From assembly GCF_030063455.1 (NCBI RefSeq), contig NZ_JASITB010000007.1, positions 1-64,000 on the forward strand: a stretch of DNA of 64,000 nt, read 5' to 3'. Position 1 is the stretch's first letter, and each line of letters opens with the position of its first letter. A program made the translations under genes and the position numbers. Shown one piece after another: positions 1-64,000 of the stretch. Origin of the DNA: Cryobacterium sp. PH31-O1. Lineage in GTDB: Bacteria; Actinomycetota; Actinomycetes; Actinomycetales; Microbacteriaceae. The notes beneath the pieces were generated by a model. The model saw nothing but the letters and a program-made list of their open reading frames with translations, did no database searches and was not told the origin of the DNA.

Positions 1-1
1 C

Positions 2-253
2 AACCTGAAGCACTTCAGCGACTGGAAAGCCATCGCCACCCCCGACGGCACCCTGCACTGGACCAGCCCCGCCGGCAAACACTACGCCACCGACCCCGCC
101 ACCCGCATGAGGCCCCCGCCTACAACACACCGACCCACCACCAGCCCAGAGCCGCCGGCCGCACCACCACCCGTGCCTAACCCGTGGGCCTCCGACTGGA
201 CCTCCGTCTGGCCCATCGATAACGCTGAGAACCCTGACCCCCAACCGTTCTAG
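2..253 (+). CDS. C-terminal end of a DUF222/HNH endonuclease-family protein (5' truncated by window edge)
   Basis: An open frame runs in from the left edge and stops with TAG at 251-253, giving 83 residues. It begins NLKHFSDWKAIATPDGTLHW and continues with a TSPAGKHY motif, then a long Pro/Thr-rich tail ending NPDPQPF. The 'DGT.HWTSPAG..Y' pattern followed by a low-complexity proline tail is typical of the end of the DUF222-plus-HNH proteins that are very numerous in actinobacteria. The HNH catalytic residues would lie upstream, outside the window, so activity cannot be judged. The family call is from memory of that pattern, and the exact paralogue cannot be named. Confidence 0.7.
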   Translation, partial: NLKHFSDWKAIATPDGTLHWTSPAGKHYATDPATRMRPPPTTHRPTTSPEPPAAPPPVPNPWASDWTSVWPIDNAENPDPQPF

Positions 254-285
254 GGGCCTTCTCGGCCGAGAGCAGAATCCTACTA

Positions 286-789
286 ATGAACAACGCCGGA
301 AACACCGTTAGCGGGACACTCCCGCTGAGTACCGCGCTGTTTGCGCATTATGTCGACGAGCACCCCGGTGTGCCACGGTCTTGCCGCAGATTGCTGCCGA
401 AGCGCGAGCTGGTCGACGGCTACCGTGCCGCCGGTGGCACCGGGCTGCTCTACTGCGAAGCTCCCCTCGCGTGGGCGCCCACCGAAGAGGCAGCCGTGAA
501 GGCCGCCCACACAACGAATGCGTGGTCGGTCACCGGCTGGAAGGTGATGGCTGAATTGCCAAACCTGGTGAATTTCGAGGCCGCGGCGGCCAGCGTGCGG
601 GAGGACGACATCCGTTCGCCGTACGCCTGTGGCCCCGACGTGGAGCGGCACCTTGAGGTGATCGGTCAGTTCACGGATGCGGGTTTCGACCACGTTGCCC
701 TCATGAATGCCGGCCCAGACCAGGACGGCTTCTTCGACTTCTTCGAGCGCACGCTTCGGTCCCGGCTGTTGTCGGCGGGCAGCCGATGA
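286..789 (+). pseudogene. C-terminal remnant of an F420-dependent LLM-class oxidoreductase
   Basis: From about residue 40 onward (ELVDGYRAAGG, then APLAWAPTEEAAVKAAH, then GPDQDGFFDFFE) the protein reads like the C-terminal half of LLM-class F420-dependent oxidoreductases of the F420-glucose-6-phosphate dehydrogenase-like group, which are normally about 320 residues. Only 167 codons remain, and the first 40 residues do not look like the family. The TIM-barrel N-terminus with most of the F420 pocket is missing. In the +1-shifted frame just upstream a short 'GLAAD' string resembles the family's preceding segment, so a frameshift as well as a deletion is possible. The 3' end overlaps the HAD gene by four bases (ATGA). 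It is probably non-functional, though a short protein could still be made. Confidence 0.7.
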
Positions 790-1448
790 CAGGCCGACGA
801 GCGGTGTTGTTCGACATCGACGGCACCCTGGTCGACTCGAACTATCTACGCGTCGATGCGTGGCACCGGGCGGTCCAAACGATGGGCGTCGACGTTGAAG
901 CGAGGCGCATCCACCGCTCCATCGGTCAGGATTCCGGCCAAATGCTCGACTCGCTCGTCGGTGACCGTGACGCTCACTGGGTGACCGAGGCGAAGCGACT
1001 GCATGCCCACAATTATTCATCGCTCGCCCCGCGACTGCGCGCGTTCCCGCACATCCACGAGCTGCTGAGCGTGCTCGCTGAACAGGGCCACATCGTCGTG
1101 CTCGCAACTTCGGCGCCGGAGGACGAACTGCGCATGCTGCTCGAGGTACTCGACTCAGCCGATGCCATTCATGCCACCACGAATTCTGACGACGTAGACG
1201 TGGCCAAACCTGACCACGACATCGTGCGGGTAGCGCTCGAACGCGCCGGGGTAGAGCCGACCGAGGCGATCTTCATCGGCGATTCGGTCTGGGACATGAT
1301 GGCGGCTTCCCGCGCTGGAGTGCAGCCGTTCGGAATGCCCTTAGGAGGCATTGCAGCCGAAATGCTCGTCGAAGCGGGCGCCGGTGCAGTTTTTGAGAAT
1401 CCCGCGGACCTTCTGGCCCGGCTCGCAGACCTCGGGCTCAGCGACTGA
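786..1448 (+). CDS. HAD-superfamily phosphatase (phosphoglycolate phosphatase-like)
   Basis: This 220-residue protein has all four HAD motifs: motif I FDIDGTLVDS (nucleophile D10, acid/base D12), motif II threonine/serine in VLATSAPED, motif III lysine K141 in AKPDHD, and motif IV GDSVWD (D166, D170). A helical cap lies between motifs I and II, as in subfamily I HADs such as Gph and beta-phosphoglucomutase. It should dephosphorylate a small phosphorylated metabolite in the cytosol, but the substrate cannot be read from the sequence. Its start overlaps the end of the LLM remnant by four bases, which suggests the two were once translationally coupled. Confidence 0.85.
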   Translation: MTGRRAVLFDIDGTLVDSNYLRVDAWHRAVQTMGVDVEARRIHRSIGQDSGQMLDSLVGDRDAHWVTEAKRLHAHNYSSLAPRLRAFPHIHELLSVLAEQGHIVVLATSAPEDELRMLLEVLDSADAIHATTNSDDVDVAKPDHDIVRVALERAGVEPTEAIFIGDSVWDMMAASRAGVQPFGMPLGGIAAEMLVEAGAGAVFENPADLLARLADLGLSD

Positions 1449-1759
1449 AACCAAATGAGCCATGTGCTGCAACCGGCGGCACTGCCTCAAGTTGCCTAAA
1501 TGTAAGGCATGAATAACATCGTTACCTTGAGCAGATTGAAGCCGCAATCCGCCGAGCGCATGTTCCTTCGAATCGTCGAACCCAGGGCGGATGTTGACAG
1601 CTTTTTCAGGGCGCCCCGCCACGACGATGCAGGCTCCCGACAAGAAAGAAGAGTTTGCATCGTGCCACTGACAACACAAATCCGGGCATAATCAGCATCA
1701 CTGCAGGGTTCGATACCCGCACGGCGATCGTTCTTGCCTGCAGGCGTATCGGGAGAACA
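1449..1759. other. Intergenic stretch without a convincing gene
   Basis: About 310 bases between the HAD gene and the thermonuclease. A small dyad (TGCCT at 1493-1497, AGGCA at 1505-1509) lies shortly after the HAD stop and may form a weak hairpin. A 60-codon frame at 1509-1691 has no family resemblance and no good ribosome-binding site. A TTGACA hexamer near 1586 could be a -35 box, but no matching -10 box is evident. Confidence 0.5.
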
Positions 1760-2866
1760 ATGTCATATGTATCGTCGAGCTTGAAAAACCGCGGCTGGTT
1801 GACTATCACGGCTTCCGTTGCGGCTGCAGCATTGTTGGTCATCGCGGGAATCACGTTTACCGCTGCGCCGGCCAATGCCGCCAAAGACGATCGCGCCGTC
1901 GTAATGCGCGTAATCGACGGCGATACCCTGGTGCTGAAAGCAGACTCAAAAGAGACACGGGTGCGCCTTCTGAACATTGACACCCCCGAAACAAAAGACC
2001 CGAACGAGCCGGTGGAATGTGGTGGCCCGGAAGCCTCGGCCTTTCTCACCGCGCTACTTCCCGTAGGGGCCAAGGTGACGCTGAAATATGACCGCGAGCG
2101 CCTCGACCGCTACGGACGCACGCTGGCCGCCGTCTATACCGCCAACGACAGGTTCGTCAGTGAGGAAATCGCTCGACAAGGCTACGGAATGGCGGTCACC
2201 TTTGGTGCTAATGACAAGAATTTTAAGACCGTGCAAGCCGCTCAAAAAGTCGCCCAAACCGAGTTTCGAGGGCTCTATTCAAAGACCACCGACTGCACCA
2301 TCCGCACCCAGGTCAAGGCCTTGAAGGCGGAGACGAACCAGCTTGCTGCGGTCAACAGTTCGGCCGCTCCGTCGAGTGAGGTGACAGCACTGGTCGCGCG
2401 CTCCGCCGCGCTCATAGCCGGCGTCGCTACGATTCAGCGCATGGCTGATCTGGATCAGCCCTCCATCGCGATGGCCATCCTGCTGGCGACACCGAAGATG
2501 GGCTACGCCAAGGGCCTGACGAACATGGACACGAAGGCACGGTTGGTGCACAAGAAACTGGCGGCCGCCGAGACGGCTGCGCTATCGCGAGAGGCCGCTG
2601 CGGCCGCCGCTGCCGCTGCACAGGCCGCCGCAGATGTTGAGGCCGCTCAGGCAGCTGCAGCAGCAGCACAGGCAACCGCTGCTGCGCAAGCGGCCGCCGA
2701 CGCCGCCGACGCCGCCGCGCGGGCTGCTGAGCAACAGCAGGTCGCTCCCAACGTTGCGCCCTCGGCTCCCAGCGTCGATACCTACACCGGATGCCGCGCC
2801 TACGGCAGCAACGGAACATCCGTCGATAACCAGGGTCGCCGATATACCAAGATCCCCTGCCCCTAA
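1760..2866 (+). CDS. Secreted thermonuclease (SNase-like) with Ala-rich linker and C-terminal Cys domain
   Basis: The start at 1760 is preceded by GGGAGA and gives 368 residues; the open frame extends further upstream without a better start. An N-terminal membrane-spanning or signal segment (about 12-40, ending APANA) is followed by the staphylococcal-nuclease fold. Its catalytic set is present: D53/D55 in IDGDT, R69, D74 and E77 in NIDTPETK, and R120 in DRYGR. It should degrade DNA and RNA outside the cell with calcium. Residues about 170-290 are helical. About 295-340 is an alanine-rich EAAAAA-type linker. The last 30 residues hold a two-cysteine domain (CRAYGSNG ... YTKIPCP) that recurs behind thermonucleases in related bacteria, possibly for wall attachment. 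It stands alone. Confidence 0.9.
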   Translation: MSYVSSSLKNRGWLTITASVAAAALLVIAGITFTAAPANAAKDDRAVVMRVIDGDTLVLKADSKETRVRLLNIDTPETKDPNEPVECGGPEASAFLTALLPVGAKVTLKYDRERLDRYGRTLAAVYTANDRFVSEEIARQGYGMAVTFGANDKNFKTVQAAQKVAQTEFRGLYSKTTDCTIRTQVKALKAETNQLAAVNSSAAPSSEVTALVARSAALIAGVATIQRMADLDQPSIAMAILLATPKMGYAKGLTNMDTKARLVHKKLAAAETAALSREAAAAAAAAAQAAADVEAAQAAAAAAQATAAAQAAADAADAAARAAEQQQVAPNVAPSAPSVDTYTGCRAYGSNGTSVDNQGRRYTKIPCP

Positions 2867-2880
2867 TCGACAAGTCGATT

Positions 2881-3160
2881 CGCCGTAAACCCGACATCGA
2901 CTACCTCGTGGTCGGCCCCGCGTCGTCTTCACCATTAACTCCAGACACCATGGCGGCAAGTAGATCTGGTTCGCCGAACGGTGCTTCCTGGTCAACGGCC
3001 AAAGGTACCCCTACCTTCGAAACTCCAAATTCGGGGCCACATCAAGATCCTTCAAGAGCGGATGCCTCTGCTCCTGTCCGCGCAGGTCGTTGAGGACTCG
3101 GCCGACCTGCTGGCACGAGCCTCAATCTCGAAGCCTGACCGCGGCGCCAGCTCGATCTTC
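2881..3160 (+). pseudogene. Decayed copy of a NERD-domain gene
   Basis: This stretch aligns base for base with the intact NERD gene downstream (3706-4521). 'GACATCGACTACCTCGT' at about 2893 matches 3957, 'CTACCTTCGAAACTCCA' at about 3011 matches 4078, and 'CGCAGG' near 3080 matches 4157. Three lesions are visible against the intact copy: loss of one base in the GPGGIF segment, an in-frame TAG where the intact gene has an AAG of the GKK motif, and a deletion of about seven bases after the TFEAT segment. The 5' third and the C-terminal transmembrane part are missing. It is therefore a diverged, dead paralogue, and the downstream end is approximate. Confidence 0.8.
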
Positions 3161-3235
3161 GTCGCGGCGTCTACTAGCGTGGTCAGACACGCTCGGGGCG
3201 ATTGATCTCTCTCCGTGACGAACGCGGAGGTCTCG

Positions 3236-3556
3236 ATGTCCACCCAGCAGACAACCCGCACCGCGAGGTCGCTCAGTTCCATCGCGCTCGGCATCGGCGT
3301 GGCCGCCGTTGTCGTGTTTGTGCTCGGATCGATCCTGCTGGCGCTGCTGCCCGGCAATCTTGTGGTGATCGGCGTCGTGACGGTGCTCTGCTATCTTCTG
3401 CCGATTGTCGGCATCGTCGTTGGCCACAACGCGTGCCGCCGCGAGGGCGCGCAGAAGTCCGCGAAGTTCGGGCTGATCCTGTCGTACATCGCCTTCGGTC
3501 TCGTCGTGATCCCGCTGCTGTTCGACATCGTCGTGCGGCTCACGCAGCTCGCCTGA
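3236..3556 (+). CDS. Small membrane protein of unknown function
   Basis: ATG at 3236 is preceded by GGAGG at a five-base spacing, so it is preferred over the GTG at 3215. The 106-residue protein has a short polar N-terminus (MSTQQTTRTARSL) and three hydrophobic segments at roughly 14-38, 42-62 and 80-100. A charged cytoplasmic loop (HNACRREGAQKSAKFG) lies between the second and third. The layout resembles DUF4190-type membrane proteins, but I cannot assign a family. It lies between the dead and the intact NERD copies, so it may have been carried along with the duplicated segment. Confidence 0.6.
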   Translation: MSTQQTTRTARSLSSIALGIGVAAVVVFVLGSILLALLPGNLVVIGVVTVLCYLLPIVGIVVGHNACRREGAQKSAKFGLILSYIAFGLVVIPLLFDIVVRLTQLA

Positions 3557-3705
3557 TCGACCGACTCTCGCGAGCGGATGCCGCTGCTCGGGTTTCCGCG
3601 CGCCCGTCGCGCTGATTGTGAAGCGCGTCGACAAATTGCACAACGCCGACCTCGTGCTCCAGGCCGGGATCTCCCGCTAGATTGGCACTAATCATCGGGG
3701 GATGC

Positions 3706-4521
3706 ATGACAACACAGCTACCGGGCATGCGTGACCAGATCGCCGCCCAATCGGTCATTGAAGAGTTGCTCCGCCAGCAACAGTCGATGCCACCGCGCAC
3801 GCGCTTCGCTCGGTTCTGGGGAATCAACCCGCTGGCCGCCGACAGCGTCGCCTGGTACCGCGGCGCCCAGGGCGAGATCGAGGTCGGCAGAATTCTCAGC
3901 CGGCTCCCGCCCGAGTGGCGAGCCTTCCATGCACTCCCCATCGGTAAAGCAGGCGCGGACATCGACCACCTCGTACTCGGCCCCGGCGGAATCTTCACCA
4001 TCAACACCAAACACCATCGCGGCAAGAAGATATGGGTCGCCGAACGGGTGTTCATGATCAACGGCCAAAAACAGCCCTACCTTCGAAACTCCACATTCGA
4101 GGCCACACGCGTCACGAAAATACTTCACGAGCGAATGCCGCAACTCCCGCCCGCGCAGGCCGTGATCGCGCTGGTCAGCCCCGCGTCGATCATGGTCAGG
4201 AAGAAGCCCGATGGCGTCAGCGTTCTGGATGCGATCAATTTGCGCCGGTGGCTTCTGAAGCGGCCACTGGAGCTCGACGAAGTCCAACTGGTAGAGCTCG
4301 CTGCCTTAGTAAATGCCCCCGCGACTTGGCCTGCACCCGCGTCGCCACCGAGTCCGAACCTGTCGGCACAATTCGCTGTGATCGACAGCGAAGTGAAAAC
4401 CGCGCGGGTCCGGCGCGTGACGTGGACCCTGCTCAGCTTCGCGACGGTGGCCACGCTTGCCGTCTTCGTCGGTTTGCCCCTCTACAACCGGTTGGTCCTA
4501 GGGCTCATTGGCGTACCGTGA
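3706..4521 (+). CDS. NERD-domain protein with C-terminal membrane anchor
   Basis: ATG at 3706 follows a GGGGGA ribosome-binding site. The longer frame from TTG 3682 lacks one. Of 271 residues, about 52-160 form a nuclease-related domain (NERD): AQGEIEVGRIL, then GADIDHLVLGPGGIFTINTK with D85/D87 and K102, the residues expected of a PD-(D/E)xK-like core. The tail at about 235-262 is a single hydrophobic helix, so the protein is probably membrane-anchored with the nuclease domain in the cytoplasm. NERD proteins are predicted DNA-processing nucleases; few have been tested. A decayed copy lies 600 bases upstream, and the Nudix/helicase pair begins 85 bases downstream on the same strand. Confidence 0.85.
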   Translation: MTTQLPGMRDQIAAQSVIEELLRQQQSMPPRTRFARFWGINPLAADSVAWYRGAQGEIEVGRILSRLPPEWRAFHALPIGKAGADIDHLVLGPGGIFTINTKHHRGKKIWVAERVFMINGQKQPYLRNSTFEATRVTKILHERMPQLPPAQAVIALVSPASIMVRKKPDGVSVLDAINLRRWLLKRPLELDEVQLVELAALVNAPATWPAPASPPSPNLSAQFAVIDSEVKTARVRRVTWTLLSFATVATLAVFVGLPLYNRLVLGLIGVP

Positions 4522-4605
4522 CGACTACGGGTGGCGTCGGGCGCCCTGGAATCGCGCTGGCTAAGCTGACGTTACGGATTGACAGCTAGGCATCGGAGTT
4601 CACCA

Positions 4606-5004
4606 GTGAAAAAGAGAATTAATGTTGTCGGCGCCGTGCTGACGCGCGGACAGACAATTCTCGCAGCACGTCGTAGTTCGAAAATGTCGCTGCCGGATAT
4701 GTGGGAGTTTCCCGGGGGAAAGATTGAGGCGAACGAAACGCCTGAGCAGGCTTTGCTCCGCGAACTCGACGAAGAGTTGCTCTGCTCGGCGGAGATCGGC
4801 GCGCTCGTCGAAACCACTGAGCATGAGTACGACTTTGGGATCGTTGTCCTAACGACCTACTACTGCTCTCTCATTGGCGAAGAGCCCCGGCTGACGGAAC
4901 ATTCAGAAATTCGGTGGGTTAAGGTCGCAGAGCTGGACCAGCTCGATTGGGCACCTGCTGATATTCCTGCCGTCGTGCGGGTAATGAAAGACTTTCGCGA
5001 GTGA
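4606..5004 (+). CDS. Nudix hydrolase, MutT-like (predicted NTP pyrophosphohydrolase)
   Basis: The GTG at 4606 with an upstream GGAG gives a 132-residue protein starting MKKRINVVGAVL. The Nudix box runs from G38 (GGKIEANETPEQ) to RELDEEL (R52, E53, E56, E57). The usual glycine after the EE pair is replaced by leucine. The sequence LPDMWEFPGGK is characteristic of the MutT/CTP-pyrophosphohydrolase branch that cleaves (d)NTPs to NMP and pyrophosphate. Its last four bases overlap the helicase gene (5001-5004), so the two are almost certainly co-translated. Its coupling to a helicase/nuclease suggests a role in a defence or repair complex rather than in housekeeping dNTP clean-up. That role is inferred. 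Confidence 0.85.
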   Translation: MKKRINVVGAVLTRGQTILAARRSSKMSLPDMWEFPGGKIEANETPEQALLRELDEELLCSAEIGALVETTEHEYDFGIVVLTTYYCSLIGEEPRLTEHSEIRWVKVAELDQLDWAPADIPAVVRVMKDFRE

Positions 5005-7910
5005 GCGCGACCAGCCGTCAACTTACGTTCGATAACAACTTTGGATTCTTAAACTCCCAGGTCAAAGCTGACCAGATCTACAACCCGACGCTTGTGTCGA
5101 ATTCCGACGGTAACACCATGCTTCGAACGATTCGTGAGGAACTTAAGCGCTCGCGTCGTTTCGTCTTCTCGGTCGCCTTTGTCTCGCCGAGCGCGATAGC
5201 CCTGCTCAAGCAGGCGATGATCGACTTTCGAGGTTCGGGTACGATCATCACCTCCACCTACTTGGGTTTCAACTCGCCTGCAGCCTTTCGCGAACTCCTC
5301 AATCTCGAGGGCATCAACGTTTTAGTGCATCCAGATTCCTCTGCTGGCTTTCATGCCAAGGGCTACATCTTTGAGCAGGAGTCGAGCACTACGGCGATCG
5401 TAGGCAGTTCAAACCTGACGGATCGCGCGCTCCTGAACAACCACGAGTGGAATCTACGCTTTTCCGCCCTCCCGGACGGGGACATAGTCCAGCAGCTCAA
5501 TCGAGCCGCGCAGGCTCACATCGATGCGTCCATTCCCCTCACTGAACACTGGATTGACGACTATGAGCTGACGTGGACGGCGCCCATACGCGAGTCTTCA
5601 CCCGGAATCGGCCTGATTGAGCCGGAAACTGGTTTGCCCCTCGATGGCGTGATTCAGCCCAACGCCATGCAGATCGAGGCGCTTGCTGAGATTGCGGCGC
5701 TGCGCGAGACCGGGGAAAAACGCGCGGTCGTCATTTCTGCAACCGGAACTGGAAAGACGATTCTCTCGGCGCTCGACGTGCGCGCTTACGCACCGAAACG
5801 GATGCTTTTCATAGTGCATCGAGAGCAGATCTTGGACCGCGCGATACACGAATTCAAGCGCGTACTTGAGGCCCCGGACGGCAATTTCGGCAAGTTTGTG
5901 GGAGCAAAGAGAGAGCTCGATCGTCGCTACGTGTTCGCCTCGATTCAGTCACTTTCGAGGCCCGAGAATCTTGCGGCGATTGAGCCAGATGCGTTTGACT
6001 ACGTTCTGATCGACGAAGTCCACCGAGCGGGCGCCGCGAGCTACAGAAGCGTAATTGACCATCTCAAGCCGGCCTTTCTGCTCGGAATGACAGCGACTCC
6101 CGAACGAAGCGACGATTTCAACGTCTTTGAGCTCTTTGATTTTAATGTGCCTTACGAAATTCGATTGCAGAAGGCGCTTGAAGCTGACATGCTGGCTCCG
6201 TTTCACTACTACGGAGTGACCGACTACGTCAAAGATGGTGAGGTCATTGACCAACTCGCCGAACTTGGTCGGCTCGTCGCCGCTGAGCGGGTCGACCACC
6301 TCCTGTCCTCGATCGAAAAGTACGGACACGCGGGTGCACCGGTACGAGGGCTAATCTTCTGCAGCAGAAACGATGAGGCGGCTGAGCTTTCTGCACTTCT
6401 CAATCAGCGCAAAGTCCACGGCCGACAGCTGCGAACCCGCGCGTTAAGTGGTTCCGACCCTGTCGATGAGCGCGAACTAGCAGTGCAAATGCTGGAGCGT
6501 GGCGAGCTCGACTACATAGCTACCGTCGACATTTTCAACGAAGGTATCGATATCCCGTCGGTCAATCAAGTCGTAATGCTCAGGCAAACACTCTCGAGCA
6601 TTGTATTCACCCAGCAGCTCGGTCGGGGACTCCGCAAGTCAGCGGGCAAGGACCACTTGGTGGTGATTGACTTCATTGGCAACTACGACAACAATTATCT
6701 AATCCCTATCGCGCTCTTTGGCGACAGCAGCCTAAACAAGGATTCGATCCGCAAAAAGATCATCGACGCGCAAGAGGCCGGCGCCATAGCCGGACTATCC
6801 AGCGTCAACTTTGATGCGATTGCGCGAGAGCGAATTTTCGCGTCACTTGCGCGTACGACTCTCGACAGTATGACGAATCTCAAGAAGTCCTTCCTTGAAC
6901 TGCAGAACCGCCTAGGCAGAGCCCCCCTACTAATTGACTTCGCGCGCTTCGACTTGGTTGATCCGACCGTCATCGCGATTAAGCAAAATAACTATTGGCG
7001 TTTCCTCAACAAAGTCGGTGCACGCGAAGCAATAGCCGACGAATATGAAGATGCCGTTCTCACGTTTCTGTCTGGAGAGCTACTCAACGGCAAGCGGCCC
7101 CATGAACTCCTACTCATCAAAGATCTTCTGTCGAACGAGGGCAGCCTGGAAGCGGCGACTTTCCAACATTCCCTCGCAGGAAGTCGTCTGGCGGCTGATC
7201 CCGCGACTCTCGCTTCTGTCCTCCGCGTGCTAGACCTCAGTTTCTACACCAAAGCGGAAGCCCTAAAATTCGGCGCGGTGCCGATCCTTAGCCTGAATCA
7301 CGGGCTTTACATTCTCAGCGAGCAATTCATTTCGACTTGGCGGAGGTCTTTGGTGTTCCAAGAGCACGTGAATGACGTCATAGAAACTGGTCTTTACTTA
7401 GCCCGACACCGCCACAGTTGGAGTGGAGGACTCGAAGTCGGTGAACGCTATTCACGCAAGGATGTTTGCCGCCTACTTAACTGGAAGTCGAATCAACAAA
7501 GCAACATTAACGGGTATAAAGCGGACATTTTTTCACAGACCTGCCCCATATTTGTCACCTATCAAAAAGGGGAGCATATCTCGGACACTACCAAGTATGA
7601 AGACGAGTTTGTCAACCGCTCGACTTTGAGCTGGTTCACGACAAGTAGGCGCACGCTCGCGAATGTCCAGGTGAAAGCGATTGTCGAGAATAAGATGCCC
7701 CTCCACCTTTTCGCAAAAAAAGATGATGCAGACGGGATCGACTTCTTTTACTTAGGAAAGGTGACATCACGAGATGCTCGGCAGACGAAGATGTCGGGAG
7801 GTTCTGGTCACGACATCGTGTCCATGACTTTGGGACTTGCGAATCCAATTGATTCCAGCCTTTTCGAGTACTTTGCTGCTCGCGCCTTGGGGGTTGTAGC
7901 TCGTGCTTGA
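5001..7910 (+). CDS. PLD-like nuclease / superfamily II helicase / DUF3427 fusion
   Basis: The protein has 969 residues with three parts. Residues 1-190 form a phospholipase-D-like nuclease domain with one HxK motif (H118-A-K120) and GSSN at 135-138. Residues about 215-610 are an SF2 helicase: Walker A SATGTGKT at 246-253, DEVH at 338-341, TAT at 364-366, and motif VI QQLGRGLR at 538-545. Residues about 620-969 match the DUF3427 region found behind such helicases. Start GTG 5001 overlaps the Nudix stop. The gene is visibly richer in A/T codons than its neighbours, consistent with horizontal transfer. Such PLD-helicases are known from defence islands, and a function against foreign DNA is likely but inferred. 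No methyltransferase or specificity subunit lies next to it. Confidence 0.9.
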   Translation: MSATSRQLTFDNNFGFLNSQVKADQIYNPTLVSNSDGNTMLRTIREELKRSRRFVFSVAFVSPSAIALLKQAMIDFRGSGTIITSTYLGFNSPAAFRELLNLEGINVLVHPDSSAGFHAKGYIFEQESSTTAIVGSSNLTDRALLNNHEWNLRFSALPDGDIVQQLNRAAQAHIDASIPLTEHWIDDYELTWTAPIRESSPGIGLIEPETGLPLDGVIQPNAMQIEALAEIAALRETGEKRAVVISATGTGKTILSALDVRAYAPKRMLFIVHREQILDRAIHEFKRVLEAPDGNFGKFVGAKRELDRRYVFASIQSLSRPENLAAIEPDAFDYVLIDEVHRAGAASYRSVIDHLKPAFLLGMTATPERSDDFNVFELFDFNVPYEIRLQKALEADMLAPFHYYGVTDYVKDGEVIDQLAELGRLVAAERVDHLLSSIEKYGHAGAPVRGLIFCSRNDEAAELSALLNQRKVHGRQLRTRALSGSDPVDERELAVQMLERGELDYIATVDIFNEGIDIPSVNQVVMLRQTLSSIVFTQQLGRGLRKSAGKDHLVVIDFIGNYDNNYLIPIALFGDSSLNKDSIRKKIIDAQEAGAIAGLSSVNFDAIARERIFASLARTTLDSMTNLKKSFLELQNRLGRAPLLIDFARFDLVDPTVIAIKQNNYWRFLNKVGAREAIADEYEDAVLTFLSGELLNGKRPHELLLIKDLLSNEGSLEAATFQHSLAGSRLAADPATLASVLRVLDLSFYTKAEALKFGAVPILSLNHGLYILSEQFISTWRRSLVFQEHVNDVIETGLYLARHRHSWSGGLEVGERYSRKDVCRLLNWKSNQQSNINGYKADIFSQTCPIFVTYQKGEHISDTTKYEDEFVNRSTLSWFTTSRRTLANVQVKAIVENKMPLHLFAKKDDADGIDFFYLGKVTSRDARQTKMSGGSGHDIVSMTLGLANPIDSSLFEYFAARALGVVARA

Positions 7911-7936
7911 CCTGTGCACCCCTTAGTAATATCGGT

Positions 7937-7963
7937 GCCGTTCACGCCGTTCACGCCGTTCAC
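7937..7963. repeat. Three tandem copies of a 9-bp unit
   Basis: GCCGTTCAC is repeated exactly three times at 7937-7945, 7946-7954 and 7955-7963, between the helicase stop and the next gene. It is a short slippage-type repeat. No function is apparent, though it lies in the only spacer available for a promoter of the exonuclease gene. Confidence 0.8.
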
Positions 7964-8064
7964 GCAGTACCGCCACAACCGTTGACACCCCTCGTCCACG
8001 GGCCGCGCCCGCGTCTACCGTCTCGGTACAGTCAAACGACCACCCCAATCAGTTCAGGAGCACC

Positions 8065-9291
8065 ATGCCCGGTTTCGCCGTCATCGACTTCGAGACCACC
8101 GGACTTTTCGCGGGCGGCAGCCACCGGGTCATCGAGGTGGCCGTCGTGCACGTCAGCGCCGACGGCCAGACCGAAGGCCAGTGGGAGACGCTCATTAACC
8201 CCGGGCGTGACCTTGGGCGCCAGGACATCCACCACGTGCGCGCTGCCGACGTCATGCAGGCGCCGACCTTCGCCGAGGTAGCCCCACAGCTCGTGGCGCT
8301 GCTTGACGGCCGCGTCGTCGTGGCCCACAATGCCGCCTTTGACTTGCGCTTTCTTCTGGCCGAACTTGCCCGCGCCGGTTACCCGGTTACAGAGCCCGTG
8401 ATTAGCCTCTGCACCATGCAGCTAGCCCGCGACTTTCTGCCCGGCACCGGTCGCGCGCTCGCCGACTGCTGCGCCGCCTACGACATCGATCTCATCGGAG
8501 CACACCGCGCTTCCGTCGACACCTATGCCACCGCCCAGCTGCTCAGCCACTACATCACCGGCGCTGCCGACCCGATGCTGTGGGCCGACGCCCTCGACCG
8601 AGCCGCCACCTACCGCTGGCCGACTTTGCCGCCAGCGGAGCGCGCGTGGTACCCGCGGCCGCAATATGCGACCGAGCAGACGGCATCCGCTTTTCTGGAA
8701 CGCATCAGCGTGCGACTGCCTGAGATTACCGGGCCGGCTGAACACCAGGACTACCTCGCCCTGCTCGATCGTTGCTTGCTCGACCGGCAGCTTTCCGCCC
8801 ACGAAGCGCAGGCGCTCGTGCAGCTGGCTGAGGAGCTCGGCCTCAGCCGGCACCGGTGTGAGCTGCTGCACGGCGAGTACTTCGCCGCGCTCGCCCGCAT
8901 CGCCTGGGCCGACGGCGTGCTCACCACAGATGAGATGGCCGACCTCGTCGACGTCGCCAACCTGCTCGACATCTCAGCGGATGCCCTCGATGCAGCGCTC
9001 GACTGCTCAGAGCCGGCGGTTGTGGTGGTGGCCAGTGCCCACTTTGAACTGCACCTCGGCGACCTCGTTGTGCTCACCGGTGAGATGATGCGGCCGCGCA
9101 GTGACTGGGAGTCGGAGCTGCTGGCCCGCGGCTTCGCCCCGAAGAGTGCGGTGACCAAGAAGGTCACGCTGCTCGTAGCCGCCGACCCGGACTCGCTGTC
9201 GGGCAAGGCCCGCAAGGCCCGCGACTACGGAATTCCGATCGTGGGGGAGGCCGCGCTCGCCCGACTGGCCGGTGCATTTCCGCTGCGCTGA
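8065..9291 (+). CDS. DEDDh 3'-5' exonuclease with TerB-like and BRCT domains
   Basis: The protein has 408 residues. The N-terminal 170 are a DnaQ-type exonuclease: FAVIDFETTG (D8, E10), HNAAFDLRF, and GAHRASVDT supplying the H and D of a DEDDh site. Residues about 225-310 are an acidic helical block (ALARIAWADGVLTTDEMADL) resembling TerB/TerB-like domains. Residues about 325-405 read as a BRCT domain (LVVLTGEM, TLLVAADPDSLSGKARKARD). This order resembles DnaQ-like exonucleases that are not part of the replicase and probably act in DNA repair. The gene ends at a strong palindromic terminator shared with the convergent YccF gene. Confidence 0.88.
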   Translation: MPGFAVIDFETTGLFAGGSHRVIEVAVVHVSADGQTEGQWETLINPGRDLGRQDIHHVRAADVMQAPTFAEVAPQLVALLDGRVVVAHNAAFDLRFLLAELARAGYPVTEPVISLCTMQLARDFLPGTGRALADCCAAYDIDLIGAHRASVDTYATAQLLSHYITGAADPMLWADALDRAATYRWPTLPPAERAWYPRPQYATEQTASAFLERISVRLPEITGPAEHQDYLALLDRCLLDRQLSAHEAQALVQLAEELGLSRHRCELLHGEYFAALARIAWADGVLTTDEMADLVDVANLLDISADALDAALDCSEPAVVVVASAHFELHLGDLVVLTGEMMRPRSDWESELLARGFAPKSAVTKKVTLLVAADPDSLSGKARKARDYGIPIVGEAALARLAGAFPLR

Positions 9292-9308
9292 AGTCTGGTT
9301 TTTCCACT

Positions 9309-9334
9309 GCTCCGGCATGATTTCATGCCGGAGC
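9309..9334. terminator. Bidirectional terminator hairpin
   Basis: Perfect 12-bp arms, GCTCCGGCATGA (9309-9320) and TCATGCCGGAGC (9323-9334), are separated by two bases. The hairpin lies between the converging exonuclease and YccF genes and can serve both. Confidence 0.85.
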
Positions 9335-9369
9335 ACGCGGTATCCGCTCTGTGAAGACGTGTTGACCTG

Positions 9370-9744
9370 TTAGGGCGTGGCGACGATTTTCTTGCCGAGG
9401 GGCATGAGCGCGACCGGGATCAGCTTGAAGTTGGCAATTCCGAAGGGGATGCCGATGATGGTCACGCAGAGAGCGATGCCGGAGAGCAGGTGTTCGAGGG
9501 CGATCCACCAGCCGGCCAGAATGACCCAGACGACATTGCCGAGCAGCGACCCGACGCCGGCGCCCGGGGCGTCGACCACGGTCTTGCCGAACGGCCAGAG
9601 TGCGTAGACACCGATGCGCGCTGCCGCGATACCCCAGGGAATAGTCACGATGAGAATGCACATGATGAGCGCGGCGAACATGTAGCCGACGAACAGCCAG
9701 AAGCCTGACAGTACCAGCCAGATGATGTTGAGAAGGGTCTTCAT
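9370..9744 (-). CDS. YccF-domain membrane protein
   Basis: The start at 9744 (MKTLLNIIWLVLSGFWLF) gives 124 residues, the usual size of YccF proteins; the longer frame to 9828 adds an unrelated leader. Two similar halves are visible, each a hydrophobic hairpin followed by an 'IPxGIA' turn: VTIPWGIAAARIG, then a second copy TIIGIPFGIANFKL, each ending in a basic PFGK/PLGK motif. This is the internally duplicated YccF fold in the inner membrane. The function of the family is unknown. Confidence 0.88.
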   Translation of the reverse strand: MKTLLNIIWLVLSGFWLFVGYMFAALIMCILIVTIPWGIAAARIGVYALWPFGKTVVDAPGAGVGSLLGNVVWVILAGWWIALEHLLSGIALCVTIIGIPFGIANFKLIPVALMPLGKKIVATP

Positions 9745-9807
9745 CGTGGATCTATTCTCGCAGGTGGCGCGTGGCACGATCGCAGGTCTCCGGGCACAAT
9801 AGAGGCC

Positions 9808-10218
9808 ATGGCCCACCGTCAACGGCACCCTGCCGACTCTGACCCTGCAACTGACCGGGCGGACAAGACCTGCGCGTCCTGTGGGCGCCGAATCGAGTGG
9901 CGGGCCAAGTGGGCTTCCCGTTGGGAGTCAGTGAAGTACTGCTCGGCAGCCTGCCGCTCTCATGGGGTCAACGCGAAAGACCTCCAGCTGGAAACGACCA
10001 TCGTGTCATTGCTCGACAAACGTGCGCGGGAGTCCACGATTTGCCCGTCGGACGCAGCGCGAGCCATCGGCGGCGAGGAGTGGCGCGAGCTGATGGAACC
10101 GGCGCGCCGAGCGGCACGCCGGATGGTCGCTCGCGGCGAATTGCAGATCACCCAGGGCGGCGTTGTGGTCGATCCGTCGACCGCCAAGGGACCGATTCGG
10201 TTGCGGCGGGCGCGCTAA
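9808..10218 (+). CDS. DUF2256 / DUF3253 fusion protein
   Basis: The protein has 136 residues. Residues 20-55 are a small zinc-ribbon (CASCGRRIEWRAKW ... VKYCSAACR) typical of DUF2256, with four cysteines that could bind one zinc. Residues 60-136 match DUF3253, a basic winged-helix-like domain (SLLDKRARES, PARRAARRMVARGEL, IRLRRAR). The two are often fused. Binding to nucleic acid is plausible from the zinc-ribbon and basic helix but has not been shown. It lies just upstream of the Phd/PIN module, separated by the palindromic operator. Confidence 0.85.
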   Translation: MAHRQRHPADSDPATDRADKTCASCGRRIEWRAKWASRWESVKYCSAACRSHGVNAKDLQLETTIVSLLDKRARESTICPSDAARAIGGEEWRELMEPARRAARRMVARGELQITQGGVVVDPSTAKGPIRLRRAR

Positions 10219-10239
10219 TTGGCTCGGCGGCCGATCTGG

Positions 10240-10260
10240 ACTTAGTCCAGTGGACTAAGT
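10240..10260. promoter_or_regulatory. Perfect palindrome, probable operator of the Phd/PIN module
   Basis: ACTTAGTCCA (10240-10249), one central G (10250), and TGGACTAAGT (10251-10260) form a perfect 10-bp dyad ending 11 bases before the antitoxin ATG. Phd/YefM antitoxins bind palindromes at this position to repress their own operon. The site probably overlaps the promoter, and the short distance suggests a short or absent leader. Confidence 0.75.
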
Positions 10261-10271
10261 ACGCTGGCTGC

Positions 10272-10538
10272 ATGACCGAGATCGTGAACATCCACGACGC
10301 GAAGACCCAATTATCGCGACTGCTTCAGCGCGTCGAGGGTGGGGAGCGGGTCGTCATTGCCCGGGCGGGCAAGCCGATTGCCGACTTAGTGCCTCATCAA
10401 AGCGGCAGCGGGCTGCAATTTGGGGCGCTCGAGGGCCAGATCTGGGTGGCCGCAGACGCATTCTCGTGGCCGAACGACGAGATCGATGCCATGTTCTACG
10501 GAGATCCCACACCCCTGCACACTGATGATCCTTCTTGA
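10272..10538 (+). CDS. Phd/YefM-family antitoxin
   Basis: The protein has 88 residues. The N-terminus MTEIVNIHDAKTQLSRLL, then GERVVIARAGKPIADLVP, is the DNA-binding Phd/YefM fold. The C-terminal 35 residues (ALEGQIWVAADAF ... DEIDAMFYG) form the usual disordered toxin-wrapping tail. It should neutralise the downstream PIN ribonuclease and repress the operon through the palindrome at 10240-10260. The open frame extends far upstream, but ATG 10272 fits the family length and the operator spacing. It overlaps the toxin by 14 bases. Confidence 0.9.
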   Translation: MTEIVNIHDAKTQLSRLLQRVEGGERVVIARAGKPIADLVPHQSGSGLQFGALEGQIWVAADAFSWPNDEIDAMFYGDPTPLHTDDPS

Positions 10539-10908
10539 TACCAACGCGTTGCTCTGGGTGCTCGGCGATCCGAAACAGTTCGGCGCGAATTCCCTCCGTC
10601 TGTTGGCCGAAAGCGACGAAGTCTACTCGTCTCCAGTTTCGCTCTTCGAGATCTCGATCAAGACCATGCTGGGCAAGCTCTCCGTTCCGCCGGACTTCGC
10701 CGCCGCTGCTCGCGCTAATGGGATCCAAGAATTACCGTTGAACCACCGCCACGTTGAGGCTGTGGGAGTCTTCACTGAACTCGCCCGACATGACCCGTTC
10801 GACCGGCTGATTCTCGCGCAGGCATACGTGGAGGGAATGACCCTTCTCACGTCCGATCGGGTCTTGATCTCATTGGGGCGGCAATTCGTGCGCGACGCCC
10901 GGACATGA
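10525..10908 (+). CDS. PIN-domain ribonuclease toxin (VapC-like)
   Basis: ATG 10525 lies inside the antitoxin gene and gives 127 residues starting MILLDTNALLWVLGD. The PIN acidic residues are D5, E42 (SLFEISIK), D90/D93 in HDPFDRLILAQA, and D111 in LLTSD. It belongs to the PIN subgroup paired with Phd/YefM antitoxins rather than classical VapB. Free toxin is expected to cleave an RNA target, often tRNA or rRNA, with magnesium. The overlap with the antitoxin implies coupled translation. Confidence 0.9.
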   Translation: MILLDTNALLWVLGDPKQFGANSLRLLAESDEVYSSPVSLFEISIKTMLGKLSVPPDFAAAARANGIQELPLNHRHVEAVGVFTELARHDPFDRLILAQAYVEGMTLLTSDRVLISLGRQFVRDART

Positions 10909-10943
10909 TCAGTGTCAGTGTGACGAAGAGAGGAGCGATCGAC

Positions 10944-11534
10944 ATGACAGTGACCTGCGACATGATGGTCTCGGAGGACGGCTACGCGGCGGGCGTGAAT
11001 CAGAGCCTGGAGCATCCGCTGGGAGAAGGCGGCGAACGACTGGCACGCTGGCGGTTCGAGCGGCCCGACGAGAATGCCGCGGAGATCGCCGCCATCGCGA
11101 CGGCGGGCGCCTACATCATGGGGCGTAATATGTTCGGCCCGGGTCGTGGTGAGTGGGACGACGACTGGACGGGGTGGTGGGGTGACGACCCGCCGTATCA
11201 CGCACCGGTTTTCGTGCTGACGCACTACCCGCGAGCACCGCTGGAAATGCACGGCGGCACGACGTTCACGTTCGTGACCGACGGCATCGAGTCGGCGCTG
11301 GAGCAGGCTCGCGCGGCTGCGGGGGAGCGCGAGGTGGCGATCGCGGGCGGGGCAGCCACTGCGCGGCAATATTTGTCGGCCGGACTGATCGACGAACTGC
11401 GGCTGCACGTGGCGACGGCGGTGCTCGGCGCCGGGGAGCCGCTCTTGACGGGACTCGACGAACTCAACTTGAAACAGATCGTCTCGGTGCAGCGGGAGCT
11501 GGTCACCCATGTCACGTATCGGGTGGTGCGCTGA
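10944..11534 (+). CDS. Dihydrofolate-reductase-like protein (RibD C-terminal family)
   Basis: ATG 10944 follows AGAGGAG by nine bases and is preferred over 10905, giving 196 residues. The sequence MTVTCDMMVSEDGYAAG, then AYIMGRNMFGPG, VFVLTHYPR and EVAIAGGAATARQYL, is the RibD_C/DHFR-like fold with an NADPH-binding pattern. Members outside the riboflavin operon are reductases of unknown substrate; true folate reduction is unlikely. It is sandwiched between two toxin-antitoxin modules. Confidence 0.85.
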   Translation: MTVTCDMMVSEDGYAAGVNQSLEHPLGEGGERLARWRFERPDENAAEIAAIATAGAYIMGRNMFGPGRGEWDDDWTGWWGDDPPYHAPVFVLTHYPRAPLEMHGGTTFTFVTDGIESALEQARAAAGEREVAIAGGAATARQYLSAGLIDELRLHVATAVLGAGEPLLTGLDELNLKQIVSVQRELVTHVTYRVVR

Positions 11535-11549
11535 AGAGGTCGTGTGCCC

Positions 11550-11864
11550 CTAGTCCAGTTGTAGGGCGAGGCGCAGGGCCTCGTCGATGAGGTTGAGTTC
11601 GTCGTGACTGACGTGTCCGGCGAGCACGCCGAGGCGTTCCGGCGCAACGGCGGATGTCTGCTCGACGAGCACCTGCGTGAGTTCGCCGCCGATCGAAATC
11701 GAGGGGCGAAAGCTTCTCGGCTGGGCGGAGCGCGAGGTAGGGGCGACCAGCACTGTCGAGAGCATCAGATCATCGGACTGCAGAATGACCGCGAAACGCA
11801 CGCCGGTCTGTTCGTGGCCGCGGGTGCCGCGGGGTGCGCGCAGCCGGTGGATGTCACCACGCAC
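11550..11864 (-). CDS. MazF/PemK-family toxin
   Basis: GTG at 11864 (MRGDIHRLRAPRG) overlaps the antitoxin stop by 11 bases and gives 104 residues; the longer frame to 11894 lies inside the antitoxin gene. Motifs RGHEQTGVRFAVILQ, then LVAPTSRSA and QVLVEQTSAVAPERLG, follow the MazF/PemK pattern of an SH3-like mRNA interferase. The basic RG..EQ.G.R segment contains the catalytic-region residues. It should cleave mRNA at short motifs when the antitoxin is lost. Confidence 0.88.
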   Translation of the reverse strand: MRGDIHRLRAPRGTRGHEQTGVRFAVILQSDDLMLSTVLVAPTSRSAQPRSFRPSISIGGELTQVLVEQTSAVAPERLGVLAGHVSHDELNLIDEALRLALQLD

Positions 11865-12084
11865 GTAGGTCGTCCAGATCGCGGAGCACGGCACGGCTCT
11901 CTGTAAGGTCGGCAGCGTCAGTCAGCAGAGCGGTGGACTCGCGCCGCATGAGGTCACGCCGCTTCTGGCGTGCCGCATCGATTAGGGCCTGACGAATCGC
12001 GGCCGAGACGGTCGCGCCGTCCGCTGTCAGCTCGTCGAGTGCCTGTTGGGTGAGTTCGTCGGTGCGGAAGTTGACTATCGCCAT
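11854..12084 (-). CDS. Ribbon-helix-helix antitoxin partner of MazF
   Basis: The protein has 76 residues. MAIVNFRTDELTQQALDEL, then SAAIRQALIDAARQ, is a short beta strand plus two helices of a ribbon-helix-helix DNA-binding domain. The rest (ALLTDAADLTESRAVLRDL) is an acidic tail suited to block MazF. It precedes and overlaps the toxin gene, the standard antitoxin-first order. Autoregulation is expected. The upstream spacer contains two direct GCGTA copies around 12091-12107 but no clear palindrome. Confidence 0.85.
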   Translation of the reverse strand: MAIVNFRTDELTQQALDELTADGATVSAAIRQALIDAARQKRRDLMRRESTALLTDAADLTESRAVLRDLDDLRAW

Positions 12085-12143
12085 GAAACCAGCGTAGTAC
12101 GATGCGTAAGACGCCGCCAGGACTGGTTGTCATGCATCAGCGC

Positions 12144-12164
12144 GCTCCCGCCATTCGTGGGAGC
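12144..12164 (+). promoter_or_regulatory. Hairpin covering the ribosome-binding site of the next gene
   Basis: GCTCCC (12144-12149) can pair with GGGAGC (12159-12164). The second arm is the apparent Shine-Dalgarno of the gene starting at 12172, so the stem could hide it from ribosomes. The stem is only six pairs with a nine-base loop. Confidence 0.4.
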
Positions 12165-12171
12165 ATGACGC

Positions 12172-12600
12172 ATGCCTAACTTCGCGAGTGAGATCGTCTA
12201 TCAGACGGTGCAGCAAGACAACTGGTGGCTCAACGGTGGCGGCTGGTTCGTGCTGGCCCTGGTGAACGCTGGCCTGGCCGAGCAGAAGAACCGTTCCCGC
12301 TGGAACTGGTTCGTGCTCTCGCTCTTTCTCGGGCCCGTCGCCACGTTCCTCATTGTCGTGTGGGAGCCGGTGACCCGGCAGCCACTCGAACTGAACAATC
12401 CGTTTGAGAAGGCCGACGGCCGCTATCTCACCCTGGCCATAATGGCGCTGGTGCTCACGATTGGTGCGCTGCCCTTCGCCGTGTTTGGGCAGACCTGGTA
12501 CATGTGGGTGGCCAGCGCCGTCGGCGCCGCGGCCGCGGTGACTTTTTTCCTACTGTTCCAACGCGCACGTGCCGAGCGGATGCACGCACACGGCGCCTGA
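12172..12600 (+). CDS. Small membrane protein of unknown function
   Basis: The protein has 142 residues with hydrophobic segments at about 20-36, 43-64, 82-104 and 108-128. A short basic loop (AEQKNRSRWN) and a tail rich in Arg/His face the cytoplasm. I recognise no catalytic motif. ATG 12172 is preceded by GGGAG at eight bases. The gene is followed by PadR, about 135 bases downstream on the same strand. Confidence 0.7.
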   Translation: MPNFASEIVYQTVQQDNWWLNGGGWFVLALVNAGLAEQKNRSRWNWFVLSLFLGPVATFLIVVWEPVTRQPLELNNPFEKADGRYLTLAIMALVLTIGALPFAVFGQTWYMWVASAVGAAAAVTFFLLFQRARAERMHAHGA

Positions 12601-12736
12601 GGCAAGGTCTCGTTCCTGGGTTGGCGATGTCTGGGAGCCAGCCCTGAGCATCCGTTTGAGCGTGTCGTTCGAAGGCATCGCTGGGTATCGTTGACCTATC
12701 GCTGTATATCGTTCGCAGTTCCTAGAGGAGGCAATC

Positions 12737-13279
12737 ATGGGCAACACATTCCCAACCGGCGGGTTTAACGCTGGCAACATCGACGGCATCTGGCAGGCGA
12801 TGGAGCAGTTCCGTTCGCGGTTCGAAAAGCAGACCGGCACCCGCGCCGGCCGCGGCGAGGTGCGCACGGCGGTGCTGGCGCTACTCGCCGAGCAGTCGAT
12901 GCACGGCTATCAGATCATTCACGAAATTGAAGAGCGCAGCGGCGGCAGCTGGAAGCCCAGCGCCGGATCGGTCTACCCGACCCTGCAGCTGCTCGCCGAC
13001 GAAGGCCTGATCAGCGCGGAAGAGAGCAACGGACGCAAGATCTACTCGCTGACCGACGAGGGTCGCGCAGCTGTCGCTGACGCCGATACCAGCGCGCCGT
13101 GGGAAACCACCGCGTCTGCGTCGGGCCACGGTCATGCAGCACTGCCAAAGGCGGGCATCGAGCTCGCTCAGGCAGCGGCCCAGGTTGGTCGCACCGGCTC
13201 GCCGGAGCAGGTCAAGCAGGCCGTCACGGTGCTCGACGACGCCCGTCGCAAGCTCTACTCGATCCTCGCCCAGGACTGA
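12737..13279 (+). CDS. PadR-family transcriptional regulator
   Basis: The protein has 180 residues and a very strong GAGGAGG ribosome-binding site. Residues 40-110 are the PadR winged helix: RTAVLALLAEQSMHGYQIIHEIE, then SAGSVYPTLQLLADEGLI and GRKIYSLTDEGR. Residues 1-38 are a Gly/Asn-rich leader. The C-terminal 60 residues form the helical dimerisation part. PadR proteins usually repress a neighbouring membrane or efflux gene in response to a small ligand. The close downstream ABC1-kinase gene and the upstream membrane gene are candidates. TATCG repeats at 12686-12711 might be its own operator, though no clean dyad is visible. Confidence 0.9.
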   Translation: MGNTFPTGGFNAGNIDGIWQAMEQFRSRFEKQTGTRAGRGEVRTAVLALLAEQSMHGYQIIHEIEERSGGSWKPSAGSVYPTLQLLADEGLISAEESNGRKIYSLTDEGRAAVADADTSAPWETTASASGHGHAALPKAGIELAQAAAQVGRTGSPEQVKQAVTVLDDARRKLYSILAQD

Positions 13280-13334
13280 CGGGGTGCCACTGGCTCGACG
13301 AGGTAGCTACGATTCGAATTCGGGCGCGGGCAAC

Positions 13335-14990
13335 ATGCGCGCCCGGTACCGCCGCATTCTGCGTTTTGCCAGCTGGTATCTCGCCATAACGTGGTGGTTC
13401 GAATTGTTCCTGCCTCGCATCGGGCTGGTGAAAATTGCCGAGCGCACAAGATCTAAGCGGATGCAACGCTTCGCAAAGGGTTTTCACGTCCTCGCGGCCG
13501 ACCTCGGTGGTCTCATGATCAAGGTCGGGCAGTTCATGTCATCGCGGCTCGACGTGCTGCCGCCCGAGATCACCAAAGAACTCGAGGGGCTGCAAGACGA
13601 GGTCGCCCCGGTAGCGTTTGCGGCTATTCGCGAAGCCGTCGAGGCAGAGCTCGGCATGCCGCTTGAGCGGGCCTTCACATTTGTCGACGAGACCCCCGTG
13701 GCGGCGGCCTCGCTCGGGCAGGCGCATCGAGCGCGGTTGACCGCCCTCGATGCCTCTGACACCGGGCTCGACGGAGTCATCATCAAGGTGCAGCGACCGG
13801 GAATCGACGAGATCATCGACGTCGACCTCGCCGCCCTGCGCAAGGTGGGCGGGTGGCTTAGCCATGTTCGTCTGGTGTCCAACCGCGTCGACATGCCCGC
13901 GCTGGTCGAGGAATTCGCCCAGACCAGCCTCGAAGAGATCGACTACCTGCACGAGGCGGCCAGCTCAGAGCGCTTCGCGGAGGCCTTCCCCGACGACGAC
14001 CGGGTGAGCGTGCCCAGCGTCGTCTGGGAGCGCACCACCCGCAAGGTGCTCACCCTCGAAGACGTGACGGCGATCAAGATCACCGACGTCGAGGCCCTGC
14101 GCAAAGCGGGAATAGACCCGGCCGAGGTGGCGCCCGTTTTCGCTGAGGTCATGTTCGACCAGATGTTCACGATGGGCTTCTTTCACGCTGACCCGCACCC
14201 CGGAAACATCTTCGTCACCCCCGACGCCTACAGCGAGCGTGGCTGGAAGCTGACGTTCATCGACTTCGGCATGATGGGTGAGGTCCCCACCAGCACGCGC
14301 ACCGGGTTGCGCAAAATGCTGATCGCGGCCGCCTCGCGTGACGGGCGCGGGCTGGTCAACGCCATGAACGACGTCGGCGTGCTCCTGCCCTCGGCCGAGA
14401 CGGCCGAACTCGAACGCGCGATGACCCAGCTGTTCGCCCGCTTCGGCGGCATGGGATTCGCCGAACTGCGCGAGGTCGACCCGCGCGAGTTCCGCGACTT
14501 CGCGGTGCAGTTCGGCGACGTCGTGCGCTCCCTGCCGTTTCAGCTGCCCGAGAACTTTCTGCTCATCATTCGAGCCATGTCGCTCACCTCCGGCGTCGCC
14601 AGTGCGCTGAACCCCGCCTTCAACCTGTGGGATTCCGTCGAGCCCTACGCGGCTCAGCTGCTGCGCGACGAGAGCGGCAATTTGGTGCAGGACATTGCCA
14701 AGCAGGCGATGGAAACGGCTGGCCTCGCTGTTCGCCTGCCGAAGCGGCTGGATGAGTTCATCACCCGCGTCGAAGACGGCTCCGTGGGCGTAGCCAGCCC
14801 GGGCCTGGAGAAGCGGGTCGCGCGCCTCGAGCGCACCACCCGACAGGCGGTATCGGCCGTGCTGTTCGGGGCCCTGCTCATCGCTGGGGTCCTTCTGCGA
14901 GCGGATGACTCGGTGCTGGGCACCGTATTAATGGTTGCGTCCGTCGCCCCCTTGCTACACGCGCTGCTGGCCGGTCGCCGCGGGTTCTGA
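13335..14990 (+). CDS. ABC1/UbiB-family atypical kinase (AarF-like)
   Basis: ATG 13335 gives 551 residues. GTG 13284, immediately after the PadR stop, is an alternative, and the ribosome-binding site is weak for both. Family motifs are all present: KVGQ near residue 63, the alanine-rich AAASLGQ near 122, FHADPHPGNIF near 283, and the metal-binding DFG near 310. A hydrophobic C-terminus (about 505-550) suggests one or two membrane helices. UbiB-type proteins are membrane-associated ATPases linked to isoprenoid quinone or lipid handling. In an actinobacterium that makes menaquinone the exact client is unknown. It lies only about 55 bases after PadR and may be in the same operon. Confidence 0.9.
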   Translation: MRARYRRILRFASWYLAITWWFELFLPRIGLVKIAERTRSKRMQRFAKGFHVLAADLGGLMIKVGQFMSSRLDVLPPEITKELEGLQDEVAPVAFAAIREAVEAELGMPLERAFTFVDETPVAAASLGQAHRARLTALDASDTGLDGVIIKVQRPGIDEIIDVDLAALRKVGGWLSHVRLVSNRVDMPALVEEFAQTSLEEIDYLHEAASSERFAEAFPDDDRVSVPSVVWERTTRKVLTLEDVTAIKITDVEALRKAGIDPAEVAPVFAEVMFDQMFTMGFFHADPHPGNIFVTPDAYSERGWKLTFIDFGMMGEVPTSTRTGLRKMLIAAASRDGRGLVNAMNDVGVLLPSAETAELERAMTQLFARFGGMGFAELREVDPREFRDFAVQFGDVVRSLPFQLPENFLLIIRAMSLTSGVASALNPAFNLWDSVEPYAAQLLRDESGNLVQDIAKQAMETAGLAVRLPKRLDEFITRVEDGSVGVASPGLEKRVARLERTTRQAVSAVLFGALLIAGVLLRADDSVLGTVLMVASVAPLLHALLAGRRGF

Positions 14991-15106
14991 GCGTTCGGTC
15001 GCCACGATCTGCGACGGGCAGGCGATCCGGCGGGCGGGAGGCATCCGTTTGGGGGAGGCTATGGCGCAACCGACGGCTGGATCGGCCGCACGTCGCCACC
15101 AGCCCG

Positions 15107-16378
15107 CTAGCTTTCGCAGCCTACGCCGTCGCCGTCCCGGTCGAGGTGGCGACCGTAGCCGGGCTCGCCTGCGTGCACCGGAGCGGCTCCCGCCGCTCGT
15201 GCCGCAGTGCAGTTATCGTAATAGGCGCTTGCCGGAGCCGGCTCAATCGGTGCAGCCGGTGCCGGTTGCACGACAACAGGAATTGGCGCGACGGCCACCG
15301 GAGCGGGGGCCACGACCACCGGCTCCGGCGCAAAAGCGGATGCCGTAGCCCGCTCGTCGGGGCACGCCGCGAGAATCCGGGTCATCGCGTCGTGCTCGGC
15401 CTGGGTGACCCACAGTCCGTATGTTGCCTTCACCGAAATCTGGCGTGCCACGTATGCGCACCTGTACGACTTTGCCGGTGGCAACCAGGTGGCCGTGTCG
15501 CCGTCACCCTTGCTGGAGTTGGTGCGCCCGTCCACTGCCAAAAGGTTGAGTGGGTCGTTGGCCAGCGACACCCGCTGAGCGTTAGTGAGTTGCTGCGCGC
15601 CGGTCTGCCACGCATTCGACAGAGCCACAACGTGGTCGATCTGTACCAGTGACGAGGTCGAGTTGCCACGCACGAAATTGATGATTTTTCCCGTATACGG
15701 GCCGACCAGGGTGCCGGTCAAAACCCGACAACGTCCCGATTTCACGGGGTCGGTGAAGTCGCGCGCCAGGATATCGTTGCGCGTATCGCATCCGTTCTGG
15801 TCGACGTCGAGCCAGGCGGCGCCGAATTGCCCGCTGCGGTCATACCCGGTCTTGGGTGCGCGTCCCTTCACCGGGAGGGTCGCGAGCAGCGCGACGGCCG
15901 TGGTGTCAGTTGCCGCAGTATCGGCAAGAACGATGCTGGCCGCTTCCGATGCCGGCATCGTGGTGGCCGGATCGGCCGGTGCTTCGTCGGTGAAGACCAC
16001 CGGGGTGGGCGTGGGGCTTGGCGTCGGAGTCGGGCTCGGCGTCGGTGTCGGTGCGACGGTCACGGTCGGCTGCTCAGTTGAGCGCGCCAGCTTGGTGTCG
16101 AAGGAAGTCACGGCCAGCGAAGATCCGGCGATCATCGCCACGAGAGCCCCGGCCAGAACTATTCCGGCAATCTTGCGCGTTGGTATGACGGCCCAGGATT
16201 GGCGGCCCGTGGCCAGTACATAGATGGCGGTGAGGGTGCCGATCGTGCCGGCCATCGTGAACAGGGCGGAAAATCCGCCGGTCGACGCCGCCACGAGCAA
16301 CAACACTTGTGACACTCCGAGCATGATCCAGGTGAGCGTGGACAATTTGGGTCCGCGAAGACGGGGTGGTGTGGACAT
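15107..16378 (-). CDS. Membrane-anchored HNH (DUF1524-type) nuclease with excalibur calcium-binding domain
   Basis: ATG 16378 has GAAGGAG upstream and gives 423 residues. Three hydrophobic segments (about 14-32, 38-56, 68-90) precede a Pro-Thr-Ser linker with PTPTPSP repeats (about 108-125). The nuclease domain at about 175-330 contains QIDHVVALSNAW, ANDPLNLLAV and a lysine-rich SSKGDGD segment, the H-N-type layout of DUF1524/HNH nucleases. A second linker of Val/Pro/Ala leads to the excalibur domain at the C-terminus (YYDNCTAARAAG, then DRDGDGVGCE). It should act outside the membrane on nucleic acid with calcium, like the thermonuclease at 1760. Confidence 0.88.
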   Translation of the reverse strand: MSTPPRLRGPKLSTLTWIMLGVSQVLLLVAASTGGFSALFTMAGTIGTLTAIYVLATGRQSWAVIPTRKIAGIVLAGALVAMIAGSSLAVTSFDTKLARSTEQPTVTVAPTPTPSPTPTPSPTPTPVVFTDEAPADPATTMPASEAASIVLADTAATDTTAVALLATLPVKGRAPKTGYDRSGQFGAAWLDVDQNGCDTRNDILARDFTDPVKSGRCRVLTGTLVGPYTGKIINFVRGNSTSSLVQIDHVVALSNAWQTGAQQLTNAQRVSLANDPLNLLAVDGRTNSSKGDGDTATWLPPAKSYRCAYVARQISVKATYGLWVTQAEHDAMTRILAACPDERATASAFAPEPVVVAPAPVAVAPIPVVVQPAPAAPIEPAPASAYYDNCTAARAAGAAPVHAGEPGYGRHLDRDGDGVGCES

Positions 16379-16903
16379 GATGCTCCTTCGGCCGCATCGC
16401 CACGACCAGTCGAACTTACCGTCGGACCAGAGTTTTCGCACTCCCACCTTCGGGGCTTCTCGACTGACCTTTACAAAGGTGAACCGGCCGGGTCTGCGGC
16501 ATTCGCTTGTGACGGATGACACCTTGCAGTTGGTCGTGAGGCTCTCAGGGTTCGAGCGAGAGTGCGACCGCTGGCGTCTCGCCGACCGTGATGACCCACG
16601 TCAGCGCAGAATTAGTCTGGGCCATTTTGAACCAGCTCTGCAGCACTCCAGCCGGCTGAATCTAACGGCTAATACGCACTTGATCAGGTTAGTAACTGAA
16701 TTCCAAGCGGCGGCCAACCTGTCACGGGTCGCAAATTATTGCACGGCAGCGCCGGCGTGACCGAAAGTCAGCGGATTCGGAGAATATCGTGAGGATTCAT
16801 TCAAAAACTCCGGGCATGCTGGCGGACTCGCCCGAGCCACCCCGAAGTGCACGGGCCAAAAACCCAGCGAACGGGCGTACCTAGCGTCCATCATTCGCGC
16901 CAG
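16379..16903. other. Intergenic region without a recognisable gene
   Basis: About 525 bases between two divergent genes. It must contain the promoters of both. Open frames here have no ribosome-binding site or family resemblance. The stretch from 16600 to 16900 is less GC-rich than the flanks. I looked for a c-di-AMP (ydaO-type) riboswitch, common before cell-wall hydrolases in actinobacteria, and could not fit its conserved core. Confidence 0.5.
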
Positions 16904-17794
16904 ATGAAGGACATGCGCCCAAAAAACACTGAAACGCCCCGTGCCCACCTTGCCACCCGAAGCCACCGAAAGCCCCGCAAACCACGCACCCGCCGGCACG
17001 AGATTGCAGTTGCCACCGGTGCCGCACTCGTTATCGCCGGCCTCGTCGCCGGAAGCGGATTCGCCGCCCAGTCCGCCGATGCCAGGCAGGACAGCATCGC
17101 CGCCACGACGGCACTGGCCGAAACCTCGGGCCGGCAGAGCGACCAGCTCGACTTTTACGCTGCGCGCGGCGAGTCGATCACCCGCGACAACGCATACGCT
17201 GCCCTGAGCGCCGCCAACCTGGTCATCGCTGCCAGCGTCAGCAAGGTGGATTCCACGGCCCTCACCTCGGTAGCCAGCTCGCTCGCCAGCTACAACATTT
17301 TGCCGATCGACCAGGTCGAAGACCTCACGGCCGAGGCGAAAACCCAGACCGCGTCGGTTGCTGCAGCCACGGCCGAAGTTGACCGCGCTGCCGCTGAGGC
17401 GGCCGCTGCTGCCGCAGCAGCCGCTGCTGCCGCAGAAGTTGCAGCCGAAGCCGCTCGCGTGGAATCGCTCGCCGGGGGCAACAGCGTCGACGGCGCACGC
17501 GCCACGGCACGCTCGATGGCCGCCGCACAGTACGGCTGGGGCGAGGACCAGTTCAGCTGCCTCGACCGGCTCTGGCAGAAGGAATCCGGCTGGAACTATG
17601 CGGCCATGAACTCAAGCAGCGGCGCGACCGGAATTCCGCAGGCGCTGCCCGGCAGCAAGATGGCCTCGGCAGGCACCGACTGGGCCACCAACGCGACCAC
17701 GCAGATCAGTTGGGGGCTCGGCTACATCAAGGCCTCCTCCTACGGAACGCCGTGCGCAGCCTGGTCGCATTCGCAGGCCGTCGGCTGGTACTGA
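16904..17794 (+). CDS. Secreted lytic transglycosylase-like cell-wall hydrolase
   Basis: ATG 16904 is used; ATG 16913 and GTG 16847 are alternatives and none has an ideal ribosome-binding site. The roughly 296-residue protein has a basic N-terminus, a membrane/signal helix (about 34-56), and a helical region with a poly-alanine coiled segment (about 160-185). The last 100 residues form a transglycosylase-like domain. This contains AAAQYGWGEDQFSCLDRLW, the catalytic-looking glutamate in QKESGWN, and SGATGIPQALPGSKM. It should cut peptidoglycan glycan strands during growth. The domain resembles the 'aggregation-promoting factor C-terminal-like' group in actinobacteria. Confidence 0.85.
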   Translation: MKDMRPKNTETPRAHLATRSHRKPRKPRTRRHEIAVATGAALVIAGLVAGSGFAAQSADARQDSIAATTALAETSGRQSDQLDFYAARGESITRDNAYAALSAANLVIAASVSKVDSTALTSVASSLASYNILPIDQVEDLTAEAKTQTASVAAATAEVDRAAAEAAAAAAAAAAAAEVAAEAARVESLAGGNSVDGARATARSMAAAQYGWGEDQFSCLDRLWQKESGWNYAAMNSSSGATGIPQALPGSKMASAGTDWATNATTQISWGLGYIKASSYGTPCAAWSHSQAVGWY

Positions 17795-18014
17795 TCTCGA
17801 TCGTCGTGGGCGGTTTATGCCCCGGTCACGACCGAATCGACGAGGAGCAGGCTGTTTCGTCACGGCTGGCCGCAGGTTCTGCGGCGGCCGGCCGAGGCGC
17901 AGGGCGCGGCGCTACGATGGGCAAGCGAGGGCTCGGCTGAATAAATACGGCGCGGCACACCGACGTGCCCGTCGCGGGAGCCCGCACACCTATCTCTTAT
18001 GGAGGCGTTTTTCG

Positions 18015-21000
18015 ATGTCGTCTGGTTTCACCCGAACGGATCTGTTCCCTTCAGATCCCACGCTCGAAACGTTCATAGTTGATTACTACGAGCATCTAAC
18101 AGGCGAGGATGCGGCGACGTACACCCCGGAGCTTCTCGAATCGCGCGCGCGCGCGCACTGGCAGGTCGCGCAGCGTCGGGTACCGAAGACGGCCACAATC
18201 GAGATTCGTAATGAATCCGGTCGCAGCGTCGTCTATATCGTCACCGACGACATGCCATTTCTCGTGGACTCGGTCACGGCCGAACTCGTGCGCCAGCATT
18301 CGGCCATCCACCTGGTCGTGCACCCCCTGCTGATCGTGGCCCGCAGCAAAGCCACCAACGATCTGGTCGACATCAACCGCATTCCGGCCAGCGCTGGCGT
18401 TTCAAGCGGTGATACCTCGGCCATGCCCAACATTGCACACCTCATCGCGACCGGTGATGACGCCTCGCACCTCGAATCCTGGATCGCCATCGAGATCGAC
18501 ACGGCCAGCGAGGAAGAACAGGCCAGCCTTATCGCCGGGCTCACCGCCGTTCTCGGCGACGTGCGCGCTGCCGTCGCCGACTGGCCGCTCATGCGCACCA
18601 AGGCCATGCAGATCGCCAACGCCCTCGATTCGATCAACGGCGCCGAGCAGATCAAAGACCTCCACCAGACCCAACAGCTGCTGCACTGGCTCGACGAGGG
18701 CAACTTCACCTTTCTCGGTTACCGCGAATACAACCTCGCGACGCTCGGCGGCGAAGACGTTCTCACCCTCATTGAGGGCAGCGGCCTCGGCCTGCTGCGT
18801 TCCGCCGACGATCGGCACCAGATCCAGCACCTGACGGATGCCGGCCGGCAGAAGGCGCGCGAGCGCACTGCCCTGGTCATCACCAAGGCCAACTCCCGGT
18901 CCACCGTGCACCGCCCCGCCTACTTCGACTACATCGGCATCAAGAGCTTCGACGCTAACGGTCAGGTCAACGGGGAGCAGCGCTTCATCGGACTGTTCGC
19001 TGCGAGTGCCTACACCAGCTCGGTCACCGCCGTGCCGGTGCTGCGCGAAAAGGTCAACGCCGTCATGACCGAGGTGGGCTTTCCACTCGAGTCGCACAGC
19101 GGCAAGGATCTGCTCGGCATCATGGAAACCTACCCGCGTGACGAGCTCTTCCAGATCGAGGTGCCCGCCCTCGTCACCGCATCGCTCGCCATCCAGCGTC
19201 TGCAGGAACGTCGCCGCACCCGACTGTTCCTGCGACCCGACATCTACGGCCGTTTCATGTCGGCGCTCGTCTACCTGCCGCGTGACCGCTACAACACCGC
19301 CGTGCGGCTGCGCATTGAGAAAGAGCTGCAGGAGACGTTCAACTCGGAATCGCTCGACTTCGAAGCACGCATGACCGAATCCGCGCTGGCGCGATTGTTC
19401 TATCGCATCCGCTTGCCCAAGGAGATCTCGGCTGACACGGTCGATGCCGCCGCGCTGGAACACCGACTGGCCATGGCCGTGCGGTCCTGGCCAGAGGGCA
19501 TCAGCGACGAACTGCGCGAAACGCACTCGGTCGAAGAAGCCGAGCGCTTGTCCGGCGTGTGGGCCGACGCTTTTCCCGACAGCTACCGGATCGATTACGA
19601 AATCACCGACGCCCTCGAAGACATCGGACGGTTCGAGGCGTGCGCCGCGCAGGTGGGGGCATCCGCTGACGCACATACCCGTCCGGGACTGCACGTCTAC
19701 CTGCCCAAGACGGCTGGCGACCCCGCCGAAGACGCTCGAATCAAGCTGTACATGACCGAACCGAAAAGCCTCAGCCAGATTCTGCCCTTTCTGCAGAACC
19801 TGGGGATCGAGGTGCTCGATGAGGTACCGTTCGAAATCCAGACCGCCGACGGGCGCAGCTTCTACCTCTACGACTTCGGACTGCACTACCCGGCCGGAGT
19901 CGACCCGGTGTCGACCGGCACGCTGCTGGCCGATTCTTTCGGCGCAGCCATCAGCGGGGCCATCGAATCCGACAGCCTCGACCGCCTGGTCTTGCAAGAC
20001 GGCTTGCCCTGGCATCGCGTGGTCATTCTGCGCAGCTACGCCAAGTACCTCCGTCAGATCGGCAACACCAACTCCTACGGCTTCGTCGCCAACGCACTGC
20101 TGGCCAACCCGGCCGTCACGGGCGGCCTCGTCGCCCTGTTCGAGGCCCGGTTCGACCCCGACCTCGCCGACGACGAGCGGATGCTCCGCGTCGCCGACGT
20201 GCGCGAACAGCTGCGGGTCGCGATGGAGCAGGTTGCCACCCTCGACGCCGACCGCGTGCTGCGCACGCTGATCACCCTGATCGAAGCGTCGCTGCGCACG
20301 AACTTTTTTCAGTACAAGCCGTACCTGAGCATCAAGCTCGACCCGTCCCAGATCGAGCAGATGCCCTCGCCCAAGCCCATGTACGAGATTTGGGTGTATT
20401 CGCCGCGGGTGGAGGGCGTGCACCTGCGCTTTGGCAAGGTTGCCCGCGGTGGGCTGCGCTGGTCGGACCGCCGCGAAGACTTTCGCACCGAGGTGCTCGG
20501 CCTGGTCAAGGCGCAAACGGTCAAGAACGCCGTCATCGTGCCGACCGGCGCCAAGGGCGGATTCTTCGCCAAGAAGCTTCCCGACCCCGGCATCGATCGT
20601 GCGGCCTGGATGGCGGAGGGCATCGACAGCTACAAAACCTTCATTCGTGGCCTGCTCGACCTCACCGACAACCTGGTCGCCGAAACCGACGGTGAGCATG
20701 TCGTGGCACCGCACCGCGTGGTGCGCCATGATGATGACGACAGCTACCTGGTCGTCGCCGCCGACAAGGGCACAGCGTCGTTCTCGGACATCGCCAACGG
20801 GCTGGCCGCCGAGTATGGTTTCTGGCTCGGCGACGCGTTCGCCTCCGGTGGCTCGGTCGGTTACGACCACAAGGAGATGGGCATCACCGCCCGGGGCGCC
20901 TGGGAGTCGGTCAAACGCCACTTCAGCGAACTCGGCGTTGACACCCAGACCGAAGATTTCACCGTTGTCGGTGTCGGCGACATGTCCGGCGATGTGTTCG

Positions 21001-22856
21001 GCAACGGCATGCTGCTGTCGGAGCACACGAAGCTCGTCGCGGCCTTCGATCACCGGCACATTTTTCTCGATCCCAACCCCGACCCGGCGCTCTCTTTCGC
21101 CGAACGGGCCCGACTGTTCGAACTGCCGCGCTCGTCGTGGGCGGACTATTCGACCGACCTGATCAGCGCCGGCGGCGGCGTCTTTCCGCGCCAGGCCAAG
21201 GTCGTTCCGATCTCGAACGAGGTGCGGGTCGTGCTCGGCCTGCCCGAGAGCACCACCCAGCTGAGCCCGCCCGAACTGCTGCGGGCCATTCTGCTGGCAC
21301 CCACCGACCTGCTCTACAACGGCGGCATCGGCACCTACGTGAAGGCCAGCACCGAAACGGCAGCGCAGGTTGGCGACAAGGCGAACGATGGCATCCGTGT
21401 CGACGGCAGGGACCTGCGGGTCAAGGTCGTGGGGGAGGGCGGCAACCTCGGCTTCACCCAGCTCGGCCGCATCGAAGCCGCACTCGCCGGCGTGATCCTC
21501 AACACCGACGCCATCGACAATTCGGCCGGCGTTGACTGCTCAGACCATGAAGTCAACATCAAGATTTTCGTCGATCGCATGGTCGCCGCCGGCAAGCTCG
21601 ACCCCGCAGAGCGGGCCGAGTTCCTCGCCGAGATGACCGATGAGGTGGGGCGTCTGGTTCTGGTGGACAACGTCGACCAGAACATTCTGCTGCTCAACGA
21701 CCGGGTGCTCGTAAACAACTGGAGCCCGAGCTACGAACGCCTCATGAACTGGCTCGAAGAATCGGGAGACCTGCAGCGCGAGCTGGAGGCCCTGCCGACG
21801 ACGGCCACGCTGCGGGAGCGTCTCGACCGCGGACAGGGCCTGACCAGCCCCGAGTTGAGTGTGCTAGCCGCCTACGCCAAAATCGAGCTGGCCACCGCGC
21901 TGCGCGACAGTGATCTGGCCGACGACCCCTGGTTCGGTCGCACCCTGCGCCGCTACTTTCCAACCCAGCTGTCCCAGCGTTTCGATGCAGAGCTCGACAC
22001 GCATCCGCTTCGCCGGGAGATCATCGCGACCGTCGTAGCAAATGACATGATCAACCTCGGTGGCATCACCTTCGCCTTTCGCACGATGGAAGAGACCTCG
22101 GCCAGCCAGGCGACGATCGCGCGCGCCTTCGTGGCCCTTCGCGAGATCTTCGACATCGACACGATGGTTGACGAGCTCAACGCTCTGCCGTCATCGTTCC
22201 CGACCGAAAAGTGGACGGCGATTCACCTCGACATTCGCCGGCTGCTCGACCGGGCCGTGCGCTGGCAGGTCAATCACGGCGGCAACATGCCGGTCGGTGC
22301 GGTGATTGCCAAGTACCAGCCGCAGATTGCACTCATGCGCGAGCATCTCGGTGAGTACCTGCAGGGCACCGACCGGGGGCGCCTGGAAACGCAGGAGGAC
22401 AAGGCCAGGGAGTGGGGCCTGCCCGACGACCTCGGTCGCCGCTGGTCGGAGCTGTTCGAGGCTTACGCGCTGCTCGACGTGGCCAAGGTCGCCGCGCGGG
22501 CCAACGTGCCGGTCACCGAGGTCGCCGCCATCTACTACACGGTCTACAACCGTTTCGGTGTCGATAACCTGCTGGAGCGCATCACGAAGCTGCCGCGCAA
22601 GGACCGCTGGCAAGCCCTCGCCCGCGCCGCCCTGCGCGACGACCTCTACTCGACCGTCGCCGACATGGCCCGCTCCGTGCTCGACGAAACGGATGCCGGC
22701 ACTGCCGACGAGCGCCTCCTCGCCTGGGAAGCGCTCAACGCCGAACAACTCGGCCGGGCACGCAGCGTGTTCGAGGAGGTCAACTCCCTCGCGCAAGACG
22801 ACATGGCGTCGCTTTCGGTGGCCGTGCGTCTGCTGCGATCCATCGTGCGCCGCTAA
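18015..22856 (+). CDS. NAD-specific glutamate dehydrogenase, large (180-kDa) type
   Basis: ATG 18015 follows GGAGG by nine bases and gives 1613 residues, the normal length of the large NAD-GDH family. The upstream extension of the frame is not coding. The long N-terminal part is the regulatory ACT-like region. The catalytic core around residues 810-850 contains GGLRWSDRREDFRTEVLGL, and VPTGAKGGFF carries the substrate lysine. The dinucleotide-binding part near 983-1000 reads VVGVGDMSGDVFGNG. The enzyme deaminates glutamate to 2-oxoglutarate and ammonia. It would consume the glutamate made by histidine breakdown elsewhere in this window. The gene is monocistronic and ends at a strong terminator. 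Confidence 0.95.
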   Translation: MSSGFTRTDLFPSDPTLETFIVDYYEHLTGEDAATYTPELLESRARAHWQVAQRRVPKTATIEIRNESGRSVVYIVTDDMPFLVDSVTAELVRQHSAIHLVVHPLLIVARSKATNDLVDINRIPASAGVSSGDTSAMPNIAHLIATGDDASHLESWIAIEIDTASEEEQASLIAGLTAVLGDVRAAVADWPLMRTKAMQIANALDSINGAEQIKDLHQTQQLLHWLDEGNFTFLGYREYNLATLGGEDVLTLIEGSGLGLLRSADDRHQIQHLTDAGRQKARERTALVITKANSRSTVHRPAYFDYIGIKSFDANGQVNGEQRFIGLFAASAYTSSVTAVPVLREKVNAVMTEVGFPLESHSGKDLLGIMETYPRDELFQIEVPALVTASLAIQRLQERRRTRLFLRPDIYGRFMSALVYLPRDRYNTAVRLRIEKELQETFNSESLDFEARMTESALARLFYRIRLPKEISADTVDAAALEHRLAMAVRSWPEGISDELRETHSVEEAERLSGVWADAFPDSYRIDYEITDALEDIGRFEACAAQVGASADAHTRPGLHVYLPKTAGDPAEDARIKLYMTEPKSLSQILPFLQNLGIEVLDEVPFEIQTADGRSFYLYDFGLHYPAGVDPVSTGTLLADSFGAAISGAIESDSLDRLVLQDGLPWHRVVILRSYAKYLRQIGNTNSYGFVANALLANPAVTGGLVALFEARFDPDLADDERMLRVADVREQLRVAMEQVATLDADRVLRTLITLIEASLRTNFFQYKPYLSIKLDPSQIEQMPSPKPMYEIWVYSPRVEGVHLRFGKVARGGLRWSDRREDFRTEVLGLVKAQTVKNAVIVPTGAKGGFFAKKLPDPGIDRAAWMAEGIDSYKTFIRGLLDLTDNLVAETDGEHVVAPHRVVRHDDDDSYLVVAADKGTASFSDIANGLAAEYGFWLGDAFASGGSVGYDHKEMGITARGAWESVKRHFSELGVDTQTEDFTVVGVGDMSGDVFGNGMLLSEHTKLVAAFDHRHIFLDPNPDPALSFAERARLFELPRSSWADYSTDLISAGGGVFPRQAKVVPISNEVRVVLGLPESTTQLSPPELLRAILLAPTDLLYNGGIGTYVKASTETAAQVGDKANDGIRVDGRDLRVKVVGEGGNLGFTQLGRIEAALAGVILNTDAIDNSAGVDCSDHEVNIKIFVDRMVAAGKLDPAERAEFLAEMTDEVGRLVLVDNVDQNILLLNDRVLVNNWSPSYERLMNWLEESGDLQRELEALPTTATLRERLDRGQGLTSPELSVLAAYAKIELATALRDSDLADDPWFGRTLRRYFPTQLSQRFDAELDTHPLRREIIATVVANDMINLGGITFAFRTMEETSASQATIARAFVALREIFDIDTMVDELNALPSSFPTEKWTAIHLDIRRLLDRAVRWQVNHGGNMPVGAVIAKYQPQIALMREHLGEYLQGTDRGRLETQEDKAREWGLPDDLGRRWSELFEAYALLDVAKVAARANVPVTEVAAIYYTVYNRFGVDNLLERITKLPRKDRWQALARAALRDDLYSTVADMARSVLDETDAGTADERLLAWEALNAEQLGRARSVFEEVNSLAQDDMASLSVAVRLLRSIVRR

Positions 22857-22867
22857 CAGCGCCAGAT

Positions 22868-22895
22868 GAGGGCGCCCCGAGTGCGGGGCGCCCTC
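22868..22895 (+). terminator. Terminator after the NAD-GDH gene
   Basis: GAGGGCGCCCC (22868-22878) and GGGGCGCCCTC (22885-22895) form a perfect 11-bp stem with a six-base loop, followed by TTCG. It lies 11 bases after the stop codon. Confidence 0.85.
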
Positions 22896-22920
22896 TTCGA
22901 GTCGGTCTACGAACCATACT

Positions 22921-23005
22921 GTTCATAACTGCGGAGATTTCGTGGCAATAATCCGCAAGAGCACTCTGCACAGGGCCCGTGTCGAGAATCTCCGCAGTTA
23001 GGAAC
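22921..23005. repeat. Long inverted repeat, candidate palindromic/MITE-like element
   Basis: The arm GTTCATAACTGCGGAGATT (22921-22939) is matched by AATCTCCGCAGTTAGGAAC (22987-23005) with a single mismatch; the inner 14 bases are perfect. The 47-base spacer has no gene. The element lies between the GDH terminator and a gene remnant, as expected for a dispersed non-coding repeat, though a single copy in the window cannot prove dispersal. Confidence 0.6.
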
Positions 23006-23022
23006 CGCGCTAACACGTCAGA

Positions 23023-23307
23023 GTGACGCTCCACGCGAACGAGCGTTGTTGCGGTGGCCTCGGCCATCCTCTGGGCGCGCTACAGACGGCCGATGAATTT
23101 CAGGTCGCGACGCCCGCAGACTGGATCCCGGGAGAGCCCGTCATTATGCCGCTGCCCGGCTCCGGTGGAACGGCTAAGGAGCGCGTGGGCGGTGCCGACG
23201 AAGATCAGCGCACCTGTCAGGACTGGTTCTTCTGCACGAAGGAACTCAGCGAAAGCGAGACTGACGCCCGGCCTAAGGTCGCGGCACTCGAACCCGTCGC
23301 TGGCTAG
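23023..23307 (+). pseudogene. C-terminal remnant of a peroxiredoxin (AhpC/TSA family)
   Basis: Residues about 19-75 of this frame (ALQTADEF, ATPADWIPGEPVIMPLPGSG, then DWFFCTKEL) match the C-terminal arm of AhpC/TSA peroxiredoxins that contains the PADW..G..V motif and the resolving-type cysteine. The thioredoxin-fold body with the peroxidatic cysteine is absent, and the residues before ALQT do not fit the family. The fragment starts 18 bases after the inverted repeat, so an insertion or deletion event there may have removed the 5' end. No intact copy is in the window. Confidence 0.75.
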
Positions 23308-23627
23308 GGCAGCGCGGAGATGGCGAGGGCGATGGCCATCCAGAGCGGCATCGCCGCGACCATGAGCGCGAGGCCGATCCACTGCAGCCGGATGTAGGCC
23401 TGGTCTGCGTCACCGCGCTTGCGGGTGCGCACGATGTCGATCACCGACACGACCATGCCCACGAACATCAGCGGAGACACCGTCAGCAGGGCAAAGATAC
23501 TGATCGCATTGTTGCGCACGTCAACGCAGACGGCGACTCCGAGCACGCTGTAGAGCAGGAAGAGTGCGGCGCTGACCCACAGCGAAATAGGAATGCGTCG
23601 CGTCGACGGCGTGACAGTTGCGTGCAT
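23304..23627 (-). CDS. Small membrane protein of unknown function
   Basis: The protein has 107 residues with three hydrophobic segments (about 13-35, 42-64, 82-105). A charged cytoplasmic loop (RTRKRGDADQAYIR) lies between the second and third. I recognise no family motif. It converges on and slightly overlaps the end of the peroxiredoxin remnant. Confidence 0.65.
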   Translation of the reverse strand: MHATVTPSTRRIPISLWVSAALFLLYSVLGVAVCVDVRNNAISIFALLTVSPLMFVGMVVSVIDIVRTRKRGDADQAYIRLQWIGLALMVAAMPLWMAIALAISALP

Positions 23628-23695
23628 GGTTGCGACCCCCCATTGGTATCTGCGATTTCTGACAGTAGCACGGGGGTGCGTTGGGTGACGCCCGG

Positions 23696-23968
23696 TCAGC
23701 TGATGCGGCCGAGCTGGGTGAGCTTGGTGCGCACCTCGGCGTCGCTCGGTTCGACGAGGTGTGTGTCGTCGGGAAAAACGATGACGGGAATGTTGGTGCG
23801 GCCGCTGATGGCACGGGCACGTTCGGCGCCATCCTCGACCAGCAGCAGGTCGACGTAGTCGTAGTCCACCTCGAGGCGATCGAGCAGTGACTTAGAACGA
23901 CGGCAGTCGCCGCACCACTCCGCTCCGAACATCGTGATGCGCGGTGGGGTGGCAGCAGTTTCAGTCAT
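23696..23968 (-). CDS. Glutaredoxin-family protein (mycoredoxin-like)
   Basis: Start 23968 (MTETAATPPRITMFGAEWCG) gives 90 residues, the glutaredoxin size; the longer frame to 24037 has no ribosome-binding site. The redox motif is C-G-D-C in AEWCGDCRRSK, the cis-proline is in TNIPVIVFPD, and the substrate-binding turn is EPSDAEV. In actinobacteria such proteins use mycothiol rather than glutathione to reduce mixed disulfides. CGDC differs from the CGYC/CPYC of classical enzymes, so the partner is uncertain. Confidence 0.88.
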   Translation of the reverse strand: MTETAATPPRITMFGAEWCGDCRRSKSLLDRLEVDYDYVDLLLVEDGAERARAISGRTNIPVIVFPDDTHLVEPSDAEVRTKLTQLGRIS

Positions 23969-24039
23969 AGGAGTGATCCTAGGTGGCGTGCCTGTGTGGC
24001 GCGGGTGGGCATCCGCATTCAGCGAACCTGGGTGCAAAA

Positions 24040-24067
24040 GACGGCGCGAGCAAGCACTCGCGCCGTC
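24040..24067 (-). terminator. Rho-independent terminator of the gene at 24090
   Basis: On the minus strand an 11-bp perfect stem (GACGGCGCGAG / CTCGCGCCGTC) with a six-base loop is followed directly by TTTTG. It lies 22 bases past the stop of the DUF4190-like gene and is the cleanest intrinsic terminator in the window. Confidence 0.9.
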
Positions 24068-24089
24068 TCACTTGCTGGTTGGGGCTTCG

Positions 24090-24953
24090 TTACTGTGCAG
24101 CGAAGAAGTACGTGTCGCCGAAAATCGTCGAGACCGTCCACGTGCCGAGTGCTGCATCGGCCGTCGGGATGGCAATGACTACGTTTCCGGTGCCGCTGGC
24201 ATCGGGGTAGAGGTCGTTGATGTCCATCATCGACGGTGCCGGGCCGACAGCAAGCGTGTCCGACGTGGTGTGGGTGGTTCCTGCGGCCGACACGAATTCG
24301 ACGGTCACGTCGATCCACGGCGTTCCGGTCTCGGTGCCCTTGTAGGTGACGGTGACCGGGATCATCGCGTACTGGAAGCCCGCTGCCGGGGCGTCATTGA
24401 ACTGGTTCTCGGCGGCAATGATGTCATTTGCCGCGAGGTTCGATGCGCCGAGGGTGACCTCGTACTCCGGGGATCCGCCACTGGAGAGCTCGACGACTGA
24501 ACCGAGCGGGGCCGGGTTCTCCCGGGTACCGACGTCGGAGCCGGCTGCCGGCGCCTCGTCGGCAGCATCGTCGCTCGAAGCGTCGCTGGCAGCGGGTGCG
24601 CTGATGGCAGTGCCGAGGCTGTCGTCGACGGCGTTGATGAAGCTCGCAGTGTAGGCGATGGCCAGAATGATCGACAGGAGCACGGCGACCGCCGAGACAA
24701 TGAGTCCGATGAGCGCACTGCGCCGCGCTTTGGCCTTGCGGGTCAGCGCGATCGCTCCGAGCACCACACCGACAATCGCGAGGAGTCCTGAGCCGTAGTT
24801 GATGAACGGAATGAACGCGCCGACGAAGGCGACAATTCCAATGATCAGTGCTGCGGTGCCCATGCCGTTAGACGGTGTGGCCGGTGCTGGAAAGGGGATT
24901 CCGCTCGCATCCGGAGCGGGAGTGGTGCTTGGAGTTGGCTGTGAAGTTGACAT
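24090..24953 (-). CDS. DUF4190-like membrane protein with extracytoplasmic Ig-like domain
   Basis: The protein has 287 residues. A Pro/Thr/Ala-rich N-terminus (PTPSTTPAPD) precedes two membrane segments (about 32-70 and 79-105), the DUF4190 arrangement. Residues about 145-287 form a predicted beta-rich domain (GSVVELSSGGSPEYEVTLG, then MIPVTVTYKGTETGTPWIDV) resembling DUF4352/telokin-like lipoprotein domains. The C-terminal part should lie outside the membrane. The function is unknown. Transcription ends at the terminator at 24040-24067. Confidence 0.75.
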   Translation of the reverse strand: MSTSQPTPSTTPAPDASGIPFPAPATPSNGMGTAALIIGIVAFVGAFIPFINYGSGLLAIVGVVLGAIALTRKAKARRSALIGLIVSAVAVLLSIILAIAYTASFINAVDDSLGTAISAPAASDASSDDAADEAPAAGSDVGTRENPAPLGSVVELSSGGSPEYEVTLGASNLAANDIIAAENQFNDAPAAGFQYAMIPVTVTYKGTETGTPWIDVTVEFVSAAGTTHTTSDTLAVGPAPSMMDINDLYPDASGTGNVVIAIPTADAALGTWTVSTIFGDTYFFAAQ

Positions 24954-25077
24954 GATTCAACACTGACAGACACGTCCGACACTCCATGTCGGTCCGTGAG
25001 CTGTCAGTTACCCCATAAGGAGTGCCGCCCGTTTGGCCGGAGGTCGTGTTCCTGGTGCCGGTGGGCGGGCATCCGTT

Positions 25078-25374
25078 CTAGTCGGTGAGGTGGTCGACCT
25101 GCCAGCCAGCGGACTGCTCGAGCAGGTCCAGAATGTTCTGAGCGGATGCCCGTGCCTCGGCCTGGCTGCGCGCGTCCACTACGTCGATGGTCAGCGGCAG
25201 GCTCTCGCCGAACTTGGGAATCTCCACCTCGACCCGACCCTGTTCGGGCAGGGCGATGAACGCGTTCGCACCGGTCGGGTTCTCAACCTTGGTGCTGAGA
25301 GCGGTGGCGATCGCCCAGAGGGCGTCGGGCTTGGTGTACTGCACCTGGGCAACGATCGTGGCCGTGAAGGTCAT
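25078..25374 (-). CDS. Conserved small protein of unknown function
   Basis: The protein has 98 residues: MTFTATIVAQVQYTKPDALW, then FIALPEQGRVEVEIPKFG, then SAQNILDLLEQSAGW. No signal peptide or membrane segment is visible. A regular alternation of strand and helix suggests a compact alpha/beta fold. It is divergently arranged with the gene at 25437 across a 62-base spacer. I recognise no domain. Confidence 0.6.
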   Translation of the reverse strand: MTFTATIVAQVQYTKPDALWAIATALSTKVENPTGANAFIALPEQGRVEVEIPKFGESLPLTIDVVDARSQAEARASAQNILDLLEQSAGWQVDHLTD

Positions 25375-25436
25375 GGGTCTCCGAACTTGAGGGATGAGGG
25401 ACCCGTTCAGTAAAGCAGTACCCGTACCCTGAAACC

Positions 25437-25727
25437 ATGCCTTCTTATCGCGTCACCATGAGTATCGACTCCCTGCACCCGGGAACCGCGCCCGCCTCGG
25501 TCGTGCCGCGCGCCGCAGCCAAGGTCGCCGAGTTCACGACCGTGGAGGCCTCCGACCTCACCATTGTCGCCGGCGCAGCTCGGGTCATCGTGCGTTTCAC
25601 AGCGGATGACGCGGCGTCGGCCCTGCAGATCGGCGGCAACGTGGTGGCCGACCTGCGGAGTGTTGCCGAGCTGCGGGCGTCGCTCGTGACGGAGCGGGTC
25701 AAAGGAACCTGGGTTCCGGTGGTCTGA
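25437..25727 (+). CDS. Conserved small protein of unknown function
   Basis: The protein has 96 residues: MPSYRVTMSIDSLHPGTAP, then EFTTVEASDLTIVAGAARVI, then ALQIGGNVVADLRSVAEL. It is soluble and probably alpha/beta, of nearly the same size as the divergent gene at 25374. Both begin with a beta strand and contain an internal helix, so a distant relationship is possible but not demonstrable by eye. It ends just before a small convergent hairpin. Confidence 0.6.
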   Translation: MPSYRVTMSIDSLHPGTAPASVVPRAAAKVAEFTTVEASDLTIVAGAARVIVRFTADDAASALQIGGNVVADLRSVAELRASLVTERVKGTWVPVV

Positions 25728-25743
25728 ATCCAGGCCGTGCGAC

Positions 25744-25762
25744 ACCCCGAAAAGAACGGGGT
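25744..25762. terminator. Short hairpin between convergent genes
   Basis: ACCCCG (25744-25749) and CGGGGT (25757-25762) with an A-rich loop lie between the convergent genes ending at 25727 and 25768. The stem is short but well placed. Confidence 0.55.
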
Positions 25763-25767
25763 ACAAA

Positions 25768-26367
25768 TTAGACCACGGGGTCCATCGAGCTCAGGTGGCA
25801 GGCGTCGTTCCACATCTGCAGCACGCGATTCTCGCGCTCCCATCCGAGCGTCGAGACGGTGGCCGTGCCGAGGCTGAGGCCCTTGCCGGCGACGGCGGGC
25901 AACCCCATCCAACGGGCGGTCATGATGCGCAGAAAGTGTCCGTGGGCAAAGATGGCCACGCGGCCCTCGGCGGCGAGGCATTTCTCAATGGCGAGGTCGG
26001 CGCGTGCGCCCACCTCGTCGACGGATTCGCCCCCCGGAATCGGGTTGCCCCACACCGTCCACCCGGCAATTTCCGAGCGGATGTCCACGGTGCGGCGACC
26101 CTCATACACCCCGTAATCCCACTCCAGCACGTCATCGCTCGCCACGCCCTGGCTCGCGTAGCCGGCCCGTTCCATCGTTTCCCAGGCCCGCACGAGGGGG
26201 CTCGAATAGACCCGGTCGAAGTGTTCACCGTCGAGCATCTCGCCGAGGGCATCCGCTTGTTGGCGACCGAAATCGGTCAGTGGAACGTCGGTACGGCCGG
26301 TGTGCTGGCCGGAGATGCTCCACTCCGTCTGGCCGTGGCGAATGAGAACGATGTCGTTCTGGGTCAT
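25768..26367 (-). CDS. Histidine phosphatase family protein (phosphoglycerate-mutase-like)
   Basis: The protein has 199 residues. It begins with the catalytic LIRHGQTEW motif (H11) and PLTDFGRQQA; the second catalytic histidine is in IFAHGHFLRIM. The ETMERAGY and EWDYGVYEG segments supply the substrate-pocket glutamate. This branch of the family contains broad phosphatases (CobC, acid phosphatases), not glycolytic mutase, which is larger. The substrate is not predictable. The start has GGGAG upstream. Confidence 0.88.
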   Translation of the reverse strand: MTQNDIVLIRHGQTEWSISGQHTGRTDVPLTDFGRQQADALGEMLDGEHFDRVYSSPLVRAWETMERAGYASQGVASDDVLEWDYGVYEGRRTVDIRSEIAGWTVWGNPIPGGESVDEVGARADLAIEKCLAAEGRVAIFAHGHFLRIMTARWMGLPAVAGKGLSLGTATVSTLGWERENRVLQMWNDACHLSSMDPVV

Positions 26368-26530
26368 GCAGCTCCCTCAATTTGCCGAAGGCGCGCTTCG
26401 ACCGGTCAAGTCTACGTTTCGCCCGCGCGCTGTGTGCCCCGCCGGGGGAGTAGACGACCCGCCGGCTACCTTTACAGGGTCAGTGCAGACGCCCTGAGCC
26501 ACAATGTTGTAGCAACTCAGGGGGACCCTC

Positions 26531-27898
26531 GTGTCAACTGTCACCGCCAAACGCGCCACCGGACCGGTCGCCGCGTTCATGCGCCCGATCAACTCGCTCG
26601 TGGAACGCTTCATCCCGAGTGCTTTGGTATTCGTGATCGCACTGACCGTGATCGTGGCCGTTCTCGCCCTCATCCTCACCGATTCCACCCCCATTGACGT
26701 CGTACGCAGCTGGGGTGACGGACTGGCCGGGCTGCTCGCCTTCATGACGCAGATGGCGCTCGTGCTGCTGCTCGGGCACATTCTGGCCAACACGACCCCG
26801 GTGCACCGGCTACTCGTGCGGCTCGGCGGCCTGCCGCGCACGGCAATACAGGCCTATGTCTTCGTGTTCACGGTCGCCGCAGTGGCCTGTCTCATCACCT
26901 GGGGCCTTGGCCTCGTGGTGGGCGGTTTACTCGCCAAGGAGGTGGCGTTCCAGCTTCGGGCCAAGGGCGTTCCGGTGCACTTCCCGTTGCTGGTTGCTGC
27001 CGGATACTCCGGCTTCGTGATCTGGCATATGGGTTACTCGGGATCGGGACCGCTGACCGCGGCCACAGGGGGATCCTTTCTGGCCGAGCAGATCGGCCGC
27101 ACCGTCTCTCTGGCCGATACGACATTCTCCGTCTGGAACATCACGGCGGCCATCGCCACCATCGTGGTCGTGGCGCTCGCCCTGGCGCTGGTGGCCCCGC
27201 GCCGGAACGCCCCGGTATTCGTGCTCGAGGTTGACGCCCGCGAGAAGACTGTCGCCCAGGAACCCGTTGTAACGCCGGCTGACCGGCTGGACGCCAGTCG
27301 CATCCTGACCCTGATCGTGGGCCTCGCTCTCGTGGCCTACCTCGTGATTCACTTCGTCGAGGGGGGAACCCTCACCCTCGACATCGTCAACTGGTCGTTC
27401 CTCGCGCTCGTCTTTCTGCTCGTGCGCAACCCGTTCGAACTCATTCGGCTGACCAAAGATGCCGCGTCGAACGTCGGCGATATTCTGCTGCAGTTCCCGC
27501 TCTACGCTGGCATTCTCGGCATGATGGTCGGTTCTGGCCTGATCGGCGTGTTCTCCGACTTCTTCGTCAACGTGTCGACCCCGGCCACCTTCGGCGTGAT
27601 GGCCTTGCTCGCGGCCGGACTGGTGAACTTCTTCGTACCCTCCGGCGGCGGCCAGTTCGCCGTGCAGGGCCCGATCATGCTCGATGCGGCTGAGCGCCTC
27701 GGCGTCGACCCCTCGGTCGCCATCATGGCCGTCTCCTACGGTGACCAGTGGACCAACATGATCCAGCCGTTCTGGGCCCTGCCATTGTTGGCCATCGCCG
27801 GGTTGAAGATGCGTGACATCCTCGGCTACACGACGATCACCTTTCTTGCGGCCGGCCTCGTCTTCATCGCGACGCTGTTCATTGTCGGCGCCGGCTAG
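26531..27898 (+). CDS. AtoE-type short-chain fatty acid transporter family protein
   Basis: GTG 26531 gives 455 residues with about 11-12 membrane helices. MRPINSLVERFIPSALVFVI at the start, the glycine-rich GYSGFVIWHMGYSGSGPL in the middle, and VNFFVPSGGGQFAVQGPI with VSYGDQWTNMIQPFWALP near the end are hallmark motifs of the TIGR00366/AtoE permeases. The family is thought to import short-chain fatty acids such as acetoacetate or butyrate. No acyl-CoA transferase lies beside it, and the gene stands alone. Confidence 0.9.
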   Translation: MSTVTAKRATGPVAAFMRPINSLVERFIPSALVFVIALTVIVAVLALILTDSTPIDVVRSWGDGLAGLLAFMTQMALVLLLGHILANTTPVHRLLVRLGGLPRTAIQAYVFVFTVAAVACLITWGLGLVVGGLLAKEVAFQLRAKGVPVHFPLLVAAGYSGFVIWHMGYSGSGPLTAATGGSFLAEQIGRTVSLADTTFSVWNITAAIATIVVVALALALVAPRRNAPVFVLEVDAREKTVAQEPVVTPADRLDASRILTLIVGLALVAYLVIHFVEGGTLTLDIVNWSFLALVFLLVRNPFELIRLTKDAASNVGDILLQFPLYAGILGMMVGSGLIGVFSDFFVNVSTPATFGVMALLAAGLVNFFVPSGGGQFAVQGPIMLDAAERLGVDPSVAIMAVSYGDQWTNMIQPFWALPLLAIAGLKMRDILGYTTITFLAAGLVFIATLFIVGAG

Positions 27899-28025
27899 CC
27901 CCTGATCGGTGAGTCGGCAGGCTGGATGCCACCTGCGCATGTGTCAACTGACCCCGGATGTTCAATTTCGACCGCGGTGAGAGTCGTAGGCTGGAGACAT
28001 AGCCATCAAGTCTGAGACGGGTGCC

Positions 28026-28787
28026 ATGAGGGTCATTAGTTACAACCTCCGCAAGAATCGTGCCAGCGGCGAACTCGTCGCCTTGGCCGAGCGTTACAGT
28101 CCCAACATTCTCTGCCTGCAGGAATGCAACACCATCGACCTACCGGCCGAGGTCGGCAACCTGCACTTGGCCGATTCCACCCGGCGTAACCGGCTCGGCC
28201 TCGCTATCTACTACAACAGGGACCGTTACACGGCGATCAAGACCCAGACCTTCGCGCTCAAGAAGTCCCTGCACGATCGTCTTGCCGCCCCCGCCCACGA
28301 GCGACTGATCGCCACCCGACTCATCGACAATGTGGCGCAGCGGGAGATTGTCGTCGCATCCTTTCACGCCGCGCCGTTGACCGCACTCAATTCCCTGCGC
28401 CGCAACCAGATCCGCACCGCCCACGAAGAGTTGGGCCTGCTCGGACCAGGCCTACCCACCCTCATGGTCGGCGACTACAACTACCCGATTTTTCAGGGCA
28501 AGCTCGGCAACAAGGTGAACCAGTCCGGCTACGATCTCACGCTCAGCGACACGCGCACCTACACCCGCTACAAGTTCTTTCGCGGGCACTTCGACCTTGC
28601 GACCTCGATGGGGCTGGCCATCACCAACGTCGAAACGTTGCCGCAGGGTACGTCCGACCATATGCCCATTCTCGTGACGGCCACCTACCCCGACGAGCAA
28701 ATGATGCAAACGGATGTCGAGCACCACATCGTTAGTCCCGCAGAAACGGCCTCGGTATCCGCCGAGGGCGTCGACTTCAGCATCTGA
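28026..28787 (+). CDS. Endonuclease/exonuclease/phosphatase family protein
   Basis: The protein has 253 residues with the complete EEP motif set: ISYNLRKN at the N-terminus, the metal-binding glutamate in LCLQECN, the histidine in SFHAAPL, GDYNYP with the catalytic Asp and Asn, and SDHMPI at the end. There is no signal peptide, so it is cytosolic. The substrate could be DNA, phosphoinositide-like or another phosphodiester; the family is too broad to say. The C-terminal 30 residues are an added acidic tail. Confidence 0.85.
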   Translation: MRVISYNLRKNRASGELVALAERYSPNILCLQECNTIDLPAEVGNLHLADSTRRNRLGLAIYYNRDRYTAIKTQTFALKKSLHDRLAAPAHERLIATRLIDNVAQREIVVASFHAAPLTALNSLRRNQIRTAHEELGLLGPGLPTLMVGDYNYPIFQGKLGNKVNQSGYDLTLSDTRTYTRYKFFRGHFDLATSMGLAITNVETLPQGTSDHMPILVTATYPDEQMMQTDVEHHIVSPAETASVSAEGVDFSI

Positions 28788-28940
28788 CAGGCGCTGGCGC
28801 GCCCAGGCGAATCCTTCAGGTTCTGGTGCCGAAACTAAGAACGGTCATCGCCACCACCCAAATGAACGTAACGTTGACAGGCGGTATGCACGTTCGGCTT
28901 TTCCGGGTGACGCGAGCCGCGAAACGAAAGGTTTTGCCTC

Positions 28941-29855
28941 TTGGACGACGAATGTATCCACGGACTCGAGGGCCAATTGTGTGCCCTGTGTTATCCCAAA
29001 GTTGTCACTGAGCCTGTGGCGCCGGTAAAGAAGACCCGCGCCCCGAAGCTGTCCTCCCTGCGCGACCCGTTGCCGACGGCTGCCACTCCGCCCGCCCGCA
29101 CGGCTCGCCCGGTTCGCGCCGCTGGCGCCCCCCGCCCGGTACGGGCCGAGAAAGCCTCGACCGACAACGTCGACGAGCAGCGGGTATATCACCTCACCCA
29201 CATCAGCAACCTCGCGTCGATTCTGCGGGACGGTCACCTGTCTGCCAACGCGGCACTCACCGCCCCTCCTGCGGTCGACATCTCGACGGCGGCGACGCGT
29301 GAAACCCGTCGGGACGCCCGTGTTACCGAAGCTGACCGCAGCGTGGCCGAGTACGTGCCGTTTTTTCTGTCGCCCAATGCGACCGTATGGGAGAACATTC
29401 GCGCTGAGCAGGCAGACCCGCGCCTCGCTCTCGACGCCCACGGCTCGGAAGCCTTCGACTTCGTCATGCTCGTGAGTACGGTCAAGACGATTAACGACGG
29501 GCTCGCGGCCCTCGCCGCGGCGCCCGCTGACGCCGACGATGACGAGACCCCCATCCTTCCCAGCCTGGTCGCCGTCACCAACGGTGACGCTGCCGGAACG
29601 CTTACCCGGTTCGGTGCCACACCGGCCACCGCCGAGCGCATGCTGCAGACCCTGCGCGCCGAGACCGACGGCACCATGCTTCTCGAAGCCGAGCTGCTCG
29701 TGCCCGACGCGGTGCCGATGGAACTGATCACGCTCATCGGCGTGTGCAACGACAATGTGCGCCAGACCGTGCGCGGCATCCTGAAAGCCAGCGCGTTCAA
29801 GCCCAAGGTAGCGGTCTACCCGCCGTGGTTCCACACCTCCGCTGACCCCCAGTAA
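28941..29855 (+). CDS. DarT-like (DUF4433) ADP-ribosyltransferase with N-terminal Cys motif, no DarG partner
   Basis: TTG 28941 follows GAAAGG at nine bases; 304 residues. Residues 5-20 carry a Cys/His motif (CIHGLEGQLCALCYPK) that could bind zinc. Residues 20-75 are a basic linker rich in Pro, Ala and Arg. The DarT-like fold starts at residue 83 with YHLTHISNLASILRDGHL, continues with RETRRDARV and VAEYVPFFLSPNATVW, and ends with EAELLVPDAVP, where E251 is at the place of the catalytic glutamate. DarT enzymes transfer ADP-ribose from NAD to thymidine in single-stranded DNA and are normally held by the macrodomain antitoxin DarG. No macrodomain gene is present here, so either the protein is not toxic or its partner is elsewhere. 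Confidence 0.75.
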   Translation: MDDECIHGLEGQLCALCYPKVVTEPVAPVKKTRAPKLSSLRDPLPTAATPPARTARPVRAAGAPRPVRAEKASTDNVDEQRVYHLTHISNLASILRDGHLSANAALTAPPAVDISTAATRETRRDARVTEADRSVAEYVPFFLSPNATVWENIRAEQADPRLALDAHGSEAFDFVMLVSTVKTINDGLAALAAAPADADDDETPILPSLVAVTNGDAAGTLTRFGATPATAERMLQTLRAETDGTMLLEAELLVPDAVPMELITLIGVCNDNVRQTVRGILKASAFKPKVAVYPPWFHTSADPQ

Positions 29856-29878
29856 AAGAACGCACCTCTGCCTCTGCA

Positions 29879-29927
29879 CGGGGCCCGGGCCCCGTCCGTG
29901 GGCCCAGTTTATAGACTGGGCCCACGG
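29879..29927. terminator. Double GC-rich hairpin between convergent genes
   Basis: A 16-base palindrome CGGGGCCCGGGCCCCG (29879-29894) is followed by a 13-bp perfect stem, CCGTGGGCCCAGT (29896-29908) with ACTGGGCCCACGG (29915-29927), with the loop TTATAG. It separates the converging DarT-like and MOSC genes and probably stops transcription both ways. A third partial copy of the arm (GGGTGGGCCCAGA) follows at about 29933. Confidence 0.85.
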
Positions 29928-29959
29928 TCATAGGGTGGGCCCAGAGGGCGGTGGCGCGG

Positions 29960-30517
29960 CTAGACGACCCCGAGCGGGAGCTGCTCGCCGACGGGCAACT
30001 CCACCCGGATGCGGTCGCCCGGATTCACGACTCCGCCGGTCACCACGACGCCCATGATGCCGCCGCGGCGCTGCACGGTACCGGTGGCATCCGTTTTGAT
30101 GAGCTGCTTCATCAGGCCTTTTCGGTAACCGTTGATGAGTGAGCATGGGCTGCGCATGCCGGTTATCGCGACCACAGCCTCAGCGCCGACGTGCAGCCGG
30201 GTCCCCAGCGGCAACGTCATCAGGTCGATTCCGCGCGTCGTCAGGTTCTCGCCCAGTTCTCCCGGTGCCACGAGGTAGCCGGAGGGCACGAGGGCATCGA
30301 ACAGCTCGGCGGCCAAGAAATGCACCTGGCACAGGTTCGGTGCCAAAGGATTGCGCTTCTTCTCGTAGAGATGCTGCACCGTCGCGCCGGCGTGGCAGTC
30401 GCCCTCCACGCCGATTCCGGCCAGCAAGCGGATGCTGCTCACCACCGGCTTGCTGAAGCGATGCACGTCGTCGCGGCTGACGGAAATCACCGTACCGGCA
30501 GGTCTTTCGAGTGTCAT
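29960..30517 (-). CDS. MOSC-domain protein
   Basis: ATG 30517 gives 185 residues. GDCHAGATVQHL, then NLCQVHFLAAELFDAL, GELGENLTTRGIDL and ITGMRSPCSLI are MOSC domain landmarks, with the conserved cysteine in the RSPC motif. MOSC domains move sulfur or bind molybdenum-cofactor ligands in molybdenum-cofactor sulfurase and YiiM-like detoxification proteins. A stand-alone MOSC of this size is most like YiiM-type. The substrate is unknown. The longer frame to 30568 lacks a ribosome-binding site. Confidence 0.88.
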   Translation of the reverse strand: MTLERPAGTVISVSRDDVHRFSKPVVSSIRLLAGIGVEGDCHAGATVQHLYEKKRNPLAPNLCQVHFLAAELFDALVPSGYLVAPGELGENLTTRGIDLMTLPLGTRLHVGAEAVVAITGMRSPCSLINGYRKGLMKQLIKTDATGTVQRRGGIMGVVVTGGVVNPGDRIRVELPVGEQLPLGVV

Positions 30518-30655
30518 GAGAATGAGTCTGCCATAGCGTACGCACGTTCGAACGGATGCCTCCGACACCCGATATTGCTGGCGTCACCGTGTTTGCGTCC
30601 AGCCGTTGACGCGGCGGCATGCGAGGCCTACATTTCATCAGTGGAAAGGTTGCCG

Positions 30656-30949
30656 ATGACCAGTATTGCCCCTGACAGTCACGCCCAGAGCGATGAAACC
30701 CGGGCGGCGCTCGTTCCCACGCCGGCCGACGAACCCGCACCGCACATCGCCCGGCCCTATCGAGCCCTGGAACGGGAGCTGGAACGGGCCGTGCGTGACC
30801 GGATGGAGGTCAACCTGCGAGTCACCGCGGCGGTCAACGCGATGCGGGACGGCGGCTCTTCCTGGGCCGTCATCGCGCGCATCCTGGGTACCGCTCCGCA
30901 GACCGCGCACAAGAAATACAGCAAGCCGCACCCGCCGAAGGAGGCCTGA
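30656..30949 (+). CDS. Small helix-turn-helix-like protein
   Basis: ATG 30656 follows AAGG and gives 97 residues. The N-terminal 35 are disordered and acidic. The rest is helical: RALERELERAVRDRMEVNL, then a putative helix-turn-helix in GSSWAVIARILGTAPQTAHK. The helix-turn-helix pattern resembles the small 'is-the-residue-before-a-repeat' regulators seen in actinobacteria, and a decayed relative may lie at 59890-60065. DNA binding is inferred. It is followed by a strong terminator. Confidence 0.65.
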   Translation: MTSIAPDSHAQSDETRAALVPTPADEPAPHIARPYRALERELERAVRDRMEVNLRVTAAVNAMRDGGSSWAVIARILGTAPQTAHKKYSKPHPPKEA

Positions 30950-30982
30950 GCGACAGCGGTAGACCCCGGGGCGGCCCGGCTG

Positions 30983-31015
30983 CCGGGGGCCGCACGTCGG
31001 GTCTGCGGCCCCCGG
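30983..31015 (+). terminator. Strong hairpin terminator
   Basis: CCGGGGGCCGCA (30983-30994) and TGCGGCCCCCGG (31004-31015) form a 12-bp perfect stem with a nine-base loop, 33 bases after the small helix-turn-helix gene and before dps. Confidence 0.8.
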
Positions 31016-31094
31016 GCGGGGTGATGGCATTGTGGCCCAGATCGGTCTGCGGTGATATGGTCTCGAGGCAAATTCTCCTCAATGAAGGGATCCC

Positions 31095-31574
31095 ATGCAC
31101 GCCTCCGAAACACTCAGTAACAACCTGCAGTCCGTTCTGGTCGACCTGATCGAGCTGCACGTGCAGGGCAAACAGGCGCACTGGAGCGTCGTCGGCAAGA
31201 ACTTTCGTGACCTGCACCTGCAACTCGACGAGATCATTCTCGATGCCCGCGAATTCTCCGACGAAGTAGCCGAGCGGATGCGCGCCCTCGATGCCATGCC
31301 AGACGGCCGCAGTGAGACGGTCACCAAGACCACCCACCTGCCGAAGTTTCCCGACGGCGAGGTGGACACCGCCGAGACGGTGACCCTCATCACCGAACGG
31401 CTCGACGCGACCGTCGACAATATGCGCGCCGTGCACGATGAGGTCGACGAGGAAGATCCAACGACCGCCGACATCCTGCACGCCTTCATCGAAAAGCTCG
31501 AGCAGTATTCCTGGATGGTCAGCGCGGAGAACCGCACACCGCGCAAGCGCTCAGCGGCCACGTCCAAGTCCTGA
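31095..31574 (+). CDS. dps: Dps-family DNA-binding ferritin-like protein
   Basis: The protein has 159 residues. The inter-subunit ferroxidase ligands are at the canonical spacing: H29, H41, D56 and E60 in QAHWSVVGKNFRDLHLQLDE ... DEVAERM. The C-terminus is basic (RTPRKRSAATSKS), a feature that in other Dps proteins helps bind DNA. It should form a 12-mer that oxidises iron with peroxide and protects DNA under stress. The next gene begins 26 bases later but is functionally unrelated. Confidence 0.92.
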   Translation: MHASETLSNNLQSVLVDLIELHVQGKQAHWSVVGKNFRDLHLQLDEIILDAREFSDEVAERMRALDAMPDGRSETVTKTTHLPKFPDGEVDTAETVTLITERLDATVDNMRAVHDEVDEEDPTTADILHAFIEKLEQYSWMVSAENRTPRKRSAATSKS

Positions 31575-31599
31575 CGCACGCTGTACACGACGGGGCGTC

Positions 31600-32628
31600 A
31601 TGAGGGTCGAATCGAACGTGCAACCAACCGGGCTTCGCAGCGACCTCGCCGATGCTGCCGCCGCGGTCAACGGTGACGCGCGACGGGCGCTGGTGCTCGT
31701 GAGTGGACTCGCCTCCGTTCCCTTTGCCGGGGAGGGACGCACGGCGCAACTCTTCGATACCCTGTCGACGCTTGCGGCGGCCGACCTCACCGCGGCCAGG
31801 GTGGCCGAGGCGCACCTGGACGCCCTCGCTATACTGCACCAGGCTGGCCGTCCGGCCCGGCCGGAGCAGAGCTGGGGTGTGTTCGCGTCCGAAGGCCCCG
31901 GAGCAGCGCTCACGGCCACCCGAACCGGTGACCGGTGGCGGCTCGACGGCACCAAACCGTGGTGTTCGCTCGCCGGACTGCTCAGCCACGCGCTCGTGAC
32001 GGCGCACGTGGTGGGTCTGGCGGGTGACCGGGGCCGTCGTCTCTTCATAGTTGACCTGCGCCAACCCGGGGTGACCGTGCACGACGACGTCTGGGTGGCC
32101 CGCGGGCTCTCCCAGGTTTCGAGCGGCCCGGTCGACTTTTTCGCCGTCACCGCCGATGCGGTCGGTGACGAGGGATGGTATCTGCGTCGGCCAGGATTCG
32201 CCTGGGGCGGCGTCGGCGTGGCCGCTGTCTGGTGGGGTGGCGCTGTGGGCGTGGCCCGCACCCTGTATGCCGCCGCCCAGGGCCGTGTTCCCGACCAGAT
32301 CGGCCTCGCCCACCTCGGCGCGGTCGACCTCGCCGTGAGCGGGTCGCGGTACGCGCTCGCCGCTGCAGCGGCTGCCATAGACGCCGGCGAGGCCGACGGT
32401 ACCGCTGGTTCCCTGCTCGCCGCCCGCGTGCGTGGAGTCGTCGCCCGAACCGTTGACGAGGTCATATTCCATGTTGGGCATGCGCTCGGGCCGGCCCCAC
32501 TCGCCCTCGACGCCCGACACGCCCAGCGGGTAGCCGACCTGCAACTGTATGTGCGCCAACACCATGCCGAGCGCGACGATGCTGCGCTCGGCCAGATGCT
32601 CGTGACGAGGGGGAATGCACCATGGTGA
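31600..32628 (+). CDS. Acyl-CoA dehydrogenase-like protein
   Basis: ATG 31600 gives 342 residues, slightly short for an acyl-CoA dehydrogenase. LDALAILHQAG, then SWGVFASEGPGAALTATRTG, DRWRLDGTKPWCSLAG and the C-terminal helical bundle (GALGQML-like) follow the FAD-binding pattern of the family. The N-terminal helical domain is shortened. Its 3' end overlaps the PIG-L gene by seven bases. In the operon it may oxidise the acyl chain of a lipid-linked precursor, an inference from context. Confidence 0.8.
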   Translation: MRVESNVQPTGLRSDLADAAAAVNGDARRALVLVSGLASVPFAGEGRTAQLFDTLSTLAAADLTAARVAEAHLDALAILHQAGRPARPEQSWGVFASEGPGAALTATRTGDRWRLDGTKPWCSLAGLLSHALVTAHVVGLAGDRGRRLFIVDLRQPGVTVHDDVWVARGLSQVSSGPVDFFAVTADAVGDEGWYLRRPGFAWGGVGVAAVWWGGAVGVARTLYAAAQGRVPDQIGLAHLGAVDLAVSGSRYALAAAAAAIDAGEADGTAGSLLAARVRGVVARTVDEVIFHVGHALGPAPLALDARHAQRVADLQLYVRQHHAERDDAALGQMLVTRGNAPW

Positions 32629-34067
32629 CATTCAGTCATTCCGACAACGGAACGCCCGAGAAGGTCTGGGAGGCCGCCCGCTGGCCGGATCGCTTCAGCT
32701 CGCTCCGCCTGGACGCGCTGAAGCGTCTGGTCGTGGTGTCGGCGCACCCCGACGACGAGAGCCTCGGCGTCGGCGGTCTGATCGCCCACGTGGCCGGGCT
32801 CGGCCTGCCGATCGTCGTCATCGTGCTGAGCAACGGCGAAGCATCGCACCCGCAGTCCACCACCCACGACCCGGCCAGGCTCGCGCAGATTCGCCGCCTC
32901 GAAGTGACGGATGCCCTCGCTCACCTCGCCCCCAACGCGGAGATTCACCTGCTGGAACTTCCCGACGGCAAGCTGGCGGAGCACCTAGACCTGGCTGCGG
33001 GAGCGATAGCGGAAGCGATCGGCGACACGGGCGATTCGACCTGGGTTGTGGCACCGTGGCGAGCCGATCGACACCCAGATCATGCCGCGGCCAGTGCGGC
33101 CGCTGAGCGGGCGGCGCGAGAACGCCGTGCGCGGCTGTTCGAGTATCCGATCTGGGCCTGGCACTGGTCGACCCCGGAGGACGTGGTCTGGTCCGGCGAA
33201 TCCGTGCGGTTGTTCGACCTGATTCCGGCCGAACGCAAGGCCAAAGCTCGAGCTCTCGCCTTGCACCATAGCCAGGTGGGCCCGCTGTCGGATTCCCCCG
33301 GCGATGAAGCGATCGTGCCGGCCAATTTTCGGGCGCACTTCGCCCGGGACTACGAGACGCTGCTCGACATGACACTGCGCGTGGCGGTGAGGCCCGTTTC
33401 CCCCGCACCGCGCGATAGGCGCCCCGGGACGAGCGACACTCGCGGGCAGGCCGACCCGAACCATACCCTGACCGCCGGGTACTTCGATGCGGTCTACGCC
33501 TCGGGGCCCGACCCGTGGGGGTTTGAATCCCGCTGGTACGAGAAACGCAAACGCTCCGCATTGATCGCAGCCCTGCCCCGGCCGCGGTTTTCGGCCGCAC
33601 TCGAACTGGGTTGCTCGACCGGGGTATTGACGGCAGAACTGGCCGACCGCTGTGACACCCTGCTGTGTATCGACCTGGTCGAGCAGCCGCTCATTCTGGC
33701 CCGCGAGCGCTTGGCCGGTCGACCGGGGATCACCTTCGAACGGCGCACCGTGCCGGGGGAATGGCCGAACGGATCCTTCGACCTGATCGTGCTGTCTGAA
33801 GTGGGGTATTACTGCTCGGTGGCCGATCTGCGCCGCATGCTCGAACGGTGTCGAGCCAGTCTCGCCCCGGGCGGAGCACTCGTGGCCTGTCACTGGCGGC
33901 ATCCGGTCGCCGACTATCCCATTACCGGTGATGCCGTGCACGCCCAGCTCACCCACGTGGTGGGGCTGCAGCGAACAGTGCACCACCTGGAACGGGACTT
34001 CGTGCTCGAGGTCTATGAGCCGCGGCCGGCCCAGTCCGTGGCGCAGCGCGAAGGGCTGATTCCGTGA
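32622..34067 (+). CDS. PIG-L deacetylase fused to a SAM-dependent methyltransferase
   Basis: The protein has 481 residues. The N-terminal half is a LmbE/PIG-L zinc deacetylase: VVSAHPDDESLGVGG with the zinc-binding H-DD, and RADRHPDHAAAS with the third histidine. The C-terminal half (about 285-470) is a class I methyltransferase: FSAALELGCSTGVLTAELA is the SAM-binding motif, and PNGSFDLIVLSEVGYYC follows, like NodS-type N-methyltransferases. A deacetylase/N-methyltransferase pair on one chain fits removal of an N-acetyl group from a sugar and methylation of the freed amine. It overlaps both neighbours (7 and 4 bases). Confidence 0.88.
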   Translation: MVTFSHSDNGTPEKVWEAARWPDRFSSLRLDALKRLVVVSAHPDDESLGVGGLIAHVAGLGLPIVVIVLSNGEASHPQSTTHDPARLAQIRRLEVTDALAHLAPNAEIHLLELPDGKLAEHLDLAAGAIAEAIGDTGDSTWVVAPWRADRHPDHAAASAAAERAARERRARLFEYPIWAWHWSTPEDVVWSGESVRLFDLIPAERKAKARALALHHSQVGPLSDSPGDEAIVPANFRAHFARDYETLLDMTLRVAVRPVSPAPRDRRPGTSDTRGQADPNHTLTAGYFDAVYASGPDPWGFESRWYEKRKRSALIAALPRPRFSAALELGCSTGVLTAELADRCDTLLCIDLVEQPLILARERLAGRPGITFERRTVPGEWPNGSFDLIVLSEVGYYCSVADLRRMLERCRASLAPGGALVACHWRHPVADYPITGDAVHAQLTHVVGLQRTVHHLERDFVLEVYEPRPAQSVAQREGLIP

Positions 34068-34852
34068 CCGGCGTCGCGCCCATTCATTCCGTGCCAGCTC
34101 GCACCGTGCCGATCGAAAACGTGGCCATCGTCGTTCCCGTGCGCGATGAGGAGGTGCTGCTGCCCCGCTGTCTGAGCGCCCTCACCGCGGCGATTGCGGC
34201 GTTGAGCGCCGTGCCCGAACCGGACCGCCCGCGAGTGACCGTACTCCTGGTGCTCGATCGCTGCACCGACCTGTCAGCGCGGGTGGCCGCACACTGGTGC
34301 GACTTCCGTCGCCACGAGATCGATGCTGGTGCGGTGGGTGAGGCCCGGCGCGACGGCGTCCGACACGCGCTGGGACCGTTGCTGCCAGCGCGACTGGTTG
34401 ACGCGGCATCCGCTGCACGCACCTGGATCGCGACGACCGATGCGGACTCGGCCGTGCCGCCGAACTGGCTCGTGACCCAGCTGGCGCTGGCCCGCAACGG
34501 CGCCGAGCTCGTGCTGGGAACCGTGCAGCCCGACGACGACCTCGCCGCCCACGAACTGCTGCGCTGGGAGGCCCTGCACACGATCGGTGAGGGGCATCCG
34601 CACGTTCACGGCGCGAATCTGGGGGTGCGGGCCGACCGTTACCTTGCTGCCGGCGAGTTCGCGCCGGTAGACCGCGATGAAGACGTTCTCCTGGTAGCCG
34701 CGCTGCGCCACCTCGGTGTCGCCGAGGCGCGCACCGCGCTGATTCCAGTGCTGACCTCGGGCCGACGGGTGGGGCGTACCCCAGCCGGATTCGCCGGCTA
34801 CCTGCGCGACCACGTCGACAATGAGCAGAAAAATGGGATCATGAACAGATGA
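34064..34852 (+). CDS. Family 2 glycosyltransferase
   Basis: GTG 34064 overlaps the previous gene by four bases; 262 residues. IAVVPVRDEE-type start (VAIVVPVRDEEVLLPRCL), TDADSAVP as the DxD metal-binding site, and VHGANLGVRADRYLAAGEF as the acceptor region mark a GT-A fold. It has no obvious membrane helices. The operon suggests it adds a sugar to the product of the PIG-L/methyltransferase step, or builds the substrate for it. It ends in an ATGA overlap with the aldo/keto reductase. Confidence 0.86.
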   Translation: MTGVAPIHSVPARTVPIENVAIVVPVRDEEVLLPRCLSALTAAIAALSAVPEPDRPRVTVLLVLDRCTDLSARVAAHWCDFRRHEIDAGAVGEARRDGVRHALGPLLPARLVDAASAARTWIATTDADSAVPPNWLVTQLALARNGAELVLGTVQPDDDLAAHELLRWEALHTIGEGHPHVHGANLGVRADRYLAAGEFAPVDRDEDVLLVAALRHLGVAEARTALIPVLTSGRRVGRTPAGFAGYLRDHVDNEQKNGIMNR

Positions 34853-35874
34853 CTTATCTCCCAAACGAATCCCGCTACGAGTCGATGCCGTACCGTCGCG
34901 CCGGGCGCAGCGGCCTCAAACTTCCCGCCATCTCGCTTGGTCTCTGGCAGAACTTCGGCGATGACAAGCCGCTTTCAACGCAGCGAGCCATTCTGCGCCG
35001 GGCCTTCGACCTCGGCATCACGCACTTCGACCTAGCCAACAATTACGGTCCGCCGTACGGTTCGGCCGAGACGAACTTTGGCCAGCTCTACCGCGAAGAT
35101 TTTCGGGCACACCGCGACGAACTCCTGCTCTCGACCAAGGCCGGCTACGACATGTGGCCGGGCCCGTACGGTAACTTCGGCTCCCGCAAGTACCTGCTGT
35201 CGAGCCTCGACCAGTCGCTCGCTCGTATGGGAGTGGACTACGTCGACATCTTCTACTCGCACCGCGCCGACCCCGACACTCCGCTCGAAGAAACCATGGG
35301 GGCCCTGCACACGGCCGTCACGAGCGGTCGGGCCCTCTACGCCGGCATCTCCTCATACTCGCCCGAACGCACCCGTGAAGCTGCGGCGATTCTGGCCGAC
35401 CTCGGCACCCCGCTGCTGATTCACCAGCCCTCATACTCGATGTTCAACCGCTGGGTCGAAGACGATCTGCTCGACACCCTCGAGGACATCGGCGCAGGCT
35501 GCATCGCGTTCTCACCACTGGCCCAGGGGCTGCTGACCGACCGTTACCTCGGTGGTATCCCGGCAGATTCCCGGGTCGCGCGCGACGGGTCGGCGAACAA
35601 ATCCATGGTGAGCGCGGAGGCGCTCACCCACATTCGGGCGTTGACCGAGATCGCCTCCGAACGCGGTCAGTCCCTCGCCCAGCTGGCACTGGCCTGGATT
35701 CTGCGTAATTCCGAGGTGACCAGCGCCCTGATCGGGGCATCGTCGGTGCCTCAGCTCGAAACAAATGTGGGAGCGCTCCAGAACCTCGAGTTCACCGCCG
35801 AGGAGCTGACCGCGATCGACGAGCACGCCGTCGACAACGGCATCAACCTGTGGGCGGCCTCGAGCGCGGTCTGA
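34849..35874 (+). CDS. Aldo/keto reductase (L-glyceraldehyde-3-phosphate reductase-like)
   Basis: The protein has 341 residues. The catalytic tetrad is present: D61 and Y66 in FDLANNYG, K97 in LSTKAG, and the histidine in FYSHRADP. NADPH-binding residues are expected in GASSVPQLETN near the C-terminus. The whole sequence resembles the YghZ/MgrA subgroup (AKR14). It overlaps the GT2 gene by four bases and may be a late addition to that operon or simply read through with it. Confidence 0.88.
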   Translation: MTYLPNESRYESMPYRRAGRSGLKLPAISLGLWQNFGDDKPLSTQRAILRRAFDLGITHFDLANNYGPPYGSAETNFGQLYREDFRAHRDELLLSTKAGYDMWPGPYGNFGSRKYLLSSLDQSLARMGVDYVDIFYSHRADPDTPLEETMGALHTAVTSGRALYAGISSYSPERTREAAAILADLGTPLLIHQPSYSMFNRWVEDDLLDTLEDIGAGCIAFSPLAQGLLTDRYLGGIPADSRVARDGSANKSMVSAEALTHIRALTEIASERGQSLAQLALAWILRNSEVTSALIGASSVPQLETNVGALQNLEFTAEELTAIDEHAVDNGINLWAASSAV

Positions 35875-38562
35875 TCACGGCTCGAGCAGGCCGCGAATGT
35901 CGTCGGCGGTGAGCGCGGTGCTGAACATGGCGTCATCGTCGAGCACCGCGGAGAACAGTTGCGACTTCTGTTTCTGCAGCGCCACCACCTTTTCCTCGAT
36001 GGTGCCCGTGGCGACGAGCCGGTAGACCATCACGTTGCGGGTCTGCCCGATGCGGTGGGTCCGGTCGATGGCCTGCGCCTCGGTCTGCGGGTTCCACCAC
36101 GGATCCAACAGAAAGACGTAGTCGGCTTCGGTCAGGTTGAGGCCAAAACCGCCGGCCTTGAGACTGATCAGAAAGACCGGGGCCGCCCCGCTCCTGAACC
36201 GGTCGATTACCTCGCTGCGCCGCAACGTCGACCCGTCGAGGTAGCAATATGGAATGCCCTGAGCATCGAGCCGGGCGGCGGCAAGCTTCAGAAACGAGGT
36301 GAACTGGCTGAAAATAAGCGCCTTGTGCCCTTCGGCCACCACATCGTCGAGCTGCTCGAACAGGGCGTCGAGCTTGCTCGAGCGCACGCCGGCATACTTC
36401 GGGTCGACCAGGGACGCGTCGAGGCTCAGCAACCGCAGCAGCGTGAGCGAGCGAAAGACGATGAACCGGTTCTTGTCGAGCTCCTCGATCAGCCCGTACA
36501 GTTTCTGCCGTTCACGCTGCAGGAACGTGTCGTAGAGCTTTTGGTGTGCCGGGTTCAGCGCGATCTGCAGCTCTTGCTCCTGCTTGGGCGGCAGGTCGCC
36601 CGCGACGACCTCCTTGGTGCGGCGCAAAATCAGCGGGCGGATGCGCCGGCGCAGCTTCGCCAGCCGCTCCGGGCTCGTTCCCAGCGTCACCGGTCGCACG
36701 TAGTCCTCGGTGAACCTCTGCGCCGACGCGAACAGACCCGGTGCGACGATGCTGAACAGCGACCACAGGTCCATCAGGTTGTTCTCGAGCGGAGTGCCCG
36801 TGATGGCCAGTTTGAACGGTGTGTCGAGCTCTTTGGCACAGGCATAGGCCCGGCTCGTGCGGTTCTTCACGAACTGCGCCTCGTCGAGAATGAGGCCAGC
36901 CCAGGTCACCGCCTGGTAGGCGTCGAAGTCGAGACGGAACAACGCGTAGGACGTGACGAGCACGTCAACGTCGGTGGCGGCATCCGCTATGAGGGTGCGG
37001 CTTTTTGCCTCGGTCGCCGTGATCGTGCGCACCCGCAGTCCGGGCGCGAATCGGGTCGCCTCGTTCAACCAGTTAGCCACAACGGATGTCGGCGCCACGA
37101 CCAGGAACGGCCCCGGATGCGAGGTTTGCGCGTGCACCAGCAGCGCCAGGGTCTGCACTGTCTTGCCGAGCCCCATGTCGTCAGCGAGCACCCCGCCGAG
37201 CTGGTGCTGCCAGAGAAAGGCGAGCCAGGCGAACCCTTCCTGCTGGTACGGGCGGAGGGTTGCGTGCACCCCGGCGGGTAGCGGGATCGGCTCGATTCCG
37301 GCGAGATCCTTCAACCCGGCGGCGGCCGCCCGCCACGATACGGCCGGCACGGTTTCGTCGGCGAGGTCCTCGAAATCGCTCCACAGACTGGCCTGGTAGC
37401 GGCTAATGCGCAGGCCGGTCTCCCATTCCTGCAGCGCTCGCGCCTCGTTGATGAGGTCGTGAAGCTGCTCGAACTCGGGGCTCTGCAGCGACAGATAGCT
37501 GTTGTCGACCAGCTTCAGCCGGGTCTGGCCCTTCGCAAGGGCCTTGAACAGCGGGCCGAACGGCACCGTGATCGCGCCGACGGTCACGATCACGCCGAGG
37601 TCGAACCAGTCACGCTGGTCGGTCTCCACGGTCGTGATCACGAGGTGGGGAATTTCGGTGCGCTCGAAGTCGTCGGGCAGTACCTCGGGAAACCGCACCG
37701 ATGCATCCGCGCTGGTGACCGAGACGCGACGCTGCAGGGCCGGATAGACCGTGCCGAGAAACTCGGCCGTGTCGGCGGCGGGAACCATCGCTGAGTCGAG
37801 TTGGCCCATCAGATGGCGTTGCTCGTTGCTCAGCGGACCGGTCGTCGGTGCGAGGGTGAACACGGTCGGGGTGCCGAAGCGCACGCTGTACACGCCGTGG
37901 CCCGCGATGATTCCGGCGGCTTCGAGCGGATGCGGGGCACCGTCGATGTGCAGGCGGGCCTGCAGCAGCAGCGGGCCCGCCTGCGTTTGGGAGGCATCGA
38001 GGCTCACCTCGGCGAGCGAACCGACCCGCACGGTGACGTCCTTCTTGTTGCCGACGAAGCCGATACCGAGCTGCTCGGCTTCCCGCAGCAGCGGCCAGAG
38101 CAGCGGGCTGGTGAAGTTGTCGAGGTAGATCCAGTCGGTTTCCTGGCTCGTGTAAACCTCGCGCACGGCCTTGTAGAGAGCAGCGAACTGTGAGATCCAG
38201 CGATGGTGTTCGGGGTCGAGGTTGAACCGGTTCAGCTGAAAGGTGAGGTGGCTCCAGGTGACGTTGCTGCGCACCCAGTTGCCGTTTGCGTTCTGGATGA
38301 CCGGCCGCACGCCGAGCCGGTACTCGCCGTGCCCGGCCACGAGCGCCTTCACCGGCTTAGCGGTCGGCCCCCGCCACCGGTCGTTCGTGCGCGGAGTCTG
38401 CTCGCGCAGCTCGAATTGCAGCCCCATCGGCACCTTCGGCCCGGTGGGCAGGGCGCGCGGTTGCCCGAAATTGCCGATCCGCGGGCCAGCGGATGCCCCG
38501 GGCGGTGTTTCCGGCGCCAGCACCAGCCGCTTCCAGGCGGCTGTGCCCGGGGAATCCGACAC
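35875..38562 (-). CDS. SNF2/Rad54-family helicase-like ATPase
   Basis: GTG 38562 gives 895 residues and lies five bases after the oligopeptidase stop; the long N-terminal extension in the open frame overlaps that gene and is not coding. Residues 1-430 are a bacterial SNF2-associated region without visible zinc motifs. Helicase motifs are DDMGLGKTVQT near 455, ILDEAQFVKN near 559 and IDRTHRIGQTRNV near 832. SNF2 ATPases translocate on DNA and remodel protein-DNA complexes rather than unwind it. It converges on the AKR gene with no gap. Confidence 0.9.
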   Translation of the reverse strand: MSDSPGTAAWKRLVLAPETPPGASAGPRIGNFGQPRALPTGPKVPMGLQFELREQTPRTNDRWRGPTAKPVKALVAGHGEYRLGVRPVIQNANGNWVRSNVTWSHLTFQLNRFNLDPEHHRWISQFAALYKAVREVYTSQETDWIYLDNFTSPLLWPLLREAEQLGIGFVGNKKDVTVRVGSLAEVSLDASQTQAGPLLLQARLHIDGAPHPLEAAGIIAGHGVYSVRFGTPTVFTLAPTTGPLSNEQRHLMGQLDSAMVPAADTAEFLGTVYPALQRRVSVTSADASVRFPEVLPDDFERTEIPHLVITTVETDQRDWFDLGVIVTVGAITVPFGPLFKALAKGQTRLKLVDNSYLSLQSPEFEQLHDLINEARALQEWETGLRISRYQASLWSDFEDLADETVPAVSWRAAAAGLKDLAGIEPIPLPAGVHATLRPYQQEGFAWLAFLWQHQLGGVLADDMGLGKTVQTLALLVHAQTSHPGPFLVVAPTSVVANWLNEATRFAPGLRVRTITATEAKSRTLIADAATDVDVLVTSYALFRLDFDAYQAVTWAGLILDEAQFVKNRTSRAYACAKELDTPFKLAITGTPLENNLMDLWSLFSIVAPGLFASAQRFTEDYVRPVTLGTSPERLAKLRRRIRPLILRRTKEVVAGDLPPKQEQELQIALNPAHQKLYDTFLQRERQKLYGLIEELDKNRFIVFRSLTLLRLLSLDASLVDPKYAGVRSSKLDALFEQLDDVVAEGHKALIFSQFTSFLKLAAARLDAQGIPYCYLDGSTLRRSEVIDRFRSGAAPVFLISLKAGGFGLNLTEADYVFLLDPWWNPQTEAQAIDRTHRIGQTRNVMVYRLVATGTIEEKVVALQKQKSQLFSAVLDDDAMFSTALTADDIRGLLEP

Positions 38563-38567
38563 GATCG

Positions 38568-40709
38568 TTAGCTGTCTGCGGCGGGGTGACCGGCAGGGTT
38601 CAGGCCGGCAGCATCGAGCACCCAGGCGTAGTTGAAGGCGCGTTCGTGCCAGGCGCTGTATCGACCGGAGACGCCGCCGTGGCCGGCCGACATCTCGGTC
38701 TTGAGCAGGGCATCCGCTTTCACTTCGCGCAGCTTGGCCACCCATTTGGCCGGCTCGACATAGAGCACGCGGGTATCATTCAAGCTGGTCACAGCCAGAA
38801 TCGACGGATAGTCGACGGCACGTACGTTCTCGACGGGGGAGTACGACTTCATATAGGCGTACACGTCGGCGTCGTGCAGGGGGTCGCCCCATTCGTCCCA
38901 CTCGATCACGGTCAGCGGCAGTGAGGGGTCGAGGATCGAGGTGAGCGCGTCAACGAACGGAACCTCGGCGAGGATACCGGAGAACAGCTCGGGCGCGAGG
39001 TTAGCGACGGCGCCCATGAGCAGGCCGCCGGCGCTGCCGCCCTCGGCGACCAGCCGGTCTGGGGTCGTGAAGCCCGCGTCGATGAGGTGGCGGGCGCAAC
39101 TTACGAAGTCGGTGAAGGTGTTGCGTTTGGTCGTCGTCTTGCCGTTCTCGTACCAGGTGCGGCCGAGTTCGCCGCCACCGCGCACGTGCGCGATGGCGAA
39201 GATCATGCCGCGGTCGAGCAGGCTGAGCCTGGCAATCCCAAATCCGGGGTCGATGCTGTGCTCGTACGATCCGTAGCCGTAGAGCAGGGTCGGTGCCCAA
39301 GTGCCGGGTGTGACGAGGTCGCGGCGGTAGACCAGCGAGATCGGCACGCGGGTACCGTCTTCGGCGGTGGCCCATTCGCGACGCTGTTCGTAGAGCGTGG
39401 GGTCGTAGCCGCCGAGCACGGGCTGCTGCTTGAGCAGGCGGCGCTCGCCGGTTTGCACGACGAGGTCGTAGACGGTCGACGGGGTGACGAAGCTCGTGAA
39501 GCCGAAGCGCAGGGTTGGTTGCGTCCACTCCGGATTGCCGGCCGATCCGACGGCGAACAACGGCTCGTCGAAGTCGAGCTCGGTCAGGCCGCTCGCGTCG
39601 TGTCGGTCGATTGCCAGGCGGGTCAGGCCGTCACGCCGGTACTCCACGACGAGAAAGTCGGCGAAAGCGTCGACGCTCTCGAGGCGGATCTGCGGATCGT
39701 GCGGCATCAGCATCCGCTTCTCACCCTGCGGGTTTTCTGCACTGACGCTGACCAGCTCGAAATTGACCGCGGTGCCGGCGTTGTGCACGATCAGCAGGCG
39801 GTCTTCACCGTCGATGACGGCGTGCTCGACGTCGTATTCCACGTTGTCCTGGCGTGGCCAGACCACGGTGAAGTCACCGGTGGGGTCACTCGCGTCGAGC
39901 ACCCAGGATTCGGTGGTCACGCTCGAGCCCGCTTCGATCATGAGGAATCTGCGGCTGCGCGTAATGCCGACGCCAACCCAGAACCGCTCATCGGGCTCGT
40001 GGAAAATGCTGGTGTCGGTCTCTCTGGCCGAACCGATCTCGTGCCGCCACACGGTGTCTGGACGCCAGGCGTCATCGACGGTGGTGTAGAAGAGGTAGCG
40101 TCCGCTCGGGTCGAACAGGGCGCCGGCGCTCGTGTTCGGGATGGTGTCTGGCAGGTTCTCGCCGGTCGCGATGGTGCGCACGCGGATCGTGTAACGTTCG
40201 TCGCCCTCGACATCGACGGCGTAGAGCAGGCGGGTGCCGTCTTCGCTCAGGTCGAAGCTGCCGAGTGAAAAGAATTCGTGGCCCTCGGCTTCAGCGTTGT
40301 CGTCGAGCAGAATCTGCTCGCCGGGCACGCTCTGATTGCTGCCGAGCAGGGGGGCGGCCCAGTCGTCGGGACCGGCGATGGGTGCCCGACAGTGGATGCC
40401 GTATTCCTGGCCCGCGACGGTGCGGGTGTAGTACCAGAACGCACCGCGACGCACCGGAACACTCAGGTCGGTTTCCTGGGTGCGATTTTTGATCTCGGTG
40501 AAGATCTGCTGCCGCAAGTTCTCCTGGTTGGCGGTGCGGGCCTGGGTATAGCTGTTCTCTGCCTCGAGGTGGGCGATGACCTCTGGGTTGTCCTTGTCGC
40601 GCAACCACTCATAGTCATCGATGTAGACGTCATTGTGGAACTCACGATGCTGCGGTTTCTTCGCTGCGCGAGGGGCAGCGTCGGGAGGGGTGATCGGGCC
40701 AGAGGTCAT
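38568..40709 (-). CDS. ptrB: Oligopeptidase B (S9A serine peptidase)
   Basis: ATG 40709 follows a G-rich ribosome-binding site and gives 713 residues, the usual length. The N-terminal half is the beta-propeller. The catalytic triad is Ser in GGSAGGLLMG near 556, Asp in SLNDTRVLY near 643 and His in SAGHGGVSGRY near 675. The enzyme cuts peptides after basic residues in the cytosol and excludes folded proteins. The stop is only five bases before the SNF2 gene, so the two are co-transcribed. Confidence 0.93.
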   Translation of the reverse strand: MTSGPITPPDAAPRAAKKPQHREFHNDVYIDDYEWLRDKDNPEVIAHLEAENSYTQARTANQENLRQQIFTEIKNRTQETDLSVPVRRGAFWYYTRTVAGQEYGIHCRAPIAGPDDWAAPLLGSNQSVPGEQILLDDNAEAEGHEFFSLGSFDLSEDGTRLLYAVDVEGDERYTIRVRTIATGENLPDTIPNTSAGALFDPSGRYLFYTTVDDAWRPDTVWRHEIGSARETDTSIFHEPDERFWVGVGITRSRRFLMIEAGSSVTTESWVLDASDPTGDFTVVWPRQDNVEYDVEHAVIDGEDRLLIVHNAGTAVNFELVSVSAENPQGEKRMLMPHDPQIRLESVDAFADFLVVEYRRDGLTRLAIDRHDASGLTELDFDEPLFAVGSAGNPEWTQPTLRFGFTSFVTPSTVYDLVVQTGERRLLKQQPVLGGYDPTLYEQRREWATAEDGTRVPISLVYRRDLVTPGTWAPTLLYGYGSYEHSIDPGFGIARLSLLDRGMIFAIAHVRGGGELGRTWYENGKTTTKRNTFTDFVSCARHLIDAGFTTPDRLVAEGGSAGGLLMGAVANLAPELFSGILAEVPFVDALTSILDPSLPLTVIEWDEWGDPLHDADVYAYMKSYSPVENVRAVDYPSILAVTSLNDTRVLYVEPAKWVAKLREVKADALLKTEMSAGHGGVSGRYSAWHERAFNYAWVLDAAGLNPAGHPAADS

Positions 40710-40734
40710 CCCCCCAGCGTAGTTTGTGCGCCGC

Positions 40735-41289
40735 TTAGACCGCTGCGCAGATGCGGGCGACCGCGAGTTGGCCGACACCGGTCAGGGTCAGGGCGTCAAG
40801 GGCATCGGGCCGAACCGCATCGAGCACCGCCAGAGACTGGGCGCCGAGCGAGAACAGGCCTTGGGCGATGACCACGACGACAATCTCTCCGGCTTCGGAG
40901 GTGATCGACCAGCTGTCGGTTACTCGGTGGCATTCGATTGTGCCGCTGCACCGACCGCGACGAGTCATCAGGTTCAGGGCGAGCGTCGGCCGGGTGACGT
41001 TCGCCGAGGCGACCTCGTTCTCGCCGGCAAAGCTGTGGGATTCGAATTGGCCGAGGCGCACGAGTGGGCCCTGATCGATTAGATCGAGCCCGTGTTGCGA
41101 CAGCGCCAGCAGGCACCGGTCCACACCGGCAAAGGTCGAGAACGGCGCTGTGGAATCAATGGTCGCGATGCTGAGCCGCCAGTCGAAATCGCCGGCCGCC
41201 GGCGACACCAGAATCTCGCTGGTCACCCCCGCGCCGTTACGCCACGGCACGTCGACCCGATCGGCGGCCCGCAGAATGTCAACGCTCAA
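40735..41289 (-). CDS. hutD: HutD-family protein
   Basis: TTG 41289 is chosen because GAGAGG lies nine bases upstream; GTG 41298 is an alternative. It overlaps the hutI stop by 11 bases and gives 184 residues. VPWRNGAGVTSEI near the N-terminus, FDWRLSIATIDSTAPFS and the later beta strands are the bicupin HutD fold. HutD is thought to tune histidine-utilisation pathway output, perhaps by sensing formyl-glutamate, but its biochemistry is open. It ends the hut operon. Confidence 0.85.
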   Translation of the reverse strand: MSVDILRAADRVDVPWRNGAGVTSEILVSPAAGDFDWRLSIATIDSTAPFSTFAGVDRCLLALSQHGLDLIDQGPLVRLGQFESHSFAGENEVASANVTRPTLALNLMTRRGRCSGTIECHRVTDSWSITSEAGEIVVVVIAQGLFSLGAQSLAVLDAVRPDALDALTLTGVGQLAVARICAAV

Positions 41290-42460
41290 CGCGCCCACCC
41301 TCTCGCCAGACGGCACCGGTCAGCGGAACCCCGGGGCGGTAGGCCAGGTGCGAAATCGACGGGGCGTTCAATACCTGCAGATCGGCGCGGCCACCGACCT
41401 GCAGGGAGCCGACGGCATCCGCACCCTGATCGCGGCCGAGCGACCGGGCCGCACCGCGCGTCGCCGCCCAGACGGCTTCGCCGACGGTCAGGCCCATTTG
41501 CAATACGGCGGTCGCCACGCAGAACGGCATTGACGTGGTGTACGAGGTTCCGGGATTGCAGTTGGTCGCCAGGGCGATGGTGACTCCGGCGTCGAGCAAC
41601 TGCCGAGCCGGCGCAAACGGCTGCCGGGTCGACAGGTCGCAGGCCGGCAGCAGTGTCGCCACCGTCGTTCCGGCGGCCAGCGCGTCGATGTCGGCCGGCT
41701 CCAGGTAGTTGCAGTGGTCGACACTCGCCGCGCCGAGCTCGGCCGCGAGTTGCACGCCGCCGCTGAAGCCGAGCTGATTGCCGTGCACGCGCACTCCCAG
41801 GCCCGCGGCGCGGCCGGCCAGCAGCACTTCGCGGGTTTCCTCCACGTCGAAGGCGCCCCGTTCGCAGAACGCGTCGATGTACTGCACGTAGGGCCGCACG
41901 GCGGTGAGCATCGGCCCGGTCACGAGGTCGAGGTAGTCGCGACGGTCCATCCCGGCCGGCACGATGTGGGCGCCGAGAAAGGTCACCACGTCGGCCACCC
42001 GGGCCCCAGCGCGCGCCGAACGTGTTTCGCTGTCGACATCGAGCCCGTACCCGGTCTTCGTCTCGAGAAAGGTGGTGCCCTGCACTTCGGCCTCGTGGCG
42101 CAGACGCCGGGCCGTAGCCACGAGCTGTTCCTCGGTCGCGGCCCGCGTGGCGTCGACGGTCGTGTTGATGCCGCCCGCGGCATAAGCCTGGCCAGTCATT
42201 CGGGCTTCGAACTCCGCCGAACGATCTCCGCCGAACACGAGATGGGTGTGCGTGTCGACCCAGCCGGGCAGAACCGCGCGCCCGCCGACATCCGTTCGAC
42301 GATCGGCTGCGGGAGCCTTCGCAGCGGGGCCGATCCAGAGGATGCGCCCCGCGCCGATCACGAGGGCGGCGTCGCGGCGCCGTTCGCCCGATTCATCGTG
42401 GGTGGTCAGCTCACCGATGCCGGTCACCAGCTCGGTACCGGTCATTCCGGTCGTAGTCAT
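41279..42460 (-). CDS. hutI: Imidazolonepropionase
   Basis: The protein has 393 residues, normal for HutI. Metal ligands are expected in WVDTHTHLVFGGDRSAEF, then LGAHIVPAG, VHGNQLGFSGGVQL and VDHCNY. It hydrolyses 4-imidazolone-5-propionate to N-formimino-glutamate, the third step of histidine breakdown. The start overlaps the hutF stop by four bases; the stop overlaps hutD. Confidence 0.94.
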   Translation of the reverse strand: MTTTGMTGTELVTGIGELTTHDESGERRRDAALVIGAGRILWIGPAAKAPAADRRTDVGGRAVLPGWVDTHTHLVFGGDRSAEFEARMTGQAYAAGGINTTVDATRAATEEQLVATARRLRHEAEVQGTTFLETKTGYGLDVDSETRSARAGARVADVVTFLGAHIVPAGMDRRDYLDLVTGPMLTAVRPYVQYIDAFCERGAFDVEETREVLLAGRAAGLGVRVHGNQLGFSGGVQLAAELGAASVDHCNYLEPADIDALAAGTTVATLLPACDLSTRQPFAPARQLLDAGVTIALATNCNPGTSYTTSMPFCVATAVLQMGLTVGEAVWAATRGAARSLGRDQGADAVGSLQVGGRADLQVLNAPSISHLAYRPGVPLTGAVWREGGRVER

Positions 42461-43809
42461 CTGCCGAGCCTAGCGAGCGCCTCGATCATCAGCGCTGCCG
42501 GCCGCTCACCACCGACCAGCTCACCACCGACCAGCTCACCGCCTACCAGCTCACCACACTCGGCGACCAGCCGCCCGCCCACGAAAACGCGGAGTACATC
42601 GGAGGCCGTGGCGGTCAGCGGCAGCTGCCCGGCCAGCGAGCCGACGGTGCGCACGCCGGTTGTGCTGATCTCAACCAGGTCGCATGGGTCGCCCGGTTGC
42701 AGTCGGTGGCGGCCGAGCCCGAGGGAGGCATAGCCGGCTGTCGACGCGGCGGCCAGGAGTGCGGACGGGGCGAAGCGTCCGCGTTTTTGTGAAGCGAGTC
42801 GTTCCCCCATTTCGAGTCCGCGCATCTCCAGGAACGGGTCGATGACCGCGTTCTGATCGGAGCCCAGCGCAATCGGCGACCCCGCCGCCGCGAGGGCGAG
42901 CGCCGGGCCGATTCCGTCACCCAGGTCGGCCTCGGTGGTCGGACACATCACGACGGTCACCGCAGCGCTACCAAGCTGGGCCCGATCGGCGTCGCTGAGA
43001 TGCGTCGCGTGCACGACGCTCAGTCGCGGCGTGAGCGCCCCGAGCGAATCGAGCAGTCCGGTCGGGGTGAGGCCGTAGGCCGCGAGGCAATCGGTGTTCT
43101 CCTGTGGTTGCTCGGAGAGGTGAACATGCAGGGGAACCTCCGGTGGCAGCCCGCCCTGCACCTCCCGCATAGCGTCGGGGGTGAGCGCGCGCACCGAGTG
43201 CAGTGCCGCGCCGAGGGTCACCAGATCGTCGCCGTCGAGCCGCGCCCGCAACGACTCCCACCTGGCCAGCCACGCAGCGGCGCTCCCGTCGCCGAACGCG
43301 CGCTGCTCCGCAGCCAGCTCCCGCCCGATGCCACCCTGCAAATAGATCGTGTCGAGCAGCACCAAACGAATGCCGACGGCGCGCGCCGCCGCCGCAAGCG
43401 CCAGCTCCATGGCGTGTGCTGGTTCGTAGGGTGCGCCGTCCTGACGATGATGCAGGTAGTGGAATTCGCCCACGGCGGTATACCCGCTCACGAGCATCTC
43501 AGCGAACACCGCCGTCGCCAGCGCCTGATACGTGCCGGGGTCGAGCTGGGCGGCGACCCGGTACATCCGCTCGCGCCACAGCCAGAAATCACCGCCCTCC
43601 GCGTGGGTCTGGCCGCGCAAGGCCCGGTGAAAAGCGTGCGAGTGGGCATTGCCGAACCCCGGCACAACCGTTCCCAAACGGATGTCCGCGGCCTCCGCCG
43701 CTTGCGGCTGAACGTGCGTGATGCGGCCGGCCGGGTCGACCTCGAGCCGCACCCCCGCGACGGCGATCCCGTCGATCAGCAGGGATTCGCACCAGAACGC
43801 GGTTGACAC
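42457..43809 (-). CDS. hutF: Formimidoylglutamate deiminase
   Basis: The protein has 450 residues from GTG 43809 (MSTAFWCESLLIDGIAVAG); GTG 43839 inside the 16-bp repeats is an alternative. Amidohydrolase metal ligands are in GNAHSHAFHRAL, VHLSEQPQE, VHATHLSD and GSDQNAVID. It converts N-formimino-glutamate to N-formyl-glutamate and ammonia, so the pathway must continue through an N-formylglutamate deformylase (HutG), which is not in this window. Near the C-terminus the motif GELVG is repeated three times because of a 15-bp tandem repeat. Confidence 0.92.
   Translation of the reverse strand: MSTAFWCESLLIDGIAVAGVRLEVDPAGRITHVQPQAAEAADIRLGTVVPGFGNAHSHAFHRALRGQTHAEGGDFWLWRERMYRVAAQLDPGTYQALATAVFAEMLVSGYTAVGEFHYLHHRQDGAPYEPAHAMELALAAAARAVGIRLVLLDTIYLQGGIGRELAAEQRAFGDGSAAAWLARWESLRARLDGDDLVTLGAALHSVRALTPDAMREVQGGLPPEVPLHVHLSEQPQENTDCLAAYGLTPTGLLDSLGALTPRLSVVHATHLSDADRAQLGSAAVTVVMCPTTEADLGDGIGPALALAAAGSPIALGSDQNAVIDPFLEMRGLEMGERLASQKRGRFAPSALLAAASTAGYASLGLGRHRLQPGDPCDLVEISTTGVRTVGSLAGQLPLTATASDVLRVFVGGRLVAECGELVGGELVGGELVGGERPAALMIEALARLGR
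42505..42549. repeat. Three tandem 15-bp repeats inside hutF
   Basis: CTCACCACCGACCAG occurs at 42505-42519 and 42520-42534, and as CTCACCGCCTACCAG at 42535-42549. The unit is a multiple of three, so it adds GELVG repeats to the HutF tail without a frameshift. Confidence 0.9.
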
Positions 43810-43820
43810 CTCAGCTGTCC

Positions 43821-43868
43821 CGCATCTCAGTTTTTCCACGTCTCAGTTTTCCCACATCTCAGTCCTCC
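43821..43868. repeat. Three tandem 16-bp repeats at the hutU/hutF junction
   Basis: Units 43821-43836, 43837-43852 and 43853-43868 are near identical (consensus CACATCTCAGTTTTCC). The last one contains the hutU stop codon, so the other two look like duplications of the hutU 3' end. They lie where the hutF ribosome-binding site and start would be. Confidence 0.9.
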
Positions 43869-45529
43869 CACATTGGCACGCGCAGGCCACGCTCGCGGGC
43901 CACCTCGTCGGCCCGTTCGTAGCCGGCGTCGACGTGACGCATGACCCCGGTGCCGGGGTCGTTGGTCAGCACACGCTCGATCTTCTCGGCGGCCAGCGCG
44001 GTGCCGTCGGCGACGATGACCTGCCCGGCGTGGATGCTGCGACCGATTCCCACGCCCCCACCGTGGTGAATCGAGACCCACGTCGCTCCAGAAGCGGTGT
44101 TCAGCAGAGCGTTCAGCAGCGGCCAGTCGGCGATCGCATCGGAACCGTCCTTCATATTCTCGGTTTCACGGTACGGCGAGGCGACCGAGCCGGAGTCGAG
44201 GTGGTCGCGGCCGATCACGATCGGTGCGGACAATTCACCGGAGGCGACCATTTCGTTGAACTTCAGCCCGGCGAGGTGACGTTCCTGGTAGCCGAGCCAG
44301 CAGATGCGGGCCGGCAGTCCTTCGAACTGCACCTTCTGTTCGGCCTTGGTGATCCAGCGGTGCAGCCCCGCATCGTTGGGAAAGAGCTCGAGAATGGCTT
44401 TGTCGGTGGCCAGGATGTCGGCTGGGTCGCCGGAGAGCGCGACCCAGCGGAATGGGCCCTTGCCCTCGGCGAAGAGGGGGCGAATGTAGGCGGGCACAAA
44501 CCCGGGAAACTCGAAGGCCCGCTCGTAGCCGCCAAGTTTTGCCTCGGCGCGAATGGAGTTGCCGTAGTCGAAGACTTCGGCCCCGGCGTCCTGAAATTCC
44601 ACCATGGCCTGCACCTGTTTGGCCATCGCGGCGCGGGCGCGCACGGTGAACTCTTCCGGCTTCTCGGCCGCGTAGGTGTGCCATTGCTCAACCGTGACGC
44701 CCTCCGGCAGATAGGAGAGCGGGTCGTGGGCGCTGGTCTGATCGGTGACGATATCGATGGGCACCTTGCGCGCCAGCAGGTCGGCGAACACCGTCGCGGC
44801 ATTGCCGACCAGGCCAACCGACAGGGCACGACGTTCGGCCTTGGCCGCGAGAACCCGTGCTATGGCGTCGTCGATGTCGTCCGTCATTTCGTCGAGGTAA
44901 CCATGATCGACCCTGCGTTGCAGCCGGGCCGGGTCGACGTCGACGATGAGCACGACCCCGTCGTTCATGGTGACGGCGAGGGGCTGCGCGCCGCCCATGC
45001 CGCCGGCCCCGCCGGTCAGGGTGAGGGTGCCGGCCAGGGTTCCGTTGAATCTTTTCGTGGCGACGGCTCCGAAGGTTTCATAGGTGCCCTGCAGAATGCC
45101 CTGGGTGCCGATATAGATCCACGATCCGGCGGTCATCTGCCCGTACATGGTCAGTCCGAGATGCTCGAGGCGGCGAAACTCGGGCCACGTGGCCCAGTCG
45201 CCGACGAGGTTGGAATTGGCGATGAGCACGCGCGGCGCCCACTCGTGGGTGCGAAAAACGCCGACCGGTTTGCCCGACTGCACGAGCAGGGTTTCGTCTT
45301 TTTCCAGGGTTTCGAGGGTGCGCACAATCGCGTCGTAGCATTCCCAGTTGCGGGCGGCCTTGCCGGTGCCGCCGTAGACGACGAGGTCGTCGGGGCGCTC
45401 GGCAACCTCGGCATCGAGGTTGTTCATGAGCATGCGCAGCGGGCCCTCGGTTTGCCAGCTCTTCGCGGTTAGTGCGGTGCCGCGGGCGGCACGAACGGGG
45501 CGCGCGGTGTGGGTGTCGCTGGTTGTCAT
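43859..45529 (-). CDS. hutU: Urocanate hydratase
   Basis: The protein has 556 residues, the normal family length. NAD-binding segments include [19 protein letters not shown], and [12 protein letters not shown] lies near the N-terminus; the conserved [15 protein letters not shown] near the end contains the active-site region. The enzyme converts urocanate to 4-imidazolone-5-propionate with NAD as a tightly bound electrophile. It is the first gene of the hutU-F-I-D operon and has a GAGGGAGA ribosome-binding site. Any hut regulator and hutH lie outside the window. Confidence 0.95.
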
Positions 45530-45544
45530 GCGTATCTCCCTCGA

Positions 45545-46354
45545 TTACAGACTTAGCCGATCATTGAGGTTATCTGTTTGAGGCTCAAGCAGACCGATGA
45601 CCACGGTCGAATCCAGCTCCTCGCTCTGCACGATGCGGGGGAACAGCCCGTTCAGGGCGAAGATCGCCGCCGTCTGCGTGGCCTGCCGCTGCCCTGTTTC
45701 GACGAGCAGACATCCGTTTGGTGAGAGCCACGGCGACGCCGCAGCGGCGATGCGCCGCTGAATGTCAAGGCCGTCGTCGCCGCCATCAGCCGTCGCGCGC
45801 GGCTCGTAGAGGCGGGCCTCGACCGGCATGAGTGCGATCTCGTTCGTTGGTACGTAGGGAGCGTTGGCCGCGATCACGTCTACCCGGCCCGTGAGCGATA
45901 CGGGGAGCGGCGCGAACAGGTCACCCTCGAACACCTGCCCGGGGTCAGCCAGGTTGCGACGGGCACAAGCTACCGCCAGCGGATCGATATCGACCGCGAA
46001 CAGCGAGGCGCCCGGTCGGGCCACCGCCAGCACGGCAGCCACCGCGCCTGATCCGCAGCAGAGATCGACCATGACCGACCCGGGCGCACAGAACGCCAAG
46101 GCCTGCCGAACCAGAAGTTCGGTGCGCCGGCGCGGCACGAACACACCCGGATCGACCAGAATGCGCCGGCCGCAGAACTCGGCCCAGCCGAGAATCTGCT
46201 CGAGCGGCAGCCCAGCGACGCGGCGGCCGATCATGGCGTTCAGTGCGGCAGGTGATTGCTCGACCGACAACAACAGGGCCTCCTCCTCCTCGGCGAAGAC
46301 ACAGCCCGCAGCGCGCAGCCGAGCGGTGATGCTGACTAGGTCGGGTGCGGGCAC
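45545..46354 (-). CDS. PrmC-like protein-(glutamine-N5) methyltransferase of unknown substrate
   Basis: The protein has 269 residues. The N-terminal helical domain (about 1-70) contains GLPLEQILGWAEFCG, followed by the SAM motif VDLCCGSGAVAAVLA and the substrate motif ANAPYVP. The last deviates from the NPPY that binds the target glutamine in PrmC and HemK. The whole fits the TIGR03704 'PrmC-related' group. It is not the release-factor enzyme in the strict sense, and its target is unknown. It lies 16 bases upstream of hutU on the same strand. Confidence 0.85.
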   Translation of the reverse strand: MPAPDLVSITARLRAAGCVFAEEEEALLLSVEQSPAALNAMIGRRVAGLPLEQILGWAEFCGRRILVDPGVFVPRRRTELLVRQALAFCAPGSVMVDLCCGSGAVAAVLAVARPGASLFAVDIDPLAVACARRNLADPGQVFEGDLFAPLPVSLTGRVDVIAANAPYVPTNEIALMPVEARLYEPRATADGGDDGLDIQRRIAAAASPWLSPNGCLLVETGQRQATQTAAIFALNGLFPRIVQSEELDSTVVIGLLEPQTDNLNDRLSL

Positions 46355-46435
46355 GGGCGTCTCCTGTCGAAGGCGAGCAGCGGCATCCTACGCCAAGGTC
46401 TTGAAGGGTGCGCGAAGCGTGATTACCCTGAAAGC

Positions 46436-46708
46436 ATGTGCCGAAACATTCATGTGTTGCATAACTTCGAGCCCGCAGCAACCGACGACGAAGTGCACGC
46501 CGCCGCGCTGCAATACGTGCGCAAGATCAGCGGGTCGACGCATCCGTCGAAGGCCAATGCGGAGGCGTTCGAGCGTGCCGTGCACGAGATCGCCCACATC
46601 TCGAGGCACCTGCTCGAGGACCTCGTGAGTACCGCACCGCCGAAAAATCGAGAACAAGAAGCCGACAAGGCCAAGGCCCGCTCACAAAAGCGGTTCGCTG
46701 TGGCCTAG
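46436..46708 (+). CDS. DUF2277 protein
   Basis: The protein has 90 residues. MCRNIHVLHNFEPAATDDEV is the family signature, followed by ALQYVRKISGSTHPSKANAE and a helical region. It is soluble and small. The family is widespread in actinobacteria and has no known function. The lysine-rich C-terminus overlaps the convergent membrane gene by four bases. Confidence 0.88.
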   Translation: MCRNIHVLHNFEPAATDDEVHAAALQYVRKISGSTHPSKANAEAFERAVHEIAHISRHLLEDLVSTAPPKNREQEADKAKARSQKRFAVA

Positions 46709-47142
46709 CGGCTTCGCCAATCCGCGTAAAGCATCATGACGGCCGCTACGACGCTGGCTGCCAGACCAAAGACCAGCCCGAAGGCGATGGTGATGCCGGC
46801 ATACGCGGCATCACCCAGCACGGTCAGTGCGACGGCAACCCCGACGGACAGCAGCATCACACCGACGACCGCGCCGAATGCAGCGAAAAAGGTGCGCACA
46901 CGACGCGATTTCGTGAGTTGTCGATCAAGAATCGCCACCGCGGCGAGCCCGCCGAGCATTGCGCACAGTGCTATGACGAGGCCGATCACACCGTAATTCG
47001 CCATGGACAGCACGAGAAACCAGAATCGAAATTCAGTTTCGCCGCTGCCGGCATTGGTCATGACGATCGCCACGCCGGCCGCGATGAGGAACCCCACGAT
47101 TGGTGCGAACACGGCGATGCGCCAATAGCGCCGAATGATCAT
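46705..47142 (-). CDS. Four-helix membrane protein of unknown function
   Basis: The protein has 145 residues with hydrophobic segments at about 9-29, 45-70, 85-108 and 112-138. MIIRRYWRIAVFAPIVGFL at the start, and IGLVIALCAMLGGLAAVAIL with the basic DRQLTKSRRVR turn, are shared with the broken copy just upstream (47158-47461). I recognise no catalytic motif. Confidence 0.7.
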   Translation of the reverse strand: MIIRRYWRIAVFAPIVGFLIAAGVAIVMTNAGSGETEFRFWFLVLSMANYGVIGLVIALCAMLGGLAAVAILDRQLTKSRRVRTFFAAFGAVVGVMLLSVGVAVALTVLGDAAYAGITIAFGLVFGLAASVVAAVMMLYADWRSR

Positions 47143-47157
47143 GTGCCAACCCTACGG

Positions 47158-47461
47158 CTAGAACTCTGACCAGGTACTAGGCAGCGGATGCTCCACCCGT
47201 CCTGGCCGGGTGCGCTCGCTGCGCCGCTCGGCTCGGTACACCAAAATCGCCGCCACGATGCCGGCAAGCAGCGCGGCGAGACTGACCGACCGCACCGAAG
47301 CCCACAACCGCCCGTGCGACGTTTACGACAGTCGCACCGCACCGGGTCCACGAGGGCCCGCCCGTGGCCATCACGCCGAACACGGCTGCCCCCAGGAGAA
47401 ACCCGAGCACTGGCGCCATCAGCGCGGTGCGCCAGTAGCGGTGGATCATCATGGCTCCCAC
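47158..47461 (-). pseudogene. Frameshifted paralogue of the adjacent membrane protein
   Basis: From 47461 the frame reads MGAMMIHRYWRTALMAPVLG, closely matching the start of the gene at 47142, but after about 55 residues it loses similarity. A second frame on the same strand, ending at TAG 47158-47160, reads SLAALLAGIVAAILVYRAER, which matches the second-to-third helix of the intact gene. At least one frameshift therefore splits it, and the third and fourth helices are gone. It is a tandem duplicate in decay. Confidence 0.8.
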
Positions 47462-47721
47462 CCTACGGGGGCGGTCGGCATCCGTTCAGTCGGTGTAGGG
47501 GTCGACGACCCGATCCGTCAGGTGGGCGCGAGATAGGCGGACTCGTGCACGGTCGGCTGGCTTCCGCGATGTTCGATCAGCATGCACACACAATATCGAC
47601 GCTGGACGCCGCGCGGTCATGGTTCGTTGTTGTTGCGCTCTGGCTTTATCGGCCTTGTCGGGCCGAGTGAACCGCATTACTCTGGCCGACACGTCGTGGC
47701 CGGCAATGGAAGGACACGGGA

Positions 47722-49458
47722 ATGAAATTTGTTCGTGCTCCGAAGCCGTCCCGCATCATCCGTCGCACTCTCGCCGTGTTCGCCCTGGGTGCGATTATCG
47801 CCACTTCGTTTGCGCTGCTGCCGACGAGCGACGCTTCAGCCTCTGCGGTGCCACCCTCCGCCGCGACCATCGTGCCGACCGCACCCGACCTGGCCAGGAT
47901 CTGCGCCCGACTCAAGCTCACGGTCGCCCGCACCACCCTGTGCAGTCACGGACCCGATCCGGTCGACGCGTTCGGCGGTGCTGCCAGGCTGAAGCAGACA
48001 TCTGCTGCCGTGGAGCAGCGCCTATTCGCCGCTCCGGCCTCAGAACTGACCGCGCTGTGCAGCGCCGGCGGCGTGAGTGGCAAGCGCATCGAGGTGATCT
48101 ACGGCGTTCCACGCGATCGCACCAACCGGTACAGCACGATGCTGGCGCCGCTGCGCGACATGATGCGCCAGGTCAACAACAACCTCGAGGCAGCGGATGC
48201 CGCTACCAGCCAGAATTACCGTTTTCTGTGCACGAACGGTGTGGACGTGACGGTACGCAACGTGACGCTGCTGCCGGTTGGCGCGGACGGCACCTACACC
48301 TTCGACGACTACGTAATCAGCATGCAGAATCAGATCGAGTTCGCGCTGGGACCGGTTGATTACATCGAGAACGACCGCCTCTACATCGCGTATATCGATC
48401 AGATTCAGGACGTCTATCCCTTCGGCGGTCAGGGGGAATTGTCGATCGATGACCAGCCGAGTGCCGCTGCGAACGCCAACAATGATTCGCGGCCGCGCTA
48501 TTCCATGTCGGCCTATCTGGACATGCCCGTCATCGCGCACGAGGTTGGCCACAACATTGGGGCCGTTCAGGATTCGGCGCCCCACTCGTCCAGAGGCGGC
48601 CACTGCTACGACGAGGCCGACCTCATGTGTTACGACGATGGCGGGCTGTATTTTGCTCTCGGCGGAACGCTCACCTTCACCTGTGCCGGGCTCGATTCGG
48701 CCATCGACTGCAATGACGAGGACTACTACTATCCGGGCACACCGCCCGCCTCGAACTATCTCGCCACCCACTGGAATACCGCCAACAGCGGGTTCCTGAC
48801 GCCGGTTGTGTCGTCGGCGGTCCCGCCAATCGTCACAGCGAAATCACCACTGACCCTGGCCACCCGGGTCGCGCAGACGGCCAATGTCACGGCCACGTTC
48901 AGCACGGCCGTGCAGGGTATCTCTACGACCACGATGCGGTTGAAGAACCCGACCGGTACGGTTCTCGCGGCAGCGGTCAGCTACAACGCGACCACCCGGG
49001 TCGCGACGCTCAACCCCACAGCAACGCTCAGTGCCGACACGAAATACAGCCTCAGCCTCACCGGGGGAGTGAGCGCAATCCGTGACACCGTGGGAAACCC
49101 GCTCCGGTCCACCGGCTGGAGCTTCACGACCGGGCCGGCGCCCACGATCACCACCCGCACCCCGACCAGCGGGGCGACGGTCGCCAGTCGCACCGCGAGT
49201 GTCTCGGCGACGTTCAGTGAGGTGATGGCGGGGGTGGCGGCATCCACTTTCACGTTGAAGAACACGGCAACCGGCGCCGCAATCGCCGGCGTGGTATCGC
49301 GCAGCGGCACGACCAACAAATGGATCCTGAACCCGAACGCCACGCTCGCGGCGAAGACCACCTTCACCGCCACGGTCGCCGGCGGAACCGCAGCCGTGCG
49401 CGATCTGGCCGGCAACCCCGTCTCGACGACCAGCTGGAAGTTCACCACCGGCAGTTGA
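47722..49458 (+). CDS. Secreted M12-like zinc metallopeptidase with two Ig-like domains
   Basis: The protein has 578 residues. A signal peptide (1-40, basic start, hydrophobic core, ASA cleavage site) leads to a peptidase with HEVGHNIGAVQD starting at H273. The following SAPHSS probably supplies the third zinc ligand, and DLMCYDD is the met-turn. Residues about 360-460 and 470-578 are two Big-5/Ig-like repeats, each starting with a VT or TRTPTSGATV strand and ending with a W-(K/S)-FTTG motif. It should digest proteins outside the cell, with the Ig-like domains as wall or substrate binders. The gene stands alone. Confidence 0.88.
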   Translation: MKFVRAPKPSRIIRRTLAVFALGAIIATSFALLPTSDASASAVPPSAATIVPTAPDLARICARLKLTVARTTLCSHGPDPVDAFGGAARLKQTSAAVEQRLFAAPASELTALCSAGGVSGKRIEVIYGVPRDRTNRYSTMLAPLRDMMRQVNNNLEAADAATSQNYRFLCTNGVDVTVRNVTLLPVGADGTYTFDDYVISMQNQIEFALGPVDYIENDRLYIAYIDQIQDVYPFGGQGELSIDDQPSAAANANNDSRPRYSMSAYLDMPVIAHEVGHNIGAVQDSAPHSSRGGHCYDEADLMCYDDGGLYFALGGTLTFTCAGLDSAIDCNDEDYYYPGTPPASNYLATHWNTANSGFLTPVVSSAVPPIVTAKSPLTLATRVAQTANVTATFSTAVQGISTTTMRLKNPTGTVLAAAVSYNATTRVATLNPTATLSADTKYSLSLTGGVSAIRDTVGNPLRSTGWSFTTGPAPTITTRTPTSGATVASRTASVSATFSEVMAGVAASTFTLKNTATGAAIAGVVSRSGTTNKWILNPNATLAAKTTFTATVAGGTAAVRDLAGNPVSTTSWKFTTGS

Positions 49459-49482
49459 CTGCCGGGCAATTAGTCTGGACAG

Positions 49483-50628
49483 ATGCCTGACCTCATCTGC
49501 TCCGACTGCGGCGCAACCTACCCGGTCGAGAGCCTGGTCTGGCACTGCACCTGCGGCGGCCTGCTCGACGTCGCCGAGTTCGTCCGAAAAGTGGATGCCG
49601 CGGCTCTGCCCGGCCGCGCCCCCTCGCTGTGGCGGTATGCCGAGGCGCTGCCGATCGAGGTCGACCCCGCCATCACGCTGGGGGAGGGATTCTCGCCGCT
49701 CGTGCCCTCCCGGGCCCTCGACCACGTACAGCTGAAACTCGATTTTCTGCTGCCAACGCTCTCGTTCAAGGACCGCGGCGCGGTGGTGCTCGCGACGCTC
49801 GCCAAACAGCTCGGCGTTCGGGGTTCCATGGTCGACAGCAGCGGGAACGCCGGCACGGCAATGGCCGCCTATTTTGGTCGGGCGGGCATCGGCTGCACCG
49901 TGTACGTTCCCGAATCCACCTCGACGGGCAAGCTCGCGCAGATGCGCGCGCACGGGGCGACGGTCGAGTTGGTGCCGGGTTCGCGAGCGGATACCTCCGC
50001 GGTGGCCCTGCAGGCGGCGGGACAGCCTGGGGTCATGTACGCGAGCCACGTCTACCACCCCTATTTTCTGCACGGCGTCAAAACCTACGGCTACGAGATC
50101 TGGGAGCAGCGCGGGCGCTCGCTGCCCGAGACCGTGGTGGTGCCGGTCGGCAACGGCACGATGCTGCTCGGCTGCTACCTCGCCTTCAGCGAGCTGGTAG
50201 CCGCGGGGCTCGCCGAGCGGATGCCGCGGATCGTCGCGGTGCAGGCATCCGCTTGCTCACCGCTCGAACAGGCCGTAGCGCAGGGGCTCGACGCCCCCGT
50301 GCCCGTTGAGGGCGGTGCCACAATCGCCGAGGGCATCGCCATTGCGGCGCCGCCCCGGGGTCGGCAGATTCTGGCGGCCGTACGCGCCACCGGCGGCACG
50401 GTCATCGCCGTCACTGACCGGCAGACCGCGGCCGCACGGCAGCACCTGGCCGCCGAGGGACTCTACGTCGAGCCGACCTCCGCGGTTTGTTTCGCCGCGG
50501 TACGTGCGGCGGCAGACCACACCTATGACGCTGACAGCCCCACCTGGAGGGTGGCCGCGACCCTGCTCACGGCCGGCTCGGTGGTCGTTCCCCTGTGCGG
50601 CGCTGGCTTGAAAGCGCCCGGCCGGTGA
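49483..50628 (+). CDS. thrC: Threonine synthase-like PLP enzyme
   Basis: The protein has 381 residues. The N-terminal zinc-ribbon-like start has C6, C9, C22 and C24 (CSDCG ... CTCGG). The PLP lysine is in LSFKDRGA near residue 94; SSGNAGTAMAAY binds the phosphate of substrate or PLP, and PVGNGTMLLG the PLP phosphate. This is the monomeric class of threonine synthase, which makes threonine from O-phospho-homoserine. It could also be a related threonine-synthase-like enzyme, since hom and thrB are not adjacent. Confidence 0.85.
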   Translation: MPDLICSDCGATYPVESLVWHCTCGGLLDVAEFVRKVDAAALPGRAPSLWRYAEALPIEVDPAITLGEGFSPLVPSRALDHVQLKLDFLLPTLSFKDRGAVVLATLAKQLGVRGSMVDSSGNAGTAMAAYFGRAGIGCTVYVPESTSTGKLAQMRAHGATVELVPGSRADTSAVALQAAGQPGVMYASHVYHPYFLHGVKTYGYEIWEQRGRSLPETVVVPVGNGTMLLGCYLAFSELVAAGLAERMPRIVAVQASACSPLEQAVAQGLDAPVPVEGGATIAEGIAIAAPPRGRQILAAVRATGGTVIAVTDRQTAAARQHLAAEGLYVEPTSAVCFAAVRAAADHTYDADSPTWRVAATLLTAGSVVVPLCGAGLKAPGR

Positions 50629-50783
50629 CCGACCTCCCCGAGTGCCCCGCCTGCGGCATCGAGATGATCGAGGACGGCATCGATACGGCCGCCGGTCTTG
50701 AGTCCTGCCATCGGTGCCCATGCTGTCTCCTGGTGATCGTCGTACCGGGCTATTGGCCCGATCAGGCTCTTCCCCCCGAATAA
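50625..50783 (+). CDS. Small Cys-rich zinc-ribbon-like protein
   Basis: GTG 50625 overlaps the thrC stop by four bases (GTGA) and gives 52 residues, MTDLPECPACGIEMIEDG, then ESCHRCPCCLLVIVVPGYWP. Two CxxC pairs and an extra cysteine suggest one zinc. The overlap and codon usage support translation. No family is recognised. Confidence 0.5.
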   Translation: MTDLPECPACGIEMIEDGIDTAAGLESCHRCPCCLLVIVVPGYWPDQALPPE

Positions 50784-50794
50784 CTTTTCAATTG

Positions 50795-50816
50795 CAGAAG
50801 AATGGCACTTCTTCTG
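50795..50816 (+). promoter_or_regulatory. Hairpin upstream of isocitrate lyase
   Basis: CAGAAGAA (50795-50802) pairs with TTCTTCTG (50809-50816) around a six-base loop. It lies 12 bases after the small zinc-ribbon gene and about 115 bases before aceA. It may be a terminator of the thrC transcript or an operator for aceA. Confidence 0.4.
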
Positions 50817-50932
50817 GCCAACATTCCTAAGAAAAGCGGTTGTTCTTGCGTCAATGTTGATTTAGCAGCCGATTGCGGCCCGCCGAGTCAGTAGTCCCGG
50901 CTCAGCCCACCACACACGTCGAAGGAAAGAAC

Positions 50933-52549
50933 ATGACTGTCTACCAGAAAGACATCGAAGGCATCGAGGCCCTCAAGCAGCAGGTTGGAAGCAGCTGGGA
51001 CGCCATCAACCCCGAGTCCGTCGCCCGCATGCGCGCGCAGAACCGGTTCAAGACCGGCCTCGAGATCGCTCAGTACACGGCAGACATCATGCGCAAGGAC
51101 ATGGGGGAGTACGACGCTGACTCCTCCGTTTATACCCAGTCGCTGGGCGTCTGGCACGGTTTCATCGGCCAGCAGAAGATGATCTCGATCAAGAAGCACC
51201 TCAAGACGACGAACAAGCGCTACCTTTACCTGTCCGGCTGGATGGTTGCCGCTCTGCGCAGCGAATTCGGTCCGCTCCCCGACCAGTCCATGCACGAGAA
51301 GACGACGGTTCCTGCCCTCGTCGAGGAGATCTACACCTTTCTCCGCCAGGCCGACGCTCGCGAACTCGACCTGCTCTTCACCGGTCTCGACAACGCCCGC
51401 ACCGTCGGCGACGACGCCAAGGCAGCTGCGCTCCAGACCCAGATCGACAACTTCGAGACCCACGTCGTGCCGATCATCGCCGACATCGATGCCGGCTTCG
51501 GTAACCCCGAGGCTACCTACCTGCTCGCCAAGAAGATGATCGAGGCCGGAGCCTGCGCCATCCAGATCGAGAACCAGGTCTCGGACGAGAAGCAGTGTGG
51601 CCACCAAGACGGCAAGGTCACCGTTCCTCACGAAGACTTCATCGCCAAGCTGAACGCCGTTCGTTACGCGTTCCTTGAGCTCGGCATTGAAAACGGCATC
51701 ATCGTCTCACGCACCGACTCCCTCGGTGCTGGCCTCACGCAGAAGCTTGCCGTGACCTACACTCCCGGCGACCTGGGCGACCAGTACAACTCCTTCCTCG
51801 ACGTCGACGAGATCACCGAAGCCGACCTCGGCAACGGCGATGTCGTCATCAAGCGTGACGGCAAGCTGCTTCGCCCGAAGCGCCTGGCCAGCAACCTGTT
51901 CCAGTTCCGCGCCGGAACCGGCGAGGCCCGCTGCGTACTCGACAGCATCACGTCGCTCAAAAACGGTGCTGACTTGCTGTGGATCGAAACCGAGAAGCCG
52001 CACATCGGCCAGATCGCCGGCATGATGAACGAAGTTCGCAAGGAAATCCCCAACGCCAAGCTGGTTTACAACAACAGCCCGTCGTTCAACTGGACCCTGA
52101 ACTTCCGTCAGCAGGCCTACGACGCGCTCCTCGCCGAGGGCAAGGACGTCTCCGCCTACGATCGTGCCAAGCTCATGAGCGTCGACTACGACGAGACCGA
52201 ACTGGCCCAGAACGCCGACGAGAAGATCCGTACCTTTCAACGCGACAGCTCGAAAGAGGCTGGGATCTTCCACCACCTCATCACCCTGCCGACGTACCAC
52301 ACGGCCGCGCTCTCCACGGATGACCTGGCCAAGGGCTACTTCGCCGACCAGGGCATGCTCGCCTATGTCAAGGGTGTGCAGCGTCGCGAAATTCGTGAGG
52401 GAATTGCCACGGTCAAGCACCAGAACATGTCTGGATCTGACCTCGGTGACAACCACAAGGAGTACTTCGCCGGTGCTGCAGCCCTCAAGGCTGGCGGCGT
52501 GAACAACACGAGCAACCAGTTTGACGAACCGGCCCTGAGCAGCCACTGA
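50933..52549 (+). CDS. aceA: Isocitrate lyase (long, AceA2-like)
   Basis: ATG 50933 follows GGAAAG and gives 538 residues, longer than the 430-residue classical bacterial type and like the AceA2/fungal branch. The catalytic loop is KQCGH (K220-H224), versus KKCGH in classical enzymes; the cysteine acid/base is kept. ADIDAGFGNPEATYLLAKK and IVSRTDSLGA bind magnesium and glyoxylate. It splits isocitrate into glyoxylate and succinate for growth on acetate or fatty acids. Malate synthase is not adjacent. It ends at a 16-bp perfect terminator hairpin. Confidence 0.94.
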   Translation: MTVYQKDIEGIEALKQQVGSSWDAINPESVARMRAQNRFKTGLEIAQYTADIMRKDMGEYDADSSVYTQSLGVWHGFIGQQKMISIKKHLKTTNKRYLYLSGWMVAALRSEFGPLPDQSMHEKTTVPALVEEIYTFLRQADARELDLLFTGLDNARTVGDDAKAAALQTQIDNFETHVVPIIADIDAGFGNPEATYLLAKKMIEAGACAIQIENQVSDEKQCGHQDGKVTVPHEDFIAKLNAVRYAFLELGIENGIIVSRTDSLGAGLTQKLAVTYTPGDLGDQYNSFLDVDEITEADLGNGDVVIKRDGKLLRPKRLASNLFQFRAGTGEARCVLDSITSLKNGADLLWIETEKPHIGQIAGMMNEVRKEIPNAKLVYNNSPSFNWTLNFRQQAYDALLAEGKDVSAYDRAKLMSVDYDETELAQNADEKIRTFQRDSSKEAGIFHHLITLPTYHTAALSTDDLAKGYFADQGMLAYVKGVQRREIREGIATVKHQNMSGSDLGDNHKEYFAGAAALKAGGVNNTSNQFDEPALSSH

Positions 52550-52564
52550 CTCCAACTGCAGTAA

Positions 52565-52600
52565 CGAAGAAGCCCCGGTCACGCGACCGGGGCTTCTTCG
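52565..52600 (+). terminator. Terminator after aceA
   Basis: CGAAGAAGCCCCGGTC (52565-52580) and GACCGGGGCTTCTTCG (52585-52600) form a perfect 16-bp stem with a four-base loop, the longest perfect stem in the window. Confidence 0.92.
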
Positions 52601-52696
52601 CGTGCCGGGGATGTAGCAGCGTTGGGTGGGCCAGCCTCTTTCGCGCGAACTCGCCGGGTCGTTCAGCGTATATCGCTGCGAGAATTAAGGTTAGGC

Positions 52697-54025
52697 ATGG
52701 AACATATCGAAACGATCGTGGTTGGCGCCGGGGTGGCGGGGCTGGCCGCCGCCCGGCTGCTGGCACAGGCCGGCCGCCGCGTCGTAGTGCTCGAGGCCCG
52801 CGACCGCGTCGGCGGCCGTGTGTGTACAGACCGCGCTGACGGGCTGGTCACCGACCTGGGCGCATCCTGGATCCACGGTATAACCGCCAACCCCGTAGCG
52901 GAAGCGGCCGAGGCATTCGGGCTGCCGACCGTGGAGTTTACGGTGGGCGGCTACCAGCCGGACAGCCGCCCGATCGCTTACTACGGTCCGAGCGGTGAAC
53001 GACTGGGTGATGATGCCGCGCGGGCCTTCGCTGACGACGTGCGAGTGGTCGACGCCGCGCTCCTGACGGCGGTCGCCGCTTCGAAAGCGGATGACTCCTA
53101 CCTGCACGTGACCGAGACGGCGCTGGCCAGCCAAGGCTGGGGCGATGAACGCTCGGAACGCGTGCGGGAATTTCTGCAGCACCGAAGCGAGGAGCAATAC
53201 GGGGCGGGGATCGAGGACCTTGCCGCGCACGGCCTCGACGACGATTTCATCGACGGCGACGAAGTGGTTTTCCCGAACGGCTATGACCAGCTGCCAGGGC
53301 GTCTGGCGGCCGGGCTGGACATCCGCTTTGACCACGTCGTCACCCGTGTGCGCTGGTCGACGAAGGGCGTTTCTGTCACGACACCGGGCGGCACGCTGAC
53401 GGCGGATAATGCGGTCGTGACCGTGCCGATCGGCGTGCTCCAGTCGACGGATTTCACCATCGAACCGGCCCTGCCCGAACCGAACGCGGGCGCCCTGGGG
53501 CGCCTCACGATGAACGCTTTCGAGAAGGTTTTTCTGCGGTTTGCGAGCAAGTTCTGGGACGACGAAGTGTATGCGATTCGGCAGCAAGGACCCGAGGGGC
53601 GCCGGTGGCACTCCTGGTACGATCTCACGGCCCTGCACGGAACGCCGACACTGTTGACCTTTGCAGCCGGTCCGGTAGCCAGCGAGATTCGCGAGTGGTC
53701 AGAACAGCAGGTTGTCGACTCGGTCCTCGCGCAACTTCGGCGACTCTATGGCCCACGGGCTGAGCAGCCGACCCGGGTCGACATCACCGCCTGGCAGGAC
53801 GATCCTTTCGCCCACGGTTCTTACGCCTACATGATTCCTGGCTCCACGACAGCGGACCACGACGACCTCGCAACGCCCATCGGCGGGGTGCTGCACATCG
53901 CCGGTGAGGCCACCTGGACGGACGACCCAGCGACCGTCACCGCGGCCCTCTGCTCCGGCCACCGCGCAGCATCGAACATTCTGCACCGGGAGATCCCGAT
54001 AGCCCAGGTCTGGGCTGCCCTCTGA
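52697..54025 (+). CDS. Flavin-containing amine oxidase (polyamine/monoamine oxidase-like)
   Basis: ATG 52697 gives 442 residues. The N-terminal GAGVAGLAAARLLAQAGRRV, then LEARDRVGGRV, is the FAD dinucleotide-binding site; GASWIHG lies in the next strand. GVLHIAGEATWTDDPATVTA at the C-terminus is the second FAD motif. It should oxidise an amine substrate to the aldehyde with release of peroxide. It converges on the ABC-transporter operon, whose decarboxylase could supply an amine; this link is only contextual. Confidence 0.9.
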   Translation: MEHIETIVVGAGVAGLAAARLLAQAGRRVVVLEARDRVGGRVCTDRADGLVTDLGASWIHGITANPVAEAAEAFGLPTVEFTVGGYQPDSRPIAYYGPSGERLGDDAARAFADDVRVVDAALLTAVAASKADDSYLHVTETALASQGWGDERSERVREFLQHRSEEQYGAGIEDLAAHGLDDDFIDGDEVVFPNGYDQLPGRLAAGLDIRFDHVVTRVRWSTKGVSVTTPGGTLTADNAVVTVPIGVLQSTDFTIEPALPEPNAGALGRLTMNAFEKVFLRFASKFWDDEVYAIRQQGPEGRRWHSWYDLTALHGTPTLLTFAAGPVASEIREWSEQQVVDSVLAQLRRLYGPRAEQPTRVDITAWQDDPFAHGSYAYMIPGSTTADHDDLATPIGGVLHIAGEATWTDDPATVTAALCSGHRAASNILHREIPIAQVWAAL

Positions 54026-54067
54026 AGCAGACTCACGGTCCCGCGCAGGACGCTGCCGGTCGCCGTC

Positions 54068-54865
54068 CTATCGCACGCTTTCCAAAAAGTTCTTGGTGCG
54101 TTGGCGTTGAGGATTATCGAACACGTCACCGGGCCTTCCTGCTTCGACCACAACCCCGCCGTCCATAAAGACAACCTGATCCGCAACGCCGCGGGCAAAG
54201 CCGATCTCGTGGGTGACCACGATCATGGTCATTCCTGAGTTCGCGAGCTCGCGCATAACGTCGAGCACGTCGCCGACGAGTTCCGGGTCAAGGGCTGATG
54301 TCGGTTCATCAAACAGCATGAGCTTTGGATCCATGGCGAGCGCCCGAGAGATAGCGACGCGCTGTTGTTGTCCGCCCGAAAGCTGCGCAGGGTAGTGGCT
54401 CGAGAAATCTGCGAGCCCTACCCGATCGAGCAGTTCGAGTCCGCGGGCCTTTGATGCAGCCTTCGGCTTCCCCGAAATTCCGATGGGCGCCTCCGTGATG
54501 TTCTCTAGCGCGGTGAGATGAGGAAACAGGTTGAAGCGCTGAAACACCATGCCGATACTGCGACGCTGTTGCGCGATCTGCTTCGGGGTCATTTCGTGAA
54601 TTTTGTGACCGGCTTGGCGATAACCGATCAGCTCGCCGTCAACTATCACGCGCCCACCGTCGATGGTCTCGAGGTGGTTGATGCAGCGTAACAGCGTCGA
54701 TTTGCCAGAGCCTGACGGTCCAAGCAGCACCGTCACCGTGCCTGAAGGCACGTCGAGCGAGACGTCGCGTAACACCTGGTGGGCGCCAAAACTCTTTCGC
54801 ACTCGCTTTATTTGTACGAGCGCTTCGCCGGTAGCGGCGGTCTGAGCGGGCGAGGTGATCGTCAT
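54068..54865 (-). CDS. Polar amino-acid ABC transporter, ATP-binding subunit
   Basis: The protein has 265 residues. Walker A is GPSGSGKST, the signature is LSGGQQQR, Walker B is [12 protein letters not shown], and the H-loop is in VTHEIGF. The [15 protein letters not shown] insert is typical of the GlnQ/HisP subfamily for polar amino acids. The start overlaps the permease stop by four bases. The spacing to the convergent amine oxidase is only 42 bases. Confidence 0.95.
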
Positions 54866-55860
54866 CGTTGCACTCCAATCGGGGTTGTCTCAGGCGTGGG
54901 CTCAGGGCCAGGAATGCGCCGGCTCACGAAAGCCTGTTTCACTCGCTGGAATGGCGTGGGCGGCAGCGAACGACTGGTGCCCCGACCGAAGCGCCGCTCA
55001 AGGTAGTACTGAGGAATGGAGAGCACGCTGGTCATGAACAGATACCAGGCGCTCACAACGATCAGCAGTTCGACCTGCTTAAGATTCTGCGCGGAGATCA
55101 TCGAAGCCTGTGTGTAGAGTTCGAGCACGGCGATTACCGAAAGCAGCGAGGTGTTCTTGAGCATCGAGATGAGTTCGTTTCCCATCGGCGGAATGATCAC
55201 GCGCATGGCCTGGGGAAGCAAAATTCGTCGAAAAGTGTACAACGGGGACATTCCGAGCGAGTAGGAAGCCTCCCGCTGTCCCTCGTCCACGGACACCATG
55301 CCGGCGCGCACGATCTCTGAAGAGTAGGCGGCCTGATTCAGGGTGAGGGCCAGCAGTCCGGCGACGAACGCGGTAACCAACTGGTTGGTCCCGATCTGCC
55401 AGAAGACGATTCCGGTGAAGGGAACTCCCAGAGTGAGCTTTTCGTAAAGCAGTCCGAGGTAGCCCCAGAGCACTATCTGCACCAGCAGGGGGGTGCCACG
55501 AAAGGCCCAGACATAGAACCACGACACCGAGCTGAGCACCGGGTTGGACGAGAGACGCATCGCAGCGACGATGACGGCAAGAACGGTCGAGATCACCATC
55601 GAGATTCCGGTGATCACGATGGTCAGCCAGGCGCCCTCAACGATCCGCTTATCGAAGATGAAGGTTCCCACGGTGCCGAAGTCGATGTTCGGGTTCGTCG
55701 CCACCGAACTGATAAACGCGGCGAGGATGAACAGTACGGCGATCGCGCTAATGATTCGCCATGGGCGGCGCAGCGGGATCGCGACCACATCATGGTCGTT
55801 TGGGTCGGCGACCGGTGTCCCTCCCGACTGTGTCGGGGCGGCATGGTTTGCGATTGTCAT
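54862..55860 (-). CDS. Polar amino-acid ABC transporter, permease subunit
   Basis: The protein has 332 residues. About five membrane helices are visible, preceded by an N-terminal extension of 70 residues with one extra helix. The EAA loop reads [20 protein letters not shown]. It belongs to the HisM/GlnP family. It lies between the binding protein (one-base overlap of stop and start, TAATG) and the ATPase, so the three subunits are coupled. Confidence 0.94.
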
Positions 55861-56792
55861 TACTGAGCCGCTCCCCGGTTGACCTCAGCTGATTCGATTG
55901 CGTAGGCAGCGATATTGTTGCGTTCGAGTACGGCTTGGTAGCTACCATCGTCGATGAGCGCCTGCAGGGCCTGCTGAACTGCATCGATCAGATCGCTGCG
56001 GTCCTGCAGTATCCCGATACCGCTGTACACGGGGTTGAATCCTGCGGGGTTCTTCGGATCGCGCACGACCTCGAAGGCCTTTCCATCCTCGACGGTCACG
56101 GCCACGTATTCGGCGACGACGGCGTCGGCGACATAAGCATCGCTCTTACCCGCACGCAGAGCAGTCTGGGCATCAGTGTCAAGTGGCAATTCCATTACGG
56201 TTACCGGGCTCGATCCGCAGTCCATTTGGCGAAGCAGGTCGCCCTGCACGGTTGCCTTCTGCACCGCGACGGTCTTACCGCACAGGTCAAGCTGAGTTCC
56301 GACCTTCTTCGGGTTGCCCTCGGGAACCAAGATCGCAAATCCGCCCATTGAGTAGTCCACGAAGCGCAGCGTCTCTTGGCGTTCGGGAGTGTCGTTCATG
56401 CCGCTCATGATGATGTCATTCTTCTTAGCTTGCAGCGATGGGATGACGGAGTCGAAGGCCTGCTTGTTCAGGGACACGTCGATGTCGAGCTTCTGGCCGA
56501 GTAGCCGACCCAATTCGGGGTCGAAGCCGATCTTGCGATTGTTGTCGTCAAACATTGCCATAGGCGGGAAGGGGATATCGACGGCGATGTCGATCTTGCC
56601 CTTCTTGACAATGTCTTCAGGAAGGAGCGCGTGCAGAGCCGAATCGGCGGTAGTCGTAACCTCGTCACCGGTGGGTAATTCTCGGCCACCACCCGAGCCT
56701 TCATCGCCAGTTCCGGTCGAGCATCCGGAGAGTAAGAGCGCCGCAAGTACGGTGCCGGAACCGAGCAGGGTGAGCTTGCGTGAAAACGTCAT
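55860..56792 (-). CDS. Amino-acid ABC transporter substrate-binding lipoprotein
   Basis: The protein has 310 residues. Signal peptide with lipobox LLSGC (C24), then a Gly/Ser-rich linker and the periplasmic-binding fold: IDIAVDIPFPPMAMFD at strand one and DIIMSGMNDTPERQETL in the ligand cleft. The R/D pair for an amino-acid backbone is expected in MNDTPERQ. The ligand is likely a polar amino acid or an amine derivative. The gene order lysA-like, binding protein, permease, ATPase is a single operon. Confidence 0.94.
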   Translation of the reverse strand: MTFSRKLTLLGSGTVLAALLLSGCSTGTGDEGSGGGRELPTGDEVTTTADSALHALLPEDIVKKGKIDIAVDIPFPPMAMFDDNNRKIGFDPELGRLLGQKLDIDVSLNKQAFDSVIPSLQAKKNDIIMSGMNDTPERQETLRFVDYSMGGFAILVPEGNPKKVGTQLDLCGKTVAVQKATVQGDLLRQMDCGSSPVTVMELPLDTDAQTALRAGKSDAYVADAVVAEYVAVTVEDGKAFEVVRDPKNPAGFNPVYSGIGILQDRSDLIDAVQQALQALIDDGSYQAVLERNNIAAYAIESAEVNRGAAQ

Positions 56793-56810
56793 CGTCTTCC
56801 TGACTTTCTT

Positions 56811-58121
56811 TTAGAGTTTCGCCGCCGCGATCGCGGGGGCGTGAGTGGCGAGTAGGTCGTCGTAGGTTTCGCGGCGCGCGGCAAGGCGAGCTTCACCGTC
56901 CCGCACGAACACGATGGCGGGTTTCAGTGCGCCGTTGTAGTTGTTGGACATCGTGTAGGCATAGGCACCGGTTGCCGACATGACGACAAGATCCCCGACG
57001 CTAACTGGCGGCACCTGGGCACCATCTACGAGCAGGTCACCCGACTCACACTGTCTTCCCACGAGCTGAACGTTCTCGCTCCAGGGTTCATGCAGTCGGT
57101 CAGCGATGATGGCCTCATAGCGCTGCTGCGTGAGGGCGATATCCAACTGGTCGGCCATGCCACCGTCAACCGCCACAAAGGTGTGGCCGGTGCGTTTCAC
57201 CGAGACCACCCGGTAGAGAGTGACTCCCGACCGGGCCACGATTGAGCGGCCAGGTTCAATCATGATTCTGGCGTCTGGCGGCAGGTGTGATTTTGCGGCA
57301 GCGACAATCCGATCGAGGTACTCCTCAACGGACGGTGCCTCCTCTTCATAGGTGTAATTGATGCCGAGGCCGCCGCCCACGTCGTAGGTATCAAAGGTGC
57401 CAACGGACGATATCTTCTCAACCGCCTCGGCGAATTGGTCTGTATCGAGGATCTGGGAGCCGATGTGCAGGTGCACTCCGAAAAACTCCATCAGGGGGTG
57501 TGCATTCATCCTCTCTATTGCGTGAGCAGCCTGATCCATGGGGAGGCCGAACTTCGACTCGAGCCCGCCGGTTGCCTGTGAGGCATGGGTCTTGGCTTCA
57601 ACGCCTGGAATGACGCGCAACAGCAATCGCTGCGATCGGGTGAGCAGTCTCTCAAGCCGGTCGAGTTCGTCCTCGTTGTCAACGATGATCGTTCCCACGC
57701 GCGCGTCGAGGGCCATCGTGAGCTCGGCATCGGTCTTTGCGTTGCCGTGGAAGTAGAGCCGCTCAGGATCCACCCCTCCAGCCAGGGCAAGCTGCAGTTC
57801 GCCACCTCCAGCGATGTCGACCGAAAGGCCCTCCGCTTGCGCAATGCGGTACATACCGACGGCCGGCAGAGACTTCGAGGCGTAGAGCACCTCGGAGTTC
57901 GGCCAGCGGGAGCTCAGCCCATCAATGAATCGACGGATCTGACGGCGTAGTCCCGTCTCGTCGTAGATGTGCAGCGGAGTACCAAAGCGTTCGGCGAGCT
58001 CGGTTACCGTGACGCCGCCTATCTCCAGCACGCCATCGGCGGTCGTGCCGCTCTCCTCGGGCAGGATTCGCCACAGCTCGCCGAGCCGGGAGCCGGGAGG
58101 GGCAGGTTGGTGGACGGTCAT
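56811..58121 (-). CDS. Diaminopimelate decarboxylase-like enzyme (second LysA paralogue)
   Basis: ATG 58121 follows GAGGAA and gives 436 residues. Fold-III PLP decarboxylase: PLP lysine K83 in YASKSLP, HIGSQI and GGGLGINY for PLP phosphate binding, EPGRSIVARSG, and the partner-subunit motif RQCESGDLL. The residues known for meso-diaminopimelate binding appear kept, but a second lysA is encoded at 63680 by argS. Being first in an operon with an amino-acid transporter, it may act on a scavenged amino acid (for example a D-amino acid) rather than in lysine synthesis. Confidence 0.88.
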   Translation of the reverse strand: MTVHQPAPPGSRLGELWRILPEESGTTADGVLEIGGVTVTELAERFGTPLHIYDETGLRRQIRRFIDGLSSRWPNSEVLYASKSLPAVGMYRIAQAEGLSVDIAGGGELQLALAGGVDPERLYFHGNAKTDAELTMALDARVGTIIVDNEDELDRLERLLTRSQRLLLRVIPGVEAKTHASQATGGLESKFGLPMDQAAHAIERMNAHPLMEFFGVHLHIGSQILDTDQFAEAVEKISSVGTFDTYDVGGGLGINYTYEEEAPSVEEYLDRIVAAAKSHLPPDARIMIEPGRSIVARSGVTLYRVVSVKRTGHTFVAVDGGMADQLDIALTQQRYEAIIADRLHEPWSENVQLVGRQCESGDLLVDGAQVPPVSVGDLVVMSATGAYAYTMSNNYNGALKPAIVFVRDGEARLAARRETYDDLLATHAPAIAAAKL

Positions 58122-58183
58122 GGAATTTCCTCTTTCAGGCGACTTCGGTGTCGCTCGGCCAAGAATACTTTTCAAATTCCATG
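58119..58183. promoter_or_regulatory. Inverted repeat in the lysA-like/pucR divergent promoter region
   Basis: CATGGAATTT (58119-58128, overlapping the start codon of the decarboxylase gene) is repeated in inverse as AAATTCCATG (58174-58183), 45 bases apart. It lies between divergent genes of a regulator and its likely target, as expected of an operator, but it may be chance. Confidence 0.4.
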
Positions 58184-58215
58184 GAAACATTGTTGATTTC
58201 GCATATATTTACCGT

Positions 58216-59856
58216 ATGACTTCAGGTATTCCGACAACGCCGCTGCGGTCGTTTCAGCCCCGGCGAATGCCCGCGTCACCGGTTGCGCGCGTCGAACTCG
58301 ATGCCTTACTGGCCCTACTCGGCCCGCGTACTGCGCAGTCCGTAGGCGGAGCAACGGGTGCTGCGGCCGTCACCGGCACTGAGTTTCTAGACGTATCCGA
58401 TGAATTACTCGACGCCGGTGGCATGCTCTTTCTGCTCCCCTCAGCGTCTTCGCTGAGTTCCGCCCGGCTCGGTGCGCTTGCCGCAGCCGCGGCCGCGGCT
58501 GGGGCTGCGGGAATCGCCCTTAAGAGCAGCCCTGAACGGATTCCGGCGCTCGCCGCCGTTTCAGAGACGAGTGGTCTGCCGATCATTCGTGTCGCAGATC
58601 GGATCAGCTGGCGGTTGCTCGACGGCCAACTCACTCGCTACCTCGGTGAAGCCGCGCATAAGGAGTCTGCGCCGGAGGGGCGGGGTCAGGGGGAACCCTT
58701 GTTCGCTATCGCGAACGAGCTTGCCGAGGTGTTCGGCGGATCCGTCGCGATCGAAGATTTGGATCGTCGTATTCTCGCCTATTCATCGGTGCCGGGGCAG
58801 GTCATTGACACGCTGCGCACCCACGGAATTCTCTCTCGGCAGGTACCAGAGTCCCTTTTCAACGATGACCAATACCGCACGGTTCTGCGAACCGAAGGCC
58901 CCGTCGTGTACCCACGCCTTGATGAGGAGGAGCCACGGGTCGCCATCGCAATTCGAGCCGGAAATGTGCCGCTCGGCAGCGTGTGGGCGATCGATGCCCA
59001 TCCGAGTCCAAAGCTCAGTCCTGAACGCGAGAGCGCGATCCGACGAGCGGCCACGCTCGCTAGTGCCCTCTTGCTCGACGATCTCAGGCTGCGCGAAGCG
59101 AATCAACGCCCCCGAGAGGACCGACTACGCTCTCTCCTCACCGGCATCGATACCACAGGCAGCGAGTTCGCTGAGCTGGGGATCCCGGAGGAGTCGGGCG
59201 CCACGCTGCTCGTCTTTGCGCTGCCAAGCGAAGATCCGGTAGCGCTTTCCCAACTGCGTACTGCCGCGCTGCGCTATCTTTGGCTGGATCGGCCCGACGC
59301 CGTCGCCGTCGCCCATCGAGGCCGGGTTTACGCGCTTCTGCCCGCTACCGCCATTGCTACGGTGCATCAGGCCGCTACCGCTCTACTTCCGCTCCTGGAC
59401 CGTCTCGTACTTCCGGGTACGCGCGTCGCACTTGCAGGGCCAGCCCTTCGTTCCGGGGAGGTTGCGTCTACCCGGGCGCTCGCGGATCGACTAATTGATT
59501 CAGCGACGAAATCGAACGACCCGGGGATTGCGCGCATTCTCACAGTCGAGGCGTTGCGGCCATTGCTAGTGATCGAAGGCTGCGCCGAGTTGTTTGGCTC
59601 CTCATCTGAGCTGCGTGACCCGGCAATTTCGGCTCTATGGGATTCTGCTTCAACCCGACCGATCGCCGAGACGATATTGGTCTGGCTGCAGTGTTTTGGT
59701 AATGTGGCGCTCGCCGCCACCGAGCTTGGCGTGCACGAGAACACAGTACGGCACCGTTTGCGGCGAGCTACGCAGGCGCACGGCATCAAGCTCGAGCGCG
59801 CCGACGATCGACTCGCCGCGTGGTTGCAACTCCGAGCGGGGGCCATGCGCTTGTGA
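58216..59856 (+). CDS. PucR-family transcriptional regulator
   Basis: The protein has 546 residues. The N-terminal third is a PucR ligand-sensing domain (LLDAGGMLFLLPSA, then GIALKSSPERIP); the middle is a GGDEF-like/GAF-type sensor (LAEVFGGSVAIEDLDRRILA). The C-terminal end has the PucR helix-turn-helix (NVALAATELGVHENTVRHRL). PucR regulators control purine, amine or amino-acid use. It is divergent from the ABC/decarboxylase operon and its most likely target. ATG 58216 lies just after TATATT, without a ribosome-binding site, so a leaderless transcript or the downstream ATG 58267 are both possible. Confidence 0.88.
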   Translation: MTSGIPTTPLRSFQPRRMPASPVARVELDALLALLGPRTAQSVGGATGAAAVTGTEFLDVSDELLDAGGMLFLLPSASSLSSARLGALAAAAAAAGAAGIALKSSPERIPALAAVSETSGLPIIRVADRISWRLLDGQLTRYLGEAAHKESAPEGRGQGEPLFAIANELAEVFGGSVAIEDLDRRILAYSSVPGQVIDTLRTHGILSRQVPESLFNDDQYRTVLRTEGPVVYPRLDEEEPRVAIAIRAGNVPLGSVWAIDAHPSPKLSPERESAIRRAATLASALLLDDLRLREANQRPREDRLRSLLTGIDTTGSEFAELGIPEESGATLLVFALPSEDPVALSQLRTAALRYLWLDRPDAVAVAHRGRVYALLPATAIATVHQAATALLPLLDRLVLPGTRVALAGPALRSGEVASTRALADRLIDSATKSNDPGIARILTVEALRPLLVIEGCAELFGSSSELRDPAISALWDSASTRPIAETILVWLQCFGNVALAATELGVHENTVRHRLRRATQAHGIKLERADDRLAAWLQLRAGAMRL

Positions 59857-59889
59857 GGCGGTCATTCTCCTGCCACCTTTTATGACATC

Positions 59890-60065
59890 ACGCGAGAGCT
59901 GTGCTGCTTGCGGACTCATTCCAAGCCGTTGTCCGATACGCTCCCAACTCAGCCCCGTCAGGCGAGCGGATGCGACGGCAGACTGCAGCAATTGCCCGGC
60001 CTGTTCCGCGCTTTGTTGCGTCAGACCGATTAAATCGAGGTCGGTCTCTAGCCGCCCAGCGAGGG
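59890..60065 (-). pseudogene. Possible remnant of a small helix-turn-helix gene
   Basis: On the minus strand one frame reads LIGLTQQSAEQAGQLLQ, then a helix-turn-helix-like RLTGLSWERIGQRLGMSPQAAQ. The frame is closed upstream by TGA and has no clear start. Downstream it runs on antisense to pucR without a proper stop. The pattern (GLSWERIGQRLG.SPQAA) resembles the small regulator at 30656 (GSSWAVIARILG..PQTA). It looks like a decayed relative, though a real gene with an unusual start cannot be excluded. Confidence 0.45.
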
Positions 60066-60240
60066 TCGGAGCGACGAGGCCCGGTCATATCTGAGAGGGC
60101 GACGCGCAGGCGGCCGTCGGGGCCGTCGTTCAACGATGAAAACGATTGTGAGCAAACTGTGGGCAAACCACGATTTGCCGACATCAGGGGAAGCGGCGGA
60201 AGATGCTTAGTTCCGCGTAATTACGCGAAACTTAAGTGTG

Positions 60241-60312
60241 TGCCCCCAGGCAGATTCGAACTGCCGCCCCTGCCTCCGGAGGGCAGTGCTCTATCCCCTG
60301 AGCTATGGGGGC
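60241..60312 (-). tRNA. tRNA-Arg (anticodon CCG)
   Basis: The minus strand folds into a complete cloverleaf of 72 bases: acceptor GCCCCCA/TGGGGGC, D arm GCTC/GAGC, anticodon stem CTGCC/GGCAG with loop CTCCGGA, and T arm GGCAG TTCGAAT CTGCC. CCA is not encoded. The anticodon CCG reads the arginine codon CGG. It lies about 780 bases from argS. Confidence 0.95.
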
Positions 60313-60370
60313 CAGGGTGGTTCAAGGTTAGCATCATGACCCGGCCGCCAAGACCCACCGCGAGAACGTG

Positions 60371-61048
60371 CTACCCGAGGTGGCCGAGTACAGCCGACAT
60401 GAGGCCTTCGGCCGCGCCGGGCTCGTTGTAGAACGCGGGCGAGCTCATGGTCACCCAATACGTTCCGGTGAAGACTTGGGCCTGGCCACTGCCGCCGGCG
60501 TAGGTAAAGAATCCGTCGACGGCCGGTGGGGTGCCGTAGGTCGGCACGGCCTGGCTGTCGGCATCCGCTTTCTGCTTAAGTGTGGTCATCAACACGGCGT
60601 TGGGGGCCACGACCGATACCTCGATCAGTTCGCCGCTGGACTGGTTTGACCAGCCGCAGGTCAGTCCGTTGTAGGTCGCGGCGGTCTCGACCAGGCTGTC
60701 AGTACTGGGCGAATAGTCGGGCGCGGTGCCGTAATTCGGGTTGAAATCGTAGACATTCTGCAGGGTGAGCAGGTCGCCGCAGGTTTGCGCGATCGGAGAG
60801 CCGGTCGCCTCCGGAGTCGGAGTCGGAGACGACGAGGGCGCTGCGCTCTCAGACGGGTCAGCGGATGCCCCGCTCGTCGCGGTCGCGGAACCTGAAGCAG
60901 TCGGCTCATCGGCGCCACTGCACCCGGTCAGAACGAGGGCGAACAGGGCCCCGCCCGCGAGCACCAAGCCAGTTCGTCGGCGCGCAGGGTGAGCGGCAGA
61001 ACGTGCAGCGGTACGAGCAGAATGGGGGTAGACGCGTGTATCAGTCAC
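60371..61048 (-). CDS. Lipoprotein of unknown function
   Basis: GTG 61048 gives 225 residues. The N-terminal basic region and hydrophobic helix end in the lipobox LTGC (about C43), followed by a Ser/Thr/Pro/Ala-rich linker to residue about 85. The remaining folded domain has two cysteines (QTCGDLLTLQ and LTCGWSN) that may form a disulfide. It is anchored outside the membrane. It is divergent from argS with 42 bases between them. I recognise no family with confidence. Confidence 0.75.
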   Translation of the reverse strand: MTDTRVYPHSARTAARSAAHPARRRTGLVLAGGALFALVLTGCSGADEPTASGSATATSGASADPSESAAPSSSPTPTPEATGSPIAQTCGDLLTLQNVYDFNPNYGTAPDYSPSTDSLVETAATYNGLTCGWSNQSSGELIEVSVVAPNAVLMTTLKQKADADSQAVPTYGTPPAVDGFFTYAGGSGQAQVFTGTYWVTMSSPAFYNEPGAAEGLMSAVLGHLG

Positions 61049-61090
61049 GCGTTGACCTTACCAACAGGAGGGGGCCGGTACGATTGAGCA

Positions 61091-62767
61091 GTGACTCCTG
61101 CCGAACTCTCCCAGTCCCTTTTCGACCTCATTCAGGACGTCAGCGAACGCCGACGTGAGGCTGACACCGTTGGAGTAGACCTCGCACTCACCCTCGCCGA
61201 CGTCGCCGTCGAACGCCCGCGCAACCGCGACCACGGCGACTGGGCTTCGAGCATCGCGCTGAAGATCGCCAAACCACTCGGCGCCAACCCGCGTGAAATC
61301 GCGGCAGAACTGGCCGCCGGTCTCGAACAGTTGGCGGATGTCGCCTCCGTTGAAATCGCCGGCCCCGGCTTCATCAATATTCGCCTCGAAGCGGCAGCGG
61401 CCGGCGCCCTCGCCAAAACCATCGTCGACCAGGGCAGTGTCTACGGCACCGGCCACCTGTATGACGGCCTCAAGATCAACCTCGAATTCGTCTCGGCCAA
61501 CCCCACCGGCCCGATCCACATGGGCGGCGTGCGCTGGGCCGCCGTCGGTGACAGCCTGGCCCGCGTGCTGCAGGCCGAGGGCGCCGACGTGACCCGCGAG
61601 TACTACTTCAACGACCACGGGTCGCAGATTGACCGCTTCGCCCGCAGCGTGCTCGCGAGCTACCTCGGCGAGCCCACCCCCGAAGACGGCTACGGCGGAG
61701 CGTACATCGGCGACATCGCCGCCAACGTGCTCGCGAAGTATGACGGTGACGTCGCAGCCCTGCCCCGCGACGAGCAGCAAGAGGTGTTCCGCTCCATCGG
61801 CGTCGATCTCATGTTCACCGAGATCAAAGAGAAGCTGCACGGTTTCGGCGTGGACTTCGACGTCTACTTCCATGAAGATTCGCTGCACGAATCCGGCGCC
61901 GTTGACCGTGCCATCGAGCGCCTGCGTGACCAGGGCCACATCTTCGAAGCCGATGGCGCCATCTGGCTGCGCACCACCACCTTCGGCGACGATCGCGACC
62001 GGGTGATCATCCGCTCCAATGGCGAACCCGCCTACATCTCGGGTGACCTCGGCTACTACCTCGACAAGCGCGAGCGCGGATTCGACCAGTGCCTGATCAT
62101 GCTCGGTGCCGACCACCACGGTTATGTCGGCCGCATGATGGCGATGGTCTCGGCCTTCGGTGATGAGCCCGGAGTGAACCTGCAGATTCTGATCGGCCAG
62201 ATGGTCAACCTGCTCAAGGACGGCGAACCGGTGCGCATGAGCAAGCGGGCCGGAACCATCGTCACCCTTGACGACCTGGTCGACGCGGTCGGTGTCGACG
62301 CCGGTCGTTACGCCCTGGTGCGCTCGAACAGCGACTCGCAGCTCGACATTGACCTCGACCTGCTCGGCAAACGCACCAACGACAATCCCGTCTTCTACGT
62401 GCAATACGCCCACGCCCGCACCTGCTCGGTAGCCCGCAACGCCGCCGCCAGCGGCGTCGAACGCACCGTATTCGCACCGGAGCTACTCGTGCACGACAGC
62501 GAGTCCGCGCTGCTCGGCGTGCTGCAGGAATTCCCCCGCGTCGTCGCCCAGGCCGCCGAACTGCGCGAGCCCCACCGCGTGGCCCGCTACATCGAAGAGG
62601 TCGCCGGCTATTACCACCGCTGGTACGACAACTGCCGGGTCATTCCGCTCGGCGAAGAACCGGTCACCGACCTGCACCGCACCCGCCTGTGGCTCAACGA
62701 CGCCACCGGCCAGGTGATTCGCAACGGCCTCGGCCTGCTCGGCGTCACCGCCCCGGAGCGGATGTAG
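61091..62767 (+). CDS. argS: Arginyl-tRNA synthetase
   Basis: GTG 61091 gives 558 residues, normal for bacterial ArgRS. The HIGH-equivalent is [12 protein letters not shown] near residue 140, and the KMSKS-equivalent is RMSKRAG near 381. The N-terminal Add-1 domain contacts the tRNA elbow, and the C-terminal helical domain ending [13 protein letters not shown] binds the anticodon. It charges all arginine tRNAs, including the one encoded nearby. The DUF2993 gene follows at five bases, then lysA, the actinobacterial argS-lysA arrangement. Confidence 0.97.
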
Positions 62768-62772
62768 CCGCC

Positions 62773-63546
62773 ATGAGTGAATCAGTGGCCAGAACCAAAC
62801 GGCGCGGCCTTGTTCCGCTCATCATCGTGGGCGTGCTCGCCCTTCTGCTTGTCGTCGCTTATTTTCTCGTCGACAGCGGGCTGCGCGCGTTCGCCCAGGA
62901 TCGGGCCGAATCCGAAATCAGCAACCGCATGCCCGCTTCCGTGACCGGCGACATAGACGTCACGATCGGCGGCACGTCCGTCATTGCGCAGTTCATCGCC
63001 GGAAGTTTCGACCAGATTGAGCTGACCGCGCCGAAGCTGACGGTCGACGGTGTGCCGGCATCCGTTCACGTCATTGCCCGTGATGTGTCGACCAACACCG
63101 CCAAGGCCATCGGCTCGCTCACCGCCACCCTCGACCTCGACCAGGCCGCGCTGAACCAGCTCGTGCTGGCTTCCGGCACCGCGCCCGCCGACGCCGTGAT
63201 GGCCCTCGGCGACGGCGTCGTCAGCTATGCCGGCACGGTGAAACTGTTTGAGTTCAACGTCGGCTACAGCGCGACGGCCACCGCCAGCGCCGCCGGGGAC
63301 ACGCTGAACTTCGCCCCCACCGAAGCCACCGTAACGAGCGGCGTCGGCGACATCGACGCCACACCCCTGGTCAACCTCATCTTGCAACAGGCGCCGATCG
63401 GGGTCTGCGTCGCCGGCTACCTGCCAGAGGGCGTCGAACTGAGCGGCGTCGACATTTCGCCAGAGCGGGCACGCGTTACGCTGGAGTCGAGCAGTCTTCG
63501 GCTCACCGCGCAGTCACTGACCACCCTCGGCAGCTGCACCAACTGA
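62773..63546 (+). CDS. DUF2993 lipid-binding-like membrane-anchored protein
   Basis: ATG 62773 gives 257 residues. A basic start (ARTKRRGL) and one membrane helix (about 13-33) anchor the protein. The rest is the DUF2993 beta-rich fold: ESEISNRMPASVTGD, FDQIELTAPKLTVDG, and PEGVELSGVDISPER. A mycobacterial relative (LmeA) binds phospholipids and affects mannan synthesis, so a role in envelope lipid handling is likely. Two cysteines (VCVAGYL, GSCTN) may pair. Confidence 0.85.
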   Translation: MSESVARTKRRGLVPLIIVGVLALLLVVAYFLVDSGLRAFAQDRAESEISNRMPASVTGDIDVTIGGTSVIAQFIAGSFDQIELTAPKLTVDGVPASVHVIARDVSTNTAKAIGSLTATLDLDQAALNQLVLASGTAPADAVMALGDGVVSYAGTVKLFEFNVGYSATATASAAGDTLNFAPTEATVTSGVGDIDATPLVNLILQQAPIGVCVAGYLPEGVELSGVDISPERARVTLESSSLRLTAQSLTTLGSCTN

Positions 63547-63570
63547 TTCGAACCTCGCCACCCGCGACGA

Positions 63571-63576
63571 TAGAAT
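63571..63576 (+). promoter_or_regulatory. Candidate -10 box upstream of lysA
   Basis: TAGAAT matches the TANAAT actinobacterial -10 consensus. The matching -35 region (around 63547) is poor. It lies 11 bases before a 20-codon open frame and about 104 bases before lysA. Confidence 0.45.
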
Positions 63577-63586
63577 ACGGTTAGGC

Positions 63587-63649
63587 ATGCCCACCACTCG
63601 GGCTGGCCCATTTTCCGGCTTCAGGGACCAATCCGGGTTCGCTCGCTGA
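63587..63649 (+). CDS. Possible 20-residue leader peptide upstream of lysA
   Basis: ATG 63587, just after the -10-like TAGAAT at 63571-63576, opens a frame of 20 codons (starting MPTTRAGPFSG) ending with TGA 63647-63649, 30 bases before lysA. It has no lysine codons, so it is not a classical lysine attenuator. It could be a chance frame. Confidence 0.3.
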   Translation: MPTTRAGPFSGFRDQSGFAR

Positions 63650-63679
63650 GATTCCCCTTCGACTCTCGTGAGGTACTCC

Positions 63680-64000
63680 GTGGCAACGAAACCCAATCCG
63701 CTCGCGCCCGACTGGCTGCGCGTACCCGCCGACGCCAATGCACTCGCGCCCGGTCTCTGGCCCACCTCGGCCGCCCGTGGCAGCAACGGCGAACTCGTAA
63801 TCGGCGGCGTCACCGCTGACGACCTTGCCGCCGAATTCGGCACGCCCCTCTACGTCATCGACGAAGCGGATGCCCGCACCAGCGCCGCCGAGCTGCTCGC
63901 CGTGTTCCAGGCCGAGTTTGCCCGCATCGGCACGAGCGCCAAGGTTTACTACGCCGGCAAAGCCTTTCTCTCTACCGAGATCGTGCGCTGGATGATCGCC
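63680..64000 (+). CDS. lysA: Diaminopimelate decarboxylase, 5' part (cut by window end)
   Basis: GTG 63680 follows GAGGT by seven bases; 107 residues are visible. The start MATKPNPLAPDWLRVPADAN is the usual actinobacterial LysA leader. IGGVTADDLAAEFGTPLYV and YYAGKAFLS contain the PLP lysine. It catalyses the last step of lysine synthesis. Its place after argS and DUF2993 marks it as the main lysA; the paralogue at 56811 is separate. The rest lies beyond the window. Confidence 0.93.
   Translation, partial: MATKPNPLAPDWLRVPADANALAPGLWPTSAARGSNGELVIGGVTADDLAAEFGTPLYVIDEADARTSAAELLAVFQAEFARIGTSAKVYYAGKAFLSTEIVRWMIA

Follow-up and report, generated by a model that had tools for sequence, protein, structure and literature searches.

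The two overlapping genes at 4606 to 7910 of the window (the whole 64,000-nucleotide stretch of Cryobacterium sp. PH31-O1 DNA analysed here) encode a NudG-like Nudix hydrolase and a SauUSI-type Type IV restriction enzyme, and genes of these two kinds are paired recurrently in other bacteria. We propose, at a little under an even chance, that the two genes form a restriction module directed against C5-modified cytosine, in which the Nudix hydrolase spares the host DNA from becoming a target.

The gene pair and its products

The Nudix gene (4606..5004, forward strand, 132 amino acids) starts at GTG 4606, which is preceded by GGAG at 4595-4598 and agrees with the family N-terminus 'MKK.I.VVGA'; an earlier alternative in the same frame is TTG 4579. 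The gene ends at 5004 and the enzyme gene (5001..7910, forward strand, 969 amino acids) starts at GTG 5001, so that the two frames share four bases (GTGA, 5001..5004, forward strand), as the initial annotation had it. The same annotation had called the region richer in A/T than its surroundings, and this was borne out. Namely, the GC content is 0.554 for the Nudix gene and 0.539 for the enzyme gene, with GC3 of both at 0.62-0.63, as against a GC and GC3 of 0.623 and 0.757 for the NERD gene directly upstream (3682-4521; PF08378, 8.4e-13) and of 0.679 and 0.822 for the exonuclease gene downstream. Of the NERD genes and broken genes said to flank the pair, this one upstream NERD gene stood, while the parts inspected contained no further NERD gene and no broken genes.

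The alignment of the large protein with the crystal structure of SauUSI runs from end to end (7clg_A, E = 9.6e-227, residues 14-958), which rules out a wholly new defence module; the protein also matches the PADLOC mREase_IV model (2.4e-233). By its sequence, it is a Type IV restriction enzyme of the SauUSI type, composed of a PLD nuclease, an SF2 ATPase, a coupler and an SRA/DUF3427 target reader. In particular, Pfam returns PLDc_2 (5e-8), ResIII (5.7e-38), Helicase_C (3.2e-11) and DUF3427 (4.9e-79), and the PLD motif has one HxK per chain (H118, K120), in agreement with the single-HxK nuclease, SF2 helicase and DUF3427 originally assigned to this protein. In the family alignment, the His and Lys of HxK are conserved in 81/81 members, as are the Walker A Lys and the motif II Asp of the SF2 part, and both Walker A and DExH are present. 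The DUF3427 of SauUSI-type enzymes is an SRA domain that reads 5-methylcytosine; its pocket residues are largely kept among the 81 members (Y831 in 79, F841 in 81, D858 in 74 and W868 in 75), and at the published pocket positions the window enzyme has Tyr, Phe, Val for Ile, Asp and Trp. SauUSI is reported to cleave both 5mC and 5hmC DNA (PMC3874153), and the window enzyme, to judge by these features, probably cuts foreign DNA bearing methylated cytosine.

The smaller product matches Pfam NUDIX (PF00293, 3.2e-20) and, over residues 11-137, the PADLOC model PDLC04899 (1.7e-52), which comes without a curated cut-off and carries the label PDC-S07. The NCBIfam NudG model matches at 5.6e-27, its 94.2 bits falling below the cut-off of 156, and the MutT model matches as well; the protein is NudG-like in sequence, and we do not file it as NudG under the NCBIfam cut-off. 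The closest PDB entries are 5x1x (9.8e-48), then 3ees and 3gwy, the first of these being the solved S. aureus SauUSI-linked Nudix partner itself (127/127 residues identical). The Nudix box GX5EX7REUXEE is present, with Leu in place of the final Gly of the box, and Asp aligns in the column of NudG D118 and MutT N119. This Asp118 is also invariant in unlinked relatives (97/97), and was for this reason rejected as a mark of the module.

As for substrates, NudG is reported to act on 5-methyl-dCTP with a kcat/Km of 1.3e6, as against 4.7e4 for CTP, and the B. fragilis relative Q5LBB1 reaches 4.8e6 for 5-Me-dCTP and 4.4e6 for 5-MeOH-dCTP (PMC5158307); another paper gives, for 5-methyl-dCTP, 3e5 for NudG and 2.8e3 for MutT (PMC3744803). 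The modifications on these two Q5LBB1 substrates are also the ones at which SauUSI cleaves DNA. By analogy with NudG and Q5LBB1, the window Nudix probably destroys 5-methyl-dCTP; our literature searches returned no substrate measurement for any SauUSI-linked Nudix. One could also argue that the hydrolase is a general cleaner of the nucleotide pool, clearing 8-oxo-dGTP, 5-hydroxy-dCTP and 2-hydroxy-dATP, and that its position reflects stress-linked co-expression and not shared chemistry. Matches to both the MutT and NudG models, together with the reported activity of NudG on 2-OH-dATP (PMC5158307), are consistent with such a role, whereas the replacement of MutT Asn119 by Asp in the aligned NudG-type members argues against it; all evidence considered, including the linkage described below, we regard this explanation as improbable.

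Linkage, spread and exceptions

A Nudix gene adjoins the enzyme gene at 63 of 80 SauUSI-like loci, these being the best 80 of 233 relatives found with patterns from four proteins, a choice that favours close relatives. Counted as adjacent by position were L111, with an over-extended start, and L096, L140 and L141, where the enzyme reading frame is partial or split; L123, whose Nudix gene is cut by the contig end, was also scored adjacent, and L155, which starts at a contig edge, was scored not adjacent. By taxon, the pair occurs in 4/4 enzyme-bearing genomes among 276 Actinomycetota (the window's own included), in 6/8 among 249 Bacillota and in 29/29 among 61 Staphylococcus, where some enzyme genes are broken; the centre genomes G295 and G297, picked for carrying the pair, are counted in the latter two totals, which become 5/7 and 28/28 without them. 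Bacteroidota were sampled only via plasmid and phage-collection records. Linkage is thus far beyond chance, and not rare, as the initial annotation had held it would be if the pair were no defence module.

The most frequent spacing is -4, seen in 16 of 55 upstream pairs when the longest ORFs are taken, and the Nudix gene may lie upstream of the enzyme gene, downstream of it or convergent with it, on either strand. On the Nudix tree, linked and unlinked states change 14 times, as against a shuffled mean of 70, and linked members fall into several lineages that lie apart from one another; the state of each member was read from a stretch with flanks of 1.5-7 kb, and enzyme-based sampling enriches linked members. 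Taken together, the varied orders and the separate linked lineages indicate that the pairing has recurred. What is more, relatives of the enzyme that lack DUF3427 have an adjacent Nudix gene in 0/17 cases (two of the 17 verified by Pfam), and the contrast between this figure and the recurrent pairing with DUF3427-bearing enzymes speaks against general pool cleaning. DUF3427 alone is not sufficient for linkage, since class-B loci mostly lack the Nudix gene: it is adjacent at 0/21 such loci in Actinomycetota (16 with an SRA hit), at 0/2 within the genus and at 1/4 of those returned by the Bacillota search. Relatives with a divergent DUF3427 have a Nudix neighbour only sometimes.

Within the genus, 13 of the 57 genomes (that of the window among them) have a full-length enzyme gene, and each of the 13 shows an overlap between the longest ORFs of the Nudix and enzyme genes, an arrangement which is therefore not due to chance. 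The surroundings of the enzyme vary between species. Comparing positions 1-12000 of the window by blastn with genus loci around the exonuclease gene, we found that similarity to those without the pair here resumes at 7956-7993 in all but one of the nine closest relatives of that gene, and that one also carries the enzyme gene. An exact empty site was rejected, as the relatives match only from about 7956-7993 on, with different DNA upstream; we take 7956..7993 (no strand assigned) as the approximate right edge of a variable island. Such patchiness and changing surroundings, as opposed to vertical inheritance among housekeeping neighbours, favour defence, and the defence role first assigned to the pair is very likely.

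The pair is also found on three plasmids. Altogether, 14 plasmid and 71 phage-collection records match the enzyme, five of the phage records over at least 80% of its length, and of five plasmid and five phage-collection records inspected (the latter unverified contigs without annotation), four and four have the Nudix gene adjacent. Of the other two, the faecal contig L317 holds a broken locus that encloses part of a Nudix gene, and a Fusobacterium record has no adjacent Nudix gene; on one L. plantarum plasmid, a MazG-like gene accompanies the Nudix gene. Given the 71 phage-collection matches, phages may carry the enzyme. Phage-borne spread as a rule was rejected, the IMG/VR scan having given one weak relative among 58 enzyme pattern matches; a related Nudix gene occurs on 13 viral contigs, whose fetched stretches contain no PLD-helicase. 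Could the two genes simply co-travel in islands, with no functional dependence? Their position within a low-GC variable island and the occurrence, in some genomes, of either gene without the other are what one would expect in that case. The differing orders and strands, the recruitment of separate Nudix lineages and the retention of the Nudix gene in trans when unlinked are not, and we consider such hitchhiking very improbable.

Of 16 genomes having a SauUSI-like locus with no Nudix neighbour, 13 carry a Nudix hit of at least 150 bits outside the fetched stretch. No strong hit was found genome-wide in the enzyme carriers L125, L134, L143 (a MAG) and G471 (Bacillota), and the Fusobacterium record has no Nudix gene within 5 kb of the enzyme gene; the Nudix is therefore not strictly required. 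No other pyrophosphatase replaces it among the loci listed without it. Conversely, in Bacillota, 70 of 241 genomes without a full-length enzyme have the same Nudix family (at least 110 bits), and near relatives standing alone in many Bacillota, or, judged by eye, in a housekeeping spot in one Actinomycetota genome (G027), agree with general pool cleaning. In Staphylococcus, two genomes have the Nudix without the enzyme and none has the enzyme without the Nudix. The enzyme frame contains stops in G604, G561, G595 and G580, where the adjacent Nudix is free of them, and both genes are broken in G548; such asymmetric decay is suggestive, and we do not rely on it, the enzyme gene being seven times longer.

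Solo copies also bear on the main rival to host self-protection, namely a two-layer attack on modified phages, in which the same enzymology would serve another purpose: the Nudix would deplete the phage pool of 5-hydroxymethyl-dCTP or 5-methyl-dCTP, leaving the phage unable to complete its modified DNA, and the enzyme would cut whatever modified DNA is made. The reported turnover of both nucleotides by Q5LBB1 and the cleavage of 5hmC DNA by SauUSI would suit this purpose, as would the patchy carriage in the genus and the presence on plasmids. However, the two Nudix-only Staphylococcus genomes, and the solo copies of the SauUSI-clade Nudix that Salinicoccus and Jeotgalicoccus retain in trans, without an adjoining enzyme gene, fit pool cleaning at least equally well, and we judge the attack on phage pools to be rather unlikely.

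Finally, the PDC-S07 label must be read with care. In a Streptococcus suis survey, PDC-S07 and RM type IV were co-localised in 23/23 cases (PMC12813430). The model also matches in E. coli (E < 1e-30), presumably NudG, and PDC-S07 is reported in 99% of Enterobacter genomes (PMC12851794), so that the label does not by itself indicate defence; it probably covers housekeeping NudG as well as a component of the module.

Proposed self-protection and comparison with known systems

Type IV enzymes are usually viewed as lone proteins that need no partner, since the host simply lacks the modification. A recurrent partner with characterised relatives that break down this very modification in its free form suggests both a danger of self-restriction, when nucleotides are recycled or the cell is infected, and a means of avoiding it. 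According to the host-protection reading, the SRA domain would flip 5-methyl- or 5-hydroxymethylcytosine out of incoming DNA, the SF2 ATPase would then power translocation, and the paired PLD domains would cleave both strands, as published for SauUSI (where the flip is itself a model) and as expected for the window protein. The Nudix would convert 5-methyl-dCTP and 5-hydroxymethyl-dCTP, for example from the recycling of shredded methylated DNA or from synthesis by an infecting phage, to monophosphates, as its characterised relatives suggest. Modified dCTP would then not be available for replication; in this way the Nudix would prevent SauUSI targets from arising in the cell's own chromosome, and would provide the immunity function for an enzyme without a methyltransferase of its own. 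Note that no DNA methyltransferase was found among the eight proteins at 286-9288, each compared with Pfam (the tally for the 48 ORFs of the window listed 25 of 73 families); the genome has one cytosine-5 methyltransferase-like gene, inside a phage-like patch, which we count against the proposal. A stronger and more tentative claim, which we hold as possible, is that modification-dependent restriction has in the Nudix its own dedicated immunity protein, one whose target is the nucleotide pool and not DNA, so that C5-modified cytosine is policed both as a dNTP and in DNA.

The initial annotation is thus partly supported: defence is very likely, linkage was confirmed, and of its suggestions we prefer the one in which the host is shielded against a modified nucleotide; nucleotide sensing followed by DNA cutting found no support, and the SauUSI identity, the SRA reader and the NudG-like nature of the Nudix, which points to 5-methyl-dCTP and 5-hydroxymethyl-dCTP, had been missed. 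If true, the stronger claim would account for the survival of a Type IV host that lacks a self-marking methyltransferase when methylated nucleotides are recycled, and would bring into the restriction system the neglected gene that lies upstream of SauUSI in S. aureus, where the enzyme has been described as a major obstacle to gene transfer (PMC7913695). Literature searches found no role in restriction for the solved S. aureus partner (5X1X), and the published SauUSI mechanism paper has no occurrence of nudix or mutT. According to a review, SauUSI is by itself enough for activity, in vitro and when cloned in E. coli (PMC3874153); as E. coli has NudG, this is not decisive against a Nudix role.

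Of the known systems, SauUSI itself (S. aureus, PDB 7CLG) is the nearest. At 953 as against 969 residues, the two enzymes are in the same length class, with the domain order PLD-SF2-coupler-SRA/DUF3427, the HxK motif and the pocket Tyr, Phe, Asp and Trp in common; identity to one S. aureus homologue is about 42%, and the base-flip finger Met829 of SauUSI corresponds to Asn in the window enzyme. In S. aureus, as in the window, a Nudix gene of the same kind lies directly upstream. E. coli NudG (Orf135), a CTP, dCTP and 5-methyl-dCTP pyrophosphohydrolase, shares with the window Nudix the Nudix box, Asp at 118 and a C-terminal APADIP motif, at 36% identity over 125 residues; unlike the window gene, nudG of K-12 has no restriction gene alongside in the stretch viewed. 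Q5LBB1 (PDB 3GWY), the third-best solved relative (36% identity over 124 residues), is known from its characterisation to hydrolyse C5-substituted (d)CTP and belongs to a different lineage of the Nudix family from the window protein, in a clade (support 0.965) whose four other members, three of them found by searching with the enzyme, all adjoin a DUF3427 enzyme.

The large protein and its locus

The 969-aa protein encoded at 5001-7910 (+) aligns over residues 14 to 958 (E 9.6e-227) with 7clg_A, a 953-aa chain labelled "Putative helicase" in the structure search, which we take to be SauUSI of Staphylococcus aureus, and it matches the PADLOC model mREase_IV at 2.4e-233. Its Pfam domains are PLDc_2, ResIII, Helicase_C and DUF3427, the last being, in SauUSI, the SRA domain that reads 5-methylcytosine. 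As described by Tumuluri et al. (available part of PMC7913695), SauUSI combines a dimeric PLD nuclease, to which each chain contributes a single HxK, with an SF2 ATPase, a coupler and a TRD of SRA fold. In the model, the pocket of this TRD consists of Tyr831, Phe841, Ile842, Trp868 and Asp858, and Met829 reaches into the gap. In the 7clg_A alignment, the window protein has Tyr, Phe, Val, Trp and Asp at these positions, respectively, and Asn at that of Met829. Among 81 aligned family members, the pocket residues are Tyr (79 members), Phe (81), Val or Ile (79), Trp (75) and Asp (74), and the finger position (Met829) is mostly Tyr (65/81). Consequently, the two matches and the kept pocket residues identify the protein as a SauUSI-type Type IV restriction enzyme. 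According to the accessible text of a review, SauUSI cleaves 5mC and 5hmC DNA and not m4C DNA (PMC3874153); judging by its sequence, the window enzyme would likewise cut 5mC and 5hmC DNA.

The Nudix frame (4606-5004, +), whose product carries the Pfam NUDIX domain, overlaps the enzyme frame by four bases. Both genes (GC 0.554 and 0.539, respectively, GC3 of both 0.62-0.63) are more AT-rich than the flanking genes (GC 0.623 and 0.679, GC3 0.757 and 0.822). One NERD gene lies 5' of the pair, and a DEDDh exonuclease gene matching the PADLOC candidate PDC-S48 (5.9e-170) lies 3' of it at 8065-9291. When 14 related loci were examined, four (L076, L077, L079, L085) had a relative of this exonuclease near a Nudix/SauUSI pair, and the window's own genome has a second copy, at 47%, on contig C14. 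Elsewhere in the window, the C-terminal part of a 956-aa protein (35875-38745, -) matches DpdE (4.1e-189) and ZorD (5.9e-96), and this protein could be an ordinary SNF2 helicase; in a tally of 48 window ORFs (1-64000), the DarT model is matched by one (1.1e-26), mad2 by two and mad3 by one.

Linkage of the Nudix gene and the enzyme

In a scan of named genomes, the best 80 of 233 enzyme relatives were kept, the closest named ones being from Cryobacterium, and a Nudix gene directly adjoins the enzyme in 63 of these 80 loci. Namely, among 77 full-length enzyme ORFs it lies upstream of 55 and downstream of four, and L111, L096, L140 and L141, counted as adjacent by position, complete the 63. One of the 17 remaining loci (L155) is at a contig edge. 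For the other 16, 13 genomes have a match of at least 150 bits to PDC-S07 (PDLC04899, the PADLOC candidate model matched by the window Nudix) beyond the fetched stretch (in L131, the Nudix adjoining the genome's second enzyme gene); three lack such a match (L125, with a best of 99 bits, L134 and the MAG L143). Eight of the 13 distant copies were examined (L376-L383), none with an enzyme gene beside it: seven, from Salinicoccus, Jeotgalicoccus and Aliicoccus (L376-L382), score 202-210 with the profile of the linked Nudix, which is the range of the linked ones, and the eighth scores 167.

A full-length enzyme is present in 4/276 sampled Actinomycetota genomes (own genome included), with an adjoining Nudix in all four, and in 8/249 Bacillota genomes (centre genome included), where the Nudix adjoins in six, lies about 14 kb off in one and is absent in one (G471). 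Of the 57 genomes in the window's genus, 13 have the full-length enzyme, each with an overlapping Nudix. In Staphylococcus, the enzyme gene occurs in 29 of 61 genomes, five of these with stops in frame, and by coordinates the Nudix is beside it in all 29; two genomes have the Nudix alone and 30 neither gene (Fisher 2.3e-15, relatedness ignored). Ten records from plasmids or the phage collection were also examined. Eight have an adjoining Nudix, including Hymenobacter, Lactiplantibacillus and Latilactobacillus plasmids; the other two are a Fusobacterium record without one and a broken contig. On the Lactiplantibacillus plantarum plasmid (L314), a MazG-like pyrophosphohydrolase gene (PF12643, 8856-9176) lies directly 3' of the SauUSI-like gene, so that, with the Nudix, two nucleotide pyrophosphatases surround that restriction gene.

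In most loci, the Nudix gene lies 5' of the enzyme gene and co-directional with it. Domibacillus and a few others have it 3', again co-directional, and it is 3' and convergent in two genomes of Actinomycetota (G207, G260) and one of Bacillota (G460). A tree of 210 Nudix sequences, in which sampling by enzyme gene enriches linked members, has 14 linked/unlinked changes, against a mean of 69.8 and a minimum of 59 in 200 shuffles. Of the 96 sequences in one clade, 94 are linked (one a fragment, L317) and two are the Staphylococcus copies without enzyme. Further linked sequences fall in separate lineages, including a clade (support 0.965) that groups the Bacteroides fragilis Nudix Q5LBB1 (PDB 3GWY) with four sequences, each of them linked. 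The pairing is more than one inherited operon.

The link partly follows the reader domain. In particular, the PLD-SF2 relatives split into classes, of which a short one (670-883 aa, mostly near 790) gives no SRA match with the profile used, lacks DUF3427 in the two members checked with Pfam and has a Nudix beside it in 0/17 loci. Class B comprises proteins of about 1,000-1,200 aa, and the five of them checked with Pfam retain a divergent DUF3427; a Nudix adjoins the class-B gene in one of the four Bacillota loci from the enzyme-side search, in four more loci reached through the Nudix (L227, L233, L261, L262), in 0/21 Actinomycetota loci (16 with an SRA match) and in 0/2 of the window's genus, all within 1.5 kb flanks and with some loci cut by contig ends. 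DUF3427 therefore seems to be needed for the link, but it is not sufficient.

Against reading the pair as one module, the Nudix family extends beyond it. Among 241 Bacillota genomes that lack a full-length enzyme, 70 have matches of at least 110 bits, in varied contexts; in an Actinomycetota genome (L069) the Nudix stands between genes resembling, by eye, pheT and tsaE/tsaB; and four genomes have the enzyme without a strong Nudix match. In G225, from the window's family, a related Nudix (L070 6516-7967, 141 bits) is divergently oriented next to a gene that by eye resembles a thymidylate synthase-type one, and 13 viral contigs (L319-L331) carry a NudG-like Nudix (46-51% to 3GWY), with no PLD-helicase in the fetched stretch. 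PDC-S07 matches E. coli below 1e-30 and is reported in 99% of Enterobacter genomes in the accessible part of a published survey (PMC12851794), so that housekeeping NudG probably enters the tally of defence candidates.

Substrates and possible role of the Nudix

The window Nudix is NudG-like: among NCBIfam models NudG scores above MutT, at 94.2 bits, which is under its own cut-off of 156. Its best solved relatives are 5x1x, 3ees, 3gwy, 3hhj, 5zrc (named MutT2) and 2rrk (CTP pyrophosphohydrolase). In MutT, Asn119 contacts 8-oxoguanine; at the equivalent NudG position 118, Asp, as in NudG, was found in 66/66 SauUSI-linked sequences of a first alignment and, in a wider set, in 102/102 SauUSI-linked, 97/97 unlinked and 7/8 class-B-linked ones (one gap). 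Being common to linked and unlinked sequences, Asp118 is characteristic of NudG-type proteins rather than of the module.

From the available text of PMC5158307, kcat/Km of Q5LBB1 is 4.8e6 for 5-Me-dCTP, 4.4e6 for 5-MeOH-dCTP (taken here as 5-hydroxymethyl-dCTP), 6.7e6 for 5-Me-CTP and 8.5e4 for 5-OH-dCTP, and that of NudG is 1.3e6 for 5-methyl-dCTP and 4.7e4 for CTP; for 5-methyl-dCTP, the accessible part of PMC3744803 cites 3e5 for NudG and measures 2.8e3 for MutT. These relatives therefore hydrolyse the free forms of both bases that SauUSI cuts in DNA. The literature searched yielded no kinetics for a SauUSI-linked Nudix; by analogy, the window protein and its linked homologues would hydrolyse the matching triphosphates. 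On the favoured reading, the Nudix would then protect the host from self-restriction once modified nucleotides enter the pool. As a less favoured alternative, it might starve modified phages of hydroxymethyl- or methyl-dCTP, which involves the same chemistry as self-protection, and sequence cannot separate the two. Against the favoured reading, the genome itself has one PF00145 cytosine-5 methyltransferase-like gene (588-aa frame around 887285-888907 of contig C9, locus L064), in a patch that is phage-like by eye; any activity of its product on the target of the restriction enzyme would be expected to harm the cell.

Comparison with SauUSI and other described systems

In openly licensed literature, we found no paper joining SauUSI with nudix (the words co-occur only in unrelated passages) or nudix with a DUF3427 restriction endonuclease, and nothing on type IV restriction, nudix and 5-methylcytosine together; the words nudix and mutT are absent from the SauUSI mechanism paper (PMC7913695). 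In a Streptococcus suis survey, PDC-S07 and RM type IV co-localised in 23/23 cases, as the sole consistently co-localised pair of 24 co-occurring ones, and the available part of that survey uses neither word (PMC12813430).

In one S. aureus record (NZ_CP077890, L315 3959-9953), the enzyme frame is fragmented and is followed, in this linear record, by another SauUSI copy in inverted orientation, which may reflect faulty assembly. Directly 5' of the SauUSI homologue lies a gene with the annotation "(deoxy)nucleoside triphosphate pyrophosphohydrolase". Its product is identical at 127/127 residues to the compared part of PDB 5x1x, a structure whose deposited name is "Mutator mutT protein". Another S. 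aureus record, filed as a phage contig and unverified, carries the 953-aa enzyme frame intact, and the Nudix frame stops one base 5' of it. From this gene context and the 5x1x identity it follows that SauUSI, the Type IV enzyme studied most closely, is accompanied by a Nudix partner like that of the window enzyme, with its structure already deposited.
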